Position numbers and translations under genes: made by a program. A DNA stretch of 42,152 nucleotides from assembly GCA_012031415.1 (NCBI GenBank), contig JAAUTN010000016.1, positions 1 through 42,152 on the forward strand. The letters run 5' to 3'. Source of the stretch: Leptolyngbyaceae cyanobacterium SM1_4_3. GTDB taxonomy: Bacteria > Cyanobacteriota > Cyanobacteriia > Elainellales > Elainellaceae. Below, one piece after another: positions 1-42,152 of this stretch (position 1 is the first letter of the stretch; each line of letters starts with the position of its first letter). Under the pieces are notes generated by a model. The model had not been told where the DNA came from and did not search any database. It saw only the letters and a program-made list of their open reading frames with translations.

Positions 1-1
1 C

Positions 2-2336
2 TGCTTTACCTTACAGCCGATTGTCATGGAGTACGTAACCAGTCGCTTCATTGAAGGGTATGTGAGGAAATTGTTTCAAGGAACCTATGCTGTTGCGTAG
101 TCATGCTCTGGTGGAAGCAACTGCAAAGGACCATATCAGAGAAGCTCAGATTCGATTCATTCTTCATCCAATTATTCACAGGCTGCTTTCAAGTTTTTTA
201 GGAAAGAGCAACCTGGAAAGCCACCTCATGCAAATTCTCACAATGCAGCGAGAAAAGTCACCTCTAGAGCCAGGATATGCAGCGGGGAATATTCTCAACC
301 TGTTTGCTCATCTCGGCACAAACTTAACGGGCTATGACTTTTCCCAACTCACCATCTGGCAAGCAGATCTACAAAATACCAATCTACAAAACACAAATTT
401 TGCTGGCGCTAACTTCGCAAAGTGTACGTTTACCGAAACGTTTGGTGCGGTTTATGCGGTTGCGTTTAGCCCAGATGCACGACTTTTGGCAGTAGGAGAC
501 AGCAATGGCGATATTCATCTATATCATCTGTCAGACACGAAACACCTCTTAGTCTGTCAAGGACATACGGGTTGGGTCACGTCCCTTACTTTTAGCGCAG
601 ACGGCAAGATTCTTGCAAGCGGTAGTACTGACTGTACAGTAAAGCTATGGGACGTTAGTACAGGTCAGTGTTTGCAGATTTTGCAGGGTCATGTCAGCGA
701 AGTATGGTCTGTTGCGTTTAATCAGGACAGCCGCCTGTTAGCAAGTGGCAGCGGTGACGGCACGGTAAAACTGTGGAGTGTTTGCACCGGTCAATGTCTT
801 AAGACATTGCCAGGACATTCTGGTTGGGTATGCTCTGTTGCCTTTGCACTGCCACACAGCACCAGCAGCCAAACAGCTTACCTGTTTAGCGGCAGCAACG
901 ATCATACCGTTAGATTATGGGATATCAACACTGAAGAATGCCTGCAAACATTTCAGGGTCATTGTGGTGGTATATGCTCAATTGAGCTTAGCCCTGATGG
1001 TCAACTGTTAGCGAGTGGTAGTGATGATTACACCATTAAGTTATGGAATATTCAGACGGGTGAGTGTCTCAGAACGATTGAAGGACATCGGAGCCGAGTG
1101 ACTTCGGTTGCCTTCAATGCTCAAGGCACCTTGTTAGTGAGTGGTGGGCATGACCAGACGGTGAAACTGTGGGAAGTTGATACGGGGAAATGCGCTAAAA
1201 CCCTGCAAGGGCATTCTGGCTGGGTATTTTCGGTTGCTTTTAGCCCACAAGATAATTTATTAGTGAGTGGTGGGCATGACCAGACGGTAAAGCTGTGGGA
1301 CGTTGATACAGGGCAGTGTTTCAAAACCCTGCAAGGATATACTAATCAAATTTTTTCTGTTGCGTTTAGTCCGGATGGACAGTTGCTTGCTAGCGGGGGT
1401 CACGATCGCACGATTCAACTATGGGATGTCCTAACGGGGCATTGCCTTAACGTTCTACGAGGTCATTCCAACTGGGTACAGTCCGTTGCTTTTAATCCTC
1501 AAGGAGATATTTTAGCCAGTTGTGGTGGAGACTGTACTATAAATCTGTGGGATGTTCGCACAGCCCAGATCATCAGAGCGCTAGAAGGTCACTGTGCCGC
1601 TGTGTTGGCGATCGCGTTTAGTCCTGATGGTCAGACCCTAGCCAGTGGGAGCGAAGACCATACGGTAAAGCTGTGGGATGTTCGTTCGGGGCAACTGATT
1701 AGAACCTTACAGGGACATCGTGCTGCAATTGGGTCAGTCATTTTCCTGGCAGAAGGGGAGAAATTAGCCAGCGGATCTTGGGATCAAACCATAAAATTGT
1801 GGGATTTTCCTACGGGGGACTGCCTAGAAACCCTGGAAGGTCATATGAGTTGGATTCGGGCAATGGCTGCCAGTTCCGATGGTAGTACTCTAGCCAGTGC
1901 CAGTTCCGATCAAACTTTGAGATTATGGAATGCGTATACCGGGAAGTGCCTTAAAGTTTTGCAGTTAGAGACAAACTGGTTACAGGCGATCGCGTTTAGC
2001 CCTGATGACCAAATGCTTGCCAGCACTTATCATGACAACCTAGTAAAAATTTGGAATATTCGTACAAACGAGTGTTTAAGCGCATTTCAGGGACATACTG
2101 GTTTGGTCTGGTCAGTTGCTTTTAGCCCCGACAGTCAAACCCTAGTCAGCAGTGGGGATGATGCAACCATTAAACTTTGGGATATTGAAACAAATAAATG
2201 CTTGAGAAGTATGAGAGCGAGTATGCTCTATGAGCAGATGAATATTGCAGGAGTCAAAGGGTTAACTGACGCAACAAGGACAACGTTGATGTCTCTAGGA
2301 GCGATCGTTGATACTACTTATAAGGCATACCTATGA
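2..2336 (+). CDS. WD40 repeat protein, C-terminal part of a NACHT-type WD40 protein (5' partial, frameshifted)
   Basis: The open frame from the ATG at 87 encodes 749 residues: a short helical linker, a few pentapeptide-like repeats (residues about 90-112, ADLQNTNLQNTNFAGANF) and about 14 WD40 repeats of the GH...WSVAFSPDG...LASGS.D.TVKLWD type, enough for two seven-bladed propellers. The tail (MNIAGVKGLT) matches the usual end of cyanobacterial NACHT/NB-ARC WD40 proteins. Bases 2-97, in another frame, encode IVMEYVTSRFIEGYV, which is the segment that normally precedes this linker, and end at a TAG at 98-100. The gene therefore starts left of the window and has lost frame near 85-97, most simply by loss of two bases in GCTCTG. 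Such proteins are thought to be signalling or defence scaffolds; the partner is unknown. The ATG at 87 is probably not a true start. Confidence 0.85.
1132..1301 (+). repeat. Near-identical WD40 repeat units, 126-bp period
   Basis: Two neighbouring WD40 units share a stretch of about 29 identical bases, starting TTAGTGAGTGGTGGGCATGA, exactly 126 bp apart (42 codons). The other WD units in the gene are much more diverged, so these two look recently duplicated or homogenised by gene conversion. Confidence 0.8.
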
Positions 2337-2382
2337 AGGTTTTGATTGGTTGAAGAACATGAAAGTTATTTTGATGTCGGGC

Positions 2383-2706
2383 TTAATTATCTGCGTGAAC
2401 CCAATCTTGAATGAGGGAATGTAAAACAAAACCCATGCCGACTTGTTTTTCGACACAGAGGATCTTAAACTGAAGTTTTAACGATTTAGGGATGTATCCT
2501 TTTACTTCTTCAACTTTTTCATGAGACAAGCTACTCGTAAATTCTAGAGAAGTTAATTCTGACTGTATCCATTGCCGAATTAACTTCTCTAGAACTGCGC
2601 TCATTCTCAAATCCTTCTGAACACAACAGACCTTAAACCGCAGCTTTAAGCTGTGCGGAATAGTAGTCTTGATGACTACGAACGGCTCACCGTGACTTTC
2701 AGACAC
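2383..2706 (-). CDS. Tandem double ribbon-helix-helix protein
   Basis: A 107-residue protein with two copies of one motif: TTIPHSLKLRFKVCCVQKD (about residues 14-32) followed by a helix ending KLIRQWI, and GYIPKSLKLQFKILCVEKQ (about 70-88) followed by a helix ending SLIQDWV. Each copy has a short strand, a turn and two helices, as in CopG/Arc ribbon-helix-helix DNA-binding domains. One chain could therefore fold as an intramolecular RHH dimer. The start is a GTG at 2706 with a GGAAGGA ribosome-binding site about 12 bases upstream. No toxin gene is visible beside it, so an antitoxin role is not supported. It could be a small transcription regulator; the fold is inferred from the pattern only. 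Confidence 0.55.
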   Translation of the reverse strand: MSESHGEPFVVIKTTIPHSLKLRFKVCCVQKDLRMSAVLEKLIRQWIQSELTSLEFTSSLSHEKVEEVKGYIPKSLKLQFKILCVEKQVGMGFVLHSLIQDWVHADN

Positions 2707-3107
2707 TAATACCCACGTCCTTCCGTGTTCTTCTACGATGCGATTACCCTACTCAACCAGTTAAAGCTTTATAAGACTGCTTGCATTCGGGTATGATCGC
2801 GGTTTTCTGCTCCCTAGTATAATTTTTAATCTTGGTTTCCGACAATCTACTTAAAAAAGTTGCTACGTCAGGAACAGCTTATAGCAATCATATTAGAACA
2901 GGGAATTTTGTAAGATCTGAGTGCAATCGATTTAACATTTAAAGATTCTTAATTTTTCCATCGTGTCACCGTTGCACGTAGAGCCTTAGGCTAAAGTTAC
3001 TTTGCAATGAAGTCGTTTTTTTGTGCTGCTCAATACGCTCAACGTAAATTTCTATTTCTATAGATGTGGCGCGTAGCGCTACAGCGGTTTTAATTAGTTG
3101 TAAGACG

Positions 3108-3147
3108 AATGGGTTGTGAGAGGCGCACGCACCTCTCACAACCCATT
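3108..3147. repeat. Perfect inverted repeat, 16-bp arms
   Basis: Arms AATGGGTTGTGAGAGG (3108-3123) and its exact complement (3132-3147) flank an 8-base loop. It lies downstream of hemL on the minus strand. It could be a transcription terminator or a copy of a cyanobacterial palindromic repeat; there is no clear T-run on either side. Confidence 0.7.
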
Positions 3148-3173
3148 TAGGATTGCTGTCGTTTAACAAGAGT

Positions 3174-3212
3174 AGGATAGCTTGTGGACGCTGAATGTCC
3201 ACAAGCTATCCT
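3174..3212. repeat. Perfect inverted repeat, 16-bp arms
   Basis: Arms AGGATAGCTTGTGGAC (3174-3189) and its complement (3197-3212) with a 7-base loop. It is the first strong hairpin that minus-strand transcription leaving hemL (end at 3293) would meet, so it may act as its terminator, although the T-run expected after the stem is weak. Confidence 0.65.
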
Positions 3213-3292
3213 GTTTCGTACAGTTCAGTCTAGAGGGTCAAATCTCTTTTGATCGTTGTCGCCATCACGTCATTACCTTGAGCAATGCCGAT

Positions 3293-4602
3293 TTATTTTG
3301 CCTGTAAGGTGGATAGAACTATTCGAGCCGCTTCAAGTGTGCGATCGATGTCTGCTGGGGTGTGAGCCAATGAGGTAAATCCGGCTTCAAATTGTGACGG
3401 TGCGAAATAGATTCCTTGCTCTAACATCCCTCGGTGGAAGTGAGCGAACTTATTCAAGTCTGACTTTTTAGCATCCTCATAGTTATGGACGGGCCCTGAA
3501 TTGAAGAAGAAACCGAACATACCGCTAATTTGCCCGCCGCAAGCTGAATGCCCGGTTTCTTGAGCAATCTGTAGCATTCCATCGACCAGTTGCTTTGTAA
3601 TCTGATCAAGCAACTGATAGGCTCCAGGTCGCTGTAGAATTTCTAAGGTTGTGATTCCTGCCATCATTGCCAGAGGATTGCCAGAAAGCGTTCCGGCCTG
3701 ATACATCGGCCCGGCCGGAGCTACCATCGACATGATATCCTGGCGACCCCCATAGGCTCCAACGGGTAGCCCACCGCCAATGATTTTACCCAACGTTGTC
3801 AGATCAGGAATAACGTTAAACTTTTCCTGCGCTCCGCCATAGGCAATCCGAAAGCCCGTCATGACCTCATCAAAAACCAACAGTGCGCCTCGTTCCTGCG
3901 TTAACTGCCGCAGCCCTCGGAGGAAATCAGTATCCGGTGGAATGAAGCCTGCATTGCCCACAACGGGTTCTAAAATGACTCCTGCAATCTCATCAGGATT
4001 TTCGTCAAATAAAGCATTGACCGCGGCTAAATCATTAAACGGAGCAGTGAGGGTATGGCGGGTGACAGACTCAGGTACGCCTGGAGAATCTGGCAGACCG
4101 AGTGTGGCAATTCCAGAGCCAGCTTTGACCAGAAACATATCAGCGTGACCGTGATAACAGCCTTCAAACTTGATCACCTTGTCGCGATGGGTGAAGGCTC
4201 GCATGAGACGCAGGACAGCCATGCACGCTTCTGTGCCAGAGTTGACAAACCGAACCATCTCAATGCTAGGAACAGCATCAATGACCATCCTGGCCAGGAC
4301 ATTTCCAAATAGCAGGGAGCACCAAAGCTGGTGCCTTTATCCAAGACATCGCGTAGAGCAGCAATCACGTCAGGGTGGGCATGGCCACAGATGGCGGGAC
4401 CCCATGAACCAACGTAATCAATATACTGGTTGCCATCCACATCCCGAATGTAGGCTCCCTTAACCTGATCAAAGATGATTGGCTGTCCACCCACCGATTT
4501 AAATGCTCGAACAGGTGAGTTTACTCCTCCGGGCATGAGTGTCTGGGCTTCAGCAAAGATTTCTGCTGATCGCGTTGTTTTCAATGCAGTCGAGATTACC
4601 AA
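3293..4602 (-). CDS. hemL: Glutamate-1-semialdehyde 2,1-aminomutase, frameshifted in this sequence
   Basis: This PLP enzyme converts glutamate-1-semialdehyde to 5-aminolevulinate, the second dedicated step after HemA. The N-terminal part has [13 protein letters not shown] and [18 protein letters not shown]. The C-terminal part has [46 protein letters not shown] and the PLP-lysine motif [17 protein letters not shown]. The two parts lie in different frames: after GAPCYLE, one A is missing from the A-run read at 4304-4302, and restoring it gives [14 protein letters not shown], the family sequence. I place the start at TTG 4602, giving [10 protein letters not shown], because AAAGGAG lies 8 bases upstream. 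All other family motifs are intact, so an assembly error is more likely than a dead gene. It is the last gene of the devBCA unit and presumably supplies ALA to the cluster. Confidence 0.9.
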
Positions 4603-4703
4603 AATGGATTCTCCTTTAATAAGTGAGAGCAATATCAAGGGGCAACCAGTAGGACAGGCGTTAGCCTACTGCAACAGTTGCAAAAAGATCTATCCCAGTT
4701 CAT

Positions 4704-5324
4704 CTATTCCAGTTCAAGCATGACTTCATTGCGGCGAAACATGGGTAAGGTAAAAGGACCGTCATAAAACGCATAGGTTGCCTCTCCCTTTGGCTCAACG
4801 CCTTGCTGACTGAGATAGGCTCGAAGCTTGGCCTCGTTTTCTCTGAGTTGGTTTGGTTCAGCGAAACCAGAAAAGCGGATGGCTGCTACTTTTGCGCCTG
4901 GAACTTGTTTGATGGTGATGCGAGGATTTTTGGGTCGGGGCAGTGTTGCAGTTGTATATTTTGAGGGCATCGCAAACTGAACAACCCAGGCGGTTTGATT
5001 CCCGGTCTGTGTGACTGGCGCAGTCATGGCAATTTTTTCGCTCTGCTGGGATTGGGTGACGGGTGCAGTCATGGCGATCGCCGTTGCAGATGTATTTTGA
5101 CCAAAAATGTACTCGCCCAGGATAGCAAAGGCGGAATCTGCCGCCTGTCGCCGTTCACCACTGACGACTGTCTCTGCAACCAGTTTTGGCTCATACTGAC
5201 GGATCTCGATATTGCTACTGGACTGCAACACGCTATATTTTGGCTGTTCGTATTGACCCATAAACCCTCCATAGGCGATTAGCAACAGCGTTACAAAAAG
5301 GGTGATAATCGTGAATCGTTTCAT
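4704..5324 (-). CDS. SOUL family heme-binding protein with membrane anchor
   Basis: A 206-residue protein of the SOUL/HEBP family, which binds heme and related tetrapyrroles. Residues about 4-19 (FTIITLFVTLLLIAYGG) form one hydrophobic segment, a signal peptide or signal anchor, so the rest probably faces the periplasm or lumen. The family signature IAMTAPVTQ occurs twice (about residues 83-91 and 98-106), and the end FRRNEVMLELE is typical. It lies 5 bp downstream of the SRPBCC gene and about 100 bp before hemL. In a cluster of tetrapyrrole synthesis and export genes, binding or escort of the tetrapyrrole product is the natural guess, but SOUL proteins also occur as stand-alone genes in many cyanobacteria. 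Confidence 0.85.
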   Translation of the reverse strand: MKRFTIITLFVTLLLIAYGGFMGQYEQPKYSVLQSSSNIEIRQYEPKLVAETVVSGERRQAADSAFAILGEYIFGQNTSATAIAMTAPVTQSQQSEKIAMTAPVTQTGNQTAWVVQFAMPSKYTTATLPRPKNPRITIKQVPGAKVAAIRFSGFAEPNQLRENEAKLRAYLSQQGVEPKGEATYAFYDGPFTLPMFRRNEVMLELE

Positions 5325-5329
5325 TCCAG

Positions 5330-5767
5330 TTAATTGATTTCAATCAATTTCTTCAAGTTATTGACAACTTCTTTGCTCCCTTTTTTGGCTGACCCCGCAA
5401 TTAACGGCTCAAATAACCTGCCTACGCCATCCATACTAAACTCAAATATGTAGGTTACTTTTGTACTGCCATCTAGGGGTTCAAAGGTGTAGCTGTTTTT
5501 GAAGTATGGTTTACTCATCCCCGTGATTGAAAACTTTTGTTCTGGTTCGTAGTCCGTAATTTGGAAGGTAGACTCTGCCTTCCAGCCTCCTTCATTCATT
5601 AACTGTCGTCCTGTTGTGCCAATTCCAATCGGATCTTGAGAAGTTTTTTCCAGTTCAACAATTGCAGATTCCCAGTTGGGATAATTTTCAAAGAAGCCCG
5701 TTGCAATGTATTTGAACACTTCTTCGGTAGGACGATCAATGACAGTACTTGATTCAGCTTTAATCAT
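5330..5767 (-). CDS. SRPBCC (START/polyketide-cyclase-like) family protein
   Basis: A 145-residue protein with the SRPBCC pattern: an N-terminal strand and helix (ESSTVIDRPTEEVFKYIATG), a central sheet (YEPEQKFSITG, YTFEPLDGSTKVTYIFEF) and a long C-terminal helix with VVNNLKKLIEI. These helix-grip proteins hold hydrophobic ligands in a deep cavity, and some are cyclases. No catalytic residue can be assigned. The start ATG overlaps the stop of the upstream ABC ATPase gene by 4 bases, so the two are translationally coupled, and the SOUL gene follows after 5 bp. A ligand-binding or carrier role beside an exporter is inference. Confidence 0.75.
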   Translation of the reverse strand: MIKAESSTVIDRPTEEVFKYIATGFFENYPNWESAIVELEKTSQDPIGIGTTGRQLMNEGGWKAESTFQITDYEPEQKFSITGMSKPYFKNSYTFEPLDGSTKVTYIFEFSMDGVGRLFEPLIAGSAKKGSKEVVNNLKKLIEIN

Positions 5768-6531
5768 GGTATTGCAGGTTCCTGTTCTCTAGCGTCGGTC
5801 ATCAATCGACCGTCTTCCATTTCAATGATGCGATCGGCAATATCAAGAATGCGGTTATCGTGAGTGACCAGCAAAATAGTGCAGTCCCGTTCTTTGGCTA
5901 AATGCTGCATGATTTCTACGATATCTCGCCCTGATTTTTTGTCTAAAGAGGCGGTGGGTTCATCGGCAAGAACAATTTTAGGACGACTGGCAAGGGCACG
6001 GGCGATCGCCACCCGCTGCTGTTGTCCTCCCGAAAGGTTGTCTACATAGCTATGAGCGTAGTCGCCCAGCCCAACAGCGGTTAACATTTCTGTTGCTAAC
6101 CGATCAATATCTTGACTGAGATACTGGTTATGAAGTTCTAACGACATCCGCACATTCTGTTTCGCGGTTAAAAAAGTGAGTAGATTGTGGGCCTGAAAAA
6201 TGTAGCCAATCTGCTGCCGCACCTTCATTTGCTGTCGCTTTTTGGCATTCCGCATTTCTTGCCCCAAAACCGTTAAGCTGCCATCTTGAACCGATCGCAA
6301 CCCACCAATCAGAGACAGTAAGGTGGTTTTACCAGAGCCGGAAGGCCCGGTCATAATCACGATTTCACCCGGATAAATATCAAGGTTGATGTCAAATAAT
6401 ATTTGCTTGCGAAGCTGCGCTTTGCCAAAATAGTGACTCAAACCGCGAACTGAAATGATAGGGGGTGCAGGGGCGTTTCGCGTTCTGTGTTTCGCATTTT
6501 GACTTTCCTGGATACGGGTTGGCTGCATCAT
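5764..6531 (-). CDS. devA: DevA-type ABC transporter ATP-binding protein
   Basis: A 255-residue ABC ATPase. Visible motifs are Walker A GPSGSGKTT (about 79-87), a Q-loop near GYIFQAHNLL, the signature LSGGQQQRVAIARAL, Walker B IVLADEPTASLDKKSG and the H-loop LVTHD. The N-terminal extension of about 25 residues is low in complexity. It pairs with the DevC permease 9 bp upstream and the DevB fusion protein, the set that in heterocystous cyanobacteria exports glycolipids through a TolC-type channel. Here the set sits between hemF1 and hemL, so a tetrapyrrole product is a plausible cargo. The substrate cannot be read from the sequence. Confidence 0.88.
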   Translation of the reverse strand: MMQPTRIQESQNAKHRTRNAPAPPIISVRGLSHYFGKAQLRKQILFDINLDIYPGEIVIMTGPSGSGKTTLLSLIGGLRSVQDGSLTVLGQEMRNAKKRQQMKVRQQIGYIFQAHNLLTFLTAKQNVRMSLELHNQYLSQDIDRLATEMLTAVGLGDYAHSYVDNLSGGQQQRVAIARALASRPKIVLADEPTASLDKKSGRDIVEIMQHLAKERDCTILLVTHDNRILDIADRIIEMEDGRLMTDAREQEPAIP

Positions 6532-6540
6532 AATTAAATC

Positions 6541-7713
6541 TTAAAAAACATCAGCGGGGTCGGCTTGTCGTAACTTTCGCATGGCGATCGCCCCTGATCC
6601 GACACACATAATGACCGTCAACGTGAGAACTACAGTCGCACGACTGGCTTTCATCCCAATCGGTAATAGCGTTGCAGATCTAAAGAGAGAATACAGCCCA
6701 TTTGAGAGCAAAAACCCTGGAATGAAACCAAAAATTGCCAGGATCAAAGCCTCTTGTAAGATCACTCCAACGAGGTAGGTATCACCATAGCCGATTGCTT
6801 TGAGCGTTGCGTATTCCGGCAAATGATCGGAAACATCGGTGTAAATAATTTGATAAACTACCACCGTGCCAACCAGGAATCCAATCATTACTCCAAAGCC
6901 GAAAATATAGCCGATAACGGAGCCTGTTTCCCAATAGTTGCGCTCACGGGCAGTAAATTCATCCAGGGTTAGCACTAACAAGTCATCGGGCAGGATGGCG
7001 AGTAGTTCTGTTTGAATCTGTTCAATGTTTGCATTGGGTTCTACTTGAATAATCCCTACATCAATATCATTGGCTTGGCGCTGTGGAAACAGCCGCAAAA
7101 AAGTAGAATCACTGGTGATGAGATTGCCCTCAGCCGAAAAGGAAGAGCCGAGTACAAATAGTCCAACAATTTGAATTTCCAGATCATTGACTTGAACAGC
7201 AAGCGGACTTTGTTCTTCCAGCAGAGCCGGGATATTTCCAAGCTGAGGTAATCCTCCTGCTCTATCAAATAAAGCTCGGTTTAACAACTTAAGCTCATCT
7301 AAATGTTGATTCACTTCTGGCAAGTTAAAGGCTGGATACTCCGGATCGATTCCGTAAATAAAGATGCGGCGGTTTGCCAGGTTTTCAGGATTTCGCCAGT
7401 CCGATTGACCGCTGATGTACAGCGAATTAATTGAAGCCACTCCTTCAATTCCTGAGGCTTGATAGAGGTTATCTCTGGAAAAACTTCTGACCGATGCCAG
7501 GTTGTCAGATAGCTTGTTGACCAGAAATAAATCTCCATCCAGGGTGGCATAGGGGCGAACCTGCGAATCAAACAGGGCATCTTGCATCCCAAGCTGCACA
7601 AACATGAGTAAATCGGCAAAGGCAATTCCGGCTGTTGCAACGAGCAGACGGGCCTTCTGGCGACTGATTTGCAGCCATGCGAGGGGCGTTTTGCGGAAAA
7701 GTCTACGGAACAT
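6541..7713 (-). CDS. devC: DevC-type ABC transporter permease (FtsX/MacB-like)
   Basis: A 390-residue permease of the DevC family. The N-terminus FRKTPLAWLQISRQKARL leads to a first membrane segment (about 27-47). A large extracytoplasmic domain follows (about 50-260). Three further membrane segments lie near 266-290 (IGYIFGFGVMIGFLVGTVVV), 317-340 and 360-378. The motif LPEYATLKAIGYGD in the cytoplasmic loop is the hallmark of DevC/FtsX permeases. It should form the membrane channel with the adjacent DevA and couple to DevB. The length is normal for the family and no break is seen. Confidence 0.88.
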   Translation of the reverse strand: MFRRLFRKTPLAWLQISRQKARLLVATAGIAFADLLMFVQLGMQDALFDSQVRPYATLDGDLFLVNKLSDNLASVRSFSRDNLYQASGIEGVASINSLYISGQSDWRNPENLANRRIFIYGIDPEYPAFNLPEVNQHLDELKLLNRALFDRAGGLPQLGNIPALLEEQSPLAVQVNDLEIQIVGLFVLGSSFSAEGNLITSDSTFLRLFPQRQANDIDVGIIQVEPNANIEQIQTELLAILPDDLLVLTLDEFTARERNYWETGSVIGYIFGFGVMIGFLVGTVVVYQIIYTDVSDHLPEYATLKAIGYGDTYLVGVILQEALILAIFGFIPGFLLSNGLYSLFRSATLLPIGMKASRATVVLTLTVIMCVGSGAIAMRKLRQADPADVF

Positions 7714-7746
7714 GATTTAAATGTGCCAGGATGATTAAGGGTTGAT

Positions 7747-8931
7747 TCAATCGGTTGGAATTGCCACCTGCACTTGCAGATTGGTTAAATGAGCGACCTG
7801 TTGACTGTCTTCTGAGTTGAGTCGAATTCTGACTTCGACTACCCGACGATCCAAATTTTCTCCAGCTTGACCACTCGTGACGCTCTGCTGAAGAACCTGT
7901 AGCCCAACTAGCTCAACCGTTCCTTGCAGTTGCTCTGGAAAGGATTCGCTGGTAATGATTGCCTCTTGTCCTGGACGAACTTTACCAATATCGGTTTGGT
8001 AAACCTCGGCGACAACCTGCATTTGCTCGGTTTGCCCTAAATCCAGGATGCCATCTTCCCCGACCACTTCTCCAGGATTGGTCACGATGTCGAGAATTTG
8101 ACCCGTCACCGGAGCGCGGATTGATGCCTCGTCCAGGTTGGTTTCAGCTTCGTTGGCGGCGGCGATCGCCCGCTCCACTTCAGCCTGCGCTGCCTGCACA
8201 TCAACCGGGCGAACTTCAGCAATTCTGTCTAGATTTGCCCTGGCTTGTCGAATTTGCTCCCTTAGCGTTTCTAACCGCTGGCTTTGCCCCGCTTCAGCCT
8301 CGTTTAACTGCGCCTGAGTGGTTTCTAGCACAAGTCGCCGCTGGTCTAACTCAGAGGCGGAGGTGGCCCCATCGCGGTAAAGCGATGCATAGCGGTTGTA
8401 TTCAGCCTCAGCCACATTGACTTCTGACTGCCAGCGAACAATAGTGGCTTGTTGAGCGATAATTTCACTCTCTAACTCTTTCTCAAGCCGAGTGATCTCA
8501 GCTTCCTGGGCGATGATCTCTCCAGATTTTGCGCCCGCTCTCACCCGTGCCAGTTCTGCTTGTGCGATTTTGACCTGGGCCTGTGCTTGCAGGAGGGCAT
8601 CTTCCAGCCGATTGGACGACCCCATGATGGCAATCACCTGATCGGCTTCGACGCGATCGCCTCGCCGCACGAGGAGTTGAGCAACGCGATCATTACTTAA
8701 GATCGCCGGAACCGAAACTCTAATCACTTCCGTTGCGGGTTCTAGTCGTCCTAAAGCGGTGACTTGTCGAACCGTTGGAACGTTAGTTTCTACCACTTCA
8801 CCCGTTGAGGGTTGCGGTTGGTTGACTTGAGACATCCCATAAACCGTTATGGCAACCGAAAGCGCAGTGCCAGCGGCAACTAGAGCAAGTATCCGTTGAT
8901 TTGCAGGCTTTGAGAGAGATTGGAAATTCAT
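7747..8931 (-). CDS. devB: DevB-type HlyD family membrane fusion protein
   Basis: A 394-residue periplasmic adaptor. Residues about 15-33 form an N-terminal membrane anchor. A lipoyl-like half follows (VTALGRLEPATEVIRVSVP), then a long alpha-helical coiled-coil hairpin (about 110-250, rich in AQAQVKIAQAEL and QAEVERAIAAANEAE), the second lipoyl half (IRAPVTGQILDIVTNPGEVV) and a beta-barrel domain. This is the standard DevB/HlyD order. It is the first gene of the unit devB-devC-devA-SRPBCC-SOUL-hemL, which begins just after the hairpin at 9005-9047. It would link the ABC pump to an outer-membrane TolC-type channel, which is not encoded in the window. Confidence 0.88.
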   Translation of the reverse strand: MNFQSLSKPANQRILALVAAGTALSVAITVYGMSQVNQPQPSTGEVVETNVPTVRQVTALGRLEPATEVIRVSVPAILSNDRVAQLLVRRGDRVEADQVIAIMGSSNRLEDALLQAQAQVKIAQAELARVRAGAKSGEIIAQEAEITRLEKELESEIIAQQATIVRWQSEVNVAEAEYNRYASLYRDGATSASELDQRRLVLETTQAQLNEAEAGQSQRLETLREQIRQARANLDRIAEVRPVDVQAAQAEVERAIAAANEAETNLDEASIRAPVTGQILDIVTNPGEVVGEDGILDLGQTEQMQVVAEVYQTDIGKVRPGQEAIITSESFPEQLQGTVELVGLQVLQQSVTSGQAGENLDRRVVEVRIRLNSEDSQQVAHLTNLQVQVAIPTD

Positions 8932-9004
8932 AATCAGTCATAAGTGAAATTAACGTGAGGCTGACTACTTAACCGGATCTACCCAGCTAGCGGTTTGTCA
9001 ACTT

Positions 9005-9047
9005 TTAGTTTGAGGGTAAATCCCGTAGGGATTTACCCTCAAACTAA
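9005..9047 (-). terminator. Long perfect hairpin directly after hemF1
   Basis: Arms of 20 bp (9005-9024 and 9028-9047, core GAGGGTAAATCCC) with a 3-base loop begin one base after the hemF1 stop. On the minus strand the stem is followed by AAAAGT rather than a T-run, so it may be a non-canonical terminator or an RNA-end stabiliser. It splits the cluster into an upstream unit (hemF1 side) and the devBCA-hemL unit. Confidence 0.65.
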
Positions 9048-9048
9048 G

Positions 9049-10080
9049 CTATGACGCTGCACTAGCCCAGTCTTGAGGTTTCAGGAACGTCTCATATAGC
9101 TCTGCTTCAGGAGTATTGGGTTCTGGGGTATAGCTATATTCCCAACGCACAAGGGGCGGTAGCGACATAAGAATAGATTCGGTGCGCCCGTTCGTCTGCA
9201 AACCGAAGATGGTGCCCCGATCATAAACCAGGTTGAACTCTACATAGCGACCTCTGCGATACAACTGAAAGTTCCGCTGGCGATCGCCATAGTTCATAGA
9301 TTGCCGCCGCTCCACAATGGGCCCATAGGCCGGTAGGAATGCGCTGCCGCAATCATTGACAAAGGCAAACAACTGTTCCCAGGTGCGCGGTGCCAGCGCA
9401 CCCACCTGGTTGCTGTGAACAGCCGCAGGTCCTGCTGGATGTGTCCCGCGATAGAGTTGACCCTGACCATCTTGATAGTCAAAAAAGAGTCCTCCCACGC
9501 CTCGTGTTTCTTGTCGGTGCTTGAGATAAAAATACTCATCGCACCAGCGCTTAAACACAGCATAGTACTCCGGGTGATGAGCATCACAAGCCTGCTTAAA
9601 GGTGGAATGAAAGTGAGCCGCATCTTCAGCAAATGGATAGTAGGGAGTCAGGTCAGCACCGCCACCAAACCACCAGACCGGACCGGCTTCAAAGTAGCGA
9701 TAATTCAAATGCACTGTTGGCACGTAAGGATTATGAGGATGCAGCACCATTGACGTACCCGTTGCATAGAAGCGATGTCCTTCTGCCTCTGGGCGCTGCG
9801 CCAGAATGGAGGTGGGCAGATGATCACCCCACACTTCAGAGAAGTTGACTCCTGCTTGTTCAAACACAGTGCCGTCTCGCATGATGCGCGATCGCCCACC
9901 GCCGCCTTCGGGTCGTTTCCATGAATCTTCCTGGAATCTGCCACCTCCATCTAACTGTTGTAACCCCTGACAGATTTCGTCCTGCAACTGTTGCATGAAT
10001 TGACTCACTCTAGCTTTTGCGTTGCTGGGAGGTAAAAAGTGAGTGGGTGTGGTTTGGGAAACTGAAGCAGCCATCGTCAT
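9049..10080 (-). CDS. hemF: Coproporphyrinogen III oxidase, oxygen-dependent (canonical copy)
   Basis: HemF uses O2 to turn the two propionates on rings A and B of coproporphyrinogen III into vinyls. All family blocks are present: [95 protein letters not shown] and [14 protein letters not shown] choose ATG 10080 (343 residues, [10 protein letters not shown]) because AGGAGG lies about 10 bases upstream; a longer frame to 10131 would run into hemB. The usual loop after FFDYQDGQG is kept, unlike in the second copy at 27458-28459. It follows hemB by 35 bp and ends the large operon at a hairpin. Whether it is the cell's only normal HemF cannot be told from this window. Confidence 0.95.
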
Positions 10081-10115
10081 TTTAACGGAACCTCCTGGGT
10101 AGAATCTGGAATGAG

Positions 10116-11111
10116 TTACTGGGCAAGCCAACGAGCGGCATCTTTCGCGTGATAAGTGAGAATCAGGTCAGCGCCCGCCCGCTTAAAGCCAGTCAACGTT
10201 TCGAGCACCACACGTTCCTCATCCACCCAGCCGTTGAGGGCAGCGGCTTTGATCATGGAATACTCACCAGAAACGTTGTAGGCCGCGACAGGCAAGTTGC
10301 TGGCTTGTTTGACCCGCCAGATAATGTCCATGTAGGCCAGGGCTGGCTTGACCATCAACATATCAGCCCCTTCTGCTACATCCAGTTGAATTTCTTTGAG
10401 CGCTTCACGAGTATTGCCAGGGTCCATCTGGTAAGTGCGGCGATCGCCAAACTGGGGCGCTGAATCCGCCGCATCCCGGAATGGCCCGTAGTAGGCTGAG
10501 GCATATTTAGCCGCATAGGAGAGAATGGGAATATCTTGAAACCCGGCTTCATCCAGCCCAAGCCGAATTGCCTGCACAAATCCATCCATCATTCCCGACG
10601 GGGCAATGATATCAACCCCTGCTTCAGCTTGGGAAACGGCCGTTTTTTTGAGCAACTCCAGGGTAGGGTCGTTTAAAACGCGCCCGGATAAATCGCCCGT
10701 TTCCAAATATCCACAGTGACCGTGAGAAGTGTACTCACACAAACAGGTATCCGCAATTACGATCAGGTCGGGTACGGCTTGCTTCACCGCAGCGGCCGCT
10801 TTTTGCACAATTCCGCAGTCGTGCCATGCGCCTGTTGCGTCTAAATCTTTATCATCGGGAATGCCAAACAGGATGATGGCAGGAATGCCCAGGTCGTAAA
10901 CCGCTTTGGCTTCGTCAACAATTTTGTCTACCGATAACTGATAGACTCCAGGCATCGATTTGACTTCGTTGGCGATCGCTTCACCCGGTACTGCAAACAG
11001 TGGATAGATCAGGTCGTTAGTCGTTAAAACAGTTTCACACACCATCCGCCGCAGTTGGGGATGGCTTCTCAGGCGACGCGGGCGATGCAGTGGAAACATA
11101 GGAGACAGCAT
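10116..11111 (-). CDS. hemB: Delta-aminolevulinic acid dehydratase (porphobilinogen synthase)
   Basis: The enzyme condenses two ALA molecules to porphobilinogen. The 331-residue length is normal. The zinc-type cysteine site is visible as [13 protein letters not shown] (C123, C125, C133). The two active-site lysines are K202 ([14 protein letters not shown]) and K255 ([10 protein letters not shown]), the latter forming the Schiff base. The ATG at 11111 has GGAG about 10 bases upstream. The gap to hemC is only 6 bp and hemF1 follows after 35 bp, so the three are surely co-transcribed. The gene is intact and looks functional. Confidence 0.96.
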
Positions 11112-11117
11112 AGTGAG

Positions 11118-12104
11118 TTAGCTCCGATGAACGGTTTGAAAAATTTCATTCAAAATGTCTTGTGCGCCTTGCTGACGCAGGAGTTGAGCCAGTTGAATGC
11201 CGAGATATTCTGCTTCACTGGCAGCACCCGTCACCGTATCTTTGATTAGCCGTTTACCATCCACGCTGGCAACCAGCCCGGTGAGGGTCAGCATCTCGTT
11301 GTTTAACTGAGTGTGAACACCAATGGGCACCTGGCAGCCACCCTCCAGTTCTCGTAGAAATGCCCGTTCAGCCAGGGCACGATCGCGGGTTGGCACGTGT
11401 TCAATTGCTTTCAGCACCGACAACACTTCTACATCGTCAGCCCGACATTCAATCCCTAACGCCCCCTGCCCTACTGCGTACAGGGAAATCTCCGGCGGTA
11501 GGATTTGGTGAATGCGATCGCTCATTCCCAGTCGTTCTAACCCTGCAACGGCCAAAATTAGCGCATCATACTCCCCAGCATCTAGCTTTGCCAGACGGGT
11601 GTTGAGGTTGCCGCGCACATCTTTAAATGTGAAATGAGGGAAGTGATAGCGCAATTGCGCCAGCCGCCGCAGGGAAGAGGTACCAATGATGGCACCTTCA
11701 GGCAGGGTATCAATTTGGCGATCGCGATACTTCTGATGGATCACAAGCGCATCTGCTGGATTTTCCCGCTCGGTAACGGCTGCCAATACCAGCCCTTCAG
11801 GTAGGCGAGTGGGCAAATCTTTAAGGGAGTGAACTGCAAAATCAGTCTCCCGATTTAACATACTCAACTCCAGTTCTTTGGTGAAGAGTCCCTTATCCCC
11901 AATTTTGGCGAGTGCGACATCCAGGATTTTGTCACCTTGAGTAGACATGGTGTGAACCTCAAAGCTCAGATCAGGAAAACTCATCTGAAGCTGTTGCTGC
12001 ACCCAATGTGTCTGAACCAAAGCCAGTTGGCTTTTGCGAGAACCAATCTGAAAGGTTTGAGTAGAACTGGCAACGGTCGATAGATCGGAATGAAGTAGAG
12101 TCAT
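11118..12104 (-). CDS. hemC: Hydroxymethylbilane synthase (porphobilinogen deaminase)
   Basis: HemC joins four porphobilinogens head to tail into hydroxymethylbilane. In 328 residues it shows [16 protein letters not shown], the catalytic aspartate in [10 protein letters not shown] (D96), [36 protein letters not shown] and the dipyrromethane-attachment cysteine in [11 protein letters not shown] (C257). It lies between rfbA (30 bp upstream) and hemB (6 bp downstream). No uroporphyrinogen III synthase (hemD) is found next to it or anywhere in the window, so ring closure must rely on a HemD encoded elsewhere or proceed without enzyme to the type I isomer. Confidence 0.96.
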
Positions 12105-12134
12105 AGGTTTGGGTTACTTGTTCAACGGTTTAGG

Positions 12135-13106
12135 TTATTTCAAAGATCTTGAAGGAGTGGTCAAGGAGACTTTTTTGGCTTCAGTCATTTCAGGAAAGGG
12201 AATCATTCGAGCAAATGGCTGAGCGGGAGCAAAACACAGATCTGCTTGAATCAAATCGATCAAATATCGCCCATAGCTACTTTTAGCTAATGGCTTAGCA
12301 AGCTGATAGAGTTGCTCTGCGTCGATATATCCCTGGCGGTAGGCAACTTCTTCGATACAGGCAATTTTGAAGCCTTGCCGCTGCTCCAATGTTTGAATAA
12401 AGCTGGCAGCCTGATGGAGGGATTCATGAGTTCCGGTATCCAACCAGGCATAGCCTCGCCCCAACAGTTCAACTCTCAGTTGTCCTCGCTGGAGATAAAC
12501 CTGATTTAAGTCCGTGATTTCTAACTCATTCAGTGCTGAAGGCTTGAGCTGAGTGGCGATCGCCGAAACCTGAGAATCGTAGAAGTAGATACCAGGCACA
12601 GCATAATTTGATCTGGGATGGCAAGGTTTTTCCTCCAGACTGAGAACTTGCCCAGTTTGATCAAATTCCACCACGCCATAGCGCTGCGGCTCAGCAACCC
12701 GATACCCAAAAATTAGGGCCCCTTCTCGTAATTGAGCCGCTTCCGCCAGCACCTCAACCAAACCATTTCCATAAAACAGGTTATCACCCAAGATGAGACA
12801 TACCGAGTCGTTGCCGATAAACTCCTCAGCCAGAATAAACGCCTGGGCAATCCCTTCAGGCTTTGGCTGTTCTACATAGCTAAACTTCAGCCCCCACTGG
12901 CTACCGTCCTGCAAAAGCTGTTGAAACAGCGGTAGATGAGTGGGTGTAGAGATGATCAGAATATCTCGAATTCCCGTCAGCATCAGAACTGACAGCGGGT
13001 AGTAAATCATTGGCTTATCGTAGACAGGCATCAACTGCTTACTCACCACCTGAGTCAAAGGATACAGCCGTGTACCAGAACCACCCGCCAAAATAATGCC
13101 TTTCAT
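12135..13106 (-). CDS. rfbA: Glucose-1-phosphate thymidylyltransferase
   Basis: RmlA/RfbA makes dTDP-glucose from dTTP and glucose-1-phosphate, the entry to dTDP-deoxysugars. The N-terminus [17 protein letters not shown] is the nucleotide-binding signature. [54 protein letters not shown] and [12 protein letters not shown] are all family blocks. A C-terminal tail of about 30 residues after [10 protein letters not shown] is a little longer than usual. I prefer ATG 13106 over GTG 13109 because AAGGA sits 6 bases upstream. It lies between the MFS gene and hemC, which places sugar and tetrapyrrole genes in one transcription unit. Confidence 0.95.
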
Positions 13107-13164
13107 CACTCATTCCTTACCTAGCTTGACCTTTATATCGTTTGACTGGCTCCAGATCAGTTGC

Positions 13165-14334
13165 TCAGTCCAGTTTGAGCAGAGGTTTTCTGGCTAACTT
13201 CCTTTTCTTGTAGGCACTGGCGACAAACAACACAGCAATGAAGAGCCACACTGCACCCGTCCAGTAAGGAGAAGTTGGGCCAAAGTAGTCAAATGCCAGT
13301 CCTGCCCAAACCGGACCAATCATCAGGGCAATACTGTCAATCGCTTGTGATGCCCCTAAGATAGAGCCTTGCTCTTCCGAAGAAACTTGTTTTGTAATGA
13401 TGCTCGTCAGGGTTGGTGTAGACAGTCCGCTACCCACTGCAATTAACGTCATAGCACCATAAATTGACCAAACTTCTGGCGCTAAAGCCAGAGCCGCATA
13501 TCCCAACATCATGAGGGCTAAACCAGCCGCAGCCAGCCGTCTCTCACGAAATCGCTCGACTAGAATCCCGGTAATTACTCCCTGCATCAAACCCGACAGA
13601 AAGCCGATGTAGGCAAAAATCAGTCCATTTTGTGCAGGATCTAAGCCATAGCGAACAAAGGTATACAGAACAAAGTTAGTTTGCAGCCCGCTAAAAGCAA
13701 AATTTTGAGCAAAGTTTGACAGTAACAATCGACGCAGGATGCGGGGACGGAGGGCATCTCTCACTTGCCGGAGTGGGTTTAGTTCCGCTAGAGCAATTCT
13801 TTTACGGCGTTGCTCTGGAGCTAGTGATTCGGGTAAGAGGAAGAACCCAAAGATGGTGATGATGACCGACAGGACACCTGCCGCCAACGCGGGGGTTTGT
13901 AAGCTAATCAGACTGAGAAAACCACCCACCGCTGGGCCAATGATAAATCCTATCCCAAACGCCGCCCCAATCAACCCAAAGTTTTTAGCTCGAGTCTCAG
14001 GAGAACTCACATCTGAAATGTAGGCTAAAGCAACTGAAATATTGCCTCCGGTCGCCCCGTCAATGAGTCGTCCAAGAAAAAGCAGCCACAGAGCATTTGC
14101 TGCGCCAAACAGAAAGTAGGCAACTCCTGTGCCTAGAATACACAGCAATAAAATGGGCCGCCGTCCGTGGCGATCGGATAAAACACCCAGGGCTGGGGTT
14201 GCAATAAACTGTGCCGAATAAAACGTTACAGCCAGAAGCCCGATCGCCAGGGCATTTTGGTTGAACTGCCCAACTAACGCTGGAATCACCGGAATGACCA
14301 TTCCGGCACACAGCAAGTCTAAACAGATCATCAC
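13165..14334 (-). CDS. MFS transporter, TetA-like drug:H+ antiporter family
   Basis: A 12-helix major facilitator protein with the motif-A loop GVLSDRHGRRPILLL, LGRLIDGATGGNISVALAYI and FAYIGFLSGLMQGVITGILVERFRERR split across the two halves. It would pump a small molecule across the inner membrane. The annotated start (ATG 14334, or GTG 14337) falls inside the first helix. The bases just upstream, in frame, encode DRKTILFIF, which is how the family normally leads in, but that frame has no start codon. An ATG at 14426 opens another frame reading MQESNSSMSSVPSIEQTDQ, so a single-base indel near 14361-14369 probably separates the true start from the body. Its place among sugar and hem genes suggests export of the product or self-resistance. 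Confidence 0.85.
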   Translation of the reverse strand: MMICLDLLCAGMVIPVIPALVGQFNQNALAIGLLAVTFYSAQFIATPALGVLSDRHGRRPILLLCILGTGVAYFLFGAANALWLLFLGRLIDGATGGNISVALAYISDVSSPETRAKNFGLIGAAFGIGFIIGPAVGGFLSLISLQTPALAAGVLSVIITIFGFFLLPESLAPEQRRKRIALAELNPLRQVRDALRPRILRRLLLSNFAQNFAFSGLQTNFVLYTFVRYGLDPAQNGLIFAYIGFLSGLMQGVITGILVERFRERRLAAAGLALMMLGYAALALAPEVWSIYGAMTLIAVGSGLSTPTLTSIITKQVSSEEQGSILGASQAIDSIALMIGPVWAGLAFDYFGPTSPYWTGAVWLFIAVLFVASAYKKRKLARKPLLKLD

Positions 14335-14486
14335 GAAAATAAATAAAATTGTCTTGCGATCGCAGAGGGCTGATCTGTTTGCTCTATTGATGGCACTGAT
14401 GACATTGATGAATTGCTTTCCTGCATAACGTCACATTTGGGTTGAAAGGGCAGAATTGTTAAATTGAGTTGAATCAAAGACGTGTG

Positions 14487-15569
14487 CTAGTGCGGTAATG
14501 CCATCACTCTGTTTTCGTAGTTTTGTTTGATCCAGGATTGGTATGCACCAGACTGAACTTGCTGAAGCCAAATTGGATGATTTTGATACCATTGAATCGT
14601 TTTTAACAACCCGCTCTCAAAGCTTTCGGTAGGTTGCCAACCCAATTCCCAACTGACTTTGCTGCAATCGATCGCATATCGCCTGTCATGTCCCAGGCGG
14701 TCTTGCACAAAGGTGATGAGCGAAGCGTGACGAAAGTTGGACTTGGGAGATAATTCATCCAAAATTGAACAAATCTGTTCAACTACAGTTAAGTTGGAGC
14801 GTTCGTTATTGCCCCCAATGTTATAAGTTTCTCCAACCCGACCGTTTTGTAGAATCAGATAAAGTGCTTCACAGTGATCCCCCACATACAGCCAGTCTCG
14901 AATATTTTGTCCATCTCCATAAATGGGTAGAGGTTTGCCCTGCAAGGCGTTGAGAACCATCAAGGGAATCAGCTTCTCCGGGAATTGGCGCGGGCCATAG
15001 TTGTTAGAACAGTTGGTTACGAGAGCGGGCAGTCCGTAGGTATGAAAATAAGCCCGGACGAGATGATCGGAGCTTGCCTTTGAGGCGGCGTAGGGGCTGT
15101 TGGGGGCATAGGGAGTGCTTTCTTGAAAGGCAGGATCGGTTGGGCCGAGGGAACCGTACACTTCGTCGGTTGAGATCTGTAAGAACCGAAATTGCTTGCG
15201 CTGCCAGGGTGATAGGGTTTCCCAATATGCTTTACTGGCTTCTAAAAGTTGAAAGGTTCCCAGTACATTCGTTTGAATAAAGTCTTGAGGGTTAAGGATG
15301 GAGCGATCAACGTGGCTTTCGGCCGCAAAATTGATGATGGCATCAGGTTGATGGCGGTTGAGCAGATCACGCACTAACTCAATGTCACAGATATCTCCAT
15401 GAACAAAGTGATACCGGGAGTCATCTTGCAGTCCCGCCAGAGTTTGAGGATTGCTTGCATAGGTTAGTTTATCCAGATTGATAATATTAGCCCAGCCCTT
15501 CTCTCTCGCTTTTAGGATAAAGTTAGAGCCAATAAAACCGACTCCACCCGTTACTAAAAATGTCTGCAT
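14487..15569 (-). CDS. rfbB: dTDP-glucose 4,6-dehydratase
   Basis: RmlB/RfbB converts dTDP-glucose to dTDP-4-keto-6-deoxyglucose using bound NAD. It has the Rossmann glycine motif TFLVTGGVGFIGSNFI at the N-terminus, NFAAESHVDRSI, the catalytic region ISTDEVYGSLG with YAASKASSDHLVRAYFHTYG (the Tyr-x3-Lys pair) and NCSNNYGPRQFPEKLIPL. The frame is open to 15635, but that start would overlap fdtB. The ATG at 15569 puts the Rossmann strand at the N-terminus and gives 360 residues, which is normal. It follows fdtB by 34 bp and, with RfbA, makes the keto-sugar that the next two enzymes use. Confidence 0.95.
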   Translation of the reverse strand: MQTFLVTGGVGFIGSNFILKAREKGWANIINLDKLTYASNPQTLAGLQDDSRYHFVHGDICDIELVRDLLNRHQPDAIINFAAESHVDRSILNPQDFIQTNVLGTFQLLEASKAYWETLSPWQRKQFRFLQISTDEVYGSLGPTDPAFQESTPYAPNSPYAASKASSDHLVRAYFHTYGLPALVTNCSNNYGPRQFPEKLIPLMVLNALQGKPLPIYGDGQNIRDWLYVGDHCEALYLILQNGRVGETYNIGGNNERSNLTVVEQICSILDELSPKSNFRHASLITFVQDRLGHDRRYAIDCSKVSWELGWQPTESFESGLLKTIQWYQNHPIWLQQVQSGAYQSWIKQNYENRVMALPH

Positions 15570-15603
15570 TTGCTGTATTCCAATGAACTGTAGAGTTTTT
15601 GGT

Positions 15604-16761
15604 TTAAACGGAGGATGCGATCGCCCGCTCCACATTCAGTCCTTGAATCTTGCCGCAGTCAGCCGATAACCTGTCCTGTAAAACATGGGTGACGTGCATA
15701 ACTTCTTCGTGGGTTATGTGAGGACTGATCGGTAGACTGAGAACAGTTTGGGCAAGCCGCTCTGTGATTGGGAAATAGCTCAAACTCTGCTCTGCTTTGT
15801 ACGCACCCGATAGGTGAGGTGGAATAGGATAATGAATTAAAGTTCCAATGCCTGCACTGCGTAAATGGGCTTCTAAACTAGAACGGTTTGAACATTGCAC
15901 CACAAACAAATGCCACACGGGTTCTGCCCAATTTGGAACATCGGGAAGCATCAAACCTGGCAAATTAGAGAGCTTTTCAAGATACTGATTTGCCACCTGA
16001 ATACGGCGAGCATTCCACTCATCTAGCTTTGCTAACTTCACCCTTAAAAAAGCAGCTTGCAGTTCATCCAAACGGCTATTAAAACCTTGCACTTCGTTTA
16101 AATACTTTGTCTGAGAGCCATAGTTTCTAAGCAATCGAATTTTGCCAGCTAAATTAGCATCATCTGTTGTCACGGCTCCCCCATCACCAAAGGCTCCTAA
16201 ATTTTTGCCAGGGTAGAAACTAAACCCTGCTGCGTCTGCTAAACCACCCACTCGTCGTTCTTTGTAATATGCTCCATGAGCTTGAGCCGCATCTTCAATC
16301 ACTTTGAGTTGATGCTGTTTAGCAATTTTATTAATGGAGTCCATGTCAGCAGGTTGTCCATACAGATGAACCGCCAGGATTGCCTTCGTCTTAAATGTAA
16401 TTGCTGCTTCAATTTGCTCTGGATTAATGTTGTAGGTGTTTGGGTCAGGTTCAACGGGCACTGGGGTTGCTCCGCTGTAGGAGACGGCTAGCCAGGTTGC
16501 GATGTAAGTATTCGCGGGTACGATCACCTCATCCCCTGTCCCAATTTCCATCGCTCGCAAAATCAAATGCAGCGCTTCTAGACCATTCCCAACTCCCACA
16601 CAAAACTGAGTGTCACAATAGGCTGCAAATTCTGTTTCAAATGCCTCCAATTCTTGCCCAAGAATATACCAGCCGGAGTTCATCACCCGTTGATAGGCTG
16701 CATCAAATTCTGGCTGTAATTCCAGATAAGGTGCCTTCAAATCTAAAAACGGGATCTTCAT
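15604..16761 (-). CDS. fdtB: DegT/DnrJ/EryC1-type sugar 3-aminotransferase, FdtB/QdtB-like
   Basis: A 385-residue PLP sugar aminotransferase. The PLP lysine is present in [16 protein letters not shown] (K186), with [29 protein letters not shown] and [16 protein letters not shown] as further family blocks. Next to an FdtA-like ketoisomerase it should aminate C3 of a dTDP-3-keto-6-deoxyhexose, giving dTDP-3-amino-3,6-dideoxy-galactose (Fuc3N) or the gluco epimer. It overlaps the upstream ketoisomerase gene by 4 bases. Because the lysine is kept, it is not a ColD/E1-type 3-dehydratase, in which this residue is replaced. No FdtC/QdtC-type acetyltransferase is seen. The exact stereochemistry of the product is not readable from sequence. 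Confidence 0.88.
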
Positions 16762-17318
16762 GCGTTTGCTCCCGTTGCTTCGATGAAATCTTTGTAATCA
16801 CGGTAATAGTCAGACTCATCGTAGAAGTCAGAAGCTAACGCCATGCAAACGGAACCGGAGGAGAAATTGTCAATCTCTCGCCATACCATAGGGCAGATAT
16901 AAAGGCCGTAGTAGGCGCGATTCAAATGATATTTGACTCGCTGATGTCCATCATCAATCACAACGTCAAAGCTGCCTGACATTGCGACCAGAAATTGATG
17001 AAGTGCTTTGTGGGCGTGTCCGGCTCGCTCTGCACCGCCGGGTACGTCATAAAGGTAGTAAACTCGTTTGATGTCGAATGGAATGTGCCGATCATTTTCG
17101 ATGAAGGTGAGGTTGCCGCGATGATCGGTAATCTTGGGAAGTTCAATAATCTGACATTGTTCTAATGCACTTTGATGATGGCGATCGCCCAGTTTCGGTG
17201 ACTTCTCAATGATTTGGCATTGCTCCAGCGCGGTCTGACGGCGGCGAGCATCCAGGGTCGGCAATTGCTCAATCACCTGGCATTGTTCAATCGTCCTTTT
17301 GGTGAGATAGATAGTCAT
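16758..17318 (-). CDS. fdtA: dTDP-4-keto-6-deoxyhexose 3,4-ketoisomerase, FdtA/QdtA (WxcM) cupin family, with repeated N-terminus
   Basis: The cupin body is typical of Fdt[41 protein letters not shown], the His pair in [16 protein letters not shown], and DVVIDDG. Family members move the keto group of dTDP-4-keto-6-deoxyglucose from C4 to C3. The odd feature is the N-terminus: the segment that usually opens the protein (EQCQIIE) is present three times at a 21-residue period before the cupin. I choose ATG 17318 (MTIYLTKRT, 186 residues) because AAGGGA lies just upstream and a longer start at 17354 would overlap the glycosyltransferase stop. It overlaps fdtB by 4 bases. The isomerase call rests on the body of the protein plus the fdtB neighbour. 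Confidence 0.87.
17100..17288 (-). repeat. Three 63-bp in-frame repeats at the start of fdtA
   Basis: The units 17288-17226, 17225-17163 and 17162-17100 each begin with codons for EQCQ(I/V)IE. The first two end in a basic stretch (DARRRQ, GDRHHQ), where the third has TDHRGN and runs on into the cupin. The copies have diverged, so the duplication is not very recent. Confidence 0.8.
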
Positions 17319-17334
17319 TGAAATCCCTTCAATT

Positions 17335-18615
17335 TTACGAGTGAAGAGGCGCACTCATTTCTGCGGTCGATCCTCTTCTGGACAGGGTTTGAAGCATCTG
17401 TTCAATGGCATCGGCGGCAAGCTCTGGTGAGTCCATTGACTGCAACCGTTGAGAGAGTGCCTGGACGCGATGATGCAACGCCTCATCTCGAAGTAAGGCA
17501 TTCAACTTGTCTTGAATGGCTTTTGGCGTTGCTTTGTTTTTCAGCAAATAATATGCCAGTCCCAGTTCGGCTGAGCGAGTCGCCGTAGCCAACACATCTC
17601 CTCCGAGGTCAGAAATGATCAGCATTGGCGTGCCATATCGAAATGCACTTCCGACCGTGCCAAACCCGCCAGAGGTGACAATCGCGCTGACGTAGGGCAA
17701 CACTTCATCAAACGGCACGAACGTTTCTAGACGCACATTTCTTCCCAGGTTTTCTGGCACATCCTTACGGTTGCCAGAGGTTGCCAAAACCGGAATTCCC
17801 ATTGCGGCAACCGCTTCCAACACCCGGCGAAACAGTCCGGTGTCTGGTTGGTAGGAAGTCGTAGTGCTGACCAAAACAGTACCCGGCTCCAGACTGGCTC
17901 CAAAAGGTGGCGCATCGGTAGTGCGAGGGATGCGAGAGGCGGTTGGTCCGATAAACACCTGGTTTTCCTGGAGCCGCTTGGGAGGAATAAACTCCTGATG
18001 AATGGTGACTAAATTCAGCAGCCTGGAAACGATAACGGCAAAAAATTCAGCAGGCGCATTTTTGGGACGTGGAGGTAAACCGACTTGTCTGCGAACTCGA
18101 TGGATCGGGAAAATGAAATTCACCAGTCCATGAATCAGGCGAGGCGGCAAGGGTGGAGAGATGAATAGTGGAACTCCATCTGCTTTGGGAACTACGGGCC
18201 ACGACATGGTTAATGTCACATAGGGAATACCCATTCTTTCCGCCGCGTAGGATGCCCCAAACCCCAGATAGTCGCCAATGATGCAGTCTACTTGCTCTCG
18301 CTTGATGATGTTTTCCAGTTCTGTCACCATTCCTGGAATCATCGTCAGAATCTCGTGACGGAAGTACAGCACCTGACGAAAAAATAAAGGGAGCCAGGTG
18401 GGCATGGGCGCTGAAGACTGCTTTAATCGATGGACAATATCACAATGTTCTGGCATTGAAACGAACTCAGCCCCTGCTGCCCGCACCTTGTCTTCATTGC
18501 AGGGTGCCGTGTGGATAAGAACACGGTGCCCCCGTTTTACTAATGATTCTGCGATCGGCAGGGCAGGCAGAATGTGACTCGTAACATGAGGCACGGTGAT
18601 CAATAGCGTTGCCAT
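17335..18615 (-). CDS. GT1-family glycosyltransferase (UGT/MGT-like)
   Basis: A 426-residue GT-B glycosyltransferase. The N-terminal acceptor half opens with LITVPHVTSHILPALPIAES and KRGHRVLIHT. The C-terminal donor half has VLVSTTTSYQ, ETFVPFDEVLPYVSAIVTSG and GGFGTVGSAFRYGTPMLIIS, in the place of the PSPG-like nucleotide-sugar site. Related enzymes glycosylate polyketides, carotenoids and other lipophilic aglycones and include C-glycosyltransferases. The ATG has AGGAGA directly upstream. It follows hemE and precedes the deoxysugar genes, so its likely job is to transfer the dTDP-sugar onto the tetrapyrrole. Only one glycosyltransferase is in the window. O- versus C-linkage cannot be told. 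Confidence 0.88.
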   Translation of the reverse strand: MATLLITVPHVTSHILPALPIAESLVKRGHRVLIHTAPCNEDKVRAAGAEFVSMPEHCDIVHRLKQSSAPMPTWLPLFFRQVLYFRHEILTMIPGMVTELENIIKREQVDCIIGDYLGFGASYAAERMGIPYVTLTMSWPVVPKADGVPLFISPPLPPRLIHGLVNFIFPIHRVRRQVGLPPRPKNAPAEFFAVIVSRLLNLVTIHQEFIPPKRLQENQVFIGPTASRIPRTTDAPPFGASLEPGTVLVSTTTSYQPDTGLFRRVLEAVAAMGIPVLATSGNRKDVPENLGRNVRLETFVPFDEVLPYVSAIVTSGGFGTVGSAFRYGTPMLIISDLGGDVLATATRSAELGLAYYLLKNKATPKAIQDKLNALLRDEALHHRVQALSQRLQSMDSPELAADAIEQMLQTLSRRGSTAEMSAPLHS

Positions 18616-18675
18616 ACATCTCCTGGAAAGGAATTTAAGTGGAATGATGAATCAATCGTGCTTCCCTGCAACCGA

Positions 18676-19774
18676 TTAACGCGAGCCTAAAACTAGAGGG
18701 GACTGTAGAGTGGATTGCAGTTCAGGCTCAAGGTCGGTTGGGAAGTAGCGGAGTTGTTTGGCAGTTTCAAAGAAGCAGGCAACGTTTTCTTCAGGAGTAT
18801 GTTGCAACACCCCATGACCCAGGTTAAGAATGTGTCCCCGGTTTCCAGCCTTGCGAACCGTATCAGAGAGGCGATCGCCAATTAAAGCATGAGACCCATA
18901 CAGGACACAGGGATCAAGATTTCCCTGAACTCCTACATTGGCTCCGAGTCGCTGTCGTGCGACTGCCATATCAACCGTCCAATCTACACTCACGACATCT
19001 ACACCAGACTGGGCCATTAGCTCTAAAATGCCAGCGCTGCCATTGATGTAGAGAATGAGCGGGGTATCAGGATGAGTTGCCTTCACCTGACTCACGATCT
19101 GCTGCTGATAGGGCAGGGCAAAGGTTTTAAAGTCTTCTGGGCTAAGCTGTCCTGCCCAGGAGTCAAACAATTGCACCACTTGTGCGCCAGCGTCAATCTG
19201 GTAGCGAACGTAGATGGCGATCGCCTCAGCCAGCTTTCCTAAAAACTGATGCAGCATCGCGGGCTGTAAATACGCCATGCTTTTAATCAGAGCGTAATCC
19301 TTTGAGCTTTTTCCCTCAATCGCGTAAGCTGCGAGGGTCCAGGGGCCCAACAAATCCTAAAATCGTCGCCTCTCCATTGACCTCGCGAGACAGGGTTGTC
19401 AAAATCTGGCGCACGAAGGGCAAAGCTGCTTCAGGATCAAGCGGCGTGAGTGCATCAATTTGAGCTTGCTGACGAATGGGCTGCTCAAAGATTGGGCCTT
19501 TGCTTTCAAGAATGTCGAATGAAATTCCCAGACCTGGCAGTGGCGTAAGAATATCTGAAAACATGATTACGCCATCAGGCTTGAATGCATGGAAGGGCTG
19601 TAGCGAGATTTCTACAGCGAGATCTGGGTTCTCCGAACGTTCCCGAAAAGAGGGATATTTCTGGCGGAGTTCTCGATAAACTTTCATGTAGCGACCCGCC
19701 TGACGCATCATCCATACGGGAGGACGATCAAGAACTTCACCTCGTGCTGCTCGCAGCAATCTATCATTTTTCAT
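18676..19774 (-). CDS. hemE: Uroporphyrinogen decarboxylase, frameshifted in this sequence
   Basis: HemE removes the four acetate carboxyls of uroporphyrinogen to give coproporphyrinogen. The N-terminal part has [20 protein letters not shown] and [18 protein letters not shown]. The C-terminal part has [44 protein letters not shown] and [16 protein letters not shown]. After TILGFVG the frame breaks at a GGGGCCC run (19342-19348): family members read GFVGAPWTLAAY, and restoring two bases, one G and one C, in this run joins the halves. The repaired protein is about 366 residues, a normal length. Both halves keep the key motifs, so an assembly error in a GC-rich run is more likely than inactivation. 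The ATG at 19774 has GGGGAAG upstream. Confidence 0.92.
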
Positions 19775-19837
19775 GCGTCTTCCCCGGTATTTGAAGTGTT
19801 CTCTTTATGGTTAAAACTGTGGTTAGAAGGAGTGTGA

Positions 19838-21214
19838 TTAGTACCGTGTTTCAACGGCTACTTTTGAGGAGCGATAGTGGTGTCCAACAATCTCTATCTG
19901 TACGGGTCTAGATGGCTCTAATCCTGGGCCCCGACGAATTGCCCGAACCGGACGAGAATCTTTAAGCGCCAACTCATACCGAGACAAAACGGTAAATATC
20001 ACCAGTTTCATTAAGTAGAGGGCAAAGGCATACCCAATGCAGAGGCGATCGCCCCCACCAAACGGTAGAAACTCATGGGGAGAATATTGCCGCTCTAAAA
20101 ACCGCTCTGGACGGAACTGGTCAGGGTCGGGATATAAATCAGGACGGCGGTGAACGGAATAGATATCTCCCCAAATCCGAGAGCCAACGGGTAACTCATG
20201 TCCCATGATTTGGAAAGGAGCTTGAGCGACGCGGATAAAGGTCAGCACAATTGGCGGCGAAATCCGCAGCGCTTCTTGACAGGTTGCAGAGAGATAGGGC
20301 AGTTTGGCGATCGCCTTCATATCCAACAGGTCATTTACACTATCAATCTCGCTGATCAACCGCTGATGGACACCGGGCGTTTGGTAAATCCAATACAGCG
20401 TCCACACCAGCGCCGTTGAAGTTGTATCAAAACCGCCCGTGAGGAGAGTAATCAATCCGTCACGCAATTCTTCATTACTCATTGGCTCACCCACTTCATC
20501 ACGAGCCGCCATCAGCATACTCAAAATATCGGTTCGCTCAACTTCAGGCGAGGCGCGACGGTGAGCAATTTCTTTGTAGAGAAGCTGATCAAATTCTCGT
20601 TGGAGGCGGCGAAAGCGTCCCCAGGGACTCCAAACTCCCCAGTCTTTCTGCAAAGCCGGAAGGAACAAATGCAGGGCAATTAGGGGCGAAGTCACCACCC
20701 CAATCAGCGCCAGCAACTTTTGCCGCAGTTGCTCTGCATACCGTCCTTCCGTTAATCCAAAAACAATATCTAACAGGGCATTCAGGGTAATTTCCTTCAT
20801 GCAAACTGGAAGATCGACCGAAGCCCCAACCTGCCAGGACTTCATCATCTGTTCGGTGAGTTCATAAATCCGCATTCCATAAAGCCGCATCCGCTCACCG
20901 TGAAAGGGCGGCATCGTTAACTTACGCTGGCGCTGATGAGGCTTACCGTCCAGCAACAGCATTGAATGATCGCGCATTACTGGACGAAACATCTCATTGC
21001 CCTGAGCAGATGAAAAAGTTCCCAATGGGGCGGTTAAAAGCTCTTCAATGCCTTTTGGATCGCTGATGATCAGAACAGGTTTATCACCCGGAAATTGTAC
21101 TGCAAAAATGTCTCCGTAACGTTGGGTCAGGTCATCTAAAAAATCAGAGGGGTGCCTGGCCCACTGGAATAATTGCAGAAATGATAGTTTATGAGGGGTG
21201 ATCGATGACTTCAT
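19838..21214 (-). CDS. Cytochrome P450
   Basis: A 458-residue P450 of the soluble CYP110-like cyanobacterial type. The I-helix oxygen-binding motif is GGFDTTS (about 260-266). The ExxR pair is EALR (E314-R317). The heme-ligand loop is FLPFGGGDRLCIGYAFA, with C392 the thiolate ligand. No membrane anchor is seen. It lies 64 bp before hemE and 23 bp after the first Rieske gene. In this setting the natural substrate is the tetrapyrrole core or its sugar, for example hydroxylation leading to ring oxo groups. P450s of this family also act on fatty acids and terpenes, so the substrate is inferred from context only. Confidence 0.93.
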   Translation of the reverse strand: MKSSITPHKLSFLQLFQWARHPSDFLDDLTQRYGDIFAVQFPGDKPVLIISDPKGIEELLTAPLGTFSSAQGNEMFRPVMRDHSMLLLDGKPHQRQRKLTMPPFHGERMRLYGMRIYELTEQMMKSWQVGASVDLPVCMKEITLNALLDIVFGLTEGRYAEQLRQKLLALIGVVTSPLIALHLFLPALQKDWGVWSPWGRFRRLQREFDQLLYKEIAHRRASPEVERTDILSMLMAARDEVGEPMSNEELRDGLITLLTGGFDTTSTALVWTLYWIYQTPGVHQRLISEIDSVNDLLDMKAIAKLPYLSATCQEALRISPPIVLTFIRVAQAPFQIMGHELPVGSRIWGDIYSVHRRPDLYPDPDQFRPERFLERQYSPHEFLPFGGGDRLCIGYAFALYLMKLVIFTVLSRYELALKDSRPVRAIRRGPGLEPSRPVQIEIVGHHYRSSKVAVETRY

Positions 21215-21236
21215 AAAGCCTCTGTAGGAGTGGAAT

Positions 21237-22304
21237 CTAGTTCACCAGGGAAGTAACAGGCTGAGTTGCATCCTCTGTTGCAGAGGTTAACGGATGGCGA
21301 GATGACTCCAACCCCCATCCCTTCGCCAGGTATTTCTGCTGCTGCTTACGAAATGAAAGCGCCAACGCATCAGCCGCAACGTGCAGTTCTTCCGAAATTC
21401 TGGGCATTGGCTGCTCAGCCAAAGTTTCAACCACAACGGTATCTTCGTGACCCATCGCATAGTCAAGCTTTCTAGCCCAACCATCAAGCCAGGGCAGCGT
21501 CAAGAAATTGCGGTAGAAAACACGCTTACTGCGCGATGTTTTTTCATCAATGGGTAAGTAGGCAACCAAAATCCCAATCTTGATCGCATTTTTGCCCTTA
21601 CCGCCCACGTGAATCTCAGCAAGAGTGATATTAGGAAGGTAGTACGTGAGTGTTGTTGTGAACTCTGGACGACCTCCTAACAAGAGGTTCAACACGGTTT
21701 TTGAATCACCTAATGAATCATAGGAAAATTGGGCAACTCCACTCCAGGCATCTTCCTGAACGCGATATTTGATTTGTTTGTTCATTGGAACTCTTTGCCC
21801 AAAGGACTTGCGATGAATTGCAACGACATGGGCAAAGTCAAGATTCACTTCCATCAAGCGAGCATAGTTTGCACACTCTATCTCGTCATTGTAAGCAGCG
21901 TGCATTTTGGTCGATAGGTATGCCGGAAATGTGGGCAGAGGATGGCGTTCTGCTTCTGGCAAATCTCCGTAAAATAACCAGATAAATCCCTGGCTTTCCC
22001 GGACTGGATAGCTTGTGGCGATCGCCTTCTTGGGAATCGGCACTTCAGGCGCATTCGCAGGAATGTCAATGCATCGTCCATCTGCCTGAAACTTCCAGCC
22101 ATGATAGGGGCAACGAATGCAGTCACCTTCTACCCAGCCCAACGAAAGAGCAGCCCCCCGATGAGGACACTGATCCTTGAGCGCTATCACCTGCCCTTGA
22201 GAATTGCGATAGACCACAAATCGCTGATTCAACATCACAATTTGTTTAGGCTGATGCGTAACCTCGGAACTAAATTCGCACGCATACCAAAAATTTTTCA
22301 ACAT
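21237..22304 (-). CDS. Rieske non-heme iron oxygenase, PaO/Tic55-like (copy 1)
   Basis: The N-terminal Rieske domain has the [2Fe-2S] ligands CPHRG (C46, H48) and CIRCPYHGW (C65, H68). The catalytic domain has a D-x2-H-x4-H iron site, LDFAHVVAIHRKSFG (D156, H159, H164). The layout matches the pheophorbide a oxygenase/chlorophyllide a oxygenase group, which acts on tetrapyrroles. It is a tandem paralogue of the next gene, 4 bp upstream, with near-identical N-terminal 70 residues and a more diverged C-terminal half. That pattern suggests a shared electron donor and different substrates or positions. No dedicated reductase or ferredoxin is in the window. The reaction on the macrocycle is inferred. 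Confidence 0.9.
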   Translation of the reverse strand: MLKNFWYACEFSSEVTHQPKQIVMLNQRFVVYRNSQGQVIALKDQCPHRGAALSLGWVEGDCIRCPYHGWKFQADGRCIDIPANAPEVPIPKKAIATSYPVRESQGFIWLFYGDLPEAERHPLPTFPAYLSTKMHAAYNDEIECANYARLMEVNLDFAHVVAIHRKSFGQRVPMNKQIKYRVQEDAWSGVAQFSYDSLGDSKTVLNLLLGGRPEFTTTLTYYLPNITLAEIHVGGKGKNAIKIGILVAYLPIDEKTSRSKRVFYRNFLTLPWLDGWARKLDYAMGHEDTVVVETLAEQPMPRISEELHVAADALALSFRKQQQKYLAKGWGLESSRHPLTSATEDATQPVTSLVN

Positions 22305-22308
22305 AGGT

Positions 22309-23373
22309 TTAGTTCACTAACGCAGCATGAGAAGACAGGGATGATTGTCCATTGGCATGGGTTGGGTCGCTGGTATAAGGCTCTACCCCCCAACCCATCG
22401 CCAAATATTTCTGCCGAAGCTTACGATAAGCAAGCTGTAGCGCATCAGACGGAATATGAACTTCAGCAGAGAGTTGAGTGGGTATCATCTTAGGATATTG
22501 AGACTCACTGACGCGGCTATCTTCTGCGTAAATCTTGGTGTAGTAGTTCATAAAGACATCATCTAACCAGGAGTAACGCGCAAAGCTGCGGAAAAGGATT
22601 CGCTTACTGATCGTGGTATTGTCATCAACCGGAAAATGTACCGCGTAATTCACAATCCTGATTTGCTCAGATCGGCTCTCAACCTTTGTGATATTCGGCA
22701 AATAGAAGGTGAATTTTGAGTCTAAATCTGAGCTTTTTTGCCTGAAGAAAAAGGTGAATAGCCCTTTGGGTTTGGTGTAATTTCTGTAGGTGCTGGTCGC
22801 ACTGATTCCCCACCCTTCATCTTGAACTTCATACTCCTCCACTCTAGGATTGTCTTTAAACCCTGCACCAAACGTGTTCGCATGAACAATCGGCAAATGA
22901 GAAATGTCGATCGAGTTTTCTAAAACTCGCGTGTAGTGAGTGTGTACCGTGAAGTCAAGGTAAGAACGGTGTAGCGTCGGGTCATCAAATTCTGGAAGCG
23001 GAGGAATTGGTGGGCGTTCAGCTTCTGGCAAATCACCATAAAACAGCCATACAAACCCATATTTTTCCTGGGTTGGATAGGACTCAACGCGAGCCTTTTT
23101 TGGCGTTGGCGTTTCAGATGCATTGGCTGGAATATCAGCACATTGCCCATCTGACTGAAACTTCCAGCCATGATAAGGACAGCGAATGCAGCCATCTTCT
23201 ACCCAGCCCAAAGAGAGGGCAGCCCCCCGATGAGGGCACTGATCTTTAAGCGCAACAACCTGCCCCTGCGGGTTGCGATAAAGCACAAATCGTTGATTTA
23301 ACATCTTGATTTGTTGGGGCTGATGCGTGACTGTTGAGCTAAGCTCGCAAGCGTACCAAAAATTCTTTAACAT
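22309..23373 (-). CDS. Rieske non-heme iron oxygenase, PaO/Tic55-like (copy 2)
   Basis: A paralogue of the preceding entry (354 residues), with the Rieske ligands at the same positions (C46, H48, C65, H68) and a mononuclear iron site SIDISHLPIVHANTFG (D156, H159, H164). The iron-site context ISHLPIVHANTFG is closer to the usual PaO-like consensus than that of copy 1. The start ATG has AAGG immediately upstream. It lies 73 bp after hemA. The tandem pair could oxidise two ring positions or remove side chains in turn. Confidence 0.9.
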   Translation of the reverse strand: MLKNFWYACELSSTVTHQPQQIKMLNQRFVLYRNPQGQVVALKDQCPHRGAALSLGWVEDGCIRCPYHGWKFQSDGQCADIPANASETPTPKKARVESYPTQEKYGFVWLFYGDLPEAERPPIPPLPEFDDPTLHRSYLDFTVHTHYTRVLENSIDISHLPIVHANTFGAGFKDNPRVEEYEVQDEGWGISATSTYRNYTKPKGLFTFFFRQKSSDLDSKFTFYLPNITKVESRSEQIRIVNYAVHFPVDDNTTISKRILFRSFARYSWLDDVFMNYYTKIYAEDSRVSESQYPKMIPTQLSAEVHIPSDALQLAYRKLRQKYLAMGWGVEPYTSDPTHANGQSSLSSHAALVN

Positions 23374-23446
23374 CCTTAACTTCCACTTTCTGACTGCGTA
23401 AGTTTCTGCAAGTTGCCCGTTGAGTGTTTCGTTTTTAAGGTTACAC

Positions 23447-24835
23447 TCACTGCCTTTTTGAGGTTGTTGCTTCTTTTGCCAGGCTATATTGCTCTTCTAC
23501 AGCCTGCAACGCAACTTCTTTAATCCAATTGAATTGATCCTCGGTGGTCAGGCTATACTCCTCTTCCTTTTCCAAGTTGAACAATGTTTGCACAGTCCGA
23601 ATAGCCAGACGTAAAGTTTCTACATCCTGCTGGGTACGAAGCTGCACCATCGGTTCATGCAGGATTTTGTTGACAATCCCCCGAGTCAAAGCTTCGACCG
23701 CATCGTGGTGTTTCTTGGGAAATTCTGCTCCCAAACGGGATAATGTTTTTCTGAACTCTTGCTCACGAATCGTCTCTACCTTTTCCCGTAAACAGTTAAT
23801 GGTAGAAACTGCTGCTTGCGACCGACACCAGTTATAAAAGGTTTTCAATTCCTCTTCAATTAGTGCCTGGGCTTCCATTGCTACCAGTCGGCGAGTTTCC
23901 TGGTTTTGAGCAACCACCACTTTTAGATCATCCACGTTAAATACATGAACCTGATCTAGCTGATTGACCTCTGCATCCACATTGCGGGGAACTGAGATAT
24001 CAAACAGCATCAATGGCTGATTGGGTTCTAAAATCGTTTGCAGATTAGCTCGATTTAACAACGGTTCTGTAGCAGCGGTACAAGTAAAGACTAAATCTGA
24101 AACTGCAACAACAGGAAGCATTTCAGGCAATGGATAGTACTGCAATTGAACCAGCCCGAATTGATCCATTAATTCTTTGGCTCGTTCAAACGAACGGTTG
24201 ATGATTGCGATTTGAGTTACACCCTTTGCCAGAAGATGTTGAACCAACCGTCGAGCCATTTGACCTGCTCCGACGATTGCGACACGACAGCCTGCCAAAC
24301 TCTGCACTTTCGTTTCAGCCAGTTCTACCGCCGCAGAGCTTACTGAAACCGCACCTTTGCCAATCGAAGTTTCAGATCTAACCCGCTTCCCCGCTGTCAC
24401 AGCTTGCTTAAACAACTGGTTGAGTATTCGTCTGATGCCACCATGCTGCTGTCCAACTTTGTAAGCGTGCTTGACCTGTGCCAGAATTTGTCCTTCTCCG
24501 ATAACCAAACTGTCTAGCCCAGAGGCGACCCACATTAAGTGTTTTGCTGCGCCCCAGTGCATCAGGGTAAACAGGTGTTGGTGAAGGGCATCGAGGGGCA
24601 ACTGGCTATGTTCAGCTAAAAACTGAGTAACTTCCTGCTCGGCCTGTTCTGCTTGAGTCACAACCACGTAAATTTCCAGGCGATTGCAGGTGCTAAGAAT
24701 TGCCGCCTCTTCAATGTGAGGATAACGACACAAACGGGCGATCGCAGACTCGATTTGAGCTTCAGGAATGCTCAGTTTTTCTCGAACTTCGACTGGAGCT
24801 GTCTTGTGACTGAGACCGACAACCGCAATATTCAT
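23447..24835 (-). CDS. hemA: Glutamyl-tRNA reductase
   Basis: HemA reduces glutamyl-tRNA to glutamate-1-semialdehyde and sets the rate of tetrapyrrole synthesis. From ATG 24835 the protein (462 residues) begins [20 protein letters not shown]. The catalytic cysteine is C50 in [12 protein letters not shown]. The NADPH motif is [17 protein letters not shown], and [11 protein letters not shown] and [10 protein letters not shown] follow. The frame is open to a TTG at 24928, but the extra 31 residues do not resemble the family and a GTGGAGA lies just before ATG 24835. A dedicated second HemA would give the cluster its own ALA supply, outside the heme and FLU-type control of the housekeeping enzyme. 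That last point is inference. Confidence 0.95.
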
Positions 24836-24928
24836 TAGGTTCTCCACTAGGATTGGTCTTGTTGCTTGGCGAGGCACTAGACGTAACGAGGGCGGTAACA
24901 ATAGTGAGTAGTGTGTGCGATCGCTCAA

Positions 24929-26395
24929 TTAAGCAACCGTTGTCTGGGGTTCAGCTACCGCCTCTCCAAGCGGTTGAGCTTGCTGTCTTGAAAGTGCAGC
25001 CTCTTCATACTGGAAGAAACCAGGACTTAGAATGCCTTGAGGGTCATATTTTTGTTTCATTTCATTAACCTGTCCCCAGTACTCTCCAAACTGGTGTCTC
25101 CAACCCGGAAGATCGAGTTCTAACCAACTTCCCATATACCGTTTGGCACCCATTTCAAAAGCAAGTTCTGTCAATCGGTTGAGCTGTTCTGCAACAGGCT
25201 GAAGCCGAGGTTTGGGAACGGTTGGATACATTCCAAACCCAATCACAAACTCTTCACTGGGCATGGGAAACATAGGCATTTTGATGCTGTTGGAAGCCAG
25301 ACAAAAGCCACCTACAGGTGTGCTTCTAAAATCAACAAACGTCGGGATTCGCTCAAGCGCAATTTCGATGAATTCCTGAGCTACTGATGCTGGTAAAAAC
25401 ACATCTAACCAGGGATTTGCCTCCCCTACCGGATGAGGAACCTCAGCGATCGGCTGGACAAACTTATCAAAATTCAAGTCTTCAGTGTGAACGTGACGAG
25501 CAAACTTCAAATCAGAAAGTAGTTTTTCCTCGTTCACATCATCAGGTGAATCAGTCTCTACCGTCAGTTGCATTCTATAAAACCACTGAATCAGAGGTTT
25601 AAACCCATTTCCTCCTGCTCTTGACGCTCCTAATACACAGGGGGAAAATAGCGTTAGTAAACCATCTGCCCGCTTTTCCGAAACAAGTAGCCGCTCATCC
25701 TGCAATAAAGCATCTAAGTCATCATATCGAAGGAAATAGGTGCGGGTGAATGGACGGTATCGCTTAAGTCGATGCTGAATCTTAGTCATGATCCCAAATT
25801 GACCATAACCGCAAAGAACGTGGTTAAATAGCTCACTATTTTCCTCTGGCGTACACCATACCAACTCCCCTGTTGCAGTGACAACCTCCAGACCCAAGCA
25901 ATTATCTGCTTGAGAGCCATAGAGAAAAGAGTTCTGTCCTAAACCGCCGGCAGAGTGAGTTCCTCCGATAGTTACGTCAAAGTTGTTAGTGAGTACTGGA
26001 GGAACAACACCTTGAGGGAGGGAGGCATCAACAATTTTTCTCCAGGTTGTACCAGAATCGACTTTAAACCACAAATCATCAAGACAGAATTCATGAATCT
26101 GGTTGAGCGTCCTCATGTCCAGGAGGATTCCGTCTTGGTTAAGTGACTGTCCACTGCACGAATGTCCAGCAGCTTTTGAAGAAATGATGAGTCCTTGAGC
26201 GGCGGCATACTTAACAGCATTAGCAACATCCAGAGAACTTTGAGGACGAACAACCACCTGCGGTCGTTTTTGAATCATTCCGCCAAAGTCTTTTGAAACT
26301 GCTGCCAAATCTTCTTCTGTGGTGCTAACTTCACCCTCAACCAGGTGTTCTAAATCTGAAAGAATACTGTTCTTAGAGGCGAGATTGTTGGGCAT
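24929..26395 (-). CDS. FAD-linked oxidase (VAO/PCMH family)
   Basis: A 488-residue flavoprotein. The FAD-binding PCMH domain has VVRPQSSLDVANAVKYAAAQ, the likely covalent-FAD histidine in AAGHSCSGQS (H78), LDMRTLNQI, TIGGTHSAGGLGQNSFLYG and GYGQFGIMTKIQHRL. The C-terminus has the typical KYDPQGILSPGFF. The nearest characterised relatives by pattern are cytokinin dehydrogenase-like oxidases that pass electrons from C-H/N-H bonds to FAD. In this cluster it could oxidise a porphyrinogen or the reduced ring edge; the window has no HemG, HemY or HemJ. It lies 93 bp upstream of hemA's ATG and 68 bp after the gene at 26464-27084. No direct evidence gives the substrate. Confidence 0.9.
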   Translation of the reverse strand: MPNNLASKNSILSDLEHLVEGEVSTTEEDLAAVSKDFGGMIQKRPQVVVRPQSSLDVANAVKYAAAQGLIISSKAAGHSCSGQSLNQDGILLDMRTLNQIHEFCLDDLWFKVDSGTTWRKIVDASLPQGVVPPVLTNNFDVTIGGTHSAGGLGQNSFLYGSQADNCLGLEVVTATGELVWCTPEENSELFNHVLCGYGQFGIMTKIQHRLKRYRPFTRTYFLRYDDLDALLQDERLLVSEKRADGLLTLFSPCVLGASRAGGNGFKPLIQWFYRMQLTVETDSPDDVNEEKLLSDLKFARHVHTEDLNFDKFVQPIAEVPHPVGEANPWLDVFLPASVAQEFIEIALERIPTFVDFRSTPVGGFCLASNSIKMPMFPMPSEEFVIGFGMYPTVPKPRLQPVAEQLNRLTELAFEMGAKRYMGSWLELDLPGWRHQFGEYWGQVNEMKQKYDPQGILSPGFFQYEEAALSRQQAQPLGEAVAEPQTTVA

Positions 26396-26463
26396 TAGGA
26401 AACTCCTAACGTAGTTGTTTGGTTCAGAATTGTTTGTTGCAGAGTTAGTGGAGCGATCGCCAC

Positions 26464-27084
26464 CTAACCTGAGACACGCACCTTGAGCATCTTGATGCCA
26501 ATTTGAATCAGGGTAGGAATCAACTGAATCAACTCCACCATTTGAGAGAAACCGCTGGGTTGCTTTTGAGTTGACTCTATATCCATTTGAGCGGGGCGCT
26601 CATACTTAAACACGCAAACACAATCGCCCTCTGCAATTTTGCTCATGATAGAAGCTTTCATATCAGGATAGGCTCGTCTAGCTGCTTCCTGCTCCATCTC
26701 ACAAAGAACCCGACACGGAGTTTCAAATCCATACTCCTTAGCTAGAGACAAGGCTGGGCATACTCTTTGAATTTCCAGTGCAGAGTCAACCCCATCCTGG
26801 GCAACATCTACAATTTCTGTGATGAAGCCAGCAGGACGCAATAACGGAATTGTTTTCTGAAACCCTTTAGCCAGAGTCGTGTTATCGATGAAAGCGCCCA
26901 TCAACAACCTTTGTTGTTCAGGATATTTCTCCATCATTTTTTCAAAAGCAGCTTCGTCCCCGATTTCTTCGACCAATTTCTTGTACTTGACAAACCTGTT
27001 TTTAAACATATTTGTCGTCTTCGATTCATTCAGGTTTAGAATGTCTGCTACTTGGAGATCACCATTACCTAATTTGTCTTCCAT
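26464..27084 (-). CDS. L-2-amino-thiazoline-4-carboxylate hydrolase-like family protein
   Basis: A 206-residue protein resembling the ATC-hydrolase-like Pfam family. The distinctive block is IQRVCPALSLAKEYGFETPC, CEMEQEAARRAYPDMKASI and IAEGDCVCVFKYERP (about residues 115-180). Conserved cysteines lie in the VCPAL, TPCRVLCEM and GDCVC segments. The family name comes from one enzyme in cysteine metabolism; most members are of unknown function. The end of the block also resembles the small 4-vinyl-reductase-type ligand-binding domain, seen by eye only. The ATG at 27084 has AAGGAAA upstream. It is the first gene of the long unit running to hemF1. Being first in a tetrapyrrole cluster suggests a core step rather than cysteine metabolism. 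Confidence 0.7.
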   Translation of the reverse strand: MEDKLGNGDLQVADILNLNESKTTNMFKNRFVKYKKLVEEIGDEAAFEKMMEKYPEQQRLLMGAFIDNTTLAKGFQKTIPLLRPAGFITEIVDVAQDGVDSALEIQRVCPALSLAKEYGFETPCRVLCEMEQEAARRAYPDMKASIMSKIAEGDCVCVFKYERPAQMDIESTQKQPSGFSQMVELIQLIPTLIQIGIKMLKVRVSG

Positions 27085-27400
27085 CTCAATTTCCTTGCTT
27101 TCCTACAAGACCTTTACAGCTTATCTACTTGAAAAGAAGCAGATTAAAACAAGCCCAACGCAAAAATACCTGAGAACAATACAACATACAAAGGCAACGT
27201 CAGTTTTAAGCTCATCTGATATAGGCTGATATCGCCTATTCCTCCTAAAAAAGAAGTTGTTTCCTATCCTCTGCAATGGATTTCTAGAGGTTTTCAAGCG
27301 TCTTCTAAACTTACTTCTAGGTTTCGATCGCTTCATCTTCAACTGCTGTACTGCTCTCATGTCGCTAACGTTTGAGTTGTTTTCAAGGTTCAGCTTTCTG

Positions 27401-27441
27401 TTTTTCTGGTGCTAACTATGGGATCGTTAACACCAGAAAAA
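27401..27441 (-). terminator. Terminator hairpin after hemF2
   Basis: The 16-bp arms TTTTTCTGGTG... (27401-27416) and the complement at 27426-27441 have one mismatch on the plus strand. On the minus-strand transcript that position is a G-U wobble, so the stem is better paired in RNA read from hemF2, which ends 17 bp upstream. It separates hemF2 from the long operon. Confidence 0.7.
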
Positions 27442-27457
27442 TGACTGGTATTTGAAA

Positions 27458-28459
27458 CTACACCCATTCTCGAGGGGTTTTTAACACCTCTCTAAGCATT
27501 GCTTCTGCACTATTGGGAGCAGGTTGATCATCATATTCCCAGCCTGCATGAGCGGGCATACAGTTAAAAACACTTTTCGGTGTAACCATGCCGCTCGCTA
27601 ATCCGAAACGCAGTCCTCGGTCAGAGGTCAAAATGAACTCGACATAACGCCCACGCACAACACGCTGCCACTGCTTGTTGTGTTCTGTAAAAGGCATATC
27701 CTTGCGTTTTTCTACGAGCGGGATGTAAGCAGGAACAAGTGCTTTGGTGCAATCTGTTACAAAAGCAAGCAGTTCTTCTAAGTTGCTTCCTTTGAGATGA
27801 TCGAAGAAAATTCCGCCGACACCTCGGCTCTCCCCGCGATGAGCAATGTGAAAATATTGGTCACAATTCTTTTTGAAACGCGGGTAATAAGACTGATCGT
27901 ATTTGTCACAGACCTCCTTGTGGATCTGATGAAAATGCACTGCATCTTCCTCAAAAAGATATGCAGGCGTGAGATCGGCTCCTCCCCCAAACCACCAGTA
28001 CTCAGGCTGAGTGCCGTCGCCAATCTGAAAGTAGCGATAGTTAGCATGGGCAGTAGGTGCCATCGGATTTCTAGGATGAATCACAAAGCTAGAGCCTGTA
28101 GCGAAAAAAGGAGTCCCTTTTTTATCAATCATTTGGTCGGCTTCTGATGTTCCAAGAGCGCCAGATTCCTGAAAAGTCATTCCAGGCGGCAATAAACCCT
28201 CAATGGCAACATAGTTAACGCCGACCTTCTCAAATACACTTCCTTGATGTAAAGCCCGGTCAATATAGAGCGTGTTATCGCTACTTTGACCATTTATCCA
28301 AACTCCGTTTTCACGAGTCCAGGTGTGTTCAGTAAATTTCTGATCATCCAGTTGTTCAACGGCCTGACAACCGTCTTCAAACATATTCCTGAACACATTC
28401 TCCAGTTTTTCACGCAAGTTTTGTTGTTCCTGTGCGGGCTTTTCCAGTATTTCAACCAT
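27458..28459 (-). CDS. HemF-family coproporphyrinogen oxidase homologue, divergent second copy
   Basis: A 333-residue HemF homologue. The shared blocks are FATGSSFVIHPRNPMAPTAH with [50 protein letters not shown] and RGRYVEFILTSDRGLRFGL. It differs from the canonical copy at 9049-10080 in two places. The loop of about 30 residues after FFDYQDGQG is missing (here FFDHLKGSNLEELLAFV). The conserved [13 protein letters not shown] is replaced by SGMVTPKSVFNCMPA, losing the arginine and glutamate of GRxES. That segment is near-invariant in HemF, so the substrate or reaction has probably changed. It is transcribed separately, between a 1.4-kb non-coding stretch and its own terminator. The HemF family is certain; the function is not. 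Confidence 0.88.
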   Translation of the reverse strand: MVEILEKPAQEQQNLREKLENVFRNMFEDGCQAVEQLDDQKFTEHTWTRENGVWINGQSSDNTLYIDRALHQGSVFEKVGVNYVAIEGLLPPGMTFQESGALGTSEADQMIDKKGTPFFATGSSFVIHPRNPMAPTAHANYRYFQIGDGTQPEYWWFGGGADLTPAYLFEEDAVHFHQIHKEVCDKYDQSYYPRFKKNCDQYFHIAHRGESRGVGGIFFDHLKGSNLEELLAFVTDCTKALVPAYIPLVEKRKDMPFTEHNKQWQRVVRGRYVEFILTSDRGLRFGLASGMVTPKSVFNCMPAHAGWEYDDQPAPNSAEAMLREVLKTPREWV

Positions 28460-28595
28460 GGTCCATATTTCCTTAGCAGTAAAAGAACGTCGATACCCGA
28501 TTGCGACCCATAAACCAATTTAGATTTGAGCAGAGAGCCTTGCTCCAATTTGCAAAGTAATTGCAGTAGATTGGAAAATAGGAAGCATCTCTCAA

Positions 28596-28623
28596 CTGCT
28601 TCCTTAACAAATTGAGGAAGCAG
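28596..28623. promoter_or_regulatory. Inverted repeat upstream of hemF2
   Basis: CTGCTTCCT and AGGAAGCAG are separated by 10 bases, about 140 bp upstream of the hemF2 start on the minus strand. It could be an operator or an attenuator-like hairpin. Confidence 0.3.
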
Positions 28624-28657
28624 ACTGAACTAAGAAAACATCACAATAAATGTCCAA

Positions 28658-28678
28658 CAGATGTTCCGACAACATCTG
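28658..28678. promoter_or_regulatory. Inverted repeat CAGATGTT-N5-AACATCTG
   Basis: A compact dyad with 8-bp arms and a 5-base spacer, about 200 bp upstream of hemF2. The size and spacing suit a dimeric repressor or activator site. No regulator gene of the cluster is visible nearby. Confidence 0.35.
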
Positions 28679-29872
28679 CGAATGCGGTGCGACTTTGAGC
28701 TAAACGTGTAAGACCTGTCCCTTCCTTGAAACTCTCAAAATTCCTGGCTTTGTAAAAGCTCTGACAAGAGTTCTACAGTTAACTTGCTTGTAGCAAATTT
28801 GTCTAATGAGCCATCAACCAAGACTTTTTACCATTGCTCAACAACCTATACAAAACTCCATGAACTTATTAAAACTATTTAAAGCCTTCTTAAAAACCGC
28901 ATCACAACGCCTCACTAAACTTCTACTGCATTTGTAGTAACAAGAACTTACCACCGTGCCTAGCTGGTAATTTTTAGAGGTTCAGCAGTAGTTGACTGGA
29001 GAGTTCAGATTGAGCAAGTCCAGCTTTTTGGTTTCGTTCAGTTGCTTGTCTCGTATCTCTCTCGCATCTAGTTTTTTAGAAAGACCAGATTTTGACCAGT
29101 GAAGATTCAAAAAGTTATAAGGAAAGTTAGCGGGAAAGATAAAGAAAACCTGAAGTAGGCGATCGCCAATCTAAAATAAAAAACAGACAAACCTTAAGAA
29201 ATTAATTAAATAGATCTATAATTCAACTATTGTTTGCTATGTCCAACAAATTGCTATAGCAGTTCTATCTATTTGTGATTGTGTTTGTGGGGTTTCACCC
29301 CGCAACTGCAAGCAGCTTAAAAAACAGGCAGGGGTTTACATAGAGTTCAGTTAACATTGCATATCGTGCAATTAACGTTGAAATAAACTTCCATTAATAT
29401 ATTGCTGATATGCTATCGAGCCAACTAGAAACCCCTTAAGATTTGATTCGGATACAACTAATTCCAGGCTCATGTGTGATTGACACAAATTATTTAGATG
29501 AACCCCAAAACGCGGGTTAACAGTTGGTATGAGATTTCTATGAAGATACAGCACCTTAACTTTGTCTGTAAGTTCACTAATCTTCACTGGTGAAATTTAT
29601 AAGAAATTGGCACGGTGTTCTTTGTATGGAAGGAAATAAATTCTGGCGGTAGCAATCTTGAAAAAACCTGTTGCTCAAGAGAAGATGATTGCCATTGCCT
29701 ACAAGCGCTCACCGATGTTTATACTTCGTATTTTTTGATAAGCAGCAAAACTCTGACTCACTGTGATGGTACTTTTGTGCCTGCTGCTGGTATCGTTATC
29801 TCCGTCGCCGTGATGTACTTGCTTCTCTAGCATGGGAGCAATCGAGTGACCACAACTCATCTGTAGCAACGT

Positions 29873-30445
29873 TTAGCCTGCTGCAACGATTTGTGTTGCT
29901 GTGATAGTGAGTTCACCGAGTTGAGGCGATCGCACTCGCTCATCACCCTTAAATGTATTAGCTTCCACGTAAGTTGCATCAGTGAGTGCTAAAACCAATA
30001 TGGTTTCCTGCTGCGGGTCGATAATCCAGTATTCAGGAATACCCCGGTCTTGATACTGCATTCGCTTAGCAATGTAGTCTCGGTCTCGCTGCAATTCTCC
30101 GGGGCTAACAACCTCAACCACCAGCAAGGGAGGAACCATACTGAGCCGAATTGTATTCCGCTGTCTGAGTAGCTGGACGTGTTCTGGCTGAAGAATGGTC
30201 AGGTCAGGATAGCGATTTTTGGGTTCTCCTCTCACTTCAATTTCCAAGCCATGTCCTCTCAACCTGCGATGTCCAACGATTGAGAAAAGAGATGAAAATA
30301 TGAAATTGGCAATTTCTACGTTAAGACCTGACTCTGGTGGCACTTCAATTAGCTCTCCATTAAATAGTTCGTACAGGTTATCTGTGCCATCGTCGTAGGA
30401 CAGATACTCTTCAAAACTGAGAAATCGAGGTTTTGTGTAGGTCAT
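29873..30445 (-). CDS. Uma2 family (DUF820) putative endonuclease
   Basis: A 190-residue protein of the Uma2/DUF820 family, PD-(D/E)XK-like proteins present in many copies in cyanobacteria. Family blocks are FLSFEEYLSYDDGTDNLYEL with FNGELIEVP, YPDLTIL, PPLLVVEVVSPGELQRDRDY, KRMQYQDRGIPEYWIIDP and QQETILVL. The D of YPDLTI and the E-V-V of VVEVVSP are the putative metal-binding residues. Its role is unknown. It is not part of the tetrapyrrole operon, although it has the same strand. Confidence 0.85.
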   Translation of the reverse strand: MTYTKPRFLSFEEYLSYDDGTDNLYELFNGELIEVPPESGLNVEIANFIFSSLFSIVGHRRLRGHGLEIEVRGEPKNRYPDLTILQPEHVQLLRQRNTIRLSMVPPLLVVEVVSPGELQRDRDYIAKRMQYQDRGIPEYWIIDPQQETILVLALTDATYVEANTFKGDERVRSPQLGELTITATQIVAAG

Positions 30446-30500
30446 GATGTTGGAGGAGTGAGCAAATACCTTAAGCTCAGTGTTGCTGACTTAGGGGTTA

Positions 30501-30537
30501 TAAGATCTACGACTTCTCAAAGAAGTCGTAGATCTTA
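30501..30537 (-). terminator. Hairpin downstream of the flavin monooxygenase gene
   Basis: Perfect 17-bp arms TAAGATCTACGACTTCT (30501-30517) and its complement (30521-30537) flank a CAA loop, starting 9 bp after the stop of the gene at 30546. The position suits a terminator. It is also of the same perfect-palindrome style as the repeats at 3108, 3174 and 9005. Confidence 0.65.
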
Positions 30538-30545
30538 AACTAGTT

Positions 30546-31832
30546 TCATTTTACGTTGTCTAGCTGGATGGGTGCGATTCCCTGACGCAACTGGCGCTGC
30601 CGCTTGAGCCACGACCAGCGCACAGGGTACTTTAACAGCGGTGTATGGCTCACTCCCCAGCGCAGCAAGGCACTGTTGCCTAACTTATCTGCCTGAGTCG
30701 CTTCTTCTGCCTGAAGCTGCTGAACCCGGAGGATTTCGGGCGATCGCTCCTCCTGTACCTGAGCGATCGCCCCATCAATTGCCGCTTGTTCTCTCTGCCG
30801 TAGTGGAGAAATGAGATGATTTGCCGCAACAATCACATCTCGCAATGCCATATTGATTCCCTGAGCGCGAATCGGAGACATCGGATGCGCCGCATCGCCC
30901 AGCAGCAGTAGCCCCGGAACTGACCAGCGAGGGCAATGTCCCACTACAACAGATAGCAATACCGGATGCTCTAGGGTGTCAGCGTGAGTGCGGAAATGAT
31001 TTGCCAACCAGAGTGGTGAAGCAGATGCTAACTGCTCAGCCCAATTCACCTGTTTCCAGTCACTTGTTTTGTCTCGTAGCGCCCAGCCTACCTGAAGATT
31101 CCCTTCAGAACTGCGAAACAGCCCAAAAGCGTGTTGCCCTTGAACGACGGAGTAGAAGACGTTTTCAGCCTCAAACTGTGGGCTGTCTGCCAGCTTAAAC
31201 CAGAGAATATCAAAGTTTTTGCTCTGTTGTTCTAAGGGTAGGTTGGCTTTTTGGCGCAAAAGTGAGTTTCGCCCATCTGTTCCAATGACTAAATCAGCAG
31301 TGAGTCTGCGATCGCCTCCCACTCTTACACCACTCACTCTCTCGCCTTCCCACACTAACTCCTGGACGGGAGTTCCCTGAAGTAGTTCAAAATTGGGAAG
31401 GGCGATCGCCTCTTTCACCAGTGCTTCTAGCAGCGCAGGCTGAGAGACTAACGTACAGGGCTTTCCTCCTGGTTCAATCGGTTCCTTGACCTGAAAGAGT
31501 AAGCGACCATTAATCAAGAATTTCCAGGCATCCAGCGGACGGTGAGGAATGCGATCGAGGATGGGTGAAAAGTTCATTTGCTCTAGCGCATTTAGTCCAC
31601 TAGGCATCAGTCCCTCACCGCGAAAGGTGCGGCGAAAGGTACGCGAGGCTTCAACCAGTTTGACTGTGATGCCCTGTTTCGCCAAAAGTAATGCCAGGGT
31701 TACACCCGCTGGTCCAGCCCCAACAACAATAACTTGAGATTTTTGTGTAAGCAATGATGAGTAGCTGTGGTGAGTAATTGTGATGAGTAACTGTTGAAGT
31801 ATCTTGAGAGTAGGATAGCAAAATGTGACCAC
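30546..31832 (-). CDS. FAD-dependent aromatic-ring-hydroxylase-type monooxygenase
   Basis: A PHBH/UbiH-type flavoprotein. The FAD-binding dinucleotide motif is VIVVGAGPAGVTLALLLAKQ. The mid-region motif is DLVIGTDGRNSLLRQKANL (the DG segment). The C-terminal FAD-ribityl motif is LLLGDAAHPMSPIRAQGINM. FRGEGLMPSGLNALEQM matches a cyanobacterial subgroup. The N-terminus is uncertain: the frame opens at GTG 31832 (428 residues), but the family start would fit TTG 31754 (MLTQKSQVIVVG, 402 residues). Neither has a clear ribosome-binding site. The substrate is unknown. It lies 4 kb upstream of hemF2, separated by an Uma2 gene and the empty stretch, so membership of the cluster is doubtful. Confidence 0.85.
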   Translation of the reverse strand: MVTFCYPTLKILQQLLITITHHSYSSLLTQKSQVIVVGAGPAGVTLALLLAKQGITVKLVEASRTFRRTFRGEGLMPSGLNALEQMNFSPILDRIPHRPLDAWKFLINGRLLFQVKEPIEPGGKPCTLVSQPALLEALVKEAIALPNFELLQGTPVQELVWEGERVSGVRVGGDRRLTADLVIGTDGRNSLLRQKANLPLEQQSKNFDILWFKLADSPQFEAENVFYSVVQGQHAFGLFRSSEGNLQVGWALRDKTSDWKQVNWAEQLASASPLWLANHFRTHADTLEHPVLLSVVVGHCPRWSVPGLLLLGDAAHPMSPIRAQGINMALRDVIVAANHLISPLRQREQAAIDGAIAQVQEERSPEILRVQQLQAEEATQADKLGNSALLRWGVSHTPLLKYPVRWSWLKRQRQLRQGIAPIQLDNVK

Positions 31833-31879
31833 TCAGAGCATAAGTTCGCTGAAGTTGCTGAAAATTAGAAATTTAAAGA

Positions 31880-32370
31880 TCAGACTTTTGTGGCTTCAAA
31901 CTGAGCATAATGGTCAATGTAGAAGCTTTGCGGCTGGGCGATAGCCCGCACCGAATCCCGCATTGCAACAGCTTCCCATCAATGCTTCAATCGATCGAGT
32001 CCGTTAGGAAACTGAAATCCTCGGTAATGAGATAGCACGGTCCACTGCTCAAACCAGGGGTAGTAGGTTAAGTCAACCAGACTCACTTCTGACCCAAGCC
32101 AGTAAGGTTCTGCTGCCAATGTTTGCAATCCCACTTCAATAAACTGCAAGTGTTTGGTGAGTTCCTGTAACCCTTCTGCTAATGATTGCCGATTGCGACC
32201 TGCTTGAGGACAGGCACCTTGCCGTAAGGAGAAATGTCTCTAAAATTTTCGGGTTTGTTATGCAGGTCAATTTCAACCAGCTTAAATGGCAATCCTTTTT
32301 CGATTAAAGCCAAGCGCGTTCGATGGGCAAATCGGCATAAAACAGTGCTGTAAAGTTGAATTTCACTCAT
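31880..32370 (-). pseudogene. Glutathione S-transferase remnant
   Basis: The first part (ATG 32370) encodes a thioredoxin-like GST start: [20 protein letters not shown] and [17 protein letters not shown]. It hits a stop 7 codons later. In another frame the sequence continues as [39 protein letters not shown] and SYYIDHY-like C-terminal GST residues down to 31880. The middle of the protein, about 50-60 residues between VPVLK and the second part, is absent. The C-terminal part has an in-frame TGA where homologues read WW (near 31972-31980). Deletion, frame change and nonsense codon together point to a truly dead gene rather than a sequencing fault. Confidence 0.75.
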
Positions 32371-32869
32371 GAGAGAAGCCCTTTGTAGTTACAGGCTGAA
32401 TCGGCTGACCTAAAATTTGCTCAATTACCCCTGGTTGCATTATTTGTAGATACTGGGTTTCAAACCCAGGCGGCAAAAGCTCAAACAGGATACGATTCTC
32501 TACCCAAAACTCGATCAACCGGAAGGGACCATCTCCCGGCTCACGACTTAAAACGCGCCACCCTTCCCGTTGCCCAATCTGCTCAATCTGTTGTTGAGTG
32601 ATGGGAACTGAGATCGCAGCATGGATAGCGACTAGATCTGTAGATGTAGCTGAAAGTAATTGAGCCGACTGAGTTTCAGCCCCCGGAACCCATACGGTTC
32701 CTTTAGGAAACACCACAACACCAGTGCCATAGCTATCATGGGGCATTACGTGGTAACTGTTGGGATAGAAGAATGGATAGGCTTTACCATTCCAAATTTC
32801 TGCAAGCACACTGGCAACCTGCAATGGATCTTGAGCATCGATTGAGATATGGCGAATCATCAGAGTCAC
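32363..32869 (-). CDS. Small conserved protein, possibly VOC (glyoxalase)-like
   Basis: A 168-residue protein. The opening [20 protein letters not shown] resembles the first beta-alpha unit of VOC-superfamily proteins (glyoxalase, dioxygenase). [39 protein letters not shown] and the tail are of unknown type. No complete metal-binding set can be assigned. It overlaps the start of the GST remnant by 8 bases, so the two once formed an operon. A soluble metabolic or detoxification role is a guess from that partner. Confidence 0.6.
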
Positions 32870-33049
32870 TCCGTTCAGTAAATTTGGTTAAACAGTTCAT
32901 GTTCATTCCTGAAAATGAGTGGCCCAATTCACCAATCGTTTCAGAGAAGCATGAGTTGTTGTTACTTATTCTCAGAATAGAGAATACTCTTAGGATTGTC
33001 GGTTAGAAAAGGTGAGAGAAAGTCTGAGCTTGAGTCAGAAAAGATTTAG

Positions 33050-33772
33050 ATGGGGCGATCGCCCTGTCATGATAATTCAGCCGAGCCGCCCTTACCCTTA
33101 AGGATGCTGGACTACTGGGTACGCCTCTACCGCCGCTATCGTTTGCCTATTACCCAGGTGCTTGTGTTGCTCCGCCCTCCGTCCAGCGGCACCGTCATTG
33201 AAACTCGCTTTCAGGTCGAAACAACCCGTCATGACTATCGGGTGGTGCGAATGTGGGAACAAGATCCAGAGATTTTCTTGCGAGATCCAGCTCTTTTGCC
33301 CTTAGCAACACTGGCAGCAACAAACCAGCCACAGCAACTGATGTCTCGAATCGCCGAGGAAGTCAGTAAAATAGAACTAAGCGAAAGGCGGCAAGAAATC
33401 GCAACGTGTACTCAAGTGCTGGCTGGACTGAGGTTTGACAAGGAGTTTATTCGTAGCTTCTTTAGAGGAGAATCTATGCGGGAGTCTGTAATTTACCAGG
33501 AAATTCTGAAAGAAGGTTTACAGGAAGGTAGGCAGCGCGGACTTCAACAAGGTCTCCAGGAAGGCTTGCAACAAGGTCTTCAACAGGGGAAATTGTCTCT
33601 GGCTTTGCGACAGTTAAGCCGTCGAGTGGGAGAAATTCCTGTTGAGTCAAAGGCTCAAATTCAAGCATTATCCTTGAGCCAGCTAGAGGAATTGGGAGAG
33701 GCTTTGCTGGATTTCTCAACGCTGGAAGACCTGATGGTTTGGCTGCGATCGCACCCCTCAGTTCAAGCTTAG
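33050..33772 (+). pseudogene. 5'-truncated Rpn/YhgA-like (PD-(D/E)XK transposase-related) protein
   Basis: The frame encodes 240 residues. From EPPLPLRMLDYWVRLYRRYR onward it matches the second half of cyanobacterial Rpn-family proteins, with a C-terminal Gly-Leu-Gln-rich repeat (EGRQRGLQQGLQEGLQQG) before a helical tail. The first 15 codons do not resemble the family, and the N-terminal nuclease core that should precede EPPLPL is not found in 32870-33050. It is therefore probably a remnant with its 5' third deleted. Rpn proteins are linked to RecA-independent recombination; this copy is unlikely to be active. Confidence 0.65.
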
Positions 33773-33786
33773 TAAAAAGTCTTGAA

Positions 33787-33817
33787 GGATCTGCCTCCAC
33801 TGTACGAAAGCAGATCC
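33787..33817. terminator. Inverted repeat between convergent genes
   Basis: GGATCTGC (33787-33794) and GCAGATCC (33810-33817) with a 15-base loop lie between the ends of the plus-strand Rpn-like gene and the minus-strand crtO. It could serve as a two-way terminator; there is no strong T-run. Confidence 0.35.
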
Positions 33818-33827
33818 TCGAAAATCG

Positions 33828-35520
33828 CTAGACAATACCCAGCATAGATCGGGTCACTGCCGCAAAAGAATCTTTAAACTTGTTCACTGCTTGAGCAATG
33901 GGTCGCTGGGAACTAAGAAAAACACGAGCGCAGTTGCGACCCGGCATTCCTGAAATCGAGCCACCTGGGTGAGTGCCTGCTCCAGTCAGGTAAAGCCCTT
34001 GAATCGGCGTTTTGTAGTTTGCCAGTTCTGGTAACGGTCGCATAAAGATCATCTGGTCGAGCGTCATGTCAATGTGGTAGTAGTTGCCTTTGTAGGCTCC
34101 CAAACGTTCGCCTAGCTCTGCCGGACTCTCGACGTGACGAGCGATGATTGAGCTTTTCAAGTTCGGGGCGTAGTCTGCCAGTTTGTCAATGACGCGATCG
34201 GCAACTTTGTTTTCAAGTCGTCTGTCCAGCCCGTGCCGTTTAGTCCAGTTCCTTCGGCTCCAGCAATCTGGTAGGGCGCGAAGAACTCAATCCACAGGGT
34301 ATGTTTGCCGTCGGGTGCCATTGTGGGATCAAGCACGGTAGGTACAACGGCATACATGGATGGATCAGAATCTGGGATATCACCTGCGGTGGGGTGACTG
34401 TGGGCAATTTCTACATGGCGCACAGAGTCGGCAATCAGCACAGAGCCAATCAGGTTGCTGTCCTGATGATGATGATGCTCAAACCGGGGAATTTCTGAAA
34501 GGGCACAGTCGATTTTGAGAATCGTTTCGTTGTTGTTGATAATGCGGCGTTCGAGGCGATCGCGCAATTTTGGATCGGCTGCATCTACATCGGCTGCATT
34601 CATGCACTGCAAAAACAGCCGCTTTGCGTCAATGTTAGAGACTACAGCCTGCTTTGCTCGGTATTCGGTGCCATTTGCTACGCGCACTCCAACAGCCCGT
34701 CCATCGTCAACCAAAACTTGACTGACGTGCTGATCGGTTAGCACGACCCCACCCTCATGCTTGACTAGATTGAGCAATGCCTGGGTTAGTGCCCCGGTGC
34801 CGCCTCTGGGTCTTGCCATGCCTGGATTGTGGCGCATGGACATCATCATGCCACCGATAGCGATCGTCTTTTGTGAAGGCGGCGCACCCAATTCTGAGGC
34901 GAGTCTGGCCAACGGTGCTTTGAGAAATTCAGAGTCAAACCACTCGTTTATGTGGTCTTCTGGACTGGTCAGCATCATGTGCAGCATATCCAGGCTCTGA
35001 TCCATTCCACCCAACACAGAGAATAGATCTTGCAAACTTTTGATGTTGTAATTGCCCGCAATGTCGGGAATGGATTTGGGGGAGCGTTAAAAATTGGGGT
35101 GATCGCGTTCGTGAGACGCTGCCAAAACTCAGTGAATTCAGCGTATTTTTTAGCATCGCGATCGCTATATCGAGCGATTTCAGCACAGGTTTTTTCAACG
35201 GAACGGTGTGCCAAAAAGTACTTGCCGTCTGGATGCGGGCAAAACACCACTGGGTCACAGTAAAGATATTCCAGCCCGTATTTACCTAACTCCAGTTCCT
35301 CAACAACTGGCCCCAAGTGAATAAATTCGTGGTCAATCGCACAAAGATTAAATTTAAACCCAGGAGCCTCTTTGGGCATGATTTCCTCGGTCGTTGCCGC
35401 TCCACCGGGCACCGATCGCTTTTCTAGCAGCAACACGCTATACCCTGCCTTAAGCAAGTAGGCGGCACAGACCAGACCATTGTGTCCGGCACCAATGATC
35501 ACGACATCATACGCTTGCAT
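33828..35520 (-). CDS. crtO: Beta-carotene ketolase, CrtO type, with two frameshifts in this sequence
   Basis: CrtO ketolases add the 4-keto group to beta-carotene (echinenone). The N-terminal FAD motif is YDVVIIGAGHNGLVCAAYLL, followed by RSVPGGAATTEE, FKFNLCAIDHEFIHLGPVVE and YFLAHRSVEKTCAEIARYSD. The middle has MARPRGGTGALTQALLNLVK. The C-terminal FAD motif is LYLTGAGTHPGGSISGMPGR. The three parts lie in different frames. Break 1 is near 35066-35068: one base is missing around CCC, after which the protein resumes DIAGNYNIKSLQDL. Break 2 is at 34210-34213, where AAAA should be AAAAA, giving DDLKNKVADRVIDKLADYAP. Both are 1-base losses in homopolymers, and the repaired protein of about 564 residues is near the family length. 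The ATG 35520 has GGAG 7 bases upstream. Confidence 0.85.
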
Positions 35521-35642
35521 TAACGAACTCCAGTCGGAATGAATATACGTAAGCTAATCTTAAACATGATTAAAAGATGTAAAATCTGTCTACCTGGATA
35601 GATAAACTGATTGAATTGATTAGCCCAGGAAGAAGTCGCACT

Positions 35643-36374
35643 CTACTTTTCTGTCCAGGCTGGATGCATCAGCAGAGAAGCAATCACCCGCACCCCTCGC
35701 AGTTGATTGGACAGCGGTAGATGACCTCTAGGAGCAGATAAATCCCAGGTAAATCCTTGCGGGTAGCGCGTCCAGTTATTTCCTAATTTCCAGCCAATTA
35801 CAGTCCATAGCTTTTCCCAATTTTTGCCCATGCCTAGCCAGAGTTCTCGCTGCACCGAATACCCAAACTTACCCTCAGAATAGACTAGCCAAAGCAGATT
35901 AATCGTTTGCAGATCAACCGTAGGAAAACTTTCGACCTCGGTGAAATAAATCCACTTTCTTTGCATCGCTGCGTCGCTTGCCAGTTCGCACAGTTTCTCC
36001 AAAGTCAGGCGATCGGCCGCCTGAAAGTCCTGCTCAATCAACAATTCCTGAAGATTGAAGTAGTCCACCCCCTGCGCTGATTGCAGCGGCACAACGCCCT
36101 GAGGAAAGTGAGTCTGACAAAAGTCTTGAGTACGGGCAGTATCGGCTTTTCGCAGCAATCGATAGGCTTTGCCAACTGCCGCAGAGGGACGTTGGGTTCG
36201 TCGTTCTAGCAAGAATTCCATCAGGGTTTCTAAGCCAGGATCGCCAGAGTCAGCGAATTGTTGAATCAGTTGCAGCTGAGTCTTTTCAGGCTCAGCGTTG
36301 AGACGATGCAGATCGATCACGAAGTCTGAACTGGATGATGGAGCAGAGGTAGGATTAGTGGTTGAGCGACTCAT
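35643..36374 (-). CDS. gun4: GUN4-domain protein
   Basis: GUN4 binds protoporphyrin IX and Mg-protoporphyrin IX and stimulates Mg-chelatase. The 243-residue protein has an N-terminal helical region (about 20-80) as in cyanobacterial Gun4, then the GUN4 core: DYFNLQELLIEQDFQAADRL, MQRKWIYFTEVESFPTVDL, INLLWLVYSEGKFGYSVQRE and W-rich GKNWEKLWTVIGWKLG. FGYSVQ is the family signature (usually FGFSVQ). It lies near the tetrapyrrole cluster but about 7 kb beyond hemF2, with unrelated genes between. It may be the housekeeping gene for chlorophyll synthesis or an extra GUN4-domain protein; cyanobacteria often encode several. Confidence 0.9.
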   Translation of the reverse strand: MSRSTTNPTSAPSSSSDFVIDLHRLNAEPEKTQLQLIQQFADSGDPGLETLMEFLLERRTQRPSAAVGKAYRLLRKADTARTQDFCQTHFPQGVVPLQSAQGVDYFNLQELLIEQDFQAADRLTLEKLCELASDAAMQRKWIYFTEVESFPTVDLQTINLLWLVYSEGKFGYSVQRELWLGMGKNWEKLWTVIGWKLGNNWTRYPQGFTWDLSAPRGHLPLSNQLRGVRVIASLLMHPAWTEK

Positions 36375-36483
36375 GTTGGCAACTGCAATTCATCCATCGA
36401 TTCTCGCTTTATTCTCACTCTAACGGTAGATGGCGGTAGATGGATGGGATTCTGATGAAGTGGTGAGATTTATCAAGACTATT

Positions 36484-36987
36484 CTACTCCTGGACAGATT
36501 GCAAAATGCTTTGAATAATGGCGGTTGTGGAGCTTGAAATCTCGACGGTAACGAGTTCGACTTGCCCTCCACAAGCCAAAACTTCTGGCACTTCGGGTAG
36601 CATTTCTAGGTCGTAGTCGCCGCCTTTAACGTAGAGGTCTGGCTGAAGCACTTGAATTAGGCGGCAAGCATTTGTCTCTGAAAAAATCACCACGCCATCG
36701 ACTGGCTTTAGCGCAGCCAGCACTTCTGCCCGCTGCATTTCTGGCACGATTGGACGGGCTGGCTTTCCCAATGTCTGAGGTTTGATGGCTCTAACCGACT
36801 GATCGCTGTTCAACCCAACTATGAGCGATCGCCCCAGCCGTTTCGCCGTCCGCAGATAGCGCACATGACCTGAATGAATCAAGTCAAAGCAGCCATTGGT
36901 CAACACCAGCGGTCGCCAATGGTCAGGCTGAAGGGCGATCGCCTCTACCAACTCAAGCAAGGAATAAACACCAGGAATTTGAGGCAT
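36484..36987 (-). CDS. rfaE2: Nucleotidyltransferase, D-glycero-beta-D-manno-heptose 1-phosphate adenylyltransferase (RfaE2)-like
   Basis: A 167-residue cytidylyltransferase-fold protein. The nucleotide-binding motif NGCFDLIHSGHVRYLRTAKR has the HSGH variant of HxGH. LIVGLNSDQSVRAIK, RAEVLAALKPVDGVVIF, LYVKGGDYDLEMLPEV and a final VEISSSTTAII are the blocks of the stand-alone HldE C-terminal domain (RfaE2). These make ADP-heptose for lipopolysaccharide core. No heptokinase partner is in the window. The ATG 36987 overlaps nothing. Other cytidylyltransferases share the fold, but the KGGDYD and STT motifs favour this call. Confidence 0.88.
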   Translation of the reverse strand: MPQIPGVYSLLELVEAIALQPDHWRPLVLTNGCFDLIHSGHVRYLRTAKRLGRSLIVGLNSDQSVRAIKPQTLGKPARPIVPEMQRAEVLAALKPVDGVVIFSETNACRLIQVLQPDLYVKGGDYDLEMLPEVPEVLACGGQVELVTVEISSSTTAIIQSILQSVQE

Positions 36988-37029
36988 AGGTAGAGTAATC
37001 AGTAATAATCAGTAATCGCATTAGCTTAA

Positions 37030-37078
37030 ACCCCCCAACCCCTAGCCTCTAGCCCCTAACCCCCCATTACCCATTACC
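37030..37078. repeat. Short tandem C/T-A rich repeats (STRR-like)
   Basis: Degenerate heptamer and octamer units such as CCCCTAGCC, CTCTAGCC and CCCCTAACC, followed by CCATTACC twice, lie just upstream of prfC. Short tandemly repeated repetitive sequences of this style are typical of filamentous cyanobacteria. Confidence 0.7.
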
Positions 37079-37110
37079 ATAGATCTTGAGCCTATTCACC
37101 AAACCCTCGT

Positions 37111-38739
37111 ATGTCCACAGAAATCGAAGCAGAATTGCAATCAGCAGTTGAGAGGCGACGAAATTTTGCGATTATTTCGCACCCAGACGCGGGTAAAACG
37201 ACGCTAACTGAAAAGCTGTTGCTGTACGGAGGCGCAATTCACGAGGCAGGGGCAGTGAAGGCACGACGAGCGCAACGCCACGCAACTTCTGACTGGATGG
37301 CAATGGAGCAACAGCGGGGCATTTCGATTACCTCGACGGTGCTGCAATTTGAGTATGAAAACTATTGGATTAACCTGCTTGACACGCCAGGACACCAGGA
37401 TTTTAGTGAAGATACCTACCGTACTCTGGCAGCCGCAGACAATGCGGTGATGTTGGAAGACGCAGCGAAAGGTCTGGAGCCACAAACCCGCAAGCTGTTT
37501 GAGGTATGCCGGATGCGAGGCATTCCGATCTTTACCTTCTTTAACAAGCTTGACCGACCAGGGCGCGACCCGCTGGAACTGCTAGACGAAATCGAGCAGG
37601 AGTTAGGCTTGCAAACCTATCCGGTGAACTGGCCAATTGGTATGGGCGATCGCTTCAAAGGAGTGTTTGATCGCCGCCATCGGCAAATTCATCTGTTTGA
37701 ACGCGCCGCTCACGGCAGCCGGGAGGCGACCGATACTGTTGTAGAATTGGGCGATCGACGCATTGAAGACCTGCTCGATCAGGATTTGTACTATCAGCTT
37801 AAGGAAGATCTAGAACTGCTAGAGGGCGTTGGCACTGAGCTAGATCTGGATCTGGTACATCAGGGCAAAATGACCCCAGTATTCTTTGGCAGCGCCATGA
37901 CTAACTTTGGCGTAGAGCTATTTCTGGATGCTTTCCTAGACTATGCGCTGAAGCCAGGGGCACGACGCAGCACCCAGGGCGATATCGACCCTACCCATCC
38001 AGAATTTTCTGGCTTTGTGTTTAAGCTTCAGGCAAATATGGACCCGAAGCATCGCGATCGCGTTGCCTTTGTTCGCGTCTGCTCTGGCAAGTTTGAGAAA
38101 GACATGGTGGTGAGCCACGCCCGTTCCGGCAAAACCGTTCGCCTCTCGCACCCGCAAAAGCTGTTTGGTCAGGGGCGTGAGTCAATGATCGAAGCTTTTC
38201 CTGGCGATGTAATTGGTCTAAATAACCCCGGCGTATTTGCCATTGGCGACACCATCTACAATGGTCAAAAGCTGGAATATGAAGGCATTCCCTGCTTTTC
38301 GCCAGAGCTATTTGCCTACTTGCGAAACCCCAACCCTTCCAAGTTCAAGCAGTTTCGTAAAGGTGTGGTAGAACTGCGTGAGGAAGGTGCCGTGCAAATC
38401 ATGTATTCAGCAGACGAGGCAAAGCGCGACCCAATCTTGGCGGCAGTCGGACAACTCCAATTTGAAGTGGTGCAATTCCGCTTGCTGAATGAATACGGGG
38501 TAGAAACCACCCTGGAACTGCTGCCCTATAGCGTTGCCCGTTGGGTCGATGGTGGCTGGGAGGCACTACAGAAAGTCGGTCGCCTGTTTAATACAGTGAC
38601 GGTCAAAGACAGTTGGGGTCGCCCTGTGCTGCTGTTCCGCAACGAGTGGAATTGTCAGCAGGTCGAAGGAGAACACCCGGAGTTGAAGTTGAACGCGATC
38701 GCCCCCGTTGCTGCTGGTCAGGAACCGGAGTCGCTGTAG
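37111..38739 (+). CDS. prfC: Peptide chain release factor 3
   Basis: RF3 is the GTPase that recycles RF1 and RF2 from the ribosome. The 542 residues have G1 [20 protein letters not shown], the switch region [19 protein letters not shown]3 [17 protein letters not shown]4 [13 protein letters not shown] and the RF3-specific C-terminal [20 protein letters not shown] with FEVVQFRL. The size and order are normal and the frame is intact. It is the main plus-strand gene in this half of the window and is followed directly by the tmRNA gene on the same strand. Confidence 0.97.
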
Positions 38740-38798
38740 AGATACGCAAGCAAAATGCAAAATTCAGTGATTTTTACACTAACGGCTTGGCTAACAGC

Positions 38799-38837
38799 TT
38801 GACGAGATGCTTCATGAGTGAATCGCTGGGCTATACT
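38799..38837 (+). promoter_or_regulatory. Possible promoter of the tmRNA gene
   Basis: TATACT (38832-38837) lies 14 bases before the tmRNA 5' end at 38852, a slightly long but acceptable -10 position. TTGACG at 38799-38804 looks like a -35 box, but the spacing of 27 bases is too long, so the -35 assignment is weak. Confidence 0.35.
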
Positions 38838-38851
38838 AGAGAGATTAGTAG

Positions 38852-39236
38852 GGGGCTGTAACGGTTTCGACGTTTTGGCGAACGCTACTTTGTGATCCAG
38901 GTCGAGAGGGAGTCCACTCTCGTGAATCAAGGCTCAAAAACAAGTAGATGCGAACAACATCGTTTCTTTTGCTCGTAAGCCAGCGCTAGCTGTTGCCTAA
39001 AAACCTCTCATAGGTTCGAGCGTCTACGGTTTGACTCCGTTAAGGACTGTAGACCAAACCCCAACGGATGCTCCAGCTAGGCACCTCTGGTTGCCTACTG
39101 GCTAAGACTTTACCAGAGCATCCTGTTATCCGGGATAATGGATAATCCCCGCTTCAAGGGCTAGAGAAGCTAAACCTGTGAATGAGCGAAGTATTAATAC
39201 CCAGAGCGGACACGGGTTCGACTCCCGTCAGCTCCA
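38852..39236 (+). ncRNA. ssrA: Transfer-messenger RNA (tmRNA, SsrA)
   Basis: The 5' end GGGGCTGTAACGGTTTCGACG is the conserved tmRNA start. The 3' end has the TTCGACTCCCG T-arm and CAGCTCCA. The acceptor stem pairs GGGGCTG (38852-38858) with CAGCTCC (39229-39235), with one G-U pair. The tag frame runs from GCG at 38950 to TAA at 39000 and encodes ANNIVSFARKPALAVA, a 16-residue tag close to other cyanobacterial tags that begin ANNIV. The terminal CCA is not encoded. The RNA rescues stalled ribosomes and marks the peptide for proteolysis. It lies about 110 bp downstream of prfC, another translation factor. Confidence 0.95.
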
Positions 39237-39372
39237 TTAAGTTAAGAAGCACAAATTCTTTCGTTCCGTCTCTAAAGCCGTTGGCACCCTGAAGGACCTG
39301 AAACAGTGGAGGAGCGTGGAGGAGCGGTTGTCCAAAAGCTTTTCGCCAATCCTAAGCATATTAGAGTGGCGA

Positions 39373-40751
39373 TCAAGCAACACGAGCATATTTCTTCTTT
39401 AACATAATTCTCCAAAAGCGCCAAACAAACGCGATCGCTGCTACTGCTAAACCAGTATAAGAACCAACCCACACTCCCACACTAGCCAAACTCGTATGAA
39501 ATCCTAATAAGTAGCTCGTGGTTAATCCGACCCCCCAATAAGATACAGTCCCCAGCAGCATTGGAATATGAGTATCTTGTAACCCTTGAAGAATACCATT
39601 GCCGTTCGTTGTACGCCGTCTAAAATTTGACCAAACGCTGCAACGCTCATGATGGAAACAGCAACAGTCACTACCTCGGCATTAACTGGATCATCGAGAT
39701 TGAGGTAGAGTCCGATAATTTGGCGTGGGAGAGTGAAAAGGGCGATCGCTGTAACCAACATAAACGCAACGGCGAGTCCAACACTCACGAATGCAGCTTG
39801 CCGAACCTGTGACCAATTTCGCTGTCCAAACCACTGCCCCACCCGAACCGTTGCAGCATAAGACATGGCTAGAGGAACCATAAAAATTACCATGATGGTT
39901 TGCAGCACCACTTGATGAGCCGCTAACACAGGTGTTCCCAATGCACCCATCAGAAAAGTGATCGTTGTACAAAGTCCATACTCCAATACAGCCGTGATCC
40001 CAATCGGTACACCCACCCAGAACAATTGCTGCAAAATTTTGGGTTCTAGACGATGCAAAGTTTGAAAAAGTGAATACTCGCGTAACGGTTTGTACCAAAG
40101 CATATAGCCCAGTAAAGATAGAAACATAAGCCAATGAGCGGCAATACTGGCAACCGCTAAACCTGCAATCCCCATTTCTGGAAACCCTAATTTCCCAAAT
40201 GCCAAAACATAATTACCAATTGCATTCAATAAGGTTGCTGTAATCACAATAATCATAATTGGGCGAGCTTCTGAAAGAGAGACAATGCAGCCTCTAAGTA
40301 CAGCAAAGCCGATCGCTGGAAATAATCCCCATGCCATGATACTGAGATAAGTATCAGCGAGATTAACAGTAGTTGCAGCTTGTCCAAACTGGTGCATCAG
40401 TGGATCAAGATTCGCAATGACTTGCATTCCCGGAATTGCTAACAGGAGAGCAATCCATAAGCCCTGGCGAGTCACTTGCCCAACTCGTCGATGCTGCTTT
40501 GCTCCGTAGGCTTCCGCCACCAGTGGACTCACGCCAGAAACAATGCCAACCCCAGTCATCATGAATGCCATAAAAACCATTGCAGCTAATCCACCTGCGG
40601 CAAGTACTCCCTGACCGAGCCAGCCCATCATCACCGTATCGACGAATCCGGTAGCGGCTTGAGCAACCTGGGCACTCGCAAGTGGAACCGCCAGCTTGAG
40701 AAACTCACGAATTTCTGTTTGAATATTAGGGCGAACTGAGATAGAAGCCAT
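39373..40751 (-). CDS. MATE family efflux transporter, frameshifted near the C-terminus
   Basis: A NorM/DinF-like multidrug exporter with about 12 membrane segments. Blocks: LASAQVAQAATGFVDTVMMG, VSPLVAEAYGAKQHRRVGQV, and the second-half FMVPLAMSYAATVRVGQWFG. I choose ATG 40751 (MASISVRPNIQTEIREF), with AAGG 10 bases upstream, over the longer frame to 40823. Near the end the frame breaks after DGVQRTA: one A is missing from the run read at 39600-39599. With it restored, the protein continues NGILQGLQDTHIPMLLGTVS and runs on to 39373, giving the last two helices (YWGVGLTTSYLLGFHTSLAS). An AraC-type regulator gene lies just upstream on the same strand. Confidence 0.88.
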
Positions 40752-40830
40752 GACAAAATACCTTTTAGATATATTGGAACTTTGCGTTAGTAAGTATGGA
40801 GAAATAACGTTGTTGATGTACAACAGTTGT

Positions 40831-40874
40831 CCTTCAAGCTCTATTGAATAACTTCAGGATAGAAAGCTTGAAGG
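40831..40874. promoter_or_regulatory. Inverted repeat between the AraC regulator and MATE genes
   Basis: CCTTCAAGCT (40831-40840) and AGCTTGAAGG (40865-40874) are exact complements, separated by 24 bases. The pair lies in the 164-bp gap between the regulator stop and the MATE start. It may be a terminator for the regulator gene or a pair of half-sites for a dimeric regulator controlling the exporter. Confidence 0.4.
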
Positions 40875-40915
40875 GATAGATATATCAGCTTCTCGCGGTT
40901 TTTATCAGGTTCTTG

Positions 40916-41836
40916 CTACTGGTTCAAAAATTGCTTGGGCGTAGCGCCAACAAATCGCTTAAAGTGCTGGGTGAAATGGCTTTGACTGGAAAACCCGACT
41001 GTAAATGCTACGTCTGCAATGTTTAATTGACGCTGCAATAACAGTATCTTTGCCTGCTCAACGCGACATTTAAGAACATATTGATAAGGAGAATATCCCA
41101 ACGATCGCTTGAAGAGGCGAGAGAAGTGATACATACTCATGCCAACTTCCTGAGCCAATGCTTCCAGAGAAATATCCTCGCTCAAATGTGCCTGAATGTA
41201 TTCGATTGCAACTTGCAACTTATACTTAGGCAGTTTGTTGGGATCGTCTTGAATAATTGACTCTTGTGAAGAATATTGCCTGATCAGATGGACTGCTAGC
41301 ATCGTCGATGCCGATTCTGCAAACAGACGATTGCCAACCCTGCCCGATGATTCACTGACTGCACTTTCCAGTTCTGCCTTAAGCGACAAGCCAAGCTGCT
41401 GAATCAGGGGATCTCGAATACTGGGCTGTGGCAAAATTTCTAAGCGATCTACATCAACGAATTCACCAGCAGCTTGTGAAAACAGGGTAGGCATTAAATA
41501 AATTTCCAGGAATTCTGAATCAGCATCCCAAGTTTCTTTCAGCGATCGCGCAGTTGGATAAATACTGACATCTCCATACATTTGAATCTCTTTGGTAGAA
41601 TTGCCCTCTTGCCAATGCTGCTGCAATGTTACAGGCTGACCCAGGTGAATGCTAATCAAGTATTGTTTTGGCGCATACTCTAATGTCTCGTGAGGAGGCT
41701 GCCGATAATAGCTCAGGTGAATTCCCTGCCAAGATAAATCTTTGCTCGACAGCAGCGGAACCTGTGGGTAGATCTGCAAAACAGATTCTTCCTGAGTGAA
41801 GTCGATCGCTAGAGTTTTTGCCTGAGGCACTTTCAA
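40916..41836 (-). CDS. AraC family transcriptional regulator
   Basis: A 306-residue regulator. The N-terminal part (about 1-190) is a sensor region of beta-rich type with no obvious named motif. The C-terminal two-HTH domain reads VAIEYIQAHLSEDISLEALA, MSMYHFSRLFKRSLGYSPYQ, VLKCRVEQAKILL, IADVAFTVGFSSQSHFTQHF and KRFVGATPKQFL, a complete AraC/XylS signature. The start is taken as TTG 41836 and is weakly supported, with no clear ribosome-binding site. It is followed by the MATE gene on the same strand, so control of drug efflux is the likely role. Confidence 0.9.
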   Translation of the reverse strand: MKVPQAKTLAIDFTQEESVLQIYPQVPLLSSKDLSWQGIHLSYYRQPPHETLEYAPKQYLISIHLGQPVTLQQHWQEGNSTKEIQMYGDVSIYPTARSLKETWDADSEFLEIYLMPTLFSQAAGEFVDVDRLEILPQPSIRDPLIQQLGLSLKAELESAVSESSGRVGNRLFAESASTMLAVHLIRQYSSQESIIQDDPNKLPKYKLQVAIEYIQAHLSEDISLEALAQEVGMSMYHFSRLFKRSLGYSPYQYVLKCRVEQAKILLLQRQLNIADVAFTVGFSSQSHFTQHFKRFVGATPKQFLNQ

Positions 41837-41880
41837 AAAAATTAATAAATTTTTAGATTACAACAAGTCTAGTTCCACTA

Positions 41881-41951
41881 GTAAATTTCGGCTTAAATTT
41901 ACCAACCGTTTAGAGTGTGAGCCGTCTCGCTCACGCGGGCAAGATGCCCGC
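41881..41951. repeat. Three consecutive short palindromes (REP-like)
   Basis: Hairpin 1: GTAAATTT-N6-AAATTTAC (41881-41902). Hairpin 2: GTGAGC-N6-GCTCAC (41917-41934). Hairpin 3: GCGGGC-AAGAT-GCCCGC (41935-41951). The last is a palindrome seen widely between cyanobacterial genes. The cluster lies between the AraC gene and a tRNA end. Confidence 0.7.
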
Positions 41952-42129
41952 ACTATGGTATCCAAACTTCCGTCACTCTGTACTAGATGCCTTGCCAACA
42001 GGTCTATCAGGAGCTTAAACTCTGCCAGTAATTTTCTGTCATTACGGTATCTTCTATACTGTCTTAGAGTTCTGCGAACAAACCAAAAAACCTTGAAGCA
42101 TCTAGACCTCAAGGTTTTCAGAGATTTAA

Positions 42130-42152
42130 GCGGGTGGGGGGGAATCGAACCG
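42130..42152 (-). tRNA. 3' end of a tRNA gene (partial)
   Basis: Read on the minus strand, the edge of the window is CGGTTCGATTCC followed by a run of C, then ACCCGC. GGTTCGATTCC is a T-arm, and the CACCCGC-like end is the 3' half of an acceptor stem. The rest, including the anticodon, lies beyond the window, so the amino acid cannot be named. The C-run of 7 is one longer than expected for some isoacceptors with a GCGGGTG stem. No CCA is encoded. Confidence 0.75.

Follow-up and report, generated by a model that had tools for sequence, protein, structure and literature searches.

Gene content of the locus

The window, which is the whole of contig C90 (42,152 nucleotides), carries a cluster of tolyporphin type (Table 1). 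The gene under study, HemF2, is a minus-strand open frame reading from 28459 to 27458 and encoding 333 amino acids (P0001). A preliminary description made from the letters alone had proposed a HemF homologue at this place and had compared it with a canonical copy nearer the start of the window. Both genes are real, and the canonical copy, HemF1, is likewise encoded on the minus strand and contains FFDYQDGQG and the 13-residue segment used in that comparison. Together with a housekeeping HemF gene on contig C605, they make three HemF genes in a genome of 7.79 Mb, which its HemF genes and their relatives mark as cyanobacterial.

Table 1. Genes of the tolyporphin-type cluster in the window and marked segments of HemF2
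Feature	Position	Strand	Evidence
HemF2, non-canonical HemF, 333 aa (P0001)	27458..28459	-	frame, Pfam, HemF2 clade
Residues 51-68 of HemF2, NGVWINGQSSDNTLYIDR; most canonical HemF have a shorter glycine-rich stretch after human R183	28256..28309	-	alignment
HemF2 I276, Asn in canonical HemF (human N396), four residues before retained D280 (human D400)	27632..27634	-	alignment
HemF2 clade signature segment SGMVTPKSVFNCMPA, residues 289-303	27551..27595	-	pattern in 37/37 HemF2, 0/48 canonical
TolI, partner removing vinyl groups (function from PMC10548856, PMC10459692)	26464..27084	-	profile match, TolI rows
TolJ, FAD-binding oxidoreductase	24929..26395	-	profile match; neighbour in relatives
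HemA of cluster	23447..24928	-	named by reading; 57-69% matches, HT-58-2 and Oculatella clusters
HcaE-type Rieske oxygenase 1	22309..23373	-	profile match; cluster matches
HcaE-type Rieske oxygenase 2	21237..22304	-	named by reading; cluster matches
TolH, cytochrome P450	19838..21214	-	profile match; cluster matches
HemE of cluster, two frames meeting near 19346	18676..19774	-	matches
TolD, glycosyltransferase	17335..18615	-	profile match; cluster matches
FdtA-type sugar isomerase	16758-17354	-	profile match; cluster matches
DegT/WecE aminotransferase	15604-16761	-	profile match; cluster matches
TolA	14487-15635	-	named by reading; cluster matches
MFS transporter	13165-14334	-	named by reading; matches in relatives
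TolB	12135-13109	-	named by reading; cluster matches
HemC	11118-12104	-	named by reading; cluster matches
HemB	10116-11111	-	named by reading; cluster matches
HemF1, canonical HemF of cluster (P0003)	9049..10080	-	profile match, tree
DevB/DevC/DevA-type export genes	7747-8931, 6541-7713, 5764-6531	-	named by reading and PMC8401325; matches

The gene order is close to that given for the cluster of Oculatella sp. LEGE 06141 (Table 14 of PMC10459692). With this cluster and those of strain HT-58-2 (PMC8401325, PMC10548856, PMC10459692) the window shares a HemF2 of the same clade and signature, neighboured by TolI and TolJ. Oculatella has two TolD-type genes against one in the window, and its TolC separates TolJ from HemA, which have no gene between them here; the window in turn carries an MFS gene that separates TolA from TolB, and its HemE lies between TolH and TolD. 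Enzymes of the FdtA and DegT/WecE families take part in the formation of 3-amino-3,6-dideoxy sugars, and the pair encoded at 15604-17354, also present in the Oculatella cluster, suggests that the product bears such a sugar and not abequose.

The break in HemE near 19346 is either a sequencing error or true decay; the other HemE match of the genome, on contig C54, contains one internal TGA. A HemL-like gene (3293-4638) and a phytoene-dehydrogenase-like flavoprotein gene (34157-35520), both named by reading, are each split into overlapping frames, which hints at indel errors in the assembly.

HemF2 retains the fold and the conserved polar residues of HemF

HemF2 belongs to the HemF superfamily by Pfam profile search (PF01218, 365.9 bits against a gathering cut-off of 31.8). 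It also passes the NCBIfam equivalog for ordinary coproporphyrinogen oxidase (NF003727), though narrowly, with 309.8 bits against a cut-off of 297; HemF1 scores 469.5 bits with the same model. An AlphaFold2 model of the protein (pLDDT 79.9, pTM 0.83) was compared with the PDB, and all 19 matches with E ≤ 0.001 were coproporphyrinogen oxidases. Foldseek gave a probability of 1.00 to 1TLB, 1TKL and 2AEX at 43-44% identity.

The fold and a set of His, Arg and Asp residues are common to the window protein and to HemF proteins such as human CPOX (2AEX) and yeast Hem13. Residues are numbered here as in the human enzyme, taken as the 2AEX chain position plus 108, which is presumably the right offset. 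Human H258, R262, D282, H297, H327, R328, R332, D400 and R401 correspond to residues 138, 142, 162, 177, 207, 208, 212, 280 and 281 of HemF2, and all but R401 were counted across the HemF2 set and found in 37/37 sequences. The 11-residue block at 155 and HFH at 175, named in the preliminary description as retained metal and substrate blocks, are indeed kept. Such conservation, like the passing of both family cut-offs, is what one would look for if HemF2 were an ordinary coproporphyrinogen III oxidase, whether a second copy that diverged as selection relaxed or one with a use under other conditions.

A clade signature separates HemF2 from canonical HemF

A first alignment held 20 HemF2 and 48 canonical HemF sequences, and a second held 37 distinct HemF2, both HT-58-2 copies included, with the same canonical set; the 37 were left from 50 HemF2 rows after 13 identical ones had been dropped before counting, some of them one gene entered twice. 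The canonical set comprised 33 loci from the cyanobacterial phylum, HemF1, 6 of 31 alphaproteobacterial loci, five plasmid-borne HemF and the human, yeast and Leishmania chains. Five residues invariant in 48/48 canonical sequences (N396, G411, I417, M419 and S420) are replaced in all 37 HemF2. Three of the changes, N396I, M419N and S420C, are fixed, occurring in 37/37 HemF2 vs 0/48 canonical, which argues against the ordinary oxidase. E415 is present in 47/48 canonical sequences and is Q or K in HemF2, while R413, found in 41/48 with Asn in the other seven, is never R in HemF2; the window protein has K and T at these positions. Relative to canonical HemF it shows N396I, G411M, R413T, E415K, I417V, L418F, M419N, S420C and S208V. 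I276, the counterpart of N396, sits where a helix predicted in the model (259-278) ends.

The replaced segment noted in the preliminary description is therefore a signature of the clade, shared with the second HemF copies of other clusters: the pattern F[GI][IL]xx[GN][MI]Vxx[QK]SV[FL]NC[ML]P, composed after the rows had been inspected, matched 37/37 HemF2 and 0/48 canonical sequences. Because the segment is fixed to this extent, its change is not a matter of drift or chance. Within HemF2 there is one further difference, at human H248, which is His in 48/48 canonical rows and Asn in 11/37 HemF2 (L016, L017, L109, L111-L117 and HT-58-2 BGC-1); the window protein keeps His (His128).

The missing loop is not a mark of new chemistry

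The preliminary description had also counted the absence of a loop of about 30 residues after FFDYQDGQG among the losses of near-invariant residues. The absence itself is real, the loop region being 16 residues long in 37/37 HemF2. It measures 41-48 residues in 33 of 34 canonical rows of the cyanobacterial phylum, the exception (L057) belonging to another class, and 15-19 residues in the remaining 14 canonical rows, which include the human, yeast and E. coli enzymes. Since length divides the canonical rows in this way, the loop is an insertion of cyanobacterial HemF and no set of near-invariant residues, and its absence has no functional meaning for HemF2. The human, yeast and E. coli proteins are treated as coproporphyrinogen oxidases (PMC10548856) and equally lack it; we thus rejected loop loss as a mark of new chemistry. 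Judged by the refuting condition of the preliminary description, the loop difference recurs in the human, yeast and E. coli enzymes, but the change of the segment is seen in 0/48 canonical rows.

A second length difference, passed over in the preliminary description, lies after window R49 (human R183): up to G197, HemF2 has 24-25 residues vs 14 in 37/48 canonical rows. Four canonical rows (L026, L057, Hymenobacter and Paraburkholderia) are shortened at the R183 end by trimming. Canonical alphaproteobacterial rows have 13-24 residues in this stretch; because they reach 24, the longer block is weakened as a mark of HemF2, its length not being special. Docking to human CPOX placed the substrate carboxylates at R183 and R413, and the R183K and R413K mutants kept substantial activity (PMC13071380; its text prints R282 where the mutant list gives R262). 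Both altered places, the signature segment and the R183 block, would thus adjoin proposed carboxylate contacts. The authors of the HemF2 work themselves compared predicted structures and described a changed pocket, in a sentence that names the two proteins unclearly (PMC10548856).

HemF2 forms a clade apart from the HemF1 of its own cluster

In the best tree all HemF2, those of HT-58-2 and Oculatella included, formed one clade (100/100 support) outside cyanobacterial HemF. The clade splits in two: 11 rows, the BGC-1 copy of HT-58-2 among them, form one group, and 26 rows, which include the BGC-2 copy and the window protein, form the other. Identity of the window protein is 58.9% to BGC-1 HemF2, 71.5% to BGC-2 HemF2 and 68.5% to Oculatella HemF2, vs 43.1% to HemF1 of its own cluster. 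Our assignment of the HT-58-2 copies agrees with the literature: they are 56.3% and 67.7% identical to Oculatella HemF2 (published values 56 and 67), and both genes fall within the published cluster ranges. The window gene is thus the HemF2 of a tolyporphin-type cluster, orthologous to an unusual enzyme that has already been published.

We considered HemF2 as a close duplicate or decayed copy of the cluster HemF1 (window and Oculatella), and rejected this grouping by the AU test (p 0.00027), the tested group having been named after the tree was viewed. A single clade of HemF2 with all cyanobacterial HemF was not rejected (p 0.064), with long branches in play. Taken together, the two values point to an old paralogue or an acquired gene and not to a decayed HemF1. 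Canonical HemF was also present in the window's own genome and in 7/7 other HemF2 genomes tested, which makes a role for HemF2 as the enzyme of heme synthesis unlikely; this again speaks against an ordinary oxidase.

HemF2 occurs together with TolI

In the window the TolI gene lies 373 bases downstream of HemF2 on the same strand. Five cysteines of TolI (C109, C124, C128, C155 and C157) show at least 97% conservation across 42 rows. Among 217 genomes of one cyanobacterial family, HemF2-type and TolI matches fell in an identical set of 41; the line for HemF2-type matches, best E < 1e-95, was chosen after the list had been viewed, and the next matches below it, with 50-51% identity, had E-values of 2.6e-74 and 1.0e-67. 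Across 386 genomes sampled from the phylum, HemF2 (E < 1e-150) and TolI (E < 1e-70) again occurred in an identical set, of 6 genomes; a seventh TolI match (G181, E 3.1e-4, 29% identity) came from a genome without a HemF2-type match. That every one of the 41 HemF2 genomes in the family sample encodes TolI is hard to reconcile with an ordinary oxidase.

The two genes are also physically linked. In each of the 42 HemF2-TolI pairs the two genes share contig and strand, with TolI at most 1 kb downstream in 40/42. TolI adjoins HemF2 in 13 of 14 named relatives; in the remaining one, an uncultured Coleofasciculus MAG (L012), TolI was found neither near HemF2 nor by a search of the MAG sequence, and HemF2 is followed by TolJ, HemA and HcaE genes. 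HT-58-2 (G464) contains a third TolI-like gene (C1:1028722-1029144), away from both clusters and 46% identical to window TolI over residues 25-165.

Probable reaction of the window HemF2

According to two reviews (PMC10548856, PMC10459692), Ushimaru, Lyu, Ling and Abe (JACS 145:9834, 2023) assigned the formation of protoporphyrinogen IX to HemF1. As reported there, HemF2 of HT-58-2 then converts the two propionates still present in this compound, those of rings C and D, into vinyls by decarboxylation. The resulting tetravinyl intermediate loses its four vinyls to TolI, and acetaldehyde is formed as a by-product. The enzyme assayed was probably BGC-1 HemF2, as one review (PMC10459692) links the idea with BGC-1. 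One line of that review has HemF1 and HemF2 convert coproporphyrinogen III to protoporphyrin IX; it conflicts with the authors' own review (PMC10548856) and is perhaps a slip.

In the light of the clade signature, the co-occurrence with TolI and these reported assays, the window gene very probably encodes a tolyporphin-type HemF2, an O2-dependent propionate decarboxylase built on the HemF fold that would turn protoporphyrinogen IX into the tetravinyl porphyrinogen, whose vinyls TolI would remove. HemF1 or the housekeeping HemF would supply protoporphyrinogen IX; HemF2 would oxidatively decarboxylate the ring C and D propionates to vinyls; TolI, encoded beside it, would then cleave all four. 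N396I, the GMVxxQSVFNCMP segment and the longer R183 block may re-shape the pocket for a substrate in which vinyls replace two propionates. That the window protein performs the same reaction as its HT-58-2 orthologue is suggested by their orthology. The suspicion of an altered reaction, acting on other side chains, was thus well founded, the side chains being the two propionates; the 'new reaction', however, is already in print for HT-58-2 HemF2, which settles the candidate as one reported for an orthologue. Several points count against our reading: BGC-1 HemF2, probably the assayed enzyme, stands in the other tree group and its group has Asn at H248; one review contains the protoporphyrin IX line; L012 has no TolI; NF003727 is passed; and the length of the R183 block is not special.

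The action of the HT-58-2 orthologue on protoporphyrinogen IX (PMC10548856) joins the fixed residues, the constant TolI partner and the additional canonical HemF genes in making an ordinary coproporphyrinogen III oxidase very unlikely here, despite the retained His/Arg/Asp set and the family cut-offs passed. The preliminary description had gone further and suggested complete side-chain removal as a new use of the HemF fold. Products of tolyporphin-type clusters do have open beta positions (PMC10548856), but HemF2 stops at the vinyl stage and TolI, a different protein whose gene is present in the window, is needed to cleave the vinyls (PMC10548856, PMC10459692); we regard removal by HemF2 alone as wholly improbable.

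A BGC-2-type HemF2 such as that of the window might instead differ in substrate from the BGC-1 type, acting for example directly on coproporphyrinogen III, at each of its four propionates, or on a macrocycle that has already been modified in part. Its separate tree group, with about 59% identity to the BGC-1 enzyme, its His at H248 and the many group members in short cassettes without hem genes of their own nearby would fit such a difference. Yet the signature is common to both groups, the TolI partner is the same with the same five cysteines, and the window cluster has its own canonical HemF1; a different substrate is accordingly unlikely, and conversion of protoporphyrinogen IX remains our preferred reading.

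The signature separates HemF2 from housekeeping HemF where automatic annotation may fail, as the passing of NF003727 illustrates. Combined with the HemF2-TolI pairing, it offers a simple way to find further candidates for the production of porphyrins whose side chains have been removed: 41/217 genomes of one cyanobacterial family, vs eight strains and one partial cluster in a 2021 census.

Short HemF2 cassettes in relatives

Regions of 10-20 kb around HemF2 were examined from 34 of the 41 family genomes; a gene was scored as present if it matched a window gene with 38% identity across 80 residues, so that genes outside the stretch or below this cut would be missed. Cluster HemA, B, C or E was found near HemF2 in 12/34 regions and none of them in 22/34, which carry HemF2-TolI-TolJ, 20 with Rieske genes and 2 with TolH instead. 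The order HcaE-HcaE-HemF2-TolI-TolJ-DevB(CA) recurs in 19 of the 20 regions with Rieske genes (L157-L161, L163-L175, L177), with no match to HemA/B/C/E, TolH or TolD within the 17-20 kb examined.

In the portions of the tolyporphin literature available to us we found no mention of short HemF2 cassettes, and the 2023 review (PMC10459692) does not name the genera Komarekiella and Dendronalium; a search for tolyporphin together with Rieske returned no paper, a weak test as the genes are called hcaE there. We tentatively propose, with slightly less than even confidence, that HemF2 and TolI stand at the centre of a broader and largely unexplored pathway to bare-position porphyrins. Many Nostocales carry such short cassettes (two Rieske oxygenases, HemF2, TolI, TolJ and a Dev exporter); these would draw on the ordinary heme pool to produce tolyporphin-like pigments that are not glycosylated, the Rieske enzymes replacing TolH as ring oxidants. 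A variant of the short cassette with one HcaE was seen in L176 (10.5 kb).
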